64,000 bases of DNA from Hygrophila difformis (lineage: Eukaryota > Streptophyta > Magnoliopsida > Lamiales > Acanthaceae), in assembly GCA_030278955.1 (NCBI GenBank), contig JAOANR010000012.1:21755977-21819976 (forward strand), written 5' to 3'. The position numbers were made by a program, and so were the translations under genes. The notes under the pieces are model-generated. The model was given only the letters and a program-made list of their open reading frames with translations, did no database searches and was not told the origin of the DNA. Of this stretch, positions 1-64,000 are shown one piece after another; the stretch's first letter is position 1; every line of letters starts with the position of its first letter.

Positions 1-27
1 AGTAGAATTTAACTTAAGAGACTTTGA

Positions 28-32
28 CATCA
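28..32. repeat. Target-site duplication CATCA, left of element A
   Basis: CATCA at 28-32 precedes the TGTGACAACC start of element A. The same five bases follow its terminal TGTTACA at 11448-11452. Five-bp duplications are the rule for Ty3/gypsy integration. This fixes both outer ends of element A. Confidence 0.9.
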
Positions 33-280
33 TGTGACAACCCGAGTATTTCCGAATATTTTGTACGAATACTTTGTACCCCAAATAAACAAATTCAAAT
101 TGTTTTGAACTACGTAATGACTTGATCCCTTCACGGGGTACGTAGGCAACTCGGAAATTTCAATTCTGGGTTCAGTCAAATAATAACAAACAACGACACA
201 CAATAATACAATCACTTAATCAAACAATTCCCGAACTCGCGAGAGGATGAAGTACAACTTCGAGGACGAAGTTGGTTCTT

Positions 281-304
281 AAGGGGGGTAGACTGTAATA
301 CCCG
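281..304 (+). other. Internal fossil polypurine tract / LTR start inside LTR A
   Basis: AAGGGGGGTAGAC is followed at 294 by TGTAATACCCG, preceded by the phrase CTTCGAGGACGAAG. This is how the 3' end of many Tekay-type elements looks just before their LTR. It lies ~260 bp inside the LTR defined by the target duplication and recurs at 8942-8965 and in element B's LTR (~14823-14846). Confidence 0.6.
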
Positions 305-2067
305 TAAATTTTAGAATATAAAAATAGGAATTAATCCAATAGGAGAGAAGGTTTCGTTTCCGAAAACCCGTAGACGCGGAAATGCACGGAAGTCAAAGGA
401 CGACGAATTAGAACCCGACGGACCAAAACCGACGGTCTTAGGATTTCAAGCATGAAATCGAAGTGATACGAAATAAATTTATGACGAGAAGCATAATCCG
501 GAAATGACCCGGAAAAATCGAGCGCGAAAACGGGGAAGGATAGAAGTCCGAAAGAGAGGAGAAAAAAGACCCGACGGATCGGATCGCACGGACCCGCCGG
601 ACCGCAGTCCAGGCGAGTCTCGCGCGCTGGCCGGGCGGGGTTTGGCTAAAAGGCGCGCCAACCCCGCGTGGCCCTACAGGTTTTGGCAACTTGCGCGTTT
701 TCGGCGATTTCTTACCATAATTCGACCTCCCGACTTTGGAAAGCGGATTTTGGCCGAAGGGGGAAGCTCTTAGGCGACCTAGGGCAGCCTCTCCCCCATT
801 TTCATCAGCCACCATTCACTCTCAAACCCTCTCAACTCTCTCCAAAGCCAAAACACTTTCCGGCGACTTCCCGACGACTTTCCGATCACTTCCCGGCGAC
901 GAAAACCGACGAAGGAGGCGTTGAATACAAGATTCCTTGTATTCTAATCTGTGGTAAGTCGTTCTTAGATTTCTATTTAAGTTTTTGAACCCGAAAACTT
1001 GATCTAACATTGGATTTCTTCGTCCGATTCGAAATCGTGGCCAAAGTCGGAAGCTTGACGTTGAGGAGATCCGTTCGTAGGATTTTGGACGAGCCAGCGA
1101 CCTTAGGACGACCCAAACCTCTCTATCACTGTAAGTTGAGCCTTCCATATCAATACGGGTGATTTCGGGGCGTCCGGTATAGGCGTAATGTAACGAAACG
1201 TAAAAATCGAACTTAAAAACCCCACCTTGCGCAGTTTCTGTTTTCGGCCTAAAACTCATATTTCGAGGATTCAATCCGAGAAACTCAAAACTAGACTTTT
1301 AATCCTAACACATGAATCTAGGTTGTGTAAAAATTTCAGCCATTTTCTTTAACGTTTGCTATTTTAAAACGCATCGAAAAGAAACTGTTTTGACAAAACG
1401 TGTTGAAATCTGCCTATGAACATGTTCGAACTTAGTGAATTTATTTCTATATTTTCTAGTCCGATTTGATCTTTACAATCTAAATGAAAGTTGTAGATAA
1501 TCATGTCTATTATGTGCATATTAAATTTCAGAATTTTTGGAGTCCATTTGATATGTTAAAAAGTCGAGATTTTGAACTGTGTCAAACCTGAGTTCGGACA
1601 GATTTCTGATTGCATAGTAAAATCGATTTTTGACATGTTTCCTCAACTTATTTCGAAAAAGTTAAAACACGAAAGTTGTTCGTTAGGGTGTTTTGCATAA
1701 AGTGTGAAGGTTTCAGAATTTTCGGACTTGAAACGGATTTTTAAATTAGAAAGGCGCAAACTGTGACGCCAAGATACTTTTAAGTCGAAGAGTTTTGAAA
1801 TTTCGAAATAAACGGTCAAAGATTTGAAACACGATACATCTACACTTTTGAAAAACCCCGATACATTAAATCTAAACGATACATGAGATACTTGGTGGAG
1901 GGTGAGTGCTCTGCAGGGTGCCCCTCTAGCCTTTTCTCTTCGGGCCTATAATGGACGAGAGAATTTGATGAAATATTACGCCAGTTGGCGGGAGATACAT
2001 GGCCTACTCTCTCGGGTTGTCCGTATGGATTTCTCGAGGCTCCGGAGTGTTACTGGGTATGGCAGAT

Positions 2068-2145
2068 ACGGCTGCGGCCGCCGGATCACCGGCTATACAA
2101 GATACTTACGACACGGCTGCGGCCGCCGGATCACCGGCTATACAA
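2068..2145 (+). repeat. 45-bp tandem repeat in LTR A
   Basis: Two copies with a 45-bp period, each with the palindrome GCGGCCGC and the phrase GGATCACCGGCTATACAA. The second LTR carries the same pair at about 10730-10807. Element B's LTR has a single diverged unit near 16679-16712. Confidence 0.85.
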
Positions 2146-2788
2146 AACATTGAGAAATGGTTACGTAACGGGGGGAAAATAAAAGAATTAATGTTTTTAA
2201 GTATTTATTATTTTTGCATGTCTTTAAATTATGCATTTAAATTACGTCTTTAAATTTCATGGCATGACTAAATTATTATTGTGGATTAGATGCATGTTTA
2301 AATACACAATTAAAATTATTATTTCCTTTAAAACTTGTGAATGCATGTTAGGAGTGAAATCTTAAATTATCTAATTAAATCCCTTTATTGCTATGTTAGG
2401 ATCGACTTACTCAGTATTTTATATACTGATAAAATTGTTGTTTTCTCTTTTCTTTCAGAGTACGGAGATAATGCATAGCATGTGCATTGGGGGATGGATT
2501 TATTAAACCTTGTTTATTTGCTTTTTACGATACTTGCATAACGGGCATGTAAATCCCGAGTTTTGGCCATGTCGGCCCATTTTACACTTTTCCGCTGCGA
2601 TATATTATTACTACTACATGTGTGGATGATACTTACTATTTTTACATAGATTCCGGACTTGTTTTTAAATCTTCTTGCAATACCTATAGCCTTGCATCTC
2701 TTTGGCAAGCTCGGAGAATCCGTGTCTTGCTAGAGAGATGTGGCGGTGGCATCCCGGCCTGGGTTATCAAATCCGGGGTGTTACAAGT

Positions 2789-2800
2789 TGGTATCAGAGC
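2789..2800 (+). promoter_or_regulatory. tRNA-iMet primer binding site, element A
   Basis: TGGTATCAGAGC begins three bases after the 5' LTR end and is complementary to the 3' end of plant initiator tRNA-Met. It primes minus-strand DNA synthesis. Confidence 0.9.
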
Positions 2801-3247
2801 CCGGAATATTTTTAAGCTACTATTATTATTATTTTAAAATACTTTGAACTAAGTATTATTTTTAAATTTATTATTATCATTATTATTTTTAAGACTACTA
2901 GTATTATTATTTTAGCCCAAAATTTGAGCCCAAAAATTTTCTTACCCAAGTAGTATAATATTTTGAGCCCAAAGGGGGTTAAATTATTTTGACCCAATAT
3001 TTATAATTATTTATTTTAAGCCCAACCATTTCGACCCAATACCCATGTTTTTACTTTATAAAGTCCAAATTATTAGTTTGGCCCAATATAGGCCCAACTC
3101 TTTTTTTTACCCATGATTAAATTTAAAAATACACTAAGATTAATTTTTGAGGGGATTGCATGTGCATATTCATGTAGATTTAAATTCCCGCATATCCTAA
3201 CTTTTATTCGAAACCTACTCTAACTCTAACCTCCTTGTTGACATTAG

Positions 3248-3634
3248 ATGGCCGAACCCAACGCGAACATGACTAATCTGATGATGAAACTGACCAACGC
3301 ATACCTCGAATCCCAACAGCATGTCAATCACTTCAAGGCTCGAGTGGGGCACCTAGAGAATAACGTGGACTATTTGAGACATCTTAGGGAAGCTGACCAT
3401 CAGGAAATAACCCAACTCAAGGCCCAAGTCGCCAAACTCCAAACCCAAGTGGTCACACTCCAAAACAAGGACAACGAACGGATGATGCAATTAGGACACT
3501 TAGCAGCTGAGCTGCTAGGCCTAGAGGCTGACACATTTCCTCCGAGCCCGAGCCCGGTGGGGACACCCATTGCTATTGACGTATCCAGCGACGAGGACGA
3601 TCCCATCGAGGATGTACCTACCCATACCCTCTAG
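3248..3634 (+). CDS. Small coiled-coil accessory ORF upstream of gag, element A
   Basis: A 128-aa frame starting at ATG 3248, about 450 bp after the primer site and ahead of gag-pol. Residues ~25-85 have heptad-like spacing (repeats such as ITQLKAQVAKLQTQV) that predicts a coiled coil. The C-terminus is proline- and acid-rich (SSDEDDPIEDVPT). A homologue lies at the same place in element D (minus strand, 60850-60323), sharing the N-terminal start, the ITQLQ-type helix and the SDEDDP tail. Preservation in two diverged elements supports translation. Function unknown; a Gag-interacting or RNA-binding helper is speculation. I do not recognise it as a named family. Confidence 0.65.
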   Translation: MAEPNANMTNLMMKLTNAYLESQQHVNHFKARVGHLENNVDYLRHLREADHQEITQLKAQVAKLQTQVVTLQNKDNERMMQLGHLAAELLGLEADTFPPSPSPVGTPIAIDVSSDEDDPIEDVPTHTL

Positions 3635-4257
3635 ACTTGGAGCCCATACTGATGCACTACTATCTATATTCTTTTTTTTCAAACTAGTACCAACACTACT
3701 ATTTCATTCCTGTTACGAATGCTTGTAAACAGCTGAAAAATTTTCTCTTGAGTAATAAATCTACAAGCATTTATTTTATACAATTATATTCAAAGTATTC
3801 CTTACATTTTAATTAAATTACTTCTCTTCGAATACCCTACTAAAACCCGATCAAACAAACGAACAAGTTAATAATAATCAATGACCTATAGATAACAACT
3901 AAACAAAAATACAAGTAGTAAATATATATAAATATACTTTGTATGGAGATAATTATCGGACAAGGGTATCTCCAACCCTAAACCCTAAACCCTAAACCCT
4001 AAACCCTGAACCCTAGGGTCTGAAAAAAAAAATATAAAAAAAATAAAAATAAAAAAATAAACAAAACAAAAACAAAGCAGTAAGTAGAACCAACCCCGAA
4101 TAACAACAAACAATACGCTAAACCCCAACAACCTATACTAACAGGTTCCAACAGAACTGATACCTGTTGATATCGCCATTTATTTAGTCAAATTATTTCC
4201 TAAGTATTACATAATACTTCAACAAAAGAATCTAAACTCTCTTGTTCTTGCAACAGC
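3635..4257 (+). other. AT-rich gag leader of element A, no ORF
   Basis: An untranslated stretch between the accessory ORF and gag-pol. It is A-rich, with a short telomere-like array at 3974-4016 and an A-rich low-complexity run near 4024-4080. I see no coding capacity. Confidence 0.6.
3974..4016 (+). repeat. Interstitial plant telomere-like repeat (CCCTAAA)n
   Basis: About five tandem CCCTAAA units, the last degenerate (CCCTGAACCCTAGGG), inside the internal leader of element A. This is the plant telomere unit read on the C-rich strand. No equivalent is seen in element D. Its place in a retrotransposon leader rules out a chromosome end. Confidence 0.9.
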
Positions 4258-7200
4258 ATGGCACCGAGAGGAAGAGCACGCGCTCAGCCCACTACTCCAA
4301 ACACCAACGAAACCCCTATGCAACCAGAAATGCCCATACCCGGCGAAGGGGTACACGCTCAAGAGGAGCCGGCAAACCCCATGCCAAACAACATGGACGC
4401 GCGCCTACGGACTCTAGAAGAGGTTCTCATCGCGATAGGGAACGCGCATGTGAACCAAGGCCAGGCCGCTGCGGTACCTCCACCCGAGGCCCGCATTAAC
4501 TACCTATCTCTGAAGCAAGGAGGGCAAACAGTCCAAGAATATTACACCCGTTTCAAGGAGTTGGTGCGTTTCGCACCGAGACTCGTGCCGACAGACGTGG
4601 AGAAGGCACAGAAATTTGAAATGGGGCTAAACTTGGCTATACGAGAGGTGATCACTGGCGTCCCATACCCAGACCTGCAATCGGTGTACGATCGTGCGGT
4701 AGCTGTTGCAAGGGTGCAACAACTAAAAAGGAAAGTGAGTGGAGAACCCAGCCGAGGATCTCAGGGTCAGGATAAGAGGGGTAGAGACAACCGTTCCGGA
4801 AACAATGCTGTAGGGAACAACTTTCGGGGAGATCTGAACAGACCCCCTCAAAACAACAACAGAGGATATGACGATAGAACCCTTTTCCGGGGTAACCCGG
4901 TACCACCTTGCCCGAGATGCGGCAGGCCTCATTTGGCCAGAGGGTGCCCCCAACAGGGCGCCTGCTACAGGTGTGGTCGCAACGGCCACATGGCGAATGA
5001 GTGCCGCACTCGACTGGAAAACATCACCAAGAGAGAGGATTTAGGCACGGGGCCAACTCAGCCTCGCAACCAGGATGGACGGAATGGAAACAACCAGGGG
5101 TATAGACCCCCTCAGAACCAGAATCTCAATCAGAATCAACGTCCCCCACAGAATCCAAATCAGCAACAGAATCAGAACCCGAACCGGGATCAGCAAGGCA
5201 ACCCGGGACGTCCAATGGGGCGATTGAATGTCATCAATGAGGCAGATGTGCCCATGCAAGGGGACGTAATGGGAGGTACGTTCCATGTCTTAAGTACACC
5301 CCTTAGAGTTCTGTTTGACTCAGGAGCTAGTTGTTCGATAATATCATCTAAAGTCTTACCTGAACTAGATCTACCTAAGTGCGAAGTGATTAACTTAGGG
5401 ATTCAACTTCCATCGGGAGAGGTAGTATCATGCTCTAAGAGATATAACGGAATTCCGATAGTTATAAAGAACGTAGAGTTTTTCGCGAACTTAGTAGAAT
5501 TCGAACTACAGGATTTTGACGTCATACTAGGAATGGACTGGCTAACCCAATATAAAGCCGTGATCGATTGCCAAAAACAAAAGATCACGTTGTCAAAGAG
5601 TCGGGGAAGGAGGGTCATCTTTTACTCCCAACCCCCTAAGAAGTCTACCAGGATAGTTAACGCCATGAAGCTATGTAGCTTAATGCGTAAGGGTTACGCG
5701 TTATATGCTTGCTACATTCATAACCTTGAGGCCGAAGAGGTCAAGGTGGATAACATTCCGGTGGTGAGAGAATACCCGGAAGACGTTCCCGGCATGCCGC
5801 CTGAGAGAGATCTGGAATTCACTATAGATCTTATTCCGGGAACGGAGCCTGTCTCGAAGGCTCCTTACCGCATGGCGCCGCTGGAAATGAAGGAACTAAA
5901 AGAACAACTCGAGGAGTTGCTAGAAAAGGGCTACATAAGGCCGAGCACGTCCCCATGGGGAGCCCCGGTCTTATTCGTGAAGAAGAAAGATGGAGGTCTA
6001 CGACTATGCATCGATTATAGAGGACTTAACCAAGTCACGGTCAAGAACAAGTACCCGTTGCCAAGAATCGAGGATTTGTTCGACCAACTGAAGGGAGCCT
6101 CAGTATTTTCAAAGATCGACCTACGATCCGGATATCACCAGTTAAGGATCGCTGAAAAGGATATCCCAAAGACGGCATTCAGAACTCGCTACGGGCATTA
6201 CGAATTCACGGTGCTGTCATTCGGGCTGACGAACGCCCCAGCGATGTTCATGAATCTCATGAACAACGTGTTTCGGGAATTATTAGATCAATGCGTAGTG
6301 GTGTTCATAGATGACATCCTGATCTACTCGAAAAGCGAAGAAGAGCATGCCGAACACTTACACAAAGTGTTAGGGATCTTACGAGCCAATCAGCTGTATG
6401 GCAAGCTGTCCAAATGCGACTTCTGGCTAAAAGAGGTGGCATTTCTGGGACATATCGTATCCGCCAACGGAGTGGCAGTAGACCCAGCAAAGATTTCGGC
6501 AGTGACCGAATGGGTGCCACCGAAGAATCCAACCGAGATAAGAAGTTTTCTCGGATTGGCAGGGTACTACCGAAGGTTTGTAAAGGATTTCTCAAGGATC
6601 GCTCGCCCATTGACGCAGCTGTTAAAGAAAGGGGTGAAATACGACTGGACCATCGAGTGTGATTCCGCATTCCAAGAATTGAAGAAACGGCTTACTACAG
6701 CGCCGGTGTTGGCATTACCATCGGAGGATGGGGACTTCGAGGTGTACAGCGACGCCTCGAAGGAAGGATTGGGATGCGTGCTAATGCAAGATCGAAGGGT
6801 TATAGCATACGCATCACGTCAACTAAAGCCACACGAAGAGAACTACCCGACGCACGACTTGGAGCTAGCCGCAGTCGTGTTCGCTCTAAAGATATGGAGG
6901 CATTACCTCTATGGGCGAAAGTGTCGGATGTTCACCGACCATAAGAGCCTCAAGTATATATTCACGCAAAAAGAGCTGAATTTGAGGCAAAGAAGATGGT
7001 TGGAACTGATTAAGGATTACGACCTGGAAATCGCGTACCACGAAGGAAAAGCCAACGTCGTGGCCGATGCCTTGAGTCGAAAGACTCAACACGTGGTGAA
7101 TTCACTTGTGGTACCGGCCGGGTTGTACAGAGACTTGGCGAAATTAAGTCTGGAGTTGGTACACTCCGGCGAAGTAAGTGAGGTCGTCAACACGATGGTA

Positions 7201-8670
7201 GTAGGATCTACCATACTTGATGAGATACGACTAGCACAACAGGGTGATGAAAAGCTGGAGGAAATTAGGAAGAGCATTGCTGAAGGAAAGGTAATGGATT
7301 TTAAAATCCATGAGGACGGAAGCATCCGCTTCAAGGGAAGGTGGTGCATACCACGAAAATGCGAGGACCTGAAGCAAAGAGTAATGGAGGAAGGCCATAA
7401 TACCCCATATTCGGTCCACCCCGGAGGCGAGAAGCTATACAAGGACATAAAGAAGAACTATTGGTGGCCGAACATGAAGAGAGAAATAGCCGAGTTTGTG
7501 GCGAGATGCCTTACCTGCCAGAAGGTCAAGGCCGTTCGGCAAAAACCCTTAGGATTAATGCAGCCATTGGAAATCCCAAGTTGGAAATGGGATAGCATTT
7601 CAATGGACTTCGTTTCGGGGTTACCACGTTCACCGAAGGGGATGAATAAAATCTGGGTGATCGTGGATAGGTTGACAAAAGCTGCCATATTTATCCCCAT
7701 GAAGGATACCTGGTCCATGGACCAATTGGCAAGAGCATATGTCGACAACGTGGTACGACGACATGGAGTACCACACGACATCATCTCGGACAGAGACAGT
7801 AGATTCGTCTCACATTTTTGGACAAAACTACAAGAAGCCCTCGGTACGAAGATAAAGATGAGTACCGCGTTCCATCCCATGACGGATGGACAAACGGAAA
7901 GGACGATCCAAACTTTGGAAGACATGCTGAGGGCATGCGTATTAGAGTTTAAGGGAAGTTGGGAAAATCACTTACCCTTGATCGAATTTTCCTACAACAA
8001 CAGCTACCATGCTAGCATTGGCATGGCACCTTTCGAGGCACTGTATGGACACAAATGCCGAAGCCCATTGAGCTGGGAAGAGGGCGAGAGGACTATGGTA
8101 ATTGGACCGCAACTTGTTGAGGACATGGCTCAACAAGTCAAAATAATCCAAGGAAAGATGAGAGCCGCGCAAGACCGGCAAAAGAGTTATGCCGACGTGA
8201 GGCGGCAAGATTTGGAATTCCAAATAGGCGATAAGGTCATGTTAAAGGTATCACCGATGAAGGGTGTGATGCGCTTTGGCAAGCGGGGAAAATTAAGCCC
8301 ACGGTACATAGGACCTTACGAGATCCTAGAAAGAGTGGGGAATCTTGCATACCGATTGGCATTACCGCCACAATTTGCTCGTGTCCACGACGTGTTCCAC
8401 GTCTCGCAACTGAAGAAATACGTCCATGATCCGACCCACGTACTCCAACCGGAGGAAATTGAGCTGGACGATGACTTAAGCTATGAAGAAATTCCGGTGC
8501 GAATACTCGACAAGAAGGAGAGGGTAACAAGGAATAAGACCGTGAGGATGGTTAAGGTTCTTTGGTCTAACCACGAAGCCGAGACGGCAATGTGGGAGCT
8601 GGAAGCAGACATGAGGGAGCGTTACCCAACCCTATTCCAAGACAGTGCAACAACAGTTATGGGGACATAA
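4258..8670 (+). CDS. Gag-Pol polyprotein, element A (in-frame gag deletion)
   Basis: A 1470-aa frame from ATG 4258. Order: short gag N-terminus; two zinc knuckles (C218/C221/H225/C230 and C236/C239/H244/C249); aspartic protease D354-S-G; RT with FIDD at 683-686; RNase H with D832; integrase zinc domain H1047/H1054/C1084/C1087 and its catalytic core; and a C-terminal chromodomain-like region (~1415-1465) ending in a [15 protein letters not shown] segment. This order (RT before integrase) is Ty3/gypsy, and the chromodomain tail points to Tekay/Del chromoviruses. Compared with element D, ~98 residues of the core gag domain are missing after residue ~82 (near nt 4506) without a frameshift. Compared with B, four residues are also lost near 'EYPEDVPG'. 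The catalytic residues look intact; particle assembly is doubtful. Confidence 0.92.
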
Positions 8671-8680
8671 CTGTAATCTT

Positions 8681-8693
8681 AAGAGGGGGAGGA
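8681..8693 (+). promoter_or_regulatory. Polypurine tract, element A
   Basis: AAGAGGGGGAGGA directly abuts the 3' LTR start TGTGACAACC. It primes plus-strand DNA synthesis. Confidence 0.85.
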
Positions 8694-11447
8694 TGTGACA
8701 ACCCGAGTATTTCCGAATATTTTGTACGAATACTTTGTACCCCAAATAAACAAATTCAAATTGTTTTGAACTACGTAATGACTTGATCCCTTCACGGGGT
8801 ACGTAGGCAACTCGGAAATTTCAATTCTGGGTTCAGTCAAATAATAACAAACAACGACACACAATAATACAATCACTTAATCAAACAATTCCCGAACTCG
8901 CGAGAGGATGAAGTACAACTTCGAGGACGAAGTTGGTTCTTAAGGGGGGTAGACTGTAATACCCGTAAATTTTAGAATATAAAAATAGGAATTAATCCAA
9001 TAGGAGAGAAGGTTTCGTTTCCGAAAACCCGTAGACGCGGAAATGCACGGAAGTCAAAGGACGACGAATTAGAACCCGACGGACCAAAACCGACGGTCTT
9101 AGGATTTCAAGCATGAAATCGAAGTGATACGAAATAAATTTATGACGAGAAGCATAATCCGGAAATGACCCGGAAAAATCGAGCGCGAAAACGGGGAAGG
9201 ATAGAAGTCCGAAAGAGAGGAGAAAAAAGACCCGACGGATCGGATCGCACGGACCCGCCCGGACCGCAGTCCAGGCGAGTCTCGCGCGCTGGCCGGGCGG
9301 GGTTTGGCTAAAAGGCGCGCCAACCCCGCGTGGCCCTACAGGTTTTGGCAACTTGCGCGTTTTCGGCGATTTCTTACCATAATTCGACCTCCCGACTTTG
9401 GAAAGCGGATTTTGGCCGAAGGGGGAAGCTCTTAGGCGACCTAGGGCAGCCTCTCCCCCATTTTCATCAGCCACCATTCACTCTCAAACCCTCTCAACTC
9501 TCTCCAAAGCCAAAACACTTTCCGGCGACTTCCCGACGACTTTCCGATCACTTCCCGGCGACGAAAACCGACGAAGGAGGCGTTGAATACAAGATTCCTT
9601 GTATTCTAATCTGTGGTAAGTCGTTCTTAGATTTCTATTTAAGTTTTTGAACCCGAAAACTTGATCTAACATTGGATTTCTTCGTCCGATTCGAAATCGT
9701 GGCCAAAGTCGGAAGCTTGACGTTGAGGAGATCCGTTCGTAGGATTTTGGACGAGCCAGCGACCTTAGGACGACCCAAACCTCTCTATCACTGTAAGTTG
9801 AGCCTTCCATATCAATACGGGTGATTTCGGGGCGTCCGGTATAGGCGTAATGTAACGAAACGTAAAAATCGAACTTAAAAACCCCACCTTGCGCAGTTTC
9901 TGTTTTCGGCCTAAAACTCATATTTCGAGGATTCAATCTGAGAAACTCAAAACTAGACTTTTAATCCTAACACATGAATCTAGGTTGTGTAAAAATTTCA
10001 GCCATTTTCGTTAACGTTTGCTATTTTAAAACGCATCGAAAAGAAACTGTTTTGACAAAACGTGTTGAAATCTGCCTATGAACATGTTCGAACTTAGTGA
10101 ATTTATTTCTATATTTTCTAGTCCGATTTGATCTTTACAATCTAAATGAAAGTTGTAGATAATCATGTCTAGTATGTGCATATTAAATTTCAGAATTTTT
10201 GGAGTCCATTTGATATGTTAAAAAGTCGAGATTTTGAACTGTGTCAAACCTGAGTTCGGACAGATTTCTGATTGCATAGTAAAATCGATTTTTGACATGT
10301 TTCCTCAACTTATTTCGAAAAAGTTAAAACACGAAAGTTGTTCGTTAGGGTGTTTTGCATAAAGTGTGTAGGTTTCAGAATTTTCGGACTTGAAACGGAT
10401 TTTTAAATTAGAAAGGCGCAAACTGTGACGCCAAGATACTTTTAAATCGAAGAGTTTTGAAATTTCGAAATAAACGGTCAAAGATTTGAAACACGATACA
10501 TCTACACTTTTGAAAAACCCCGATACATTAAATCTAAACGATACATGAGATACTTGGTGGAGGGTGAGTGCTCTGCAGGGTGCCCCTCTAGCCTTTTCTC
10601 TTCGGGCCTATAATGGACGAGAGAATTTGATGAAATATTACGCCAGTTGGCGGGAGATACATGGCCTACTCTCTCGGGTTGTCCGTATGGATTTCTCGAG
10701 GCTCCGGAGTGTTACTGGGTATGGCAGATACGGCTGCGGCCGCCGGATCACCGGCTATACAAGATACTTACGACACGGCTGCGGCCGCCGGATCACCGGC
10801 TATACAAAACATTGAGAAATGGTTACGTAACGGGGGGAAAATAAAAGAATTAATGTTTTTAAGTATTTATTATTTTTGCATGTCTTTAAATTATGCATTT
10901 AAATTACGTCTTTAAATTTCATGGCATGACTAAATTATTATTGTGGATTAGATGCATGTTTAAATACACAATTAAAATTATTATTTCCTTTAAAACTTGT
11001 GAATGCATGTTAGGAGTGAAATCTTAAATTATCTAATTAAATCCCTTTATTGCTATGTTAGGATCGACTTACTCAGTATTTTATATACTGATAAAATTGT
11101 TGTTTTCTCTTTTCTTTCAGAGTACGGAGATAATGCATAGCATGTGCATTGGGGGATGGATTTATTAAACCTTGTTTATTTGCTTTTTACGATACTTGCA
11201 TAACGGGCATGTAAATCCCGAGTTTTGGCCATGTCGGCCCATTTTACACTTTTCCGCTGCGATATATTATTACTACTACATGTGTGGATGATACTTACTA
11301 TTTTTACATAGATTCCGGACTTGTTTTTAAATCTTCTTGCAATACCTATAGCCTTGCATCTCTTTGGCAAGCTCGGAGAATCCGTGTCTTGCTAGAGAGA
11401 TGTGGCGGTGGCATCCCGGCCTGGGTTATCAAATCCGGGGTGTTACA
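8694..11447 (+). repeat. 3' LTR of element A
   Basis: A 2754-bp LTR nearly identical to 33-2785; differences include a one-base insertion near 9259 and a handful of substitutions (for example near 9939, 10010 and 10173). It is followed by the CATCA duplication and then by element B's protease sequence. Confidence 0.93.
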
Positions 11448-11452
11448 CATCA
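11448..11452. repeat. Target-site duplication CATCA, right of element A
   Basis: Exact match to 28-32. Removing element A plus one copy of these five bases restores an uninterrupted reading frame in element B. Confidence 0.9.
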
Positions 11453-14400
11453 TACTGGGGATGGATTGGTTATCCCAGTATAAGGCGGTGATCGAATGCC
11501 AAAAGCAAAAGATCACCTTGTCAAAAAGTAGGGGAAAGAGAGTTATCTTTTACTCTCAGCCCCCTAAGAAAAGTAACAAAATCGTTAGCGCACTTAAACT
11601 AAGTAACTTGATGCGTAAGGGGTATGAACTATATGCGTGCTATGTGCACAACCTTGAGGCGGAAGAGAACAAGGTTGATAGCATACCAGTGGTAAGAGAA
11701 TACCCGGACGTGTTCCCTGAGGACGTTCCGGGCATGCCACCTGAGAGAGATCTTGAATTCACTATAGATCTCATTCCGGGAACAGAGCCTATCTCAGAAG
11801 CTCCGTACCGGATGGCACCACTGGAAATGAAGGAGTTAAAGGAACAACTCGAGGAACTATTAGGGAAAGGTTACATAAGACCGAGTACGTCCCCTTGGGG
11901 AGCACCGGTTTTATTTGTCAAGAAGAAAGACGGAGGACTACGTCTTTGCATAGATTATCGGGGATTAAACCAAGTGACCATCAAGAATAAATACCCCCTA
12001 CCGAGAATAGAGGATCTGTTTGATCAACTGAAGGGAGCTTCAGTATTCTCGAAGATCGATTTGCGATCTGGGTATCATCAATTGAGGATCGCCGAGAAGG
12101 ACATTCCGAAGACGGCGTTTCGAACGCGATATGGCCATTACGAGTTCACAGTGTTATCCTTCGGGCTAACAAATGCTCCGGCCATGTTCATGAATCTCAT
12201 GAACAACGTGTTCCGAGAATTGTTAGATCAGTGCGTCGTAGTGTTCATCGACGACATCCTGATCTACTCAAAGAGCGAGGAAGAGCATGCCCAACACTTA
12301 CATCAAGTGTTAGAAATCTTGCGAAGAAATCAGCTATACGGCAAGCTGTCGAAATGCGATTTCTGGTTGAAAGAAGTGGCATTTCTCGGACACATAGTAT
12401 CCGCTGATGGAGTATCAGTGGATCCGGCAAAGGTTTCTGCCGTAACGGAGTGGGCTACTCCGAAGAGTCCAACGGAAATAAGGAGTTTCCTTGGATTAGC
12501 TGGGTATTATAGACGATTTGTGAAGGACTTTTCAAGGATTGCACGTCCTTTGACCCAGCTACTGAAGAAAGGAGCAAAATACGAGTGGACCGAAGCGTGT
12601 GAGACTGCGTTTCAAGAATTGAAGAAACGACTCACAACCACACCCGTATTAACCCTACCATCCGAGAATGGTAATTTCGAAGTTTATAGCGATGCTTCGA
12701 AGGAAGGTTTGGGTTGTGTCTTGATGCAAGACGCGAGAGTCGTAGCGTATGCATCACACCAACTAAAACCTCACGAGGAAAATTATCCGACACATGACCT
12801 GGAGTTGGCAGCGGTCGTTTTCGCTCTAAAGATATGGAGACATTATCTTTATGGGCGGAAGTGTCGAATGTTCACCGACCACAAGAGCTTGAAATATATA
12901 TTCACTCAGAAGGAGTTGAATTTGAGACAACGAAGGTGGTTGGAACTTATTAAAGACTACGATTTAGAGATAGCATACCACGAGGGGAAGGCGAATGTGG
13001 TAGCCGATGCCCTAAGTCGGAAAACCCAACACGTGACAAACTCGTTGGTAATTCCGCCGGCATTGTACATGGAGTTGGCAAGATTGGAGTTAGAACTTGT
13101 GCATCCTGGCACAGTGAGAGAAACGATCAATGCCATGGTCGTAGAAACTCCAATATTGGACGAGATTCGACTCGCTCAACCGGGCGACCCGAAACTCGAG
13201 AAGATAAAAGGGTATATTGCCGAAGGAAAGGCAATAGGATTTGCTGTCCACGAGGATGGAAGCATCCGTTTTAAAGGGAGATGGTGTGTGCCCCTTAAAT
13301 GTGCCGAGTTGAAACAAAGGTTGATGGAGGAAGGGCACAACACGCCATATTCCGTACATCCCGGAGGTGACAAGCTGTACAAAGATCTGAAGAAGATCTA
13401 TTGGTGGCCGGGAATGAAGAAGGAAGTGGCAAACTTCGTGGCGAAATGTCTCACCTGCCAAAAGGTTAAGGCAGTGCGACATAAACCCTTAGGATTGATG
13501 CAACCACTAGAGATTCCAAGTTGAAAGTGGGATAGCATCTCGATGGACTTTGTCTCGGGATTACCCCGATCACCTAAAGGCATGAACAAGATTTGGGTGA
13601 TTGTGGATAGGCTAACGAAGACAGCCATATTTATCCCGATGAAGGACACGTGGACTATGGACCAATTGGCCCGAGCCTACATTGATAATGTGGTACGACG
13701 ACATGGAGTACCACATGACATCATTTCCGATAGAGACAGTAGATTTGTCTCTCATTTTTGGACGGAGTTACAAAAAGCTCTCGGTACTCAAATCAAAATG
13801 AGCACCGCATTCCACCCGATGACGGATGGACAAACCGAGAGGACAATCCAAACACTAGAAGACATGCTGAGAGCATGCGTGTCGGAATTCAAAGGGAATT
13901 GGGAATCTCATTTACCCTTAATTGAGTTCTCCTATAATAATAGCTACCATGCTAGCATCGGCATGGCACCTTTCGAAGCGTTGTATGGACGAAAGTGCCG
14001 AAGCCCGTTGAGCTGGGAAGAAAACGATAAGTCCGTGGTGGTTGGACCACAACTTATCGAAGACATGGCTCAACAAATCAAAGTGATTCAAGGAAAAATG
14101 AATGCCGCTCAAGACCGTCAAAAGAGTTATGCCGACGTGAGACGACGAGACCTAGAATTTCAAGTGGGAGATAGGGTCATGCTAAAGATATCACCCATGA
14201 AGGGGGTGATGCGCTTTGGCAAACGAGGAAAGTTAAGTCCTCGATATATAGGACCTTACGAAATTCTAGAACGAGTCGGAACTCTAGCTTACCGACTGGC
14301 TTTACCGCCGCAGTTAGATCGAGTTCATAATGTCTTCCATGTCTCGCACCTAAAGAAGTATGTGCCGGACCCGACACATGTACTTCAACCGGAGATAATT

Positions 14401-14610
14401 GAGCTCGATGAAGACTTGACTTATGAAGAAGTCCCAGTGCGTATTCTTGACACTAAGGAACGAGTAACGAGGAACAAAACCGTCAAAATGATCAAGGTTC
14501 TTTGGTCAAACCACGAAAGTGAGACGGCAACTTGGGAAGTAGAATCCGACATGAGAGAACGCTACCCGACATTGTTCCAAACCGATACCGACACAGTTAT
14601 GGGGACATAA
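11453..14610 (+). pseudogene. Pol region of element B, interrupted and with a nonsense codon
   Basis: Continues from bases 1-32. It encodes the end of the protease ([12 protein letters not shown]), RT ([15 protein letters not shown]), RNase H ([14 protein letters not shown]), the integrase HHCC domain and core, and a chromodomain-like tail ending YPTLFQ, closely similar to element A. A single in-frame TGA at 13522-13524 replaces the Trp seen in A and D just after 'LMQPLEIPS' and cuts integrase in two; the second half stays open to 14610. Together with the insertion of A this makes B non-coding. The TGG-to-TGA change fits cytosine deamination on the opposite strand. B keeps the longer '[12 protein letters not shown]' segment that A has shortened. 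Confidence 0.9.
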
Positions 14611-14620
14611 CTGCAATCTT

Positions 14621-14633
14621 AAGGGGGAGAGGA
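14621..14633 (+). promoter_or_regulatory. Polypurine tract, element B
   Basis: AAGGGGGAGAGGA immediately precedes the LTR start TGTCATACCCC at 14634, aligned with the tract of element A. Confidence 0.8.
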
Positions 14634-17416
14634 TGTCATACCCCACCTATTTTTCGTGCATCTTTGTAAACTTTTGAACTACGTTATGGCTTGATCCCTT
14701 CACCGGGTACGTAGGCAGCTTAGAAGTCTTAATTCTAAGTTCAGTCACAAAATAATAAAATAAACAAAAGACCTTAGCACGAGAAAAGCCGAAACACAAC
14801 TTCGAGGACGAAGTTGATTCTTAAGGAGGGTAGACTGTAATACCCGAGAATTTTACAACATAAATAAATAAATAAATACAATAAATAAATATAATAAATA
14901 AATAAATATAATAAATAAATCAGCAAATACATTAAATAAATAAATATAGAAGAAATAAGAAATGAAATTAAAAGAGATTTAAGTAAACAAAAGAAATTAA
15001 AATTAAATAAAGTCAAATAAGTCGTTACACGGGTATCCGATATAAATGAACTCGAGAACTCGAGTCCAAACATAAATTATACGGGGTTCCTATTTCGTAA
15101 ACCCGGGGAGAGTCCGGAAATTGGAATCCGGGAGCATAGAGGGATAGAAACCCGAAAGAGAGGCGGAAAAGCACGACGGATCGCACGACCCGCCCGGACC
15201 GGAGTCCAGGCGCTAGCCGCGCGCTGACCGCGCGCTAATGATGGGAAACGCGCGCCAACCCCGCGCCACACGACAGATTCGCCCGTTGCGTGAATCTCTC
15301 GCCCGAACGCGGATTTTTCGACTTTCGGTTGAACGTCTCTCGACTCAAGACCCTTAGGGTCAGATTTTGGACGCCTTAGGACCTAGACATCTATAAATAA
15401 ACCCCCTCGGAAGCCTAAACTCTTTTTCAAAACCCTGCGTTACTCTCTACACACACAAGTCGAAATCCCGGAGTCTACGAAGGCATCGAACACCAAGGCA
15501 GCAACTTTGGACGAAAATCAAAGGATCTCCGACGTGTGGTAAGTTCTAGTCCATCAGATTCTTCTTAGTTTCAATCCGGAAACGGATTCTAACCCCGTCT
15601 CTTTCCTCTCTACACCTTGAATTGGATCTAGAACGTAGAACCCGACGAACGGAGGGGAGAAACGGTGATCTAGAAGCCACGCCTCCGAAATAGACATTCC
15701 GGATGTTCACAAATCAGTAAGTTAACTCTTACATGGTTTTGGGAGGTTTTAAAACGTTCGAAACTAAAAGATTTAACAAGAACTCGTAAATCTGCCAACT
15801 TATGTTTTCTACCGACGCAACAGTTTTGATGAATTTTTCCGAACCTTAAAACGACTTCAAACAGAAAAACTTAAAACACAAAAAACGTCCCTAAAGCTTA
15901 GATCTATCTACTGTAAATTTTTGAGAAGTTTTAGAGACGATTTGATAGGCAAAAACCAACCGAAACTGAACTGCTTGAATCTAGATCTTGAAATTCTTGA
16001 CAGAACTTAGGTCGGATCTTGATCATGTTTTTGACATAGGTTCCAGACCGATTTAGATCTTTGGCCGAACATGAAAGTTGTAGATAATTGTCTTAAGATG
16101 GTCTCTGTAAAATTTCATTAAATTTGGAGTTGAATTGCTATGGTAGAATTCGAAATCTTTAAACTGTGATACATTAAATTCGGACAGAATTGTACTTCAG
16201 CAAAAATTGGTGTTTTTGACCTGTTTAGGTGTCTCGGATTGAAAAAGTTAAAACACGAAAGTTGTAGATCTCGACCTTTCTGAGTCAGTCGTGAAATTTT
16301 ATAATTTTTGGAATTAAACCTGATTTTAGACGAATTTTAGAGTAAACTGTGGTTTACCGGAAATCAAATCTTGAAATCTTGTTGAAACATGGAATTAACC
16401 TATAGGGTTGAAATGAGATGAAATATGATTTTTGAATAGAACAAATTGAGGTCAGATTTTTAAAATTAAATCCCCTTACAAACTTGATAAATTAAAATTA
16501 GGGGTGAGTGCTCTGCAGGGTGCCCCTAACGATTCACTTCGTGCCTTAATGGACGATGGTGACCCCGCGCGCTAAACTTGAAATATGATATTGCCAAAAC
16601 GGCAAAATATAGAGCCTACACTCTCGTGAATATCCACACGGGTTTCCCGAGGCTCCGGAGTGGTACTGTGTATGGCTGATACGGTTGCGGCCGCCGGGCT
16701 ACCGGCTAAACTTGTTGATATCGCGATGCTATCGTGAAACTTTGAAATACCGAATCTGGGATGTAATGGGTATATTAAATTAAATTAAATTGAATTAAAT
16801 TATGTTTGTTGCCCAATTAAATTATTTAAATGCTTTATTTAAATTATGGCTATGATTCTAAGTCATGCGAAATGTGTTGTTAAACAGAGCCTGAAATAAA
16901 TTATGCTATTGGTTAGATTAAATTGAATATTATGTTATTATCATGCTTTTATTAAATTATTAAAATTAATGGCTTTTAAATCCTACGATCATGCATGTGT
17001 TAACTTACTCAGCAAGTTGTGCTGACCCAAACCATTTTTATTCCTTTTCTTACAGAATATGTGGAATGAGCATGTGTGAGCACGATTCATGCATGGGATT
17101 TTGGGAAAACATTATTTTGCTTTTTAATTCGTACTTTAGACTATACCATGAACGGGCCTGTTTAACCCGTGTTTTGGCCATGTCGGCCCTATTTATATTT
17201 TCCGCTGCGATACTATATTAAAACAATTATTTCTGCTGCGCTATGATATTATTATTTTCGAATTATATTGTATGGGCTATTTTGAATGATTTAAATGTTT
17301 CAAATACTGCAATACCTAGCCTTGCATCTCTTTAGTAGGCTCGGAGAAACCGTGTCTTACTAGGGAGATGTGGCGGTGACATCCCGACCTGGGTGACCAA
17401 AAACCGGGGTGTTACA
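14634..17416 (+). repeat. 3' LTR of element B
   Basis: A 2783-bp LTR running from TGTCATACCCC to GGGGTGTTACA. It shares with LTR A the 3' segment around the 'GGTGAGTGCTCTGCAGGGTG' phrase (16502-16521) and the last ~100 bp, but is otherwise diverged. Nested within it are a second polypurine-like tract and TGTAATACCCG (~14823-14846) and an AAAT-rich simple repeat (~14861-14945). The partner LTR is outside the window, so its left boundary is set by analogy with element A. Confidence 0.85.
15392..15399 (+). promoter_or_regulatory. TATA box candidate in LTR B
   Basis: TATAAATA follows a GC-rich block and precedes a C-rich transcript-start-like region. The position, roughly 760 bp into the LTR, fits a U3 promoter. 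No cap-site evidence is available. Confidence 0.5.
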
Positions 17417-17421
17417 TCCAT

Positions 17422-19492
17422 CTCAAGGTATTTCGTTGTATGGTTTATGCTCATGTTAAGCAGGATAAACTACAACCAAGAGCATTAAAATGTATCATGT
17501 TGGGATGTCCTGAATGAGTAAAGGGATAGCTGCTGTGGTGTTTAGAATCAGGGAGACAGAAAATCATCATAATTAGGGATGTTACTTTTGATAAGTCTTA
17601 TATGCCATTGTTGCAGAATACAGTTAGATCTATCTATCCTGAATATGAGGCAAGAGATGGAACAAAGGTTAGGGTGGAGCTGCATGAGGATATTGACAGA
17701 ACAGATCGTGACAGACAAGATATTTAACCTATAAATCAATCTACCACAGAAAATCAACATGGTCTAGATGGGTACCAGCTTGCTAGGGACAGAGAGAGGA
17801 TGATCATTAGACCTCCAATCAGATATGGAGAGGCTGATCAGATTCATTATGCTCTATACACGGTTGAAGAAGTTGAAACAACATATCCAAGCACATATGA
17901 AGATGCTATGAGAAGTCCAGAAAGTGTACATTGGAAAGCAGGTATGAAGGAAGAGCTTGACTCTTTATATAAGAATCAGACATGGATTTTAGTTGATAAG
18001 CCTCCTGACCAAAGACTTGTAAGCTGCAAGTGGTTGTTTAAAAGAAAGACTAAGGTTTCAGAAAGTGGTGAAAAGATCAGATTTAAGGCAAGACTTGTAG
18101 CAAGAGGTTTCACACAGAGGGATGGTATTGATTTTCATGAAATCTTCTCTCCAGTGGTAAAGCACACTTATATCAGAATTATCTTGACCATGGTTGCTTA
18201 TTTTAATATGGTATTAGAGCAGCTTGATGTGAAGATTGCTTTTCTTCATGGAGATTTGGAGGAGTCCATTTATATGCAAATTCAAGAGGGAATCCAGGAT
18301 AAGCAAATTGATGGGAAGTTATGTTTGTCGAAAAGATCTTTATATGGTTTAAAGCAAAGCCCTAGACAATAGTATCGGAAATTTGATGAGTACATGACTG
18401 ACATTGGATTTGAGAGATCTTTATCTGATACTTGTGTTTATATGCAGAACAAGGGAAGGCATGATTCTATATACTACTTGTTGTATATAGATGATATACT
18501 AATTCCAAGTAAGTCATGTGAAGATATCCTGCTAGTTAAGTCTCAGCTCCAAGAAAGGTTTGATATGAAGTTCTTAGGAAATGCCAAGAGGATTCTCGGA
18601 ATGGATATTTATATGGACAAAAATAAGGGATGTTTGAGGCTGCATCAAACCTCTTATGCTCAGCAAGTTCTGAAAAGGTTCAACATGTTTCTTTCAAAAA
18701 ATGTCTCAACACCTTTGGGACAAAATTCAAGCTATCAGAAACTCAGAAACCAGCTGATGAAGATGAAATGAATTACATGGAGAAGGTTCCCTATGCTAGT
18801 GCTGTTGGAAGCATTATGTACTTGATGATTTGTACCAGACCTAACCTTGCTTATGCTATAAGTATTGTAAGCAGATTCATGAGTGATCCAGGAAAGGTTC
18901 ATTGGGAAGCTTTGAAAAGGTTGCTCAGGTATTTGAGCGGCACTGATGAAGTTGGCATTGTATTCAGAAAATTGGAGTCAAAAGAAGAAGAGCTTTTGAA
19001 GGGATATGTGGATTCAGATTTTGCTGCCAATGTGGATACTAGGAAGTCTCAAACAGGATATGTATTTACATTGTTTGGTACTGCTATAACTGGGAATCAA
19101 TGTTGCAATCTGTTGTGGCATTGTCACCAACAGAGGCCGAGTATATGGCCTTGACAGAGGCTGTCAAGCAAGCTGCTTGGTTAAAAGGAATTCCCTCAGA
19201 ATTTGGAGTTAACGATAAGTGTGTTAACATTCTTTGTGACAGTCAAAGTGCTTTGTATTTGGCAAAACACCAAGTGTTTCATGAGAAATCAAAACACATT
19301 GATGTTAGACATCATTTTGTGATGGATGAGGTGAACAAAGGTGTGGTAAGTGTGGAGAAGGTCTCCACTGATGAAAATGCAGTAGACATGTTGACAAAGT
19401 CATTATCCTCAGTCAAGTTCAAGCATTGTTTGGAGCTTATATCAGTTAGTGATGCTGATATTGTTGATGCTTCGAGACCTGGGTGTGTTTGA
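17422..19492 (+). pseudogene. Copia pol remnant (integrase end, RT, RNase H)
   Basis: The integrase C-terminal segment is recognisable at 17422-17730 (FRCMVYAHVKQDKLQPRALK) but has stops near 17515 and 17526. The RT region from 17800 shows WLFKRKTK, KARLVARGFTQ, the DVKIAFLHGDLEE block and YIDDILIPSKS. A TAG near 18370 follows 'LKQSPRQ', and frameshifts occur near 18770 and 19100. RNase H then reads SPTEAEYMALTEA, DSQSALYLAKH and ADMLTK-like residues up to 19492. At least two stops and two frameshifts mean it is dead, and it is clearly older than elements A, B and D. Confidence 0.88.
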
Positions 19493-19518
19493 ACACATAT
19501 GCAGACAAGGTGGAGAAT

Positions 19519-19946
19519 TGTGAATTGTATCTGCACATGTGTGAGTAGTTAGCTGTCAAATAAAACAGTTGTAACTGTTACAAACAAGAAGTTAGTTACA
19601 GTCACGATGAAGTACACGAGAGTATATACTATAGTATAATGAGAGCATATGATGAAGTTATGTGATAGTATATACTGGAGTGAGAAATCTCAGTAAGAGT
19701 TCACGAGAGTTTGTAACATTCACAAGAGGAGTTAGGATTACATGCTTGGAGTTCAGTTAGAGATTGTAGAGCCGAGGGTAGTTCTTGCTAATTGAGAGAG
19801 ACACTCTATTGTAATCATCTTGATCTCGTGAAAAGAAAAGTTGTTGTTGTGTTCCCGTGGAAGTAGATCCAGTGTGATCGAACCACGTATATCTTTGTGT
19901 TCTTATTGTTCTTGTTCTTGTATTTTAGTGTGTGAGTTTTACAACA
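19519..19946 (+). repeat. 3' LTR of copia element C
   Basis: Follows a polypurine tract (AAGGTGGAGAAT, 19507-19518). It begins TGTGAATTG and ends TTTTACAACA. About 428 bp is a normal copia LTR length. The start is well supported by the tract; the exact end is less sure because the 5' LTR is not in the window. Confidence 0.65.
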
Positions 19947-21257
19947 CAAACAGGATCGGTAAAGCACATTAATGGTAATAACTAATAATCACTTATGCTT
20001 TAATTAGGGCAAAACAAATACTATCATTTTAGCTAAGGATAACGTTGGACAAATAAAGAACCACCATTCATTTATAATGATCAGAGAGAAATCATAACAC
20101 ATCATAGTTAAGTGGAATATACAAAATATGCAAATTAAAAGCTCGCAAGCCATAGAGTATTGTTTACAAAATTATGCCGAGCCTCGTGCTCAAAATATGA
20201 TTTCCCTCCTATACCAAATAACAAATAATACACTTAAATATCATAGTTAACCTGATGCCTTGAAACGAAAAGATACTACGCAAAATAAAAAATAATTTGT
20301 TGGTAAACAAACCCCTGTACCCTAACAAGGTTCGTAGTGGGCACGTAAATTATAAACTGAACGTAACATATACACTTACGATTGCAGTACAATCATTTAA
20401 AGCTGAGTTGATGAAGGCACTCAAAGCTGAGTTGTTGGACATTTTGATCTTGGTTGGATTTATTCGAAGACATGAGTATCGATGTTTAAGCAACTTTGAG
20501 AAGGAATCGTGTGGGGAGCACACTCAAAGAAACTAAACACGATTTTAGACGATTTGTTGAGTAACTGCCAGGAAAGAGTCCAGCAGGGAGCAGTTTGTTT
20601 TCAAATTTTGAAAGTCAATTTTGAATTTGAAATGAATTAATGCAGCCGTCCATTTTGATGTTTAAATCTGAAATTCAAATCTCTAATTTGAATTAATACG
20701 GTTGCAATTTAAATTAAGGGATACACCCTTTGGCTCAACAAATTGATGACTATTTGTATTCTATAAATAGCATACTTATTGTCTTCATTTGTGATACAAT
20801 AGATCATCGAATTTGATGATAGTGCAGAACATACAATCTGCTGCTCGAAGAATTCTTCACCATCCTACATATATTATTTTTGGTTTTTCTACTTGCTCTC
20901 GTTGGAACGCCTACAACATGAGTATTTACTTTGTTGTATCCATATACAAATTTCATGAAACCCAAGGCGTAAAGTGGGGTTGAAATATTGTATAACGAAA
21001 GCTTTCAAGCGCCTCAAAGTAAATCCAAGATCGTGACATTCCTGCATTTTGTTCTTACCCCTTTGTGTCTACAATGTTTAATTTTATTGTTATATATTTT
21101 TAAACATTGCTATACACATTTTTCTAACATTAGTTATTTAGTAAAACTCAATATCATAAAGCACACTTTGAAATGAATTTCAAGTAAATAATAAATCGTA
21201 ATAGATAAATTCCATAATGGGGAAATACTGAGTTTACAGATTCGGTCCCAAAGTTGG

Positions 21258-21288
<31 letters not shown>

Positions 21289-22107
21289 AAAGGCATTGGA
21301 ATTAGGAAGGGACAGATAAAACACACTGGAATGATGCAACTGTAAATTTGGCCCGAAATTCAGTGTTGGTGCGCTATACATTAAATTATTGTCGCATCAT
21401 ACACTTGGAACGCAAGACACGGGGCACCAAATTAAAGCTGGAGGTTGGTACACAAAAACCCACATGGCGCTATACAGTGGCGATTCCAGGAATAAAGTTC
21501 AGGGTGTACGAACTTGAAGAAATTTTTATATAATAAGTATGTCACTTACAACACTCTTGACACACTGGAAAAAAAAAAAAATTCATAACTTCATCCACAT
21601 CTACTTCATCTAATATTTATTTTTCACCATCAAACAATAGTGATTCATTTAACATTTAATTACCCATAATTTGACAATATTAATTATCTCACTGAAATTA
21701 AACTCTAAAAATCAAAAAATAATAGAATTTAAATACTACATTTCTTAGACATTTTCTAATTAATGTTGGAATCAAATAGTGATGAAAAGTCAAAATTTTC
21801 AGTTAATAGTAAGCGAAAATGATGATAAAGCAATGAAATGGCAAAAGTAAATTTTATATTCATTCAATGAAAAATCCGGAGTTGAATTTTGAAAAAATAA
21901 TTAAAGTGAGTTGGCATATTCAATAGTTTGGGCTTCTAATTGAAGAAATGAAATTGAGAAAACAAAGTGAAGAAGAATAATAAATGGATATAGAAGATAT
22001 TTAAAAATTAGCGGATCAAATTAAATAAATAAAATCAAATTAATTAAAAAATAGATATATATATGAATATATATATATATATGAATATATACAAACATAT
22101 ATATGTA
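19947..22107. other. Intergenic DNA without recognisable gene
   Basis: AT-rich sequence between the copia LTR and the Helitron. There is a CTATAAATAG promoter-like string near 20761 with a following leader-like stretch, perhaps an old LTR fragment. A T24 tract followed by A10 lies at 21258-21291, and the phrase GGCGCTATACA recurs near 21465. Short ORFs here have no family resemblance that I can see. Confidence 0.5.
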
Positions 22108-25100
22108 CTAGCACAGCCGCCCGCGCAATGCGCGGGAAGTAAACTTTACATTTTTTGTTTTATAAATATAACATAATACTTTAAAAGTTCAAATATATTA
22201 CATAAACTTAATTGTGTCATGCCCATTTCCCGACCATATATCATTGAGGAAAAATGTGACAAAAAACAATGATAAAATAAAGCCCGTCCGATTAATGTGT
22301 AAAAGTAATCACCCTACAAAAAACGTCCATAGCACAAGGATTATTAATTGGTGAATATGTTCAAGATTGATTTATGATCTTTCTATATCATTTTTAGATA
22401 AACTAATTTATTAAGTTTCCAACATTGATTTAAGAGCTTTCCATATTATTTTTCTCAATCAAGAATTAAAGGCGATTGATCCAAAGTTAGAATAGAACAT
22501 CAAAGAATGGAGATTATTTTTCATGTTAAAAAAAAACATAAAAGAGAATATAAATTATTTGAAGTGATTTTTTTCAATAATCCAAATTACTGAGCTCGTT
22601 TTGTTAATTGACTATAATTTTTTATGCCCTTAATAAACACATTAATTCACTGCAACTATCAAAGTTGTTGATATATAATGCACTGTTATAGTCATATCCA
22701 TCTCTAACAAATAATATATAATTATATATTTAAATCAATTACACACAAATTGATTATATATTGAGTCTTTTAAATAATTTATTATATAATTAGTTATTCA
22801 AATTTACTTTTGTTTGAATAACTAATCATTTTATAGATGCAATAACAATAATATATCACTAATTTCAGAAAAAAATTATTGATAATGTAGAGAAAAACAA
22901 ATCTATTTTAGAACATAATGGGGTGTTTGGCAAAATAAATATTTAAATCAGCTCATTTGTGTGACAAAACAACTTTCTTAGAGACACAAAATAACTTAGG
23001 TCAAACAACTTTGTTTGAATCCGCTGTAATGAGTATTATTTTGGATTTCAGCTTACTGTAGGCAAAAATTGGTCTCGAAATTGTCGAACAACTAATTTTG
23101 AACAATTTATTACACACGTAAAATATGGCCAATAATTAATTCTATTTTGACATTTGCAGTTATATTAAATAATTTATTTAAACAATATTTATTATTTGCT
23201 AAAACTTTAATTGAATATAGAGAATATGAGGTTGATTAAAACCTTAAAATTAAAAACTAAGTTAGACCAAGTTAAATCTTTTCGAAGTTTAAAAAAAATA
23301 TGGTTGTATATAAAATTGATTATAAATATGATTTTGGTCTAAAGAGATAACTATATGATAATGAAATATTTTTTTTTCTAACAGGCTTAATGAATAAATT
23401 AAAGTACATAACAAAAAATATAGAGGGAAGATAAAAACAAAACATGCAATCCATATTATTTTTATGTATAAACATTAAAATTAAAATAATATTATAGGAT
23501 CCAAATAAATCTTTAGAAATCAAATCTGAAATATACATTTTGATTCACTATAAAATTAATTTTTAATAAATATACAATATTTCATTTGAATATGAAAAGA
23601 TATAATTATATGCTCTAAAAATCTTTAAATAATAGATTAAGCATTGATAATTACTTTAGTTAAAATATACAGTGATTCACCTATTGATAGATCAGGATTG
23701 AAACCTACGTTCAATCATTATATTGGAGCAAATGAATAAAATACAATTCATGAAAAGATACAATTGTTCATTCAAGACATTAATGAATTAAGCATTGACC
23801 ATTAATTTAATTTTTTGCATTCATTAACACTGATGAACAAATGAATTCAAATAAACACAATTGGAGCTCTCAATCACCATAAAGAAAGCTAAACTTGAGA
23901 AATATCCACAATTTCATCTTCCATCTCATAAGCTCTACTATTTTGTTACTCTGATTGACTTTCGACTTGCACTTTAGAATTGCTTCACCACCAAAGAGAT
24001 CAATGACCCCTTTTTCAGATACATACATGAATACACAATAATCAAAAATGAAGAAAACAATATATGTATGTTATACAAAAGTAGAGATAGAAGAAGAATA
24101 AGTTAGATTAGAGTAGATTGTGTTTTTCACCATGCCCGATAGTAGTTAAACAATCAAAGGAATGGAAAAAGCTAGTGTGAAAAAACATCTCACCAATCAA
24201 ATAGATTGTAATATAATAAAAGAACATAATATTAAATTGTGAAGAACAAAAATTTGCTAAATACATAACATGATCGGAGTGGTTAAGAAGATAGAAAAGT
24301 TTCACCTTGTGCTAAATACTATGAAAGATATTCAGCGACAAGAGATCAAAACGAAAACTGCAACCACAATTTTTCTACTAAAACTCCATATATATATATA
24401 TATATATATATTATGAATCCACTAACCTTTCATGTATTTTCACCAGGTTTCCATCTGTCAAGAAAATTTAAAGAATCAGAACAATAAATATAATTATCCT
24501 CCAAATTTCATCCATTAATACACTCAATTCAAGTCCCTTGCACTGCTTAAAAAGAAAAATTCAATTTTGACAGACGGAGATTAAATTTAGATTGAATTTG
24601 AAATTTGTAGGAAGATGAAACTGATAGGATTGTAGCATAAAATCTAGTCTTCTACTAATTAGATAGAAAATGCCCTATTTTATAGTACACAAAATAAATC
24701 TAACTACGAACTTAATGAAATAAATCTCAACAAACTTAATGAACAAACCTAATCAACCATATCTTTAACTTATTCAAATATTAATATATAATACTTTTTT
24801 ATTTTTAAAATTCTCTACATTAATACTATTTGATTTTTATATTAATATATCCTACGTACAAAATGATATTATTAGGATATCCAATAAATATGATAAATCC
24901 AAATTCTAATATTTTACACTAAGAAATTGAATATTAGATTTAAATCCAAATTCTAATATTTTAGTCTAAGAAATTGAATATTAGATTTAAATCCAAATTC
25001 CATGATTTTAAATATAAATATTGAGAATAATTATATGTGATCTCAATGGGAAATAAGGGAAAATCGGTAATTGTATATATTAATTAATGATATTATACGT

Positions 25101-25255
25101 AATTCAAATATATATATTAGATTTTTTTTCTAGATTTTTTATTTTAATTATGTGAATGAGGTTGTTGAAAATAATTTAAAATTTTAAGAGTATTATAGAT
25201 TATAGATTTAGGGAGTATATATGATATGATTGAGCTTGTTGGAATTAAATATTAG

Positions 25256-25291
<36 letters not shown>

Positions 25292-25466
25292 ATTTAGGGA
25301 ACATATATAATTCATGTAGTTGAATTAGATGATATATATATATATATTAGATTTAGTGAATATATATAATTGTTGAAATTGAAGAAAAAAGTCGGATGAG
25401 ATGTTGAAAACGGGGGGTGGGGAAGTGGGGGGAAATTAGACTATATTACTTTTATATATATATAGA
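22108..25466 (-). mobile_element. Helitron 1 (non-autonomous, minus strand)
   Basis: Read on the minus strand, the 3' end shows the hairpin CCCGCGCATTGCGCGGG (22120-22136), a short spacer and terminal CTAG (22108-22111), followed by host T. The 5' end at 25466 begins TCTATATATATATAAAAG, preceded by host A. The A/T insertion site, TC start, GC hairpin and CTRR end match Helitron rules. The 3.36-kb interior is AT-rich with TA microsatellites and no Rep/helicase that I recognise. The 3' end is strong; the 5' end is less certain because the region is TA-rich. Confidence 0.62.
24895..25000. repeat. 47-bp tandem repeat inside Helitron 1
   Basis: About 2.2 copies with a 47-bp period of an AT-rich unit containing CCAAATTCTAATATTTTA and AAGAAATTGAATATTAG. 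Non-coding. Confidence 0.75.
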
Positions 25467-25488
25467 TAACTAATATATAATACAAGTA

Positions 25489-25497
25489 TTATATAAT
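25489..25497. repeat. 9-bp target-site duplication TTATATAAT (left)
   Basis: TTATATAAT directly precedes the GGGAAAAT terminus at 25498 and is repeated exactly at 36468-36476 after the mirrored terminus. Nine bp is the characteristic Mutator-like duplication length. The local AT-richness raises the chance-match probability, but both copies abut the inverted termini exactly. Confidence 0.85.
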
Positions 25498-25651
25498 GGG
25501 AAAATACCTAAAAAATACCTAATTCCAAAAGAACTTACCACTTTAATACCCCAAACAATTTTTCTTCCTCTAAACCCCCCAACCAAAAACAAAAATTCAT
25601 ATAAGGTACATGGAGAGATAAAATTTTAAAATAAAGACCATTTTACCCTTA
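25498..25651 (+). repeat. Left terminal inverted repeat of pararetrovirus unit 1
   Basis: Begins GGGAAAATACC. Compared with the reverse complement of the right end, the first eight bases are identical. The AAATACCT, TTACC-CTT, GGAGAGA and GAC--TTTT-CCCTTA blocks then recur in the same order, giving roughly 70% match over the first 55 bp and patchy similarity to ~150 bp. An imperfect TIR of this length and composition is typical of plant MULEs. Confidence 0.78.
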
Positions 25652-25746
25652 AAACATAAAATCAAAGAAATAATATCTAAAAATTACCTAAAAGAGTTTA
25701 ACACTTCTCTAAAAAGTGCCCAAAAAACACACCCCCTCTAAAAAAT

Positions 25747-25758
25747 TGGTATCAAAGC
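25747..25758 (+). promoter_or_regulatory. tRNA-Met primer binding site, pararetrovirus copy 1
   Basis: TGGTATCAAAGC matches the tRNA-iMet-complementary primer site at 11 of 12 positions; copy 2 has the perfect form TGGTATCAGAGC. Caulimovirids prime minus-strand synthesis here. It lies 22 bp upstream of ORF1, the usual end of the pregenomic leader. Confidence 0.85.
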
Positions 25759-25780
25759 ATAAGTTGCGATTTTAGGGCTT

Positions 25781-26035
25781 ATGGCTAATGACGGATTAAA
25801 AGATAATCAAAACACAATTAAATTAAATGACAATATTAATTACGAAAAATTTTTAATAATTGATATTGAAAAGAAAAGGCTATTCAAAAACCAAACTAAA
25901 GATTGTAAGATCTGTAAACAAAATAAAATAAAAATCAAAAGAATAAAACTCAAGAAAAATAGAACTTTTAAAAATTATTGCAAACTAATCGTAAGATTAG
26001 AAGCTTTAAGACAACACTTAAAAACTCATGAATAA
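25781..26035 (+). CDS. Pararetrovirus ORF1, small basic protein (84 aa)
   Basis: The first frame after the primer site, ATG at 25781, stop TAA at 26033-26035. The product is lysine- and asparagine-rich with a CKIC pair near residues 42-45 and a very basic run (KIKIKRIKLKK), suggesting nucleic-acid binding. Its stop overlaps the ORF2 start by 8 nt (ATG 26028), an arrangement used for coupled translation in caulimovirids. It remains open and 84 aa long in copy 2 (52557-52811). I do not recognise a named family. The position matches the small first ORF of badnaviruses and tungroviruses, but sequence homology is not shown. Confidence 0.7.
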   Translation: MANDGLKDNQNTIKLNDNINYEKFLIIDIEKKRLFKNQTKDCKICKQNKIKIKRIKLKKNRTFKNYCKLIVRLEALRQHLKTHE

Positions 26036-26429
26036 AATGTTAACAAATAAAAACATGGATATACAAAGAAGTCTTCAATCAATTGAAGCAAAACTAGATA
26101 AGTTAGAATTATTAGGAAAACAAAATAATACAAATCTTAAAGTAATATTAGAAAACCAAACATACTTATCAACCCAGTATGATAAATCATCCAGTGGAAT
26201 GAAAAACTTATCTAAAACCATAACAACACTTCAATATGAAAATTCTAAACTAGTTAATGATATCCCAAATTCGAGAAAAATCATTAACCATAGTGAGGAA
26301 TTAAAACAACTACAAGATAAGGTTGAAAAACTTGATAAAGAGATAAAGGAAATTAAAAATATTGTTGAAAACAATATTGAAAATGTAAATGAAATGTGTA
26401 ACAAAATTATAAAAATCATTAAAGGATAA
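26028..26429 (+). CDS. Pararetrovirus ORF2, coiled-coil protein (133 aa)
   Basis: ATG at 26028, stop TAA 26427-26429, whose last base is the first base of the ORF3 ATG. Nearly all helical with heptad hydrophobics (LQSIEAKLDKLELL; ELKQLQDKVEKLDKEIKEI), predicting a long coiled coil. Small coiled-coil proteins between the leader and the main frames are common in Caulimoviridae, for instance virion-associated proteins that tetramerise and bind capsids. That function is inferred. In copy 2 a GAA-to-TAA change removes the last 12 residues. Confidence 0.7.
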   Translation: MNKMLTNKNMDIQRSLQSIEAKLDKLELLGKQNNTNLKVILENQTYLSTQYDKSSSGMKNLSKTITTLQYENSKLVNDIPNSRKIINHSEELKQLQDKVEKLDKEIKEIKNIVENNIENVNEMCNKIIKIIKG

Positions 26430-26908
26430 TGGAAACAGCTTTGAAAGAGGTTAAAGAAACAATAGAAAACTTTAAACAAGAAATTAATAATAAATTCAAA
26501 GAATTAAACAAAGAATTAGTAGAAATAAAGCTAAATGTTAATAATCTTCATAAGAAGATTGGCGAAATAACAGACCATAATAAAACAAATAATACAAATA
26601 TTAGTCTAATTGACAAGAAAATAAAAGAGCTTGTAACAACTGAAATACTAAAGAAAAAAATTGATGATGTGCATGTTCAAATGGAAAACATGAAAAAATA
26701 TCAAGACCCTGCATTAAGAATAGCCATTGAAAGCATAGATGAAAAACTTGAAAGAATACAAGCTGTTAGAATACCTGAAGATAATACAATAAAACAACTA
26801 GCTGAACAAATTGCAAAGTTACCTGCAGAAGCTAGAAGGAAAACTAAACCACAAGAAAAACTAAACTTCTGGGTTGTAAAACCAGACGAAAAATATTTAC
26901 AAAAATGA
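26429..26908 (+). CDS. Pararetrovirus ORF3, coiled-coil virion-associated-like protein (159 aa)
   Basis: ATG at 26429 within TAATG; stop TGA 26906-26908 overlaps the ORF4 ATG (ATGA). Residues ~1-70 and 80-125 are strongly helical with heptads (FKELNKELVEIKLNVNNLHK). The C-terminus is basic and proline-containing (KLPAEARRKTKPQEK), as in virion-associated proteins whose basic tail binds nucleic acid. The assignment is by architecture only. In copy 2 a GAA-to-TAA stop falls in the middle and the 3' end is lost to an 892-bp deletion. Confidence 0.68.
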   Translation: METALKEVKETIENFKQEINNKFKELNKELVEIKLNVNNLHKKIGEITDHNKTNNTNISLIDKKIKELVTTEILKKKIDDVHVQMENMKKYQDPALRIAIESIDEKLERIQAVRIPEDNTIKQLAEQIAKLPAEARRKTKPQEKLNFWVVKPDEKYLQK

Positions 26909-27870
26909 GCAGAAGATCGTTTTCTCTTACTAATGAATCCAAAAACAGTCTAGTAGAAAGAAGTAATTCTCAAAGGATTGAAAGCTCAAACTTTGAAAAA
27001 ACCTTAATAGATAGAATGTTCAGAGAAAAAACCAAACTTGAAGAAGGGCCAACAATAATTGAGGAAATAATTGACCCTGATATTGAATTTGAAAACTTCA
27101 AGAAAAGAACATTAATCCAATTGGAACCAAGATTATTGTATGACCAAAGATTCCTTAATTGGAACACAGGATATTACAAATATCATTATACGGAACCAAT
27201 AAGCTGTCTAAAAGATGACAAAAAATTAATAAAATTAATAAGCAATAATGAAGCAATTAGGCTTCAAAGACAAGGACAAAAATACATGCATATGGGATTA
27301 ATCTCCATAGGAGTAAAAGGTTTAACTAGAAAAAACTTAGGAACTAAAGTCCTAATGACTGTTCTAGATACAAGGTGGACTAATCCAACCCAAGCTATCA
27401 TAGGATTAATGGAAATTGATATGAACCCTAATGTGGGAGTATGTTATTTGGCACCAGATTATATGATACAAATAACAGATTTTATGAAGCATATCCAAAT
27501 AGGAATTCAAACTGTAGGATATGAAGAAATGGAAACTGGTCACAACCTAATGGTATGTGTAGGCTTCTTAGGAAGAATCACAAACAATGGTCAAACCAGG
27601 CATAAAACAAAAATTGAAACTGTGGTAAGTATCATAGGAAGTGAAGGAGTAAAAATGATAGGACCAACTGAAATATCATCGGAAGAAAATGCTGGGAAAA
27701 ATTGGGATCTATCAAAATTCTTTGAAAAACCAAATGTTAAAAATTTAACTCCAAAAAATGTAAATTACTTCATTAACTCCAGAGGAGAAACGTCAGTAAG
27801 ATTTAATGATTATGAAACTGCAAAACGACCAATAGATTTTACAGAAGAAGAAGGTCAGGAAGATGAATAG
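26905..27870 (+). CDS. Pararetrovirus ORF4, movement protein (30K superfamily, 321 aa)
   Basis: ATG at 26905 (ATGA overlap with ORF3), stop TAG 27868-27870 overlapping the ORF5 ATG at 27863. The central part has the beta-rich pattern of 30K movement proteins: a G-rich strand (HMGLISIGVKGLTRKNLG), then VLDTRW with the candidate conserved Asp at 155, then short strands (AIIGLMEIDM; NLMVCVGFLGRI). Length and position after the small ORFs fit. The product would bind plasmodesmata and move the virus between cells. Here the movement protein is a stand-alone frame, unlike badnaviruses, tungroviruses and petuviruses, where it is fused to the polyprotein. Copy 2 lacks almost all of it. Confidence 0.78.
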   Translation: MSRRSFSLTNESKNSLVERSNSQRIESSNFEKTLIDRMFREKTKLEEGPTIIEEIIDPDIEFENFKKRTLIQLEPRLLYDQRFLNWNTGYYKYHYTEPISCLKDDKKLIKLISNNEAIRLQRQGQKYMHMGLISIGVKGLTRKNLGTKVLMTVLDTRWTNPTQAIIGLMEIDMNPNVGVCYLAPDYMIQITDFMKHIQIGIQTVGYEEMETGHNLMVCVGFLGRITNNGQTRHKTKIETVVSIIGSEGVKMIGPTEISSEENAGKNWDLSKFFEKPNVKNLTPKNVNYFINSRGETSVRFNDYETAKRPIDFTEEEGQEDE

Positions 27871-30800
27871 ACAAATGGAAAGATTTATTGTAGAAAAACC
27901 AGTAACGGATAACTATGTAAAATATGAAGGAAAACAAATATTCCACCCTAGTGAAGATGAAGTGGAAAGAATTGCTAAAGACATTCAACATATTTGTTTA
28001 AAAACAAGAAAATTTGAAAACTTTAAGAAAGGAAAAATTCTAAATAAAAGAGAGTATCATGACAGGTATGAAAGAGTTTTCTCACAACATGTGCATTCTG
28101 CCTTGACTAAAAAATTCAAAAACAAAGGAATATTACCTCACAATTGTCAAGATTGTAAAATTGATCTTGATAGAAGATATTCTGATAAGTTAAAACATAT
28201 GATCCACTTAGTAGAATGTCCAAAACATAGTGGATATTTTGAGAATTGGATAGAAAATTATGAAGAAATGATAAGAGAAATATCAAAACTAAATGAACAA
28301 AAACAAGAATTAAAGGATAAAATGAAAAGAAAAAATAAAGAATGGAAAAATAATTTAGAAGATATTATTGAGAAAGAAGTACAGAAAAGATTACAAAAAA
28401 TACAAATAAAAGAAGAACAACAAGCAGATATAGAAGCTCATTTGTTCTTAAAGGAAAACTCACCAGAAGTAGGACAAAGTTCTGATAATATATTAATGGA
28501 ACAATATATGGGAGACCATATCTCCTTACATTCTGAGAAAACAAATAAAACAGCTAAGGAATTCATGAACAAAGATGTTGTCATGAAAAATACAGGAGAC
28601 AGTATAACAAGAGTCCCTGGAACTCCCTTTGCCCCATACCAAAGAGGTACTGAGTGGAGACCTGGAACTAATTATACTGGAAACAATTCTAGACACTCAA
28701 TCACACATGTTCATCCAGAATATCCTTATGGAAAAATACAACCTGGGATGATAACAAAACCTAGAGGAATTAGGCAACCTTTAGAAAGAGGATATTATCA
28801 TAACCCAGCAATATTAGAAGTAACAAATGTGAGCCCTCAAGAATGGGGCTCAGTAATTGCAAAATGGAAAAACATAGTTGTGGCTGATTACATCAAAAAC
28901 AAAAATGATTATAATGATACAGCTGAATCAATGTATGGATATCTTGAAACCTATTTAGGAGAATTCGCACAGTCAATGTGGGAAGTATTTAAAAGAGACT
29001 ATCCAATGGATTATCAAGACTTAATAGAAAGAGGACCAAATCCTTATAACTTTGTAAATAAAATATCAAGTCTAATAACGGGTGAAGATGGTAATTCAGG
29101 ACATATAACAACACAAATGGATGCCTTGATCCATCTAGACCAAATGCACCTAGATGACTTATATGGAACAGTAGACTTCTTGAATGAATATGTCTACTAT
29201 ACAGGCCTAGCAGGAGGTGCTTTTAACCAAGAGTTAGGTGAAAAATTATTTATGAAAATACCAAGACCAATCGGTCAAGAAATTCAAGATACATGGAATA
29301 AAATGGTTGAAAAGAATCCTCAACAATACACTATTAGTATGAGGGCTGTTCATGTGGTAAAAATACTAAAAGATAAGTGTACAAATATAATTGCACAAAA
29401 ACAACTTAAGAAAACTGATTATTCATTCTGTAAAAGGATATACACTCCTCAACGATATGGTAGGCCGGAACCATTAAGGAAAAAACCCAAATTCATAACA
29501 AGAAAGAAGTATTTTATAAAACAATCAAATAGCAGAAAACCTTTCTTGAAACAAAAACATCACGTCAGAAAATATAATCCTAGTAGAAATTATACAAAGA
29601 AACTTGCTTGTTTCACATGTGGTGATGAAAGCCATTTGGCAACAGCATGTCCTAAAAGAAAAAACCAACATTCAAGAGAAGCAATTCTTACAGAATGTAT
29701 ACAACAAGATATATTGGATGTAGACTCAGATGTTTCTGAGACTGAAACAATATATAGCATAGTAACAGTAGAAGAAAATGTTATAGAAGAACAAGGGGAT
29801 GATGATCCCTATGAATTGATTAATATGCTTGCAAATGAAAACTCATATAATGGTATCACATATAAAGAGTATATGATGCCATATGAAACTGAGTATATGA
29901 TGAGAGAAATTAATGAATGCGAAAACCATAATTGGCTTTTCAGGGTAGGCACTGATTCTACACCTTGTATAAAATGCTCTTATTACCCATCAAGAAAACT
30001 TAGAGCTAAATGTACAATATGTCATGTGGAAATATGCCAAATATGCTTGTTAAAATATTATAAAATTAAATTCCCCGAAGAAATGCCAATAACAAAAATT
30101 GATGATAATTATACATTCATCACAAAAAGAATAGATATAATAGAAAGAAAACTTTTTGATTTACAAGATATAATGAATCCTAAGGAATTAAAAACCAGAA
30201 TTGAAAACATAGAAGAAATCTTAGAAGATTATAATATGTTAAGTCCTAAAAATACGGAAAATAAAGGAAAAGAAGTTCCTGAAGAAGAATCTAATGATAA
30301 ACAAAATCCTAGTACGGAGTACATGTTAGCACAAAACCCTGAGTACATACCTGTGTGCCACGATCCTTCATCATTAACTACACTAAGGGTACCAATAATC
30401 TTTAAATTAAGGGAATTGGTATTCCGTACTAATGCAATAATCGATACAGGATGTACAAGAATAATAATAAATGAGAAACTTATCCCAGAACATCTACAGA
30501 AAAACTTAGCAAAACCCATTAAATCAGAATTAATGGATGGAAGAATATCATATACAACAAAACAACCTATTTCAGGTGGACAAATATTCTTTGAAACCAA
30601 TTGTGGAATATCAGAACCCTATGGAGTTCCTGATAATTCATATATAAAAGACTTAGTAATAAATGCAGATGTAATCTTAGGATTACAATTCTTCTTACAA
30701 AATAATGGAGGATTATTTATTACAAAAGATTATATCCAAATTGTTGAAAAAGCAACTTTGGCAATGTTTGCACCTAGTATCAGTAATGCGGAAACCAAGC

Positions 30801-32590
30801 TTTTAACAACATCAGAGTTGCGAGAGAAGCGTGGTGGAGCCCCTACTAATACAAAAACAAAAAATAAAAAACTTTTAAAAGACAAGGATATTGAAAATTG
30901 TAAATGCAAAATAAAAGGAGCATGTAAACAAACTTGTAAAGAAAACATACAAATTACAGAGTTTGAAGAAAAATACATTCCTGAAACCCCAAAACTGAAA
31001 GAATTAATAAGTATAACTAGATTTAAGCCTGAAGAAACCATAACAAAATGGATTGAGAGGTTAGAAAAATCCCAAATTATTGGAGATAACATCCAGAAAT
31101 ATTGGGAAAAAGATGGAACAATATGTAAGCTTGAAATAATAAATCCAGAATTAAGAATCTCAACTGCAGAAATTAATCCTACAAATCTGGATATAGCAGA
31201 TTTCAAAATGCATATTGATGAATTAAAAACTTTAAAAGTAATTAGAGAATCAAACTCCAGACATAGGTCTGCAGCTTTTATTGTGAGAAAACATTCTGAA
31301 ATTGTAAGAGGAAAATCAAGAATGGTCATTAATTATAAAAGACTCAATGACAATACAAAAGATTTTGCTTACAACATACCAGATAAAACAGTCTTAATAA
31401 ATAGGATTCAAGACTCAAAAGTATATAGCAAATTTGACTGTAAGTCGGGATTCTGGCAAGTAAAAATGCATCCTGAATCAGTTGAATGGACTGCATTCAC
31501 ATGTCCAGAAGGTTTATTTGAATGGTTAGTAATGCCATTTGGACTAAAAAATGCACCAGCTATATTTCAACAAAAAATGGATAAAATTTTCAAACCATAC
31601 CAAAAATTTGTTTTGGTATACATTGATGATATTCTAGTATTTTCAAAAAATAGTACTGAACATATGAGTCATCTTGATACAGTGTTTAGGCTATTTGAAA
31701 AACATGGAATAATCATCTCAAAGAAAAAGATGGAAATTAATAAAACTAAAATAGCATTCCTTGGGGCAGAAATTGGAAAAGGAAAAATAAAACTCCAAGA
31801 TCATATTGCTAAAAAGGCTATTGAATTTCCTGATAAAATGGAAGATACAAAACTATTACAACAATTTTTAGGATTGGTTAATTATGCTAGACCATACATT
31901 AAAAACTTATCCTCATTAACAGGATCATTATATAATAAACTGGGAAAAAATGGTCAAAGGTATTTTAACCAAGAAGATATAAAAAATGTACAAAAAATTA
32001 AAGAAGCATTAAAAACACTTCCAGAATTGGTATTGCCAGAAGATAGTGATTATCTTATTGTGCAAACTGATGGATCACATGAAGGATGGGGAGCTATCCT
32101 TTTGCGAAAAAAGGATGTCTACTCACCTAAAAGTAAAGAAGAAATTTGCCAATATGCATCAGGAAAATACAGAGAAAAGGGTAACCTTTCCTCGATTGAT
32201 GCAGAACTATTAGCAATAAAGTACGCACTTGATAAATTTGAACTGTTTTTAACAGGAAAACCAGGATTCACAGTAAGAACTGATTGTGAAGCCATAGTAA
32301 AATTTCATAGCCAACTCCAAGAAAAAAGATCAATGTCTAGGAGAAGGTGGTTGAATTTTACAGATGTTATTAGTCAGAAAGGCTACAAAATAAAATTTGA
32401 ACATATTAAAGGAGAAGATAACAAAATTGCTGATATACTATCTAGAATTCTGATTAAAGAAAGGGAAAAACCATTATATGACACTGAATTTAAAAACGAA
32501 TCAATTGATAATTATGATGAAAATGATGAGGAAAAATTTAAACTAAAATGGGATCAATTTTACAGGGAGGATTGGAATATTGAGAATTGA
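27863..32590 (+). CDS. Pararetrovirus ORF5, coat protein-protease-RT-RNase H polyprotein (1575 aa)
   Basis: ATG at 27863, stop 32588-32590. Order: charged N-terminus with a coiled coil (~134-193); coat-protein core (~310-560); CCHC knuckle C583/C586/H591/C596; a second Cys cluster C702/C705/C717/C720/C725/C728, spaced CX2CX11CX2CX4CX2C; pepsin-like protease D861-T-G; RT with YIDD at 1253-1256; RNase H with D1403 in TDGSHEGWG and a following SIDAELLAIKYAL helix. No integrase follows, which separates it from Ty3/gypsy and fits Caulimoviridae. The second Cys cluster is otherwise known from badnaviruses and tungroviruses. The open frame has no stop or frameshift. In copy 2 the same frame is broken at several points. 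The polyprotein would be cut by its own protease into capsid and polymerase. Confidence 0.92.
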   Translation: MNRQMERFIVEKPVTDNYVKYEGKQIFHPSEDEVERIAKDIQHICLKTRKFENFKKGKILNKREYHDRYERVFSQHVHSALTKKFKNKGILPHNCQDCKIDLDRRYSDKLKHMIHLVECPKHSGYFENWIENYEEMIREISKLNEQKQELKDKMKRKNKEWKNNLEDIIEKEVQKRLQKIQIKEEQQADIEAHLFLKENSPEVGQSSDNILMEQYMGDHISLHSEKTNKTAKEFMNKDVVMKNTGDSITRVPGTPFAPYQRGTEWRPGTNYTGNNSRHSITHVHPEYPYGKIQPGMITKPRGIRQPLERGYYHNPAILEVTNVSPQEWGSVIAKWKNIVVADYIKNKNDYNDTAESMYGYLETYLGEFAQSMWEVFKRDYPMDYQDLIERGPNPYNFVNKISSLITGEDGNSGHITTQMDALIHLDQMHLDDLYGTVDFLNEYVYYTGLAGGAFNQELGEKLFMKIPRPIGQEIQDTWNKMVEKNPQQYTISMRAVHVVKILKDKCTNIIAQKQLKKTDYSFCKRIYTPQRYGRPEPLRKKPKFITRKKYFIKQSNSRKPFLKQKHHVRKYNPSRNYTKKLACFTCGDESHLATACPKRKNQHSREAILTECIQQDILDVDSDVSETETIYSIVTVEENVIEEQGDDDPYELINMLANENSYNGITYKEYMMPYETEYMMREINECENHNWLFRVGTDSTPCIKCSYYPSRKLRAKCTICHVEICQICLLKYYKIKFPEEMPITKIDDNYTFITKRIDIIERKLFDLQDIMNPKELKTRIENIEEILEDYNMLSPKNTENKGKEVPEEESNDKQNPSTEYMLAQNPEYIPVCHDPSSLTTLRVPIIFKLRELVFRTNAIIDTGCTRIIINEKLIPEHLQKNLAKPIKSELMDGRISYTTKQPISGGQIFFETNCGISEPYGVPDNSYIKDLVINADVILGLQFFLQNNGGLFITKDYIQIVEKATLAMFAPSISNAETKLLTTSELREKRGGAPTNTKTKNKKLLKDKDIENCKCKIKGACKQTCKENIQITEFEEKYIPETPKLKELISITRFKPEETITKWIERLEKSQIIGDNIQKYWEKDGTICKLEIINPELRISTAEINPTNLDIADFKMHIDELKTLKVIRESNSRHRSAAFIVRKHSEIVRGKSRMVINYKRLNDNTKDFAYNIPDKTVLINRIQDSKVYSKFDCKSGFWQVKMHPESVEWTAFTCPEGLFEWLVMPFGLKNAPAIFQQKMDKIFKPYQKFVLVYIDDILVFSKNSTEHMSHLDTVFRLFEKHGIIISKKKMEINKTKIAFLGAEIGKGKIKLQDHIAKKAIEFPDKMEDTKLLQQFLGLVNYARPYIKNLSSLTGSLYNKLGKNGQRYFNQEDIKNVQKIKEALKTLPELVLPEDSDYLIVQTDGSHEGWGAILLRKKDVYSPKSKEEICQYASGKYREKGNLSSIDAELLAIKYALDKFELFLTGKPGFTVRTDCEAIVKFHSQLQEKRSMSRRRWLNFTDVISQKGYKIKFEHIKGEDNKIADILSRILIKEREKPLYDTEFKNESIDNYDENDEEKFKLKWDQFYREDWNIEN

Positions 32591-32607
32591 ATAATATTGT
32601 TACAGGA

Positions 32608-34053
32608 ATGGCAGAAAACTCCCAGAAAAACTCTTTGAAAATCAGCAATGAAAATGGAGTAAAAACCACAGGGATGGTGAAAACCCCAGAGGGATATTAC
32701 ACAATCCCTTCTAAAACCAGCATCCCAGAAGGGAAGAAAAAAGATAAACTCCCAGAAAAAGGAGTAAAAATCTGCTTTGGCAAAAGAGCAGAAACAGGCA
32801 ATAATGTAGAATTAATCTTATTTGATAACATGAAGTACAGGCCTATCACAGGGTTGAACTACACAGAGGAACAGATCTGCCTTTGTGATAACATCTGGAG
32901 AGCATCATTTGACAAAAACAACAGCAGGTATATTGTTACTTGTCTCTCTGCTTTAAGCATGTATTTCCAGAAATTCAATAACACAAAACCATTTTTATAT
33001 TATGTAATCTATGAAGGTTATAAAAAAGGAATTTATGATAAAAATGATATTTTACCTCTTAATGAAGATAATGAAAAACCTCTTCATAAAGGATTTTATG
33101 ACATAATGTCTGCAATTCAATTTGCAAAAACCACAATGGGCCCAGATTTCTTTGTAAGCCCAAGTTTGAAAAACATTGTTGATGGTTTGAGGCCAAAAAC
33201 CCAAAATCCTACAGGCCCAGTCCAATATTCAATTGGACATTCTTCTAAAACCCACATTGTGTTTTGTGACCATTGTGAAAAAATGGCCAAGGAAGTCTGT
33301 AAATATGAAGCCCAAAAGGCCGAATGGTTACAGAATTTTGAAAACCAAAAAATGAAAACCCTTGAAGCAGAGGCCCAGATTGAAACCCTCACCAAGAAAC
33401 TTGAAATCCTTCAAAACCAAAATGAGAAGTTGGCCTCAAAAATTGTGTCCCTTACACTAAAAACACCAAAGCCAGAAGAAAAACCAGTCTATGGTCCAGA
33501 ACCCAAACCCACCAGTTCTATGACTGCAGTAGAATTGGCAAAAGCCTGGATGCAGCAAAACCAGGAAAATTCAACTCCTGAGATCTTTAAGGATCAAAAG
33601 TTTGAATCTAGTCCGTCTCAAACGGCAGACGGTAAAGACGAATCAAGTCCGTTGATAGCTGATGCTTTGCTAAAAAGCATAAGTTCAGATAATTTTGAAC
33701 CAAACCAGGGAAGTTCTAACCCTGAGGTCTTTGAGGACCAAAATGTTGAACTAAGCCCATCTAGTCCGGTAGATGGTAAAAGCACATCAATTCCGGTTAT
33801 GGCTGGTAGTTTGCCAAAAACTATGAGTCCAGTACAGACTGGAAAATTTGAGAACCTCAGTGAAGAAGAAATTCTTCATAAGCTTGAAATTGAATTAAAG
33901 CCTACTTTTGCTGAAGCAATGGCAACCAGAAAAAATGGAAGGTTTAGTGCACTGGTAGCACTAAAGAAAAATGAAGCAAAATTCCAGGCCAATAAAATCA
34001 TAAAAAATCAGAAAAAAGAAAGTGGCGGACCCCACAATGATGAAGAGTACTAA
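32608..34053 (+). CDS. Pararetrovirus ORF6, translation transactivator-like protein (481 aa)
   Basis: I choose ATG 32608, 17 nt after the ORF5 stop; the frame is open upstream only to a TTG at 32587. The product has an N-terminal basic lead, a conserved block at residues ~45-185 including YVIYEGYKKGIY (132-143), which resembles the RNase H-like fold segment of caulimovirid inclusion-body/transactivator proteins. A leucine heptad coiled coil (~225-285) and a Ser/Pro/Asp-rich C-terminal half follow. Such proteins allow reinitiation on the polycistronic RNA, which fits the overlapping ORFs upstream. A location right after RNase H and before the promoter is the usual place for this gene. Copy 2 carries a frameshift and a stop. 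Confidence 0.65.
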   Translation: MAENSQKNSLKISNENGVKTTGMVKTPEGYYTIPSKTSIPEGKKKDKLPEKGVKICFGKRAETGNNVELILFDNMKYRPITGLNYTEEQICLCDNIWRASFDKNNSRYIVTCLSALSMYFQKFNNTKPFLYYVIYEGYKKGIYDKNDILPLNEDNEKPLHKGFYDIMSAIQFAKTTMGPDFFVSPSLKNIVDGLRPKTQNPTGPVQYSIGHSSKTHIVFCDHCEKMAKEVCKYEAQKAEWLQNFENQKMKTLEAEAQIETLTKKLEILQNQNEKLASKIVSLTLKTPKPEEKPVYGPEPKPTSSMTAVELAKAWMQQNQENSTPEIFKDQKFESSPSQTADGKDESSPLIADALLKSISSDNFEPNQGSSNPEVFEDQNVELSPSSPVDGKSTSIPVMAGSLPKTMSPVQTGKFENLSEEEILHKLEIELKPTFAEAMATRKNGRFSALVALKKNEAKFQANKIIKNQKKESGGPHNDEEY

Positions 34054-34392
34054 GGGAGCCACGCAGAAATGAGCTGGAATTCACAATAAATACCAGCATG
34101 TGAAGGAAGGAATCCTGAAAAGAAAAAAGTCAAGAAGAAAACAAAATGCTAGTGGAGCCAAAAAGCACCACTAACCATGTGAAAGAAGGAATCCGAGGCG
34201 GATAAAACCAAAAGGCAGACAAGAGCCATGTGACTCTTGGAAAACCACGTTAATGGGCACTAGGCCCCTCATTATTATATTGTTGCATTATTGTACTAGT
34301 TGTTTGATTTTTCATCCGAACCTTATCGGATAGCTTTGCCACTTGGCACGTTTTTATTGGTTGTTGTGGATTACTTAGATGACATTCCCATC
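34054..34392 (+). promoter_or_regulatory. Intergenic region upstream of pregenomic promoter
   Basis: A 339-bp non-coding stretch between the ORF6 stop and the TATA box. It has short direct repeats ('TGTGAAGGAAGGAATCC' near 34100 and 'TGTGAAAGAAGGAATCCG' near 34178). This is the expected enhancer position for a caulimovirid pregenomic promoter. No specific factor site is claimed. Confidence 0.5.
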
Positions 34393-34400
34393 TATAAATA
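34393..34400 (+). promoter_or_regulatory. Pregenomic RNA promoter TATA box, copy 1
   Basis: TATAAATA in the context CATCTATAAATAGAGGGATG, followed by a pyrimidine- and CA-rich start region (ACACACACCCACTTC) about 30 bp on. Copy 2 retains the same box at 45352-45359 (minus strand). The layout resembles the 35S-type promoter of Caulimoviridae. Confidence 0.75.
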
Positions 34401-34534
34401 GAGGGATGGTCTTCACTTGTAACACACACCCACTTCTTAGCTCTTTAGCTCTCTAAGGTTTTTGAGACTGCATTCTTGCTACTCTCGAAAGCTCTTTCTC
34501 TCTCTAATTCTCTTGTATTCCCAACCCTTTCAGT

Positions 34535-34540
34535 AATAAA
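34535..34540 (+). terminator. Poly(A) signal AATAAA, copy 1
   Basis: AATAAA about 140 bp downstream of the TATA box, so just after the predicted transcript start. In caulimovirids this position is bypassed on the first pass and used on the second, giving terminally redundant pregenomic RNA. In this linear copy it would end transcripts that run through ORFs 1-6. Confidence 0.65.
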
Positions 34541-34643
34541 ATTTCAGTTTGTAAAGAAAGACCCGGTGTGGATTGCTTCCTCTTTTCTTTACTTTCTGAA
34601 ATACAGGGGCCCGTCTGAACGGGAAAGCCTCTCCTCTCTCAAG

Positions 34644-34914
34644 GTATGGGTTAGTTTATGATTTATGTTGTGGTATGATTGTTCTATGTATGGATGATAA
34701 TGTTATAAACATAAATATGTGACCTTTTAAAACTTAATTGATGAGATATGCCATTAGGGGAGTAAGATAAAAATTTAAAAGGCTTTATGCCATAAAAGCT
34801 GTAAGAAAGACTCGTTAGGGGAACCACAATTCAGGGATGTTTGTTAAACATAATGGTGTTTTGTTACTGTTGTCCCTTTTGATTTGCCCCTTAGACCCCC
34901 TGCTTACATTTCAG
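34644..34914 (+). other. Candidate leader intron, copy 1
   Basis: CTCAAG|GTATGG at 34643/34644 is a good plant donor. A pyrimidine-containing TGCTTACATTTCAG|ATC at 34914 is a good acceptor. The 271-bp interval is AT/T-rich, has no long ORF and keeps both sites in copy 2 (44840-45106). Splicing of caulimovirid leader RNA is established for some genera; splicing here is inferred. Confidence 0.45.
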
Positions 34915-35200
34915 ATCTAGGTCTGGATAATGCTAATTTGAATTTGAAACCCGAAACAGGCCCAGAAAAATATCTCATCAGTGACAGTAATAAGAGGATT
35001 GCGGACTTAATGTTTATGATAATATTTCCATAACAAAGGACAATCGGACCCATAACACATAATCAGAAATTTAACACGACCAAGAGAACAATAGGAGATG
35101 GCAAGTACCTAGTAAGACATCACGACATATAAGTTTTTCGCGTGCAAAAAATCAGTGTTTTAAAACCTTTTGAAATAATTAATATCTTTTTTCAAAACAA

Positions 35201-35608
35201 ATGGAGAATATGATTAAAACTGCTGAAAACCCTAAAACAGAATCTTTTAAAAACACAGAAACAAGGTTTGTTATTGTACCTTACCCGAAAACACACTTTC
35301 TATGCCAAGAATGTGAAATTTGGCTTATTAGACTGATGAATAAGCGAAATCAAATAGACATGATTTGCAGAAAACAAAGATTGTTTGAAAATATTATAAA
35401 ATGGAAAGTGACTAAGGAGACTGAATTTCTAAAAAATGAAATAGAAATTCTAGAAAACAGTTATCAAAAGCATACTAAAATCTATAATGTTTTTGAAAAA
35501 TTACAGGATGACCATATAAAAAGATGTGAAAACTATTTTATAGCATGTGAATATGAAGAAAAAATGTGGAAAAAATTACAAGAAGAACGTTTAGCAAGAA
35601 ATAACTGA
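35201..35608 (+). CDS. Pararetrovirus ORF7, CxxC helical protein (135 aa)
   Basis: ATG 35201, stop TGA 35606-35608. It lies downstream of the pregenomic promoter and therefore in the RNA leader, which is unusual. Near residue 36 it has LCQECEIWL, a zinc-ribbon-like CxxC pair, with a further Cys about 20 residues on (MICRKQ), then charged helices. ORF8 begins with a similar ICPECGKLG, so the two may be diverged duplicates. It stays open in copy 2 for most of its length, until an 87-bp deletion joins it out of frame to ORF8. No family recognised. Confidence 0.65.
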   Translation: MENMIKTAENPKTESFKNTETRFVIVPYPKTHFLCQECEIWLIRLMNKRNQIDMICRKQRLFENIIKWKVTKETEFLKNEIEILENSYQKHTKIYNVFEKLQDDHIKRCENYFIACEYEEKMWKKLQEERLARNN

Positions 35609-35615
35609 TTTAAAA

Positions 35616-35930
35616 ATGGAAGTACAAGTGCCTTTTGATATTTGTCCTGAATGTGGAAAACTTGGAGAAACCATGTGGAAAATAGAAAAAGAAATAAAAG
35701 ACCTTAAAGAAACAATTATAAGGTTAACAGAATATAAAGAAAACGAAGAAGAAGAAGCACATGAACTCATATATGTGTTAAACCGTGACGAAGAAATAAA
35801 AACTATTTTAAATTCGGTTCATATATATGAAGAAGTTATAAGTTACCAATCAACAGACCTCAAAACAAAAATAGAAGAGTTAAACACTTCTAAAACAGAA
35901 TTCATTAATCATATCAGAAATCAACATTAA
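35616..35930 (+). CDS. Pararetrovirus ORF8, CxxC coiled-coil protein (104 aa)
   Basis: ATG 35616, seven nt after the ORF7 stop; stop 35928-35930, two nt before the ORF9 ATG. The N-terminal FDICPECGKLG holds a CxxC pair. The remainder is helical with heptads (MWKIEKEIKDLKETIIRL). Spacing to its neighbours suggests coupled reinitiation. In copy 2 the start and the first Cys are deleted. No family recognised; the CxxC and helix layout parallels ORF7. Confidence 0.65.
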   Translation: MEVQVPFDICPECGKLGETMWKIEKEIKDLKETIIRLTEYKENEEEEAHELIYVLNRDEEIKTILNSVHIYEEVISYQSTDLKTKIEELNTSKTEFINHIRNQH

Positions 35931-35932
35931 AG

Positions 35933-36187
35933 ATGACTTATAAAACAATAAGAGACTACAGTAAATGGGAGAAAACTGCGATTGAAAGATATCGCATTAA
36001 AAAAGAAATTGTAAAAATCCAAATCGAAGCAAAAATAAAATGCTTGCAGATCTTAAACAGAAAAAATCTCATAATGGAAGAATTAGATTTAAGTTTTTGG
36101 ATAAATGATGAAATCAACAACCTACAGGCATATGAAAAGGGATTAGATCGGGAAAGAAAACAGTGGCAGGTTAATTATACCGGTTAA
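35933..36187 (+). CDS. Pararetrovirus ORF9, small helical protein (84 aa)
   Basis: ATG 35933, stop TAA 36185-36187. A basic, fully helical protein with Trp residues (YSKWEKTAIERYRIKKE; LDLSFWINDE). Copy 2 preserves the complete 84-aa frame at 43637-43891 with only a few substitutions, although the neighbouring frames are damaged. It is the last frame before the right inverted repeat. Not recognised. Confidence 0.65.
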   Translation: MTYKTIRDYSKWEKTAIERYRIKKEIVKIQIEAKIKCLQILNRKNLIMEELDLSFWINDEINNLQAYEKGLDRERKQWQVNYTG

Positions 36188-36332
36188 TCACAATTAAAAT
36201 CCCTAATAAAAAATTTTTTAAACTGTTAAAAAAACCCAAATATCCAGAAAAAGTATTGAAACCCAATATAAAAAGTACTGAAATTATATGCAAAATGTAC
36301 AAAACTGATAAGGAAAACGTACTAGACTTAAG

Positions 36333-36467
36333 TAAGGGCAAAACTGTCAAAATATTAATCTCTCTCCTACGAAAAAAGTGTTGGGTACTGAAAAGGGATA
36401 AAAAACCCCTATGGGTACTGAAGAGGTAATAAGGATGGGAAGGGAGGTATTTATTTCGAATTTTCCC
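36333..36467 (-). repeat. Right terminal inverted repeat of pararetrovirus unit 1
   Basis: The reverse complement begins GGGAAAATTCGAAATAAATA and runs through TACCTC, CAGTACCC, GGAGAGAGA and TTTTGCCCTTA blocks matching the left end in order. Copy 2 has the same terminus at 43410-43543. The outermost bases abut the 9-bp duplication. Confidence 0.78.
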
Positions 36468-36476
36468 TTATATAAT
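36468..36476. repeat. 9-bp target-site duplication TTATATAAT (right)
   Basis: Exact match to 25489-25497, directly outside the ATTTTCCC terminus. Confidence 0.85.
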
Positions 36477-36771
36477 ACATATAAAAACATAAAGAAAATA
36501 TATATATATATTAAAAAAAAATTGAAGCCCCTGCCACCGCCACTGGCGCTATACATCCAGTTATGGCACGCTAAACATATCATGCCAGACATGAAAACTT
36601 AGTTTTAGCGCACGATACACTAAGTTCTGGCGCGACAATCACCACTTAACATGCAAAAACTAATCAAGCTTCAAAACTTCCAATTTTGATCCAAACATAC
36701 CAAGACATCCGAAAGTGGGGATTTGGTGCATAGAATATTTGATCTCAAAATGTTCCCAAGTTGTTAAATTA
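36477..36771. other. Short host or repeat spacer between unit 1 and Helitron 2
   Basis: AT-rich, with a GGCGCTATACA phrase near 36545. The segment 36663-36745 is similar, in inverted orientation, to 40903-40985 on the far side of Helitron 2. No gene seen. Confidence 0.5.
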
Positions 36772-37993
36772 TCTATATATATTAAAGCATTAGTGAACAA
36801 CTCATCCTATATATATTTAATGTGGTGTCTCCATTTCAAATTTCTAATTTTTATAAATTTTTGCATTTTTTAATTTATCATTTTAGATTTTCACATTTAT
36901 TTATTTATTTATTATAGGTTTTCAGTTTTTGAAATATATGGAATTCCTAAAATATTCACTTTTAAAAGATTTGAAAGATTTAAAATTTGAAATTTTGCAT
37001 ATCTTATTTTATCTATATTATTTTACATTTTTTAATTTACTAATTTTAGATTTTCACATTTATTTATTTAATCATTACAGATTTTAGTCTATAGTGTATA
37101 AATTCTATCATTTACTTAAAAATTCTCACTCTATCATCCTATTATGTTACTATATATATTCACTTTTAAAAGGATTTGAAAGATAAAATTTAAAATTTTG
37201 CATTTTTTATTTTATCTATGTTGGATTTTATTTATTTGCATTTTTATTTTATATATTTTAGATTTTATTATTTTACAATTTTTTATTTTATTTGTTTTAA
37301 ATTTTATTGCTGCATTTAAAATTTATTTATAGACCATAGGATCATGACGAGCTTTTGCACTGGCAACTAAGAATTATGTTGGGTTTATATTTCAATATGG
37401 TTAACATATTGTAATGCCAATAATTTTGTATATGTTTGATCTCAACTTTGGTTATATTTTTTTGTATGGTCAATGATGTAATCAAAATTTACATTGCACG
37501 TCAGATTTATTTATTTATGTTAAAGATATGTTGATGAGTATATGTAAATCCCATTTTTTACTTTTTAAAAGATATTTAATTTTCAATTTATATGTAGTTC
37601 CCACGATTTTTTAAAAAAAATGGAATTTCAAATTTAAATGGAATTTGCAGTGTATATATGCAATTTATATTATTAAAAAATACATTAATGAATATATAAA
37701 AAATATTTTTATATATTAATTAATGTATATATAGGCCAGGTTTTTACAAAAATATGTTACTTCTCTTAAAAGTAGTATACAATTATATAGCTGCGAATAG
37801 ATCTATCAGTAAATAAAGTAAATAGATAATAACTAAAATAGGCCACGAGAAGGAGGTCCCTCCACTTTGGGACCACGATATTTGATCTAGGCAAATGGGC
37901 CATTAGAATGATTTTGGGCCTAAATTTAGGCAATTTGCCCGAATTCGGGCTGCGATGACTTAAAAGTGGAAAATTTAATTTTTTTTTAATCTA

Positions 37994-38250
37994 CTCACTC
38001 TGTCCCATTATTTCTGTCTCAAAACTTTTGGACACGCCGTCCAATACATTTGTTTAACATTTAATATCTTAAAATGTACATATGTAAAAATTACGTAAAA
38101 TATATATATTCTAAAACTACATGATTAGACAAATCTAACAAGACCAAATTTGACTATATTTTTCGTATTTAATTACGATTACATTGGGTCAAAGTTGATC
38201 AATAAACAGTATTAAAAAGTCAAAATGAGACACTTTGAGTGCGATGGAGG
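37994..38250. mobile_element. Stowaway-like MITE (diverged)
   Basis: The left end CTCACTCTGTCCCATT is flanked by TA; the right end reads GAGTGCGATGGAGG followed by TA. Internal TGTCTCA/TGAGACA blocks pair as inverted repeats. These are degenerate forms of the plant Tc1/mariner-type CTCCCTCCGTCCC termini. Confidence 0.55.
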
Positions 38251-38269
38251 TAATATTTTTTAAGAAATA

Positions 38270-38543
38270 CTCCATCCTCTTTATAATAAGTGTAACACTA
38301 GGAAATGACACAAGATGTAAGGTAAGTTAATAAAATTTATTTAGTTGAAGTAATTAAATAAATAAAATAAGTCACATTTGACTTTATTCCTTTTGTGTTT
38401 TAATTAATGAATATAAAAAATTAATAATTTAAGTATAATTAGTAAAAATTATTAACCTTCAAAACATTTCAAATATGGTAATGTAACACTTATTTCCAAA
38501 CACCCAAAAAGGGAAAAGTGTAACACTTAAAAAATGGATGATG
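38270..38543. mobile_element. Second Stowaway-like MITE (diverged)
   Basis: It begins CTCCATCCTCTTTATAA after TA. The right end, reverse complemented, reads CATCATCCATTTTTTAAG with an AAGTGTTACACTT block matching AAGTGTAACACT on the left. TA flanks both ends. It lies 19 bp after the previous MITE, within Helitron 2. Confidence 0.5.
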
Positions 38544-38599
38544 TAATTCATTAATTTATATTTTAACAGATTTGTAATTGAAGAAAAACAAATACTCAG

Positions 38600-40650
38600 A
38601 AAATTGTGATTGTGAATGATCAAAGTATGTTCGTATTAAAAGGCTAATCGCTGCAAATTCTATAAGTTTGAAAATTTTCTCTAGAATGCCGGTACAAAAT
38701 GAAGTTTTAACGTCTGAAACAAAGAATCTATTGATACTAGAAGAGTCTTACTATTATAATAAGGAAAAATAAAAGCGGATCATGCTAAGTTATTACCTTA
38801 GTTGATTAATGATAAGAAGAATGTTTATAATAATATAATGTCTGTAGTTGATAGTGATGGGTGTTTATTAATTTTTCTTTACGTGGTGGAATTAACAAGA
38901 CATTTATCGATAATTTATCTACAAAATATTATGTTTAGCCCTTCATGATAGAAGTAATATTGTGCTGTCTGTAGCATCCAATGGAATACACACCCTTACT
39001 CATTCCAAGAGGTAGGTCTGCACATTCTACATTTGGTATTACACTAGATTGTGATGATAATTCTACCTGCAAAAAACTTACCTCAGAAAATTATTTAACC
39101 TCTCTTCTCATTAAAACAAACTTCAATATTTGGGATGAAAATTCTTGATTAGTAGAATGATTATGAGCCCGTCTGAATTAACCAAATTCTCCATTCGATT
39201 TCAGAGGAAAAAATTTCACTCACAGTTTCTTTTACTATGAATATAAAAAAAAATAGTAGATGTCAACCTTTAAAGAAGGTTAGACTCTATCTTTAAAAAT
39301 CGGTTTTTACCCATATTAGTGATATGTTGCAATATCTCGTGTCACTATAAAGAGGGGACTCGAAGCATTAATAATAATTAGGATAGATTAACTTAAGATA
39401 CTATAAGAAATGTTAATTACAATAAACATTATATATGACAAAAATTTGCACAATGAATACTTCATGTACGTGATGGTAATTGGTAAAGTTGGTATTAATC
39501 TTGAAGATGTATAATTAGATGTGATATTTCAATATGATAATTTTATAAACTCTACACGAGATTCTATATCTGTAATTGTTGAGAGTACTTATAAAAATAT
39601 AAACTGCACCACTTCAAATCCAAAAATGTTTATATATTAACCCCTACCAATGAGATTGTTGCTATAATTAATAATTATATGATGGAACATATGTCTGTAA
39701 ATGAAAATGTATATATATACATATTAGTTTTAACAATTTTTTTTGAGATATAATCTGTTTTATTCCCACAAAAACACAAGTGAGTTCGCAGCCACCAAAA
39801 CGTCAATGCCTCTCTACTATAATCATTTAACAATATTTGTCAAAAGGATGAAAGCATAGATAATGCTAATGAATTATTTTCACTGGAATACTTAAACACG
39901 ATCAATTGTTCTGGATTACTGAATCATGAAATATAGTTGAATGATGATTGCATAGTCATACTTCTTAGGAATATATATATATATAGATATATATATATCC
40001 ATCAAATAAATTATGTAATGGAAATAACTTGATAGTAACCAAGATGCGGAATTAGATAGTTGTGGTTACACTAATTTTCGGAAGCCATGAAAGTAGAAAA
40101 TTCTTGATTGGTAGAATGATTACGAGCCTATTTGATTTAACCAAATTTTTTATTCGATTTGAGATGAGAAAATTCTCACTCATAGTTTGTTTTGCTATGG
40201 TTATAAACAAAAGTCAATGTCAATATTTAAAGAATGCCGAATTTTATCTTCAAAAACCAGTATTTAGTCATGAGCAGTTACGTTGTGATATTTCGTGTCA
40301 CTATCAAGATGTGGCTAAAAGTATTAATATGCAATTAAGAATGATTAACCCAAGATACCACAAGAATTGTCGTTTACAATGAAATTTATATATGACAGAA
40401 AATTTACAAAATGGATAGTTGATGTAGGTGATGGTAAAGCGGGTATTGATTTTGGAGATGTACAATTAGATGTGATATTTTCGGATGATATTCTTATGAA
40501 CTTTACGGGTGATCCTGTAACGGTAATTTTTTAAAGTACATATATAAATATAAACTGCACCATTTCAAATCCAAACATTTTAAAAGATAGTGTTATGCGA
40601 GCCCCTATCAATGAGATTTCCACCAATAAAATTTTCAGCAAATTGTTAGA
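38600..40650 (+). pseudogene. Helitron helicase remnant with tandem duplication
   Basis: Fragments of the Pif1-like helicase in several frames: a Walker A-like GGINKTFI near 38890; a C-terminal fragment near 39142-39360; an upstream helicase part at 39430-39720 (PTNEIVAIINNYM); YLNTINCSGLLNHE and LLRNI near 39870-39970; a C-terminal part at 40085-40330 (FAMVINKSQCQ, PVFSHEQL); then the upstream part again at 40390-40640 (FTKWIVDVGDGKAGIDFGDV). The order shows a direct duplication with an offset of ~957 bp. There are many stops and frameshifts; no Rep domain found. Not functional. Confidence 0.72.
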
Positions 40651-40991
40651 AAAATTTTCATATAATGCTTCATACTTATTTTCAAATTATTTTTATTAAT
40701 CTATTATATTTGTACCGGACAAGCCACATAAGCTAAAGAATACGGTATAATATAATTTCTTTCTTAGTTTAAAAAATAATTGCACATTTTTCATTATTCA
40801 AAATATAATTTATATTATTACTTTATGAAGTATAATATAAAATATAAAATTTAAAGTTATGCCTGTCGAGTCTCGACGGGTTATTTACTAGTTTTATTAA
40901 AGTTGAATTATTCAATGCTCCAAATCCACATTTTCGGATGCTTGGATGTTTGGATCAAAGTTGGAAAGTTTGAGGTTTGGGACAATTTTGG

Positions 40992-40999
40992 TATATTAA
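40992..40999. repeat. 8-bp target-site duplication TATATTAA (left of hAT)
   Basis: TATATTAA immediately precedes the TAGGGCTG terminus and is repeated at 41765-41772. Eight bp is the hAT duplication length. Confidence 0.75.
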
Positions 41000-41764
41000 T
41001 AGGGCTGTCTCAATCTTTTTAGGGGCTCGGAGCAAATTCTTTATTTAGGCCCCCACATAATGATGATGAAAAAAACATATTTTTTTATTAATTAGTAAAT
41101 TTTTAAAATATTAAGTGCAATAAAAGAACATATAAAAAAAGAGTATTCTAACAAATTACTCCCTCCGTCCCACTCCAAGTGTCTTGTTACTGTTGGGCAC
41201 GGGAATTAAGGTAGAATTGGTTTGTGTGTATATGGTGGGGTCCACATAGTTGTTGGAGGGGAAAATTATTTCTATTTATAGAAAGAAGACATTTGTAATG
41301 GGACATTCAAAAATAGTAAGTAGGACATTTGGAATGGGACGGAGGGAGTATAAGATGTGGTTTACCAAAAAAAAGTTATAAGATATGGTGGTGTTCAATT
41401 GATAGAAGGTTAAAAAAAATTGGAAGACATGGTAACTCACTTACTGTTGGTAAAGAGTTTGTTCGGATTTGAAAAAAAATACAAGATGAGATAGAAGGGG
41501 AAGCTAAAAGATGAATTAAATTGTATAAAGAATTAGATCAGAATGGAAGTGGAAAAGATATAATGAACACATACTTCAATGGCCTATTACTTCAATTGTG
41601 TAGTTGAAAAGAAAAGAAAAAAAATTACACCAGATAAATTTTAATGATATAGACAACAAAAAATTAAAAATTTAAGAATTAAATAAAAAAAAAAAAGTTG
41701 GGCCCCAAAATTTGGGGGCCCTGAGCAAGGGGGCCACTGGCTCCCCATTGGAGCCGGGGGCCTG
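41000..41764. mobile_element. Non-autonomous hAT element
   Basis: A 765-bp element with ends TAGGGCTGTCTCAATC and, reverse complemented, CAGGCCCCCGGCTCC. Both are degenerate forms of the CAGGGCCGGCTC-type hAT TIR common in plants. GGGGCTC/GGGGCCC-rich subterminal sequence lies at both ends. An exact 8-bp duplication flanks it. It has no transposase. A Stowaway MITE is nested inside (41159-41348). Confidence 0.7.
41159..41348. mobile_element. Stowaway MITE nested in hAT element
   Basis: A 190-bp element with canonical CTCCCTCCGTCCCA at the left and its inverted match TGGGACGGAGGGAG at the right, with further pairing of CTCCAAGTGTC and GACATTTGGAA. TA dinucleotides flank both ends (41157-41158, 41349-41350). 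Confidence 0.9.
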
Positions 41765-41772
41765 TATATTAA

Positions 41773-43409
41773 GTTATGTTTGGCGCCCCTGAATATGAGC
41801 ATGATTTATAGTGCCATATGGGTTTTGCAAGCCAACCCCCAGCTTTGGCGCCCTGATCCAAGAACCCAAATTCATTCATACCCATCAAAACATAATGATT
41901 CTCATACAAACCCGAAGTCATACAAATTGCACTATTAACTCCAAAACTAAAGTTAATCATTCTCGATTCTGATTCTAAGGCTTTGGTTGACAACATGCTC
42001 AACACCTTGGATGTTTAAGTAGTACACACAAAGGGAGCAAAGATCACTTACTCCTGTTCCAAAACTTGGAAAATAAAAGTGAACAAAGAAGATGAGAACC
42101 CTTGCACTTAGCTTGTTCAAGATTTAACTTAATATGAACTAGAAATCCATGGATTCATATGAGTTTTCTACACTCAAATCCTTATGGAAAATATAGAAGA
42201 TTTCCTTTACCTTATTCTGCAAATCTGAAAGCACAAATAGAAATGAGAACGAAAATGGGATAGGAATCCCTGAGAAAAATTGACGAAATTGCACTATTCA
42301 TCGATAGTGATTAGCAAAGAGTACACTCAATCCATGAATTTAATGGGGATATCCTAGCTAGGTTATAATAAAATAAGGTAGATTTGATCCCATGCATTAA
42401 ATAATGCACTAACAGAGAGTAGGCCGAGCAATGTGGGAAAAATGGCCAAAATTCAAATCCAAGGAAATTCCCAGCTGTAGCGTGTGATACACTATGTTGA
42501 TGCATCAAGTATGATACGTCACACATGCTGCGCCAAATCAAAACATCCATTTCTCATGGCACGTGATACATGAAACGATACAAGAAATTTGCGGAAAAGC
42601 GACAAACAACGCGACGAATGTCTTCGCCTAAAACTTCGTCAAGGATTTCGTCGACTTGTTCGACGCCTCGTGCGCCAAGCGACGAAATCCTTTCATCACC
42701 TTCTACGAAAATTTTTGTAGTGAAAACCTAGCGTGTAATAATACATTTTGAGCCAAGGCTGATGTGTACCAAAGCCTCTAGAATCCTTCTTGGTGTGCCG
42801 TACATCAAAGCAACAAAACATGATGTGCCAGACTTGATATGCCATGGGTAATAAGTCTATCGTGGCGTTATACTACATCTTCTGGCGCACCAGCACCAAA
42901 CATGATGGGCCAATATTTGGAGGCAGTTTCTCTCCTTGACGAGCTATACGATATGTTTGGTGCATTATCTCAAAATCCATCCACATATCTTAAATATATG
43001 CACTCATGTATAATAAAATAATCAATATATTATTAAACTCCTATCCTTAAATTACCCAACCTTAGAATAATAAGAGTACAAGGACAACCCTAAGTTACGT
43101 TTCACCTTAGCATTTTTCAACCAAAAAAAAAAAAAAAAAACCATAAATAAGCCACTGTAGCATCGACATTTAGCCGCTTGCTGATAGAACATTAATATCC
43201 ACATTTTAGCTCGTTTAAGTCATTCAGTGAACAAACATCCCAACGCATTTCAAAACTTTTTAAAATTGCAGTAATGTCCCACCCAACCCAACGCATTCGA
43301 TGTGGACAATTTTTTGTGTCCACAAGACCACTGTAATGAAACTGAAAGACAATAAATTTTCTTCTTTGTAGAACTACAAGTGGAATTGTAGTACTACTAG
43401 TATGTTTAT
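41773..43409. other. Intergenic DNA without recognisable gene (contains mini-CACTA)
   Basis: Mixed-composition sequence with recurring GATACAC / GCGC phrases (42480-42560, 42730-42960) and an A18 tract at 43123-43140. ORFs here are short and unsupported. One small transposon, 42576-42722, is described separately. Confidence 0.5.
42576..42722. mobile_element. Mini-CACTA (En/Spm-like) element
   Basis: The right end, reverse complemented, begins CACTACAAAAATTTTCGTAG. The left end begins CGATACAAGAAATTTGCGG, a two-base variant of CACTACAAGAAA. GCGACGAA / TTCGTCGC subterminal repeats are typical of plant CACTA elements. Three-bp AAA flanks both sides. At 147 bp it is a deletion derivative. Confidence 0.5.
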
Positions 43410-43543
43410 GGGGAAATTCGAAATAAATACCTCCCACCCATTCTTATTACCTGTTAAGTACCCATGGTGTTTTGTTATTCCTTTTCAGTACCTAACACTT
43501 TTTTCATAAGAGAGAGATTAATGTTTTGACAGTTTTGCCCTTG
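43410..43543 (+). repeat. Terminal inverted repeat, copy 2 (ORF9 side)
   Basis: Matches the right TIR of copy 1 from the first base inward, with ATAAATACCTCCC, CAGTACC, AGAGAGA and TTTTGCCCTT blocks. The flank TATGTTTAT (43401-43409) is the candidate half of a target duplication; its partner is not seen. Confidence 0.75.
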
Positions 43544-43636
43544 CTTAAGTTTAGTACATTTATCTTATAAGTTTTGTACATTTTGTATGTGATTTCAGTA
43601 CTTTTTATACTGGGTTTAAATACTTTTCCTTTTTTT

Positions 43637-43891
43637 TTAACCGGTATAATTAACCTGCCACTGTTTTCTTTCCCGATCTATTCCCTTTTCATATGCCTGT
43701 AGGTTGTTGATTTCATCATTTATCCAAAAACTTAAATCTAATTCTTCTATTATGAGATTTTTTCTGTTTAAGAGTTGTAAGCATTTTATTTTTGCTTCGA
43801 TTTGGATTTTTACAATTTCTTTTTTAATGCGATATCTTTCAATCGCAGTTTTCTCCCATTTACTGTAGTCTCTTATTGTTTTATAAGTCAT
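43637..43891 (-). CDS. Pararetrovirus ORF9, copy 2 (84 aa, intact)
   Basis: Full-length homologue of ORF9 in copy 1, with start, stop and length kept and only three substitutions visible (for example L for I near residue 40). Its preservation next to damaged frames may be chance because the frame is short. No family recognised. Confidence 0.55.
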   Translation of the reverse strand: MTYKTIRDYSKWEKTAIERYRIKKEIVKIQIEAKIKCLQLLNRKNLIIEELDLSFWINDEINNLQAYEKGIDRERKQWQVNYTG

Positions 43892-43893
43892 CT

Positions 43894-44190
43894 TTAATGT
43901 TGATTTCTGATATGATTAATGAATTCTGTTTTAGAAGTGTTTAACTCCTCTATTTTTGTTTTGAGGTCTGTTGATTGGTAACTTATAACTTCTTCATATA
44001 TATGAACCGAATTTAAAATAGTTTTTATTTCTTCGTCACGGTTTAACACATATATGAGTTCATGTGCTTCTTCTTCTTCGTCTTCTTTAGATTCTGTTAA
44101 CCTTATAATTGTTTCTTTAAGGTCTTTTATTTCTTTTTCTATTTTCCACATGGTTTCTCCAAGTTTTCCACATTTTTTCTTCAAATTCAC
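43894..44190 (-). pseudogene. Pararetrovirus ORF8 remnant, copy 2
   Basis: Retains the C-terminal ~95 residues of ORF8 (KCGKLGETMWKIEKEIKDL onward). An 87-bp deletion between two copies of AATGTGGAAAA removed its ATG and first Cys. The apparent Met start is in unrelated upstream sequence. Confidence 0.7.
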
Positions 44191-44551
44191 ATGCTATAAA
44201 ATAGTTTTCACATCTTTCTATATGGTTATCCCGTAATTTCTCAAAAACATTATAGATTTTAGTATGCTTTTGATAATTGTATTCTAGAATTTCTATTTCA
44301 TTTTTTAGAAATTCAACCTCCTTAGTCACTTTCCATTTTATAATATTTTCAAACAATCTTTGTTTTCTGCAAATCATGTCTATTTGATTTCGCTTATTCA
44401 TTAGTCTAATAAGCCAAATTTCACATTCTTGGCATAGAAAGTGTGTTTTCGGGTAAGGTACAATAACAAACCTTGTTTCTGTGTTTTTAAAAGATTCTGT
44501 TTTAAACAAATCTGTTTTAGGGGTTTCAGCAGTTTTAGTCATATTCTCCAT
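44117..44551 (-). pseudogene. Pararetrovirus ORF7, copy 2 (3' end altered)
   Basis: Matches ORF7 of copy 1 from the Met through the CxxC region, with a small in-frame insertion near residue 13. After KMW the 87-bp deletion places the frame out of register inside ORF8, giving an unrelated C-terminus ending near 44117. Confidence 0.7.
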
Positions 44552-44839
44552 TTGTTTTGATAAAAGATATTAGTTATTTCAAAAAAAAGTTTTAAAAACA
44601 CTGGTTTTTGTGCGCAAAAACTTATATGTCGTGATGTCTTACTAGGTACTTGCCATCTCCTATTATTCTCTTGGTCATGTTAAATTTCTGATTATGTATT
44701 ATGGGTCCGATTGTCTTTTGTTATGGAAATATTATTATAAACATTAAGTCCGCAATCCTTTTATTACTGTCACTGATGAGATATTTTTCTGGGCCTGTTT
44801 CGTGTTTCAAATTCAAATTAGCATTATTCAGACCTAGAT

Positions 44840-45106
44840 CTGAAATGTAAGCAGGGGGTCTAAGGGGCAAATCAAAAGGGACAACAGTAACAAAAACATC
44901 ATTATGTTTAACAAACATCCCTGAATTGTGGTTCCCCTAACGAGTCTTTCTTACAGCTTTTATGGCATAAAGCCTTTTAAATTTTTATCTTACTAATGGC
45001 ATATCTCATGAATTAAGTTTTAAAAGGTTACATGTTTATATTTATAACATTATCATCCATACATAGAACAATCATACCATAACATGAATCATAAACTAAT
45101 CCATAC
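44840..45106 (-). other. Candidate leader intron, copy 2
   Basis: The donor CAAG|GTATGG and acceptor TTACATTTCAG|ATC match the copy 1 sites. Interval 267 bp. Conservation of both sites in two diverged copies is the main support. Confidence 0.42.
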
Positions 45107-45209
45107 CTTGAGAGAGGAGAGGCTTTCCCGTTCAGACGGGCCCCTGTATTTCAGAAAGTAAAGAAAAGAGGAAGCAATCCACACCGGTTCTTTCTTTACA
45201 AACTGAAAT

Positions 45210-45215
45210 TTTATT
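45210..45215 (-). terminator. Poly(A) signal, copy 2
   Basis: AATAAA on the minus strand, ~140 bp after the TATA box, as in copy 1. Confidence 0.6.
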
Positions 45216-45351
45216 ACTGAAAAGGGTAGGGATACAAGAAAACTAGAAAGAGAAAGGGCTTTCGAGAGTAGCAAGAATGCAGTCTCAAAAACCTTAGAGA
45301 GCTAGAGAGCTAAGAAGTGAGTGTGTGTTTTACAAGTGAAGACCATCCCTC

Positions 45352-45359
45352 TATTTATA
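45352..45359 (-). promoter_or_regulatory. Pregenomic promoter TATA box, copy 2
   Basis: TATAAATA on the minus strand in the same CCCATCTATAAATAGAGGG context as copy 1, followed by a CA-rich start region. Confidence 0.7.
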
Positions 45360-45700
45360 GATGGGAATGTCATCTAAGTAATCCACCACTACCAATAAAA
45401 ACGTGCCAAGTGGCAAAGTTATCCGATAAGATTCGGATGAAAAATCAAACAACTAATAATTCAACAATATAATAATAATGTAGTAAAGAGGGGCCTAGTG
45501 CCCATTAACGCGGTTTTCCAAGAGTCACATGGCTCTTGTCGGATTTTTGACTTTTCCTGCCTTGGATTCCTTTCTTCACATGGTTGGTGGTGTTTTGAGC
45601 CGCCCTACTAACTCTTTTTTGTTTTCTTTTTCTTTTTCAGATTCCATTATTTTTGAATGCTGGACTTTAATGTGAATTCCAGCTCATTCCTGTGTGGTTC

Positions 45701-47134
45701 TCTCAATATTCTTTATCATGGGGGGGACCACCACTTTGTTTTTTCTGGTTTTTTATAATTTTATGGCCTGGTATTTTGCTTCATTTTTCCTTAGTGCTAC
45801 CATTGCACCATATCTTCCATTTTTCGTGGCTGCCATTGCTTCAGCAAAGGTAGGCTTTAGTTCCATTTCAAGCTTATGAAGAATTTCTTCTTCACTGAGG
45901 TTTTCAAATTTTCCAGTCTGTACTGGACTCATAGTTTTTGGCAAACTACCAGCCATAACCGGAATTAATGTGCTTTTACCATCTACCGGGCTAGATGGGC
46001 TTAGTTCATCATTTTGGTCCTTAAAGACCTCAGGGTTAGAACTTCCCTGGTTTGGTTCAAAATCATCTGAACTTATGCTTTTTAGCAAAGCATCAGCTAT
46101 CAACGGACTTGACTCGTCTTTCCCGTCTGCCGTTTGAGACGGACTAGATTCAAACTTTTGATCTTTAAAGACCTCAGGAGTTGAATTTTCCTGGTTTTGC
46201 TGCATCCAGGCTTTTGCCAATTCTACTGCAGTCATAGAACTGGTGGGTTTGGGTTCTGGACCATAGACTGGTTTTTCTTCTGGCTTTGGTGTTTTCAGTG
46301 TAAGGGACACGATTTTTTAGGTCAATTTCTCGTTTTGGCTTTGAAGGATTTCAAGTTTTTTGGTGAGGTTCTCAATCTGGGCCTCTGCTTCAAGGGTTTT
46401 CATTTTTTGGTTTTCAAAATTCTGTAACCATTCGGCCTTTTGGGCTTCATATTTACAGACTTCTTTGGTCATTTTTTCACGATGGTCACAAAACACAATG
46501 TGGGTTTTAGAAGAATGTCCAATTGAATATTGGACTGGGCCCGTAGGATTTTGGGTTTTTGGCCTCAAACCGTCAACAATGTTTTTCAAACTTGGGCTTA
46601 TAAAGAAATCTGGGCCCATTGTGGTTTTTGAAAATTGAATTGCAGACATTATGTCATAAAATCCTTTATGAAGAGGTTTTTCATTATCTTCATTAAGAGG
46701 TAAAATATCATTTTTATCATAAATTCCTTTTTTATAACCTTCAAAGATTACATAATATAAAAATGGTTTTATATTATTGAATTTCTGGAAATACATGCTT
46801 AAAGCAGAGAGACAAGTAACAATATACCTGCTGTTGTTTTTGTCAAATGACGCTCTCCAGATGTTATCACAAAGGCAGATCTGTTCCTCTGTGTAGTTCA
46901 ACCCTGTGATAGGTCTGTACTTCATGTTGTCAAATAAAATTAATTCTACATTATTACCAGTTTCTGCTCTTCTGCCAAAGCAGATTTTCACTCCTTTTTC
47001 TGGGAGTTTATCTTTTTTCTTTCCCTCTGGGAGGCTGGTTTTAGAAGGAATTGTGTAATATCCCTCTGGGGTTTTACCATCCCTGTGGTTTTTACTCTGT
47101 TTTCATTGCTGGTTTTCAGAGAGTTTTCTGCCAT
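45701..47134 (-). pseudogene. Transactivator-like ORF6, copy 2 (broken)
   Basis: Homologous to ORF6 of copy 1 from the ATG at 47134. A one-base deletion near 47078 (after 'GMV') shifts the frame early. A TCA-to-TAA change at ~46318-46320 ends the conserved half, and the extreme C-terminus is frameshifted near 45753. Two long open pieces remain (46317-46991 and 45753-46310). Confidence 0.85.
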
Positions 47135-47151
47135 TCCAGTAACAGTATTAT

Positions 47152-50100
47152 TCAATTCTCAATATTCCAGTCTTCTCTATAAAATTGATCCCATTTTAAT
47201 TTATATTTTTCCTCATCATTTTCATCATAATTATCAATTGATTCGTTTTTAAATTCAGTATCATATAATGGTTTTTCTCTTTCTTTAATCAGAATTCTAG
47301 ATAATATATCAGCAATTTTGTTATCTTCTCCTTTAATATGTTCAAATTTTATTTTGTAGCCTTTTTGACTAATTACATCTGTAAAATTCAACCACCTTCT
47401 CCTAGACATTGATCTTTTTTCCTGGAGTTGACTATGAAATTTTACTATGGCTTCACAATCAGTCCTTACTGTGAATCCTGGTTTTCCTGTTAGAAAGAGT
47501 TCGAATTTATCAAGTGCATATTTTATTGCCAACAGTTCTGCATCAATTGAGGAAAGGTTACCCTTCTCTCTATATTTTCCTGATGCATATTGGCAAATTT
47601 CTTCTTTACTTTTAGGTGAGTAGACATCCTTTTTTCGCAAAAGGATAGCTCCCCATCCTTCATGTGATCCATCAGTTTGCACAATAAGATAATCACTATC
47701 TTCTGGCAGAACCAATTCTGGAAGTGTTTTTAGTGCTTCTTTAATTTTTTGTACATTTTTTATATCTTCTTGGTTAAAATATCTTTGACCGTTTTTTCCC
47801 AGTTTATTATATAATGATCCTGTTAATGAGGATAAGTTTTTAATGTATGGTCTAGCATAATTAACCAATCCTAAAAATTTTTGTAATAGTTTTGTATCTT
47901 CCATTTTATCAGGAAATTCTATAGCCTTTTTCGCAATATGATCTTGGAGTTTTATTTTTCCTTTTCCAATTTCTGCTCCGAGGAATGCTATTTTAGTTTT
48001 ATTGATTTCCATCTTTTTCTTTGAGATGATTATTCCATGTTTTTCAAATAGCCTAAACACTTTGTCGAGGTGACTCATATGTTCAGTACTATTTTTTGAA
48101 AATACTAGAATATCATCAATGTATACCAAAACAAATTTTTGGTATGGTTTAAATATTTTATCCATTTTTTGTTGAAATATAGCTGGTGCATTCTTTAGTC
48201 CAAATGACATTACTAGCCATTCAAATAAACCTTCTGGACATGTGAATGCAGTCCATTCGACTGACTCAGGATGCATTTTTACTTGCCAAAATCCTGACTT
48301 ACAATCAAATTTGCTATACACTTTTGAGTCCTGAATTCTATTTATTAAGACTGTTTTATCTGGTATATTGTAAGCAAAATCTTTTGTATTATCATTAAGT
48401 CTTTTATAATTAATGACCATTCTTGATTTTCCTCTTACAATTTCAGAATGTTTTCTTACAATAAAAGCTGCAGACCTATGTCTGGAGTTTGATTCTCTGA
48501 TTACTTTTAAAGCTTTTAATTCATCAATATGCATTTTGAAATCTACTATATCCAGATTTGTAGGATTTATTTCTGCAGTTGAGATTCTCAATTCTGGATT
48601 TATTATTTCAAGCTTACACATTGTTCCATCTTTTTCCCAATATTTCTGGATGTTATCTCCAATAATTTGGGATTTTTCTAACCTCTCAATCCATTTTGTT
48701 ATGGTTTCTTCAGGCTTAAATCTAGTTATACTTATTAATTCTTTCAGTTTTGGAGTTTCAGGAATATATTTTTCTTCAAACTCTGTAATTTGTATGTTTT
48801 CCTTACAAGTTTGTTTACATGTTCCTTTTATTGTGCATTTACAATTTTCAATAACTTTATCTTTTAAAAGTTTTTTATTTTTTGTTTTTGTATTAGTAGG
48901 GGCTCCACCACGCTTCTCTCGCAACTCTGATGTTGTTAAAAGCTTGGTTCCCGCATTACTAATACTAGGTGCAAACATTGCCAAAGTTGCTTTTTCAACA
49001 ATTTGGATATAGTCTTTTGTAATAAATAATCCTCCATTATTTTGTAAGAAGAACTGTAATCCTAAGATTACATCTGCACTTATTACTAAGTCTTTTATAT
49101 ATGAATTATCTGGAACTCCATAGGGTTCTGATATTCCACAATTGGTTTCAAAGAATATCTGTCCACCTGAAATAGGTTGTTTTGTTGTATATGATATTCT
49201 TCCATCCATTAATTCTGATTTAATGGGTTTTGCTAAGTTTTTCTGTAGATGTTGTGGGATAAGTTTCTCATTTATTATTATTCTAGTACATCCTGTATCG
49301 ATTATTGCATTAGTACGGAATACCAAGTCTTAAAAGTTTTTTATTGCATTAAGTTTTTGTGATGAATGTATAATTATCATCAATTTTTGTTATTGGCATT
49401 TCTTCGGGAAATTTAATTTTATAATACTTTACCAAGCATATTTGGCATATTTCTACGTGACATATTGTACATTTAGCTCTAAGTTTTCTTGACGGGTAAT
49501 AAGAGCATTTTATACAAGGTGTAGAATCAGTGCCTACCCTGAAAAGCCAATTATGGTTTTCGCATTCATTAATTTCTCTCATCATATACTCAGTTTCATA
49601 TGGCATCATATATTCTTTATATGTGATACCATTATATGAGTTTTCATTTGCAAGCATATTTATCAATTCATAGGGATCATTATCCTCTTGTTCTTCTATA
49701 ACATTTTCCTCTACCGTTACTATACTATATATTGTTTCAGTCTCAGAAACATCTGAGTCCACATCTAATATATCTTGTTGTATACATTCTGTAAGAATTG
49801 CCTCTCTTGAATGTTGGTTTTTTCTTTTAGGACATGTTGTTGCCAAATGGCTTTCATCACCACATGTGAAACAAGCAAGTTTCTTTCTATAATTTCTACT
49901 AGGATTATATTTTCTGACGTGATGTGTTTTTGTTTCAAGAAAGGTTTTCTGCTATTTGATTGTTTTATAAAATACTTCTTTCTTGTTATGAATTTGGGTT
50001 TTTTCCTTAATGGTTCCGGCCTACCATATCGTTCAGGAGTGTATATCCTTTTACAGAATGAATAATCAGTTTTCTTAAGTTGTTTTTGTGCAATTATATT

Positions 50101-51621
50101 TGTACACTTATCTTTTAATATTTTTACCACATGAACAGCCCTCATACTAATAGTGTATTGTTGAGGATTCTTTTCAACCATTTTATTCCATGTATCTTGA
50201 ATTTCTTGACCAATTGGTCTTGGTATTTTCATAAATAATTTTTCACCTAACTCTTGGTTAAAAGCACCTCCTGCTAGGCCTGTATAGTAGACATATTCAT
50301 TCAAGAAGTCTACTGTTCCATATAAGTCATCTAGGTGCATTTGGTCTAGATGGATTAAGGCATCCATTTGTGTTGTTATATGTCCTGAATTACCGTCTTC
50401 ACCCGTTATTAGACTTGATATTTTATTTACAAAGTTATAAGGATTTGGTCCTCTTTCTATTAAGTCTTGATAATCCATTGGATAGTCTCATTTAAATACT
50501 TCCCACATTGATTGTGCGAATTCTCCTAAATAGGTTTCAAGATATCCATACATTGATTCAGCTGTATCATTATAATCATTTTTGTTTTTGATGTAATCAG
50601 CTACAACTATGTTTTTCCATTTTGCAATTACTGAGCCCCATTCTTGAGGGCTTACATTTGTTACTTCTAATATTGCTGGGTTATGATAATATCCTCTTTC
50701 TAGTGGTTGTCTAATTCCTCTAGGTTTTGTTATCATCCCAGGTTGTATCTTTCCATAAGGATATTCTGGATGAACATGTGTGATTGAGTGTCTAGAATTA
50801 TTTCCATTATAATTAGTTCCAGGTCTCCACTCAGTTCCCCTTTGGTATGGGGCAAAGGGAGTTCCAGGGACTCTTGTTATATTGTCTTCTGTATTTTTCA
50901 TGACAACATCTTTGTTCATGAATTCTTTAGCTGTTTTATTTGTTCTCTCAGAATGTAAGGAGATATGATCTCCCATATATTGTTCCATTAATGTATTATT
51001 GGAACTTTGTCCTTCTTCCAGTGAGTTTTCCTTTAATAACAAATGAGCTTCTATGTCTGCTTGTTGTTCCTCTTTTATTTGTATTTTTTGTAATCTTTTA
51101 TGTACTTCTTTCTCAATAATATCTTCTAAATTATTCTTCCATTCTTTATTTTTTCTTTTCATTTTATCCTTCAATTCTTGTTTTTGTTCATTTAGTTTTG
51201 ATATTTCTCTTATCATTTCTTCATAATTTTCTATCCAATTCTCAAAATATCCACTATGTTTTGGACATTCTATTAAATGGATCATATGTTTTAACTTATC
51301 AGAATATCTTCTATCAAGATCAATTTTACAATCTTGACAATTGTGAGGTAATATTCCTTTGTTTTTGAATTTTTTAGTTAATGCAGAATGCACATGTTGT
51401 GAGAAAACTCTTTCATACCTGTCATGGTATTCTCTTTTATTTAGAATTTTCCCTTTCTTAAAGTTTTCAAATTTTCTTGTTTTTAAACAAATATGTTGTA
51501 TGTCTTTAGCAATTCTTTCCACTTCATCCTCACTGGGGTGGAATATATGTTTTCCTTCATATTTTACATAGTTATCTGTTACTGGTTTTTCTACGATAAA
51601 TCTTTTCATTTGTCTATTCAT
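47152..51621 (-). pseudogene. Polyprotein ORF5, copy 2 (multiply broken)
   Basis: The first 377 residues are open (51621-50488), ending at an AGA-to-TGA change. The coat region continues to a two-base insertion near 49930 just before the CCHC knuckle. The CCHC and second Cys motifs are still readable. A 287-bp deletion replaced by 27 bp of filler (49327-49353) removes the segment between the Cys cluster and the protease. From 49326 to 47152 protease (DTG), RT (YIDD) and RNase H are open for ~724 residues with few changes from copy 1. Confidence 0.9.
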
Positions 51622-51823
51622 TTTCCTGACCTTCTTCTTCTGTAAAATCTATTGGTCTTTTTGCAGTTTCATAATCATTAAATCTTACTGACGTTTCTCC
51701 TCTGGAGTTTATGAAGTAATTTACATTTTTTGGAGTTAAGTTTTTAACATTTGGTTTTTCAAAGAATTTTGATAGATCCCAATTTTTCCCAGCATTTTCT
51801 TCTGATAATATTTCAGTTGGTCC
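51614..51823 (-). pseudogene. Movement protein ORF4 remnant, copy 2
   Basis: Only the last ~70 residues (GPTEILSEENAGKN to the end) remain. The rest, including the central Asp region, was removed by an 892-bp deletion whose junction carries a 3-bp microhomology (TAG). Confidence 0.85.
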
Positions 51824-52163
51824 TAACAGCTTGTATTCTTTCAAGTTTTTCATCTATGCTTTCAATGGCTATTCTTAAAGCAGGGTCTTGATATTTTTTC
51901 ATGTTTTCCATTTGGACATGTACATCATCAATTTTTTTCTTTAATATTTAAGTTGTTACAAGCTCTTTTATTTTCTTATCAATTAGGCTAATATTTGTAT
52001 TATTTGTTTTATTATGATCTGTTATTTCGCCAATCTTCTTATGAGGATTATTAACATTTAGTTTTACTTCTATTAATTCTTTGTTTAATTCTTTAAATTT
52101 ATTATTAATTTCTTGTTTAAAGTTTTCTATTGTTTCTTTAACCTCTTTCAAGGCTGTTTCCAT
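51824..52163 (-). pseudogene. ORF3 remnant, copy 2
   Basis: Starts at ATG 52163 in the same TAATG overlap. A GAA-to-TAA stop falls after 'KELVTT', and the last ~45 residues are missing because of the same 892-bp deletion. Confidence 0.8.
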
Positions 52164-52198
52164 TATCCTTTAATGATTTTTATGATTTTATTACACAT

Positions 52199-52564
52199 TT
52201 AATTTACATTCTCAATATTGTTTTCAACAATGTTTTTAATTTCCTTTATTTCTTTATCAAGTTTTTCAACCTTATCTTGTAGTTGTTTTAATTCTTCACT
52301 ATGGTTAATGATTTTCCTTGGATTTGGGACATCATTAACTAGTTTAGAACTTTCATATTGAAGTGTTGTTATGGTTTTAGATAAGTTTTTCATTCCACTA
52401 GATGATTTATCATATTGGGTTGATAAGTACGTTTGGTTTTCTAATATAACTTTAAGATTTGTATTATTTTGTTTTTCTAATAATTCTAACTTATCCAGTT
52501 TTGCTTCAATTGATTGAAGACTTCTTTGTATATCCATGTTTTTATTTGTTAATATTTTATTCAT
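52199..52564 (-). pseudogene. ORF2, copy 2 (truncated C-terminus)
   Basis: A coiled-coil frame of 121 residues compared with 133 in copy 1. A GAA-to-TAA change after 'ENVN' removes the last 12. The rest is nearly identical. Confidence 0.75.
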
Positions 52565-52811
52565 GAGTTTTTAAGTGTTGTCTTAAAACTTCTAACCTTA
52601 CTATTAGTTTGCAATAATTTTTAAAAGTTCTATTTTTCTTGAGTTTTATTCTTTTGATTTTTATTTTATTTTGTTTATAGATCTTACAATCTTTAGTTTG
52701 GTTTTTGAATAGCTTTTTCTTTTCAATGTCAATTATAAAGAATTTTTCATAATTAATATTGTCATTTAATTTAATCGCGTTTTGATTATCCTTTATCCCG
52801 TAATTAGCCAT
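52557..52811 (-). CDS. Pararetrovirus ORF1, copy 2 (84 aa, intact)
   Basis: Same length as copy 1, with start 52811 and the 8-nt overlap with ORF2 preserved. Of the CKIC pair, the second Cys is changed to Tyr (CKIY), so the CxxC is not conserved and may not be functional. The basic run is kept. Confidence 0.6.
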   Translation of the reverse strand: MANYGIKDNQNAIKLNDNINYEKFFIIDIEKKKLFKNQTKDCKIYKQNKIKIKRIKLKKNRTFKNYCKLIVRLEVLRQHLKTHE

Positions 52812-52833
52812 AAGCCCTAAAATCGCAACTTAT

Positions 52834-52845
52834 GCTCTGATACCA
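52834..52845 (-). promoter_or_regulatory. tRNA-Met primer binding site, copy 2 (perfect)
   Basis: TGGTATCAGAGC on the minus strand, a full match to the tRNA-iMet-complementary primer site used by plant retroelements. Copy 1 differs by one G-to-A. Confidence 0.88.
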
Positions 52846-52939
52846 AATTTTTAGAGGGGGTGTGGTATTGGGCACTTTTTAGAGAAGTGTTAAACTCTTT
52901 TAGGTAATTTTTAGATATTATTTCTTTGATTTTATGTTT

Positions 52940-53031
52940 TAAGGGTAAAATGGTCTTTATTTTAAAATTTTATCTCTCCATGTACCTTATATGAATTTTT
53001 GTTTTTGGTTGGGGGGTTTAGAGGAAGAAAA
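52940..53031 (-). repeat. Truncated terminal inverted repeat, copy 2 (primer-site end)
   Basis: Corresponds to the inner ~90 bp of the left TIR of copy 1 (TTTTACCCTTA, GGAGAGAT, CCCCCCAACC blocks). It stops at GAGGAAGAAAAAT; the outermost ~65 bp seen in copy 1 are absent and unrelated sequence follows. Confidence 0.7.
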
Positions 53032-53098
53032 ATCCAAATCAATAGTATTATATTTATTAATAATAAAAATTTATCATTTAACCGACTTTAATCATATA

Positions 53099-53240
53099 CT
53101 CCCTCCGTCCCACGAAATGTGTCTAGTATTCCTTTTTGGGTGTCCCACGAAATTTGGCCACTTTCCATTTTTAGTTAAATTAACTTAATATAAATATGAT
53201 TAGAATCTTAATGGTTTTTAAATCCCATTAAAAGTAATTA
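53099..53240. mobile_element. Stowaway MITE, one end only
   Basis: TA followed by CTCCCTCCGTCCCACGAAA, a canonical Stowaway end. A second copy of GTCCCACGAAA lies ~44 bp on. No matching right terminus is found before the LINE sequence, so it is truncated. The right coordinate is approximate. Confidence 0.5.
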
Positions 53241-53293
53241 TTTTTACTATTTTGCACAACTTCCAACACACTTTTTCAATAGTGTTAGAAATA

Positions 53294-53701
53294 ATGGCGT
53301 CTACTGATTCCTCTCTGCCTCCTCTCTCCGTGCCTCCACCGCCTCCGCCCCAGCCTCCAGATCCAGCCCCGTAGAAGCCCTCCTTTCGTGATATTGCTCT
53401 GCCCCGCCCTCCTTCTACCAACCCTATGGAAACTGATCCCACCCCTCTCTGCAACTTGGTATCATATGACCTTGTCGATAACAACCCTTTACTCCCGAGT
53501 ATTGAATTCAATGATGAAGCCCTTAAGCGTTTAAGTGCCCCGTTCACGGATGCGCTGGTTGTTCAACTTCTTGGCAAACGACTCAGTCTGGCGACGATGC
53601 AGACGTGCCTAACCCGAATATGGAAGCCTAAGGGCCATTTCCGAATTATGGATAGCGACAAGGGCTACTTCCTTGCAAAATTTGGTTCGGCTGAAGATAG
53701 G
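53294..53701 (+). pseudogene. LINE (L1-type) ORF1 fragment, left part
   Basis: ATG 53294, then a proline-rich N-terminus, an in-frame TAG at 53372-53374, and KPSFRDIAL. A domain of the type found in plant LINE ORF1 proteins (DUF4283-like) follows: LVVQLLGKRLSLATMQTCLT, then RIWKPKGHFRIMDSDKGYFL. The frame runs into the ATAGG duplication where element D inserted and resumes at 63935. ORF1 proteins of this kind bind LINE RNA. It was dead before or after the insertion because of the TAG. Confidence 0.72.
53697..53701. repeat. Target-site duplication ATAGG, left of element D
   Basis: ATAGG precedes TGTAACACC at 53702 and is repeated at 63935-63939 after GGTGTTACA. Five bp, as expected for Ty3/gypsy. 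Confidence 0.92.
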
Positions 53702-56458
53702 TGTAACACCCCGGATTTGATAACCCAGGCCGGGATGTCACCGCCGCATTTCCTAGCAAGACACGGCTTCCCGAGCTCGCTAAGGAAACGCAAGGCTTGT
53801 GGGTATGGAAAAGATTTAAAACATTTCAAGATTTAGTCCGGAAATTTATAATACTTAGTACGATAGTAGAAATTATCACGTGCGGAAAATAAATAAAGTA
53901 AGTGCAGCGGAAAGTAAAATCACGACCAACATGGCCAAATCCTCGGGTTTAACAGACCCGGTAAAAACAGTACGATGCAGAAATTTAAAATGTCCATTAT
54001 GATTTCCCCCAAGTGCATATGCAATGCGTCACTCGACGTACTCTGAAAAAAAGAAATGACAACGGTTGTCAGTATAAAAATATACTGAGTAAGTTAATCC
54101 CTAACTACAAATAAAAGGGTTTACAAGTGTTTAAACTAAAGATTTCGCTTACCGTACGGGGATTTAAAAATACATGATTTATTTGCAGCGGAAAATCATG
54201 ATTAAAGAACTTAATTTAAAAAGCGAAATTTAAAGCATAATTTAAGATGCGTAAATTTTAAATGCATAATTAAAGACAGGATAAATACGATTTAAGCATA
54301 ATGAAACACTCACACGAGTCTTTTACTTTTCATCCCGTAAACTAAGAAGAGGACACCATACCGGGAGATCACTAACGAGGCAATCTCAACATAGGACCAC
54401 TGACGAGGCAGTCCAAACAATGGGAGACCACTAACGAGGCAGTCTCAAAGATAGTAGGACCACTAACAAGGCGATCCAAAAAGATAGTAGGACCACTAAC
54501 GAGGCGATCCACAAATACAGCGCGCGAGATCACTAACGAGGCAATCTCAGATAGTAAGGAGACCACTAACGAGGCAGTCTCAAAGATAATGATAGTATGA
54601 AGATCGGCTCAGCCTAGTGAACGGGATTTTTCGAAAGTTCGTATTTCAAAGTTATCAAATGATCGATATCACGTTTTCATAGTTCGAGTTTTCTCAAGTT
54701 CGAAAAATCCTATTCGAGGCAGTTTACGCCTTTCTTAATTTAAAATTCGTCTTTTCTCCAAAAATTCTGAAATTTTTACAGTAATTCAAAAACACACATA
54801 CGAACAACTTTCATGTTTTAAGTTTTTGGAAATAAGGTTCCGAAGTGAGTTGAAATTTGAGTTTATTGCAAAGAATAATTTATGTCTTAAAAACTGTTTT
54901 CGTCACAGGTTCGTGCAACGCCGATTAAAAATTCATTTCAAAACCAATCGATGTGAAATTTTTACAGTAACTACACGACACATTAAGGAACAACTTTCAT
55001 GTTTTAAGTTTTTGGAAATAATGAATTCTTGGTACTCAAAAATCGAGTGCAACTCACTGCATACTCATGGCCCTTAAAACGAATTCAAAACAGTTCTAAA
55101 AACTTGGCCGTTTGACATATCAAATGAACACCAAAATTCGTGAAATTTTGTAGGCATAATCTAGACACAATTATCTACAACTTTTGTTTAGAAATGCAAA
55201 GTTAAATCGTTCGAAAAATGGGTGAAAAACATGCATCAAGTTGAATGAAGGAATCTGTCACAGAATTAAACGGTTCGGTTCAATACAGAAAGTTCATGGC
55301 GAAAATTGGGATAGCAAAACTTAATGTCAACGGCTGAAATTTGGACACAAGATAGATAAAGGTGTTAGGAACAACTTTTATGTTGAAAAGTTTTCGGTTT
55401 GAATTCCCGAAGGTCGGGTTTTTGGCGAGTCTTTAAAATTGGACGAAAATAGGGTTTTTGAAAACCGATTTTTGTTACAAGCCTATATCTCGAGATTTAA
55501 ACAACCAACAACCACGAAAATTTGTGAGTAAGGTTTTAACTTACTTAGGATGATGATCGGGTCGCTGGATTGGGTTTCCGGACGTCCTAGGGTCACGACG
55601 AACGGCCAACTTCTCCGATCGCTTTTTGTTCGTTTTCCGACGTGAAATCGTAGTAAGGAAATAGTGTTAGAATTCGAGTTTCGGAGACTCATGGACTGAT
55701 GGAATGCTATATTAAGACTTACCAAGGTTCTAGGAAGCCGTGGTTCAGTCCCGTTCACCTCGTCGTCGCCGGAATGTTCGCCGGAAAGCTTCGTCGGGAG
55801 AGTTTGGCTTGGAGAGGGAGTTTGTGAGTATGGTGGGGATGGTTTTCTGGGGAATTAGGGCTTTTGAGGCTCCCCAGCCGCCCTTAAGCCTTCCTTAAGG
55901 CTGGAATTTGGTTTCCCTCGAAGGGAATTGTAATTTAGGCAAGAAAATCACCCCCGAATGGAAAGATTACACCTTCAGCCCCTCTGGCGCGGAGGTGGCG
56001 CGCACCCACCCCTATGGTCGCGCGGAGCACGCGTGCCAGGCCTGGCGTCGCGACGCCTTTGGCCGCGCGGTGGCCGCGCGGCGGCGCGCGGACAGCGCGG
56101 GCCGGCCGGACCGGCCGGTTCGGCGATCCGCGTGTTCCGTCGGGTCTTCCCTCGCTTTCCCCTATCGGTTTTCTACGTGTTAGCTCGATTCCCTGGGTCG
56201 TCTTCGTTTCGGAATCTTCTCCTTAATCTGGTTACGAGTCCGGCTTATCGCTCGCAACATTTCCGGGTCCTACTTAGCCTAGTCTAAATTGGTTCCAACA
56301 TCTCATATCGTCCTTGTGATCTAATTCGTGATGTATTTTGTGATTTATTTTGTGACTGAACTTAGAAATTAGTTCTAAGCTGCCTACGTACCCTGTGAAG
56401 GGATCAAGTCATGACGTAGTTCAAAACAATTCGAATTTGTTTTTCCTCGGGTGTTACA
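53702..56458 (-). repeat. 3' LTR of element D
   Basis: 2757 bp, TGTAACACC...GGTGTTACA. On the plus strand it contains a seven-unit hairpin array (54365-54581) and a very GC-rich block (~55980-56130). Its U5 end (first ~110 bp on the plus strand) is clearly related to the LTR ends of elements A and B. Confidence 0.93.
54365..54581 (-). repeat. Seven-unit hairpin array in LTR D (3' copy)
   Basis: Seven ~20-30 bp units share the loop CACTAACGAGGCA (plus-strand view; minor variants). Flanking arms are GAGAT/ATCTC, GGAC/GTCC, GAGAC/GTCTC, GGAC/ATCC (twice, imperfect), GAGAT/ATCTC and GAGAC/GTCTC. The arms change together while the loop stays fixed, which suggests a structured RNA or DNA element. 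The copy at 61841-62057 has the same 217-bp length. Confidence 0.8.
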
Positions 56459-56471
56459 TCCTCCCCCCCTT
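56459..56471 (-). promoter_or_regulatory. Polypurine tract, element D
   Basis: On the minus strand, AAGGGGGGGAGGA abuts the 3' LTR start. Confidence 0.85.
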
Positions 56472-56481
56472 AAGAATACAG

Positions 56482-59133
56482 TTATGTCCCCATAACTGTG
56501 GTCGGGTCGTCTTGGAAGAGGGTAGGGTAACGTTGTCTCATGTCGGCTTCCAATTCCCAGGTTGCCGTCTCCGTTTCGTGGTTGGACCACAGGACCTTGA
56601 CCATCTTTACAGTTTTATTCCTTGTCACCCTTTCCTTGTAGTCGAGTATTTGCACCGGGGTTTCTTCATAGGTCAAGTCATCATCCAATTCGATTACGTC
56701 CGGTTGGAGTACATGCGACGTGTCGGGCACATACTTCTTTAGCTGGGAAACGTGAAACACGTTATGGACGCGTGCTAGTTGAGGCGGCAGCGCCAGCAGG
56801 TACGCCAGATTCCCCACTCTCTCTAGGATCTCATATGGCCCTATGTATCGTGGGCTCAGTTTCCCTCGCTTGCCAAAGCGCATTACGCCCTTCATTGGCG
56901 AGACTTTCAGCATGACCTTGTCACCGACTTGAAATTCCAAGTCCTGCCGTCTCACGTCCGCATAACTCTTCTGCCGGTCCTGAGCGGCTCTCATCTTCCC
57001 CTGGATAACCTTAACTTGCTGAGCCATGTCCTCCACCAGTTGTGGCCCTATCGTCATTATTCGATCGTTCTCTTCCCAACTCAATGGGCTCCGGCATCTT
57101 CGTCCGTACAGCGCTTCGAAGGGCGCCATGCCGATGCTCGCATGATAACTGTTGTTATAGGAGAACTCGATCAAGGGTAAGTGGTGCTCCCAACTTCCCT
57201 TGAATTCCAACATACAAGCCCTCAACATGTCCTCCAGCGTCTGTATAGTTCGCTCCGTCTGTCCATCCGTCATAGGGTGGAACGCCGTACTCATCTTTAT
57301 CTGCGTCCCCAGAGCTTCTTGCAGCTTGGTCCAAAACTGGGAGACGAATCTGCTATCCCTATCCGAGATGATGTCATGCGGCACCCCGTGCCGGCGTACC
57401 ACATTGTCTACGTATGCTCTTGCTAGTTGGTCCATTGTCCAAGTGTCCTTCATCGGGATGAAAATGGCGGCCTTCGTTAACCTATCCACGATCACCCAGA
57501 TCTTATTCATTCCTTTTGGCGAACGTGGCAACCCTGAAACAAAATCCATGGAGATGCTATCCCACTTCCAGCTTGGGATCTCCAATGGTTGCATTAATCC
57601 TAAGGGCTTTTGCCGTACTGCCTTGATCTTCTGGCAGGTAAGGCACCTTGCCACGAATTCGGCCACTTCTCTCTTCATGTTCGGCCACCAATAATTTTTC
57701 TTCAAGTCCTTGTATAGCTTATCCCCTCCGGGGTGGACCGAGTAGGGGGTGCTATGGCCTTCCTCCATCACCTTCTTCTTCAGATCTGCGGACTCCCGCG
57801 GTATACACCATCTTCCCCTGAAGCGGATGCTCCCGTCCTTGTGAATCTGGAAATCTACTGCCTTTCCTTCGGCAATGCTTCTCCTTATTTCCTCCATCTG
57901 TTCGTCACTCGACTGGGCGAGTCGTATCTCTTCGAATACGGTAGGGCTTACTACCATCGCGTTGACGACCTCGGTTACCGTACCGGGATGCACCAGTTCC
58001 AGGCTTAATTTCGCCAAATCTCTGTACAATTCGGCCGGTATCACCAGTGAGTTCGTGACGTGTTGCGCCTTCCGACTCAAGGCGTCGGCCACGACGTTGG
58101 CCTTGCCCTCGTGATACGCGACTTCTAAGTCGTAATCTTTGATTAGTTCCAACCATCTCCTCTGCCTCAAGTTCAGCTCTCTTTGCGTGAATATGTACTT
58201 GAGGCTCTTATGGTCGGTGAACATCCGACACTTCCGCCCATAGAGATAGTGTCTCCAGATTTTTAGGGCGAACACGACCGCGGCCAGTTCCAGGTCGTGC
58301 GTCGGGTAGTTTTGCTCGTGCGGTTTCAGCTGTCGTGATGCGTACGCTATGACCTTTTGATCCTGCATCAGTACGCATCCCAGTCCTTCTCTCGAGGCGT
58401 CGCTATACACCTCGAAGTCTCCATCCTCTGATGGTAACGCCAACACCGGCGCCGTGGTAAGTCGTTTCTTCAGCTCCTGGAATGCGGCTTCACACTCGCC
58501 AGTCCAGTCATACTTCACCCCCTTCTTCAGCAGTTGGGTCAATGGGCGGGCGATTTTGGAGAAGTCTTGGACAAATCGCCTGTAGTAGCCCGCCAGTCCG
58601 AGAAAGCTTCTTATCTCCGTTGGGCTCTTCGGGGGTACCCACTCGGTTACAGCCGAGATTTTTGCCGGGTCTACCGCCACTCCGCTGGCGGATACGATAT
58701 GCCCAAGGAATGTTACCTCCCTCAGCCAGAAGTCGCATTTGGACAACTTCCCATATAGCTGATTTTCTCGGAGGATCCTCAGCACTTTATGTAAGTGCTC
58801 GGAATGTTCTTCCTCGTCCCTTGAGTAGACCAAGATGTCGTCTATGAATACCACTACGCATTGATCTAACAGTCCTCGGAACACGTTGTTCATGAGGTTC
58901 ATGAACATCGCCGGGGCGTTCGTCAGTCCGAATGACAGTACTGTGAATTCGTAGTGTCCGTAGCGAGTCCTGAACGCTGTCTTCGGGATGTCCTTCTCAG
59001 CAATTCGCAGTTGATGATATCCCGATCGCAGGTCGATCTTGGAGAACACAGTAGCTCCCTTCAGCTGGTCAAACAGATCCTCGATTCTGGGCAACGGATA
59101 CTTGTTCTTGATAGTGACTTGATTAAGTCCCCG
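56482..59133 (-). pseudogene. Pol of element D (N-terminally deleted RT, RNase H, integrase, chromodomain)
   Basis: Read on the minus strand from the deletion junction near 59133, the frame enters RT at the [14 protein letters not shown] region, keeps [15 protein letters not shown], RNase H ([14 protein letters not shown]), the integrase zinc domain ([15 protein letters not shown]), its catalytic core and the chromodomain-like tail ([15 protein letters not shown]), and stops at 56482. No stop codon interrupts these ~870 residues. It is not in frame with gag, and the protease and first RT motifs are gone, so no active polymerase can be made. Confidence 0.9.
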
Positions 59134-59972
59134 CCAGTAGTGTTGCTTGTCCGGTTATCTCTGTTCCTCTTGTCTGGGCCTTGCGCCCCTCGGCTAGATT
59201 CCCCAGCAGCCTTCCTCTTTAGTTGTTGCACTCGTGCTACTGCTACTGCACGATCGTAGACAGATTGCAGGTCCGGGTAGTTAACTCCAGTGATCACCTC
59301 TCGAATCGACAAGTTCAATCCCATTTCGAACTTTTGCGCCTTCTCCCCGTCAGTAGGTACCATCCTGGGCGCAAATCTCACCAATTCCTTAAACCGTGCA
59401 TAGTATTCTTGAACAGATTTCTCTCCCTGCTTCAGGGATGAGAACTCCTCGTACAGTGCTGCCTTAGTACTCATCGGGTAGAAGCGCTCCCGGAGTAACT
59501 CCATGAACTCGTTCCACGAGTAAGGTTCATCATCCTCTGCCAGCTTCCCTTGGGTAGCCTGCCACCAGTCGTCGGCCTCGCCACCCAGATAGTACGAGGC
59601 CACGTGGACCTTCTCCCCCTCCGGGCATCTTACCGCCTTTAGCAATTTGTCGAAGGTTCTCAACCATTCTTCCAGCTTAGCGGGGTCTTCCTCCCCGACG
59701 TAGTAAGGTGGTCGGTAGGGGTTCACCGCAGCCAAGTAGTTGATCCTTGCTTCCGGTGGTGGCGCCGCGGCAGCTCCACCCTGGTTAACGTAAGCATTAC
59801 CCAGTGCGATTAGTAATTCTTCCATATTTCTCAATCGCCCTTCCGCAGGGTTAGGCATTGGTCCTGCCGGGTTTGGCATCTCCGCGTCAGGTGCCTGCTC
59901 ATTGGGTTGTCCTGGCGTGCCGTGGGTGTTGGGGGTGGCAGGGAAGGGCCTTGGTCGTCCTCGAGGTGCCAT
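59061..59972 (-). CDS. Gag of element D (full core domain, truncated C-terminus)
   Basis: ATG 59972. A Pro/Ala-rich N-terminus (~1-75), then the core retrotransposon gag domain ([66 protein letters not shown]), then a basic linker. After 'RTSNTTG' the 1.2-kb deletion diverts the frame into out-of-register RT sequence and it stops at 59061. The zinc knuckles are missing. This gag retains exactly the ~98 residues that element A lacks. It might still assemble but would package RNA poorly without knuckles (inference). Confidence 0.85.
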
Positions 59973-60322
59973 CCTGTTACAACCGAGGAAGGTGTAAAGT
60001 TCAAGGAGATTCGATAAAGTGGAAAAAAAGTCTTGCTGAATTGTACGGTGCTTATCAGGAGTTGGTCAGTATTTGCATTTGTTTATTCAGTCGTTTAGGG
60101 TTTTAGGGTCGGAGGTACTTGTCGTTTTGTTATGCAGAATTAGATGCGTTGTTTGTCTGTCGGCGCTTTGTTAAGATATAAAGATGGCGTATAAAATAAG
60201 TGTTTGTGACTTTATTGCTCAGTAGAAGTTTTTGTTTTGATACAAGCGACAAGTAACAAAGATCCTGAAAATAGTTTGGGAAAATAGAAGAGGAGAACAA
60301 TGGGAATAATGCATCAAAATCT

Positions 60323-60850
60323 CTAATCCTGCGAAGGGTAGGTGGTCGGGTCCTCCATGGGGTCATCCTCATCACTTGATTCCTCGATGGTGCCCGTGCC
60401 AAGGGGCCCATGGAACACTGGGCTGGCCGGCCAACTGGGCCCAGCAACAGGAGCAGGATCAACGATTGCAACTGGGGTTTGGACGGCTGCAGGGACAGCG
60501 ACGGGGTCAATAACGAGGCTAGTTACAGGGGGAATTCCTGGGTTGAGTGGGGCAGGTGGAAGCAGATCATCCTTCAGGTGATGCAGTTGATGTCCCAAGA
60601 CCCCTGCTTGGGTCTCTACGTCGTCAATCTGGGTCCGAAGCTCAGTCTCGCGGGTCTGGAGTTCGTTGATTTGGACTTGGAGTTGGGTTATATCTTAGTG
60701 TCCTGCTTGGCCCAGATTAGTTAGGTGGCCCAAGTTAGCTTCCATTTGCTCTACCATTAGTCTGAAGTTGTTCACGTTTTGAGGAGATTCGAGGTATGCT
60801 TCAATCAACCTCATTAGTAGGTTGATCATGTTCACGTTTGGGGAAGCCAT
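60323..60850 (-). pseudogene. Accessory coiled-coil ORF upstream of gag, element D (one stop)
   Basis: ATG 60850 (MASPNVNMINLLMRLIEAYL). An in-frame TAA at 60695-60697 sits where element A has Gln. The frame then continues DITQLQVQINELQTRETELR to the acidic tail SSDEDDPMEDPTTYPSQD at 60323. Clearly homologous to 3248-3634 in element A. One substitution separates it from an open frame. Confidence 0.75.
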
Positions 60851-61162
60851 CTATTGTTAACAAGGTAGGTTAGAGTTAGACGTTTTTCAGGCAAAGTTAA
60901 GATATGCATATATTTAAATCTATATGCAACATGCAAGTGCAAGTCCCTTCCCCATAAAATAAATTGCTAAAGGTTGGGCCTCTATAGTGGGCCAAAATTT
61001 AATATTTCTTGGGCTAAGATTTGGGCTATGTAAAAAGGATTATAGATTTTTGGGCTAAAAATAGTACTAGTAGTCAAATAAATAATTTTAAAAGAAATAA
61101 CACTTGGGCTTAAAAATATTGGTTTAAAATAATAGTAGTAGCTTTAAAAAAAAAATTTCCGG
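60851..61162 (-). other. 5' untranslated leader of element D
   Basis: AT-rich, GGGCC-containing sequence (GGGCTAAAA, TTGGGCT repeats) between the primer site and the accessory ORF. The matching leader of element A (2801-3247) has the same GCCCA-rich composition. No coding potential. Confidence 0.55.
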
Positions 61163-61174
61163 GCTCTGATACCA
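61163..61174 (-). promoter_or_regulatory. tRNA-iMet primer binding site, element D
   Basis: TGGTATCAGAGC on the minus strand, three bases from the 5' LTR end. Confidence 0.9.
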
Positions 61175-61177
61175 ACT

Positions 61178-63934
61178 TGTAACACCCCGGATTTGATAAC
61201 CCAGGCCGGGATGTCACCGCCGCATCTCCTAGCAAGACACGGCTTCCCGAGCTCGCTAAGGAAACGCAAGGCTTGTGGGTATGGAAAAGATTTAAAACAT
61301 TTCAAGATTTAGTCCGGAAATTTATAATACTTAGTACGATAGTAGAAATTATCACGTGCGGAAAATAAATAAAGTAAGTGCAGCGGAAAGTAAAATCACG
61401 ACCAACATGGCCAAATCCTCGGGTTTAACAGACCCGGTAAAAACAGTACGATGCAGAAATTTAAAATGTCCATTATGATTTCCCCCAAGTGCATATGCAA
61501 TGCGTCACTCGACGTACTCTGAAAAAAAGAAATGACAACGGTTGTCAGTATAAAAATATACTGAGTAAGTTAATCCCTAACTACAAATAAAAGGGGTTAC
61601 AAGTGTTTAAACTAAAGATTTCGCTTACCGTACGGGGATTTAAAAATACATGATTTATTTGCAGCGGAAAATCATGATTAAAGAACTTAATTTAAAAAGC
61701 GAAATTTAAAGCATAATTTAAGATGCGTAAATTTTAAATGCATAATTAAAGACAGGATAAATACGATTTAAGCATAATGAAACACTCACACGAGTCTTTT
61801 ACTTTTCATCCCATAAACTAAGAAGAGGACACCATACCGGGAGATCACTAACGAGGCAATCTCAACATAGGACCACTGACGAGGCAGTCCAAACAATGGG
61901 AGACCACTAACGAGGCAGTCTCAAAGATAGTAGGACCACTAACGAGGCGATCCAAAAAGATAGTAGGACCACTAACGAGGCGATCCACAAATACAGCGCG
62001 CGAGATCACTAACGAGGCAATCTCAGATAGTAAGGAGACCACTAACGAGGCAGTCTCAAAGATAATGATAGTATGAAGATCGGCTCAGCCTAGTGAACGG
62101 GATTTTTCGAAAGTTCGTATTTCAAAGTTATCAAATGATCGATATCACGTTTTCATAGTTCGAGTTTTCTCAAGTTCGAAAAATCCTATTCGAGGCAGTT
62201 TACGCCTTTCTTAATTTAAAATTCGTCTTTTCTCCAAAAATTCTGAAATTTTTACAGTAATTCAAAAACACACATACGAACAACTTTCATGTTTTAAGTT
62301 TTTGGAAATAAGGTTCCGAAGTGAGTTGAAATTTGAGTTTATTGCAAAGAATAATTTATGTCTTAAAAACTATTTTCGTCACAGGTTCGTGCAACGCCGA
62401 TTAAAAATTCATTTCAAAACCAATCGATGTGAAATTTTTACAGTAACTACACGACACATTAAGGAACAACTTTCATGTTTTAAGTTTTTGGAAATAATGA
62501 ATTCTTGGTACTCAAAAATCGAGTGCAACTCACTGCATACTCATGGCCCTTAAAACGAATTCAAAACAGTTCTAAAAACTTGGCCGTTTGACATATCAAA
62601 TGAACACCAAAATTCGTGAAATTTTGTAGGCATAATCTAGACACAATTATCTAGAACTTTTGTTTAGAAATGCAAAGTTAAATCATTCGAAAAATGGGTG
62701 AAAAACATGCATCAAGTTGAATGAAGGAATCTGTCACAGAATTAAACGGTTCGGTTCAATACAGAAAGTTCATGGCGAAAATTGGGATAGCAAAACTTAA
62801 TGTCAACGGCTGAAATTTGGACACAAGATAGATAAAGGTGTTAGGAACAACTTTTATGTTGAAAAGTTTTCGGTTTGAATTCCCGAAGGTCGGGTTTTTG
62901 GCGAGTCTTTAAAATTGGACGAAAATAGGGTTTTTGAAAACCGATTTTTGTTACAAGCCTATATCTCGAGATTTAAACAACCAACAACCACGAAAATTTG
63001 TGAGTAAGGTTTTAACTTACTTAGGATGATGATAGGGTCGCTGGATTGGGTTTCCGGACGTCCTAGGGTCACGACGAACGGCCAACTTCTCCGATCGCTT
63101 TTTGTTCGTTTTCCGACGTGAAATCGTAGTAAGGAAATAGTGTTAGAATTCGAGTTTCGGAGACTCATGGACTGATGGAATGCTATATTAAGACTTACCA
63201 AGGTTCTAGGAAGCCGTGGTTCAGTCCCGTTCACCTCGTCGTCGCCGGAATGTTCGCCGGAAAGCTTTGTCGGGAGAGTTTGGCTTGGAGAGGGAGTTTG
63301 TGAGTATGGTTGGGATGGTTTTCAGGGGAATTAGGGCTTTTGAGGCTCCCCAGCCGCCCTTAAGCCTTCCTTAAGGCTGGAATTTGGTTTCCCTCGAAGG
63401 GAATTGTAATTTAGGCAAGAAAATCACCCCCGAATGGAAAGATTACACCTTCAGCCCCTCTGGCGCGGAGGTGGCGCGCACCCACCCCTATGGTCGCGCG
63501 GAGCACGCGTGCCAGGCCTGGCGTCGCGACGCCTTTGGCCGCGCGGTGGCCGCGCGGCGGCGCGCGGACAGCGCGGGCCGGCCGGACCGGCCGGTTCGGC
63601 GATCCGCGTGTTCCGTCGGGTCTTCCCTCGCTTTCCCCTATCGGTTTTCTACGTGTTAGCTCGATTCCCTGGGTCGTCTTCGTTTCGGAATCTTCTCCTT
63701 AATCTGGTTACGAGTCCGGCTTATCGCTCGCAACATTTCCGGGTCCTACTTAGCCTAGTCTAAATTGGTTCCAACATCTCCTATCGTCCTTGTGATCTAA
63801 TTCGTGATGTATTTTGTGATTTATTTTGTGACTGAACTTAGAAATTAGTTCTAAGCTGCCTACGTACCCTGTGAAGGGATCAAGTCATGACGTAGTTCAA
63901 AACAATTCGAATTTGTTTTTCCTCAGGTGTTACA
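61178..63934 (-). repeat. 5' LTR of element D
   Basis: 2757 bp, the same length as the 3' LTR. Visible differences include positions near 61226, 61812, 61941, 62371, 62654, 63034, 63267, 63310, 63324, 63781 and 63925. The hairpin array and GC-rich block are conserved. Confidence 0.93.
61841..62057 (-). repeat. Seven-unit hairpin array in LTR D (5' copy)
   Basis: Same array and length as 54365-54581. One loop differs (CACTAACGAGGCG here, CACTAACAAGGCG there). Confidence 0.8.
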
Positions 63935-64000
63935 ATAGGCGTCGTGCCTTGTTTGAAGGTCCTTGGTCCATATTCGATCACCATTTGGCGGTAGCCCCGT
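63935..64000 (+). pseudogene. LINE ORF1 fragment, right part
   Basis: After the ATAGG duplication the LINE frame resumes as RRALFEGPWSIFDHHLAVAP, the expected continuation of the DUF4283-like domain broken at 53701. It runs off the window end. Confidence 0.72.

What the first reader, a model, noticed from the sequence alone, without database searches (positions are those of the whole stretch)
25489..36476. A complete pararetrovirus genome enclosed by Mutator-like inverted repeats and a perfect 9-bp target duplication
Seen: GGGAAAAT at 25498 and its inverse ATTTTCCC ending at 36467, with ordered inverted similarity for ~135-154 bp and TTATATAAT on both outer sides. Between them lie the primer site, movement protein, coat/protease/RT/RNase H, a transactivator-like frame and a promoter. 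Known: Caulimoviridae have no integrase and integrate with irregular ends; Mutator-like elements make ~9-bp duplications and can carry captured sequence. Inference: the virus became cargo of a non-autonomous MULE and moves as a DNA transposon. I know of no described case of a whole pararetrovirus carried this way.
Basis: partly seen in the sequence, partly recalled or inferred. Interest (0 to 1): 0.93.

Follow-up and report, generated by a model that had tools for sequence, protein, structure and literature searches.

The report
Plant virus genome with transposon ends
A plant genome carries many copies of a complete reverse-transcribing virus that, unlike its known relatives, sits in the chromosomes with exact transposon-type ends and a 9-base target duplication, while its genes changed as if they were still needed for copying.

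Summary
The window element (25498-36467) has imperfect inverted ends and a perfect 9-bp target duplication. The host assembly (915 Mb) holds a dispersed family with the same two ends. Of 47 further copies whose two flanks I could compare, 40 have a perfect 9-bp duplication and 44 at most one mismatch; mispaired flanks of 35 of them give 0 of 1190 perfect. The 20 exact 5' ends found by pattern all lead into the virus. An exact-pattern search found no end-to-end junction. This differs from the usual picture of endogenous caulimovirids.

'Virus as cargo of a MULE' is only half right. Between copies the viral genes changed under strong purifying selection: 23 of 23 shared RT-core variants are synonymous, and pol dN/dS between the two window copies is 0.05. 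The primer site is exact in 30 of 31 sequences, and copies are mosaics of the same haplotypes. The best reading is that the element multiplies by reverse transcription, as a virus or retroelement, and enters chromosomes through MULE-type ends, using a transposase in trans.

Not shown: which transposase acts, the inferred circle with abutted ends, and whether it ever leaves the cell. An end-free probe of the genome did not complete.

The parts
25489..25497 (.). 9-bp target site duplication, left copy TTATATAAT
25498..25640 (+). 5' terminal inverted repeat (GGGAAAATACCT...), best matched over its outer 24-60 bp
   Evidence: same start in further copies
25747..25758 (+). Primer binding site (initiator Met-tRNA type, recalled), one base off in this copy; TGGTATCAGAGC in 30 of 31 aligned sequences
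25781..26035 (+). ORF1, 84 aa, no Pfam match
26028..26429 (+). ORFa, no Pfam match
26429..26908 (+). ORFb, no Pfam match
26905..27870 (+). Movement protein (PF01107, E 8e-10)
27863..32590 (+). Open polyprotein: coat domain, A3B protease, reverse transcriptase, RNase H
32608..34053 (+). ORF in transactivator position; no Pfam match; 2 database relatives, 64-66% identical
34393..34399 (+). TATA box (TATAAAT) of the likely pregenomic promoter, read by eye
34535..34540 (+). AATAAA, likely poly(A) signal about 140 bp after the TATA box, read by eye
35201..35608 (+). ORFx, no Pfam match
35616..35930 (+). ORFy, 104 aa; no Pfam match over cut-off (one sub-threshold hit to an ORC3 insertion domain, E 0.006)
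35933..36187 (+). ORFz, 84 aa, no Pfam match; a second haplotype only about 75% identical exists in other copies
36310..36467 (+). 3' terminal inverted repeat (...GGTATTTATTTCGAATTTTCCC)
36468..36476 (.). 9-bp target site duplication, right copy TTATATAAT
43410..53036 (-). Second copy in the window: same 3' end, 5' end short by about 56 bp, internal deletions, no clear duplication

Best explanation
This is a family of pararetroviruses (Caulimoviridae-like) whose genome carries Mutator-type terminal inverted repeats in its non-coding region. Shown: the whole unit inserts at exact ends with 9-bp target duplications at AT-rich sites across the genome, and the viral genes evolved under purifying selection between insertions and recombined. 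Inferred: it multiplies by transcription and reverse transcription of a circle in which the two ends abut (promoter and poly(A) signal lie inside the element, so one linear copy cannot give the full pregenomic RNA in the usual way), and a MULE-type transposase supplied in trans, of which the host has many, cuts at the ends and inserts the unit. In effect the virus has a transposon's integration step in place of an integrase.
For: Ends and duplications: of 35 further copies with both ends, 31 perfect (all 31 different) and 33 with at most 1 mismatch, against 0 and 10 of 1190 mispaired controls; L026/L076 perfect across an 18.9-kb span; of 11 testable 3'-anchored copies, 8 perfect and 10 with at most 1 mismatch. 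Target sites: the 31 perfect duplications are 94% AT, 100-bp flanks 74%. Selection: RT core in 18 sequences, shared variants 23 S and 0 N against about 16 non-synonymous expected, P 1.5e-12; single variants 8 S/4 N, P 0.004; no stop in any of 18. 5' genes in 25 close copies, shared 13 S/6 N (P 7e-5), single 20 S/19 N/2 stops (P 0.001). c1 against c2 dN/dS: pol 0.05, gag 0.09, TAV position 0.19, end of MP 0.29, ORFa 0.08, ORFb part 0.06. Primer site exact in 30 of 31. Recombination: pol and 3' haplotypes reassort, 3061 of 3322 site pairs incompatible, against 46 of 484 within pol and 82 of 22801 within 3'. No exact abutted junction. MULE transposase domains: 150 of 150 scored (of 2395 candidates) over the Pfam cut-off.
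Against: No transposase-bearing element with these ends was found; one MULE copy examined over 2.5 kb upstream showed no match (inconclusive). The abutted circle is not seen in any sequence; the junction pattern gave 0 hits, as it also would if no such circle existed. ORFx dN/dS between c1 and c2 is about 1 on few sites; ORFx-z show at most weak constraint over all copies; ORF1 alone shows none (4 N, 3 S shared). In the RT subset closest to c1 the numbers are small (shared 4 S/0 N, P 0.02; single 1/1). 7 of 29 further copies carry a frameshift or stop in the 5' ORFs. The second window copy lacks the 5' end. The inverted repeat is only moderately alike beyond its outer 60 bp. Gene conversion between chromosomal copies could also give mosaics. 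The 5' and 3' probes favour copies with intact ends, and the end-free probe did not complete.
Confidence: 0.7

Rival explanations
1. Passive cargo: a complete virus was trapped inside a non-autonomous MULE and the composite spread only by DNA transposition with transposase in trans.
For: Exact ends and 9-bp duplications; many MULE transposase domains in the genome; 7 of 29 further copies are broken in the 5' ORFs and yet inserted somewhere (breakage may be later).
Against: Shared RT variants 23 of 23 synonymous; low dN/dS between c1 and c2; primer site kept in 30 of 31; strong mosaicism. Inert cargo should drift.
Confidence: 0.1
2. Same replication by reverse transcription, but the enzyme that makes the 9-bp duplications is not of MULE origin: either another transposase superfamily, or an unassigned protein of the element itself.
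For: Seven ORFs have no Pfam assignment over cut-off; no MULE with the same ends found (both limited).
Against: A 9-bp AT-rich duplication with GGG... ends is the typical MULE signature (recalled); six of these ORFs are only 84-159 aa, short for a DDE transposase.
Confidence: 0.15
3. Ordinary caulimovirid integration: viral DNA broken at a hairpin in the intergenic region and joined into AT repeats by end joining, the duplications being microhomology.
For: TA-rich insertion sites are usual for endogenous florendoviruses (PMC4241990, passages).
Against: 40 of 47 perfect 9-bp duplications with exact ends; 0 of 1190 in mispaired controls; no exact abutted junction.
Confidence: 0.02

Closest known systems
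Caulimoviridae (endogenous caulimovirids / florendoviruses)
   Same: Movement protein, coat domain, A3B protease, RT, RNase H, Met-tRNA-type primer site, no integrase found; RT 65% identical over 81% of the query to the top database hit, and 69% over 43% to a rice-annotated one.
   Different: Exact inverted ends and 9-bp duplications; published endogenous copies are described with short gains or losses at TA repeats, tandem arrays and speculative integration routes (PMC4241990 passages; PMC10377300 section 3.1). Unit of 10.97 kb against 7.1-9.8 kb stated for the family (PMC10741241 section).
Mutator-like elements, including Pack-MULEs
   Same: GGG... inverted ends, 9-bp duplications, AT-rich targets, foreign sequence inside (MULE traits recalled).
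   Different: No transposase inside; the inside is a whole reverse-transcribing virus under selection, not a gene fragment.
Teratorn (herpesvirus fused with a piggyBac-type DNA transposon, medaka)
   Same: A viral genome that enters chromosomes through DNA-transposon ends (PMC10175614 passages).
   Different: Teratorn is a 180-kb DNA virus with its own transposase; this is a reverse-transcribing virus with none found.
LTR retrotransposons (Metaviridae)
   Same: RT-based copying (inferred here) and exact insertion.
   Different: No LTRs and no integrase; 9-bp rather than the usual 4-6-bp duplication (recalled).

Membership tests
Caulimoviridae | MP, coat, aspartic protease, RT and RNase H in order | tested here: met
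Caulimoviridae | Met-tRNA primer site | tested here: met
   (consensus recalled)
Caulimoviridae | No integrase domain | tested here: met
   No integrase family in the Pfam scans of the nine ORFs
Caulimoviridae | Genome 7.1-9.8 kb | tested here: not met
   10.97 kb between the ends; range from PMC10741241. A size range, not a strict criterion
Caulimoviridae | Encapsidated circular dsDNA | not testable with these tools
   no virion or episome data
Mutator-like element | 9-bp target duplication | tested here: met
Mutator-like element | Terminal inverted repeats | tested here: met
   Outer 30-60 bp clear, inner part weak
Mutator-like element | MULE transposase inside, or ends shared with an autonomous MULE | tested here: inconclusive
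   None inside; a degenerate end pattern without mismatches found only this element's two ends; one MULE copy partly examined
Pack-MULE (passive capture) | Captured sequence is carried passively and drifts | tested here: not met
   Purifying selection on viral genes
LTR retrotransposon | Long terminal direct repeats | tested here: not met
   Window self-comparison (E up to 1e-10) shows no direct repeat joining the two ends

The most novel reading that the evidence does not exclude
A class I/class II hybrid: a reverse-transcribing plant virus has made DNA-transposon ends part of its replicating genome, so that the circle with abutted ends is both the template for its RNA and the substrate for a host MULE transposase. 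This gives a caulimovirid a true proviral stage, inherited through the germ line, and possibly a return route by excision.
Probability: 0.55. Interest if true: 0.97.

Novelty: categorically new. Interest (0 to 1): 0.92.

Why it matters
How caulimovirids enter plant chromosomes is described as speculative (PMC10377300, section 3.1 read), and how endogenous pararetroviruses integrate and propagate as unknown (PMC10175614, passage). Here is a family in which the entry step has a clear signature and can be tested with ends alone. It also joins the two great classes of mobile DNA: copying by reverse transcription (inferred), insertion by DNA-transposon ends. Nine searches of the held library showed no report of it in the titles and abstract openings listed; two searches listed only 20 of 142 and 15 of 1,693 papers, and subscription journals and preprints are not in that library.

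Tried and rejected
Rejected: chance inverted repeat; microhomology at AT repeats (control); passive cargo as the main mode; segmental duplication as the source of the copies counted (31 of 31 perfect duplications differ). L030 and L031 do share a flank and were not in the duplication counts.

Led nowhere: three viral-contig scans (no relatives; two pattern hits, L001 and L002, not followed up); host name by a gypsy gag search (one hit, 48% over 55%); TAV-position search (two unnamed relatives); RT tree (places the element in a set of six with support 84/84 only).

Corrected: the piece 26022-26768 was read in one frame although ORFb has another; its 0.19 is withdrawn and replaced by ORFa 0.08 and ORFb part 0.06.

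Rows left out: 4 of 39 copies (L025, L026, L030, L031) had no 3' end in the fetched stretch (L026 was later paired with L076); L139 and L145 showed no 5' end in the fetched stretch; L137's flank reads N. L138 was classed by the script as lacking the 5' end because the stretch stops 26 bases into it; its 9-mer lies directly before it, so I count it as perfect. L024/L053 counts as a mismatch, although a perfect TTAAATTAT lies 6 bp further out. No mispaired control was run for the 12 copies outside the 35.

Limits: only the best 40 of 371 (5') and 40 of 202 (3') candidates were scored, and those probes favour intact ends. An internal RT probe of the genome was asked for repeatedly, last, and never answered.
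Full report
Check of the observation. The element begins with GGGAAAAT at 25498 and ends with ATTTTCCC at 36467, and TTATATAAT flanks it on both sides. The ends match at 19 of 24 outer positions. Random segment pairs of the AT-rich part of the window reach the end-to-end score of the outer 30 bp in 1 of 4994 cases and of the outer 60 bp in 6 of 4979 (local scores: 2 of 4994 and 23 of 4979), while 100 and 160 bp are reached by 95 of 4969 and 87 of 4949. So the terminal repeat is real but strong only at the outside. The chance that two flank 9-mers agree is about 0.1% (105 of 84681).

Gene content. Pfam gives movement protein, caulimovirus coat domain, A3B peptidase, RT and RNase H. The polyprotein frame is open over 1584 codons. 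The transactivator-position frame and the six small ORFs have no Pfam match over cut-off; the former has two database relatives, 64-66% identical. By eye, a TATA box lies at 34393 and AATAAA at 34535, the spacing expected of a caulimovirid promoter and its terminal redundancy (recalled). The primer site is at 25747. Three small ORFs follow the poly(A) signal. If the ends are joined in a circle, the leader from the TATA box to the primer site would be about 2.3 kb and would contain these ORFs and the joined ends; that circle is inferred.

A second copy in the window. The minus-strand copy c2 (53036 to 43410) ends at the same 3' base in unrelated flanking DNA. It lacks about 56 bp at its 5' end, has internal deletions and shows no clear duplication.

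Genome-wide. A 271-base 5' probe gave 40 scored matches of 371 candidates, one of them the window's own. In all 29 further loci that came with their DNA, virus sequence follows the end. Taking the 3' stretches of the 39 further copies and the ten missing 5' flanks, 35 have both ends: 31 have perfect 9-bp duplications, all different, and 33 have at most one mismatch. Mispairing the flanks gives 0 perfect and 10 with one mismatch or less, of 1190. L026/L076 adds one perfect case across an 18.9-kb span. To lessen the bias of the 5' probe I took the 14 of 40 places of the 3' probe that the 5' probe had not listed: 12 of 14 have the 5' end within about 140 bp of the expected place. Of 11 testable, 8 are perfect and 10 have at most one mismatch; one flank reads N. 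Together 40 of 47 are perfect and 44 of 47 have at most one mismatch, the window copy not counted. One copy (L024/L053), counted as a mismatch, has a perfect 9-mer 6 bp outside its 5' end. The 31 perfect duplications are 94% AT, 100-bp flanks 74%.

Ends elsewhere. A degenerate end pattern, no mismatch allowed, found 76 places, 20 of the 5' type and 56 of the 3' type, and no other sequence; the reversed control gave 0. The 20 exact 5'-type places are all in the list and lead into the virus (19 fetched; one is the window's). Not all 56 of the 3' type were followed inwards. An abutted junction with a 0-14-base gap, exact match only, gave 0.

How it multiplies. Between c1 and c2, dN/dS is 0.05 for pol, 0.09 for gag, 0.19 for the TAV position and 0.29 for the end of MP; ORFx is about 1 on few sites. 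ORFa is 0.08 and the compared part of ORFb 0.06. In the RT core of 18 sequences (c1, c2 and 16 fetched of the 39 copies), shared variants are 23 synonymous and 0 non-synonymous, with about 16 non-synonymous expected (P 1.5e-12); single variants are 8 and 4 (P 0.004); no sequence has a stop. In the subset nearest c1 the numbers are small: shared 4 and 0, P 0.02; single 1 and 1. In the 5' ORFs of 25 close copies, shared variants are 13 S and 6 N, single ones 20 S, 19 N and 2 stops, both short of neutral expectation; ORF1 alone shows no constraint (3 S, 4 N shared), and the first 351 bp of the movement protein show 5 S and 0 N shared. Of the 29 further copies, 7 carry a frameshift or stop in these ORFs. 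ORFx-z show at most weak constraint. The 12-base primer site is exact in 30 of 31 aligned sequences, c1 being the exception.

Mosaics. Copies alike at about 99% in the 5' part fall into two RT haplotypes (about 96.7% and 99.7% to c1) and two 3' haplotypes (ORFz about 75% or 97-100%), in different combinations. Across 15 copies, 3061 of 3322 pol-by-3' site pairs fail the four-gamete test, 105 of 352 for 5'-by-pol and 343 of 2416 for 5'-by-3', against 46 of 484 within pol, 82 of 22801 within the 3' part and 16 of 256 within the 5' part. Template switching during reverse transcription explains this best; gene conversion is possible.

Mechanism. The exact ends and 9-bp duplications are shown. That the insertions come from a pool multiplying with working viral proteins follows from the selection data. 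That the pool consists of circles with abutted ends, and that a MULE transposase in trans does the insertion, is inferred. The genome has many MULE transposase domains (150 of 150 scored, of 2395 candidates, are over the Pfam cut-off). One such copy, read for 2.5 kb upstream of its domain, shows no matching end, and its other side could not be fetched. MULE and IS256 transposases are related, and IS256 makes circles with abutted ends (recalled), which makes the model plausible, no more.

Age. In the close group there are 41 single variants over 25 copies of 1473 coding bases, about 0.1% per copy. At a plant rate near 1e-8 per site per year (recalled) the latest burst is of the order of 0.1 million years; viral mutation before insertion would make it younger.

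Place among relatives. The RT tree puts the element in a set of six with support 84/84, with unnamed sequences and one from Cornus florida, outside the rice/Lolium group and outside the Dioscorea virus/badnavirus group. The host was not identified.

Literature. Seen: section 3.1 of PMC10377300 in full, passages and part of its reference list; passages of PMC4241990 and PMC10175614; one section and passages of PMC10741241. The parts seen describe no inverted ends and target duplications for an endogenous caulimovirid; in PMC4241990 the terms 'inverted repeat' and 'target site' do not occur. [quoted passage not shown] the reference it gives is on human retrotransposons. Other papers were seen only as search listings.

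Noticed in passing
L024 and L053 (C11:39234007-39244967): A perfect 9-mer TTAAATTAT flanks the copy, but 6 extra bases stand between it and the 5' GGG end; these may come from a spacer in the joined-end form.
   Followed up: partly
window:35933-36187 and L034, L041, L042, L044, L045, L048, L050, L051, L056: ORFz occurs in two haplotypes only about 75% identical, swapped between elements otherwise near-identical in the 5' part, as if this small gene changes fast or is exchanged.
   Followed up: partly
window:32-11447 and 53702-63934: Two young LTR elements with 2.75-kb LTRs 99.8% and 99.5% identical flank the region; their frames look like Ty3/gypsy (recalled).
   Followed up: no
window:53090-53260: A Stowaway-like MITE end (CTCCCTCCGTCCC) lies beside the truncated 5' end of the second copy (name recalled).
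   Followed up: no
G000: Dozens of MULE transposase domains with the same score in 353-aa frames, with a FAR1-like N-terminus (recalled) in the one read: perhaps a recently active MULE family in the host.
   Followed up: partly
C9:1912532 and C9:1913369: Two 3' ends of the element point at each other 836 bp apart: two insertions close together.
   Followed up: no
L001, L002: A 17-base piece of the 3' end occurs in two IMG/VR contigs, probably by chance.
   Followed up: no
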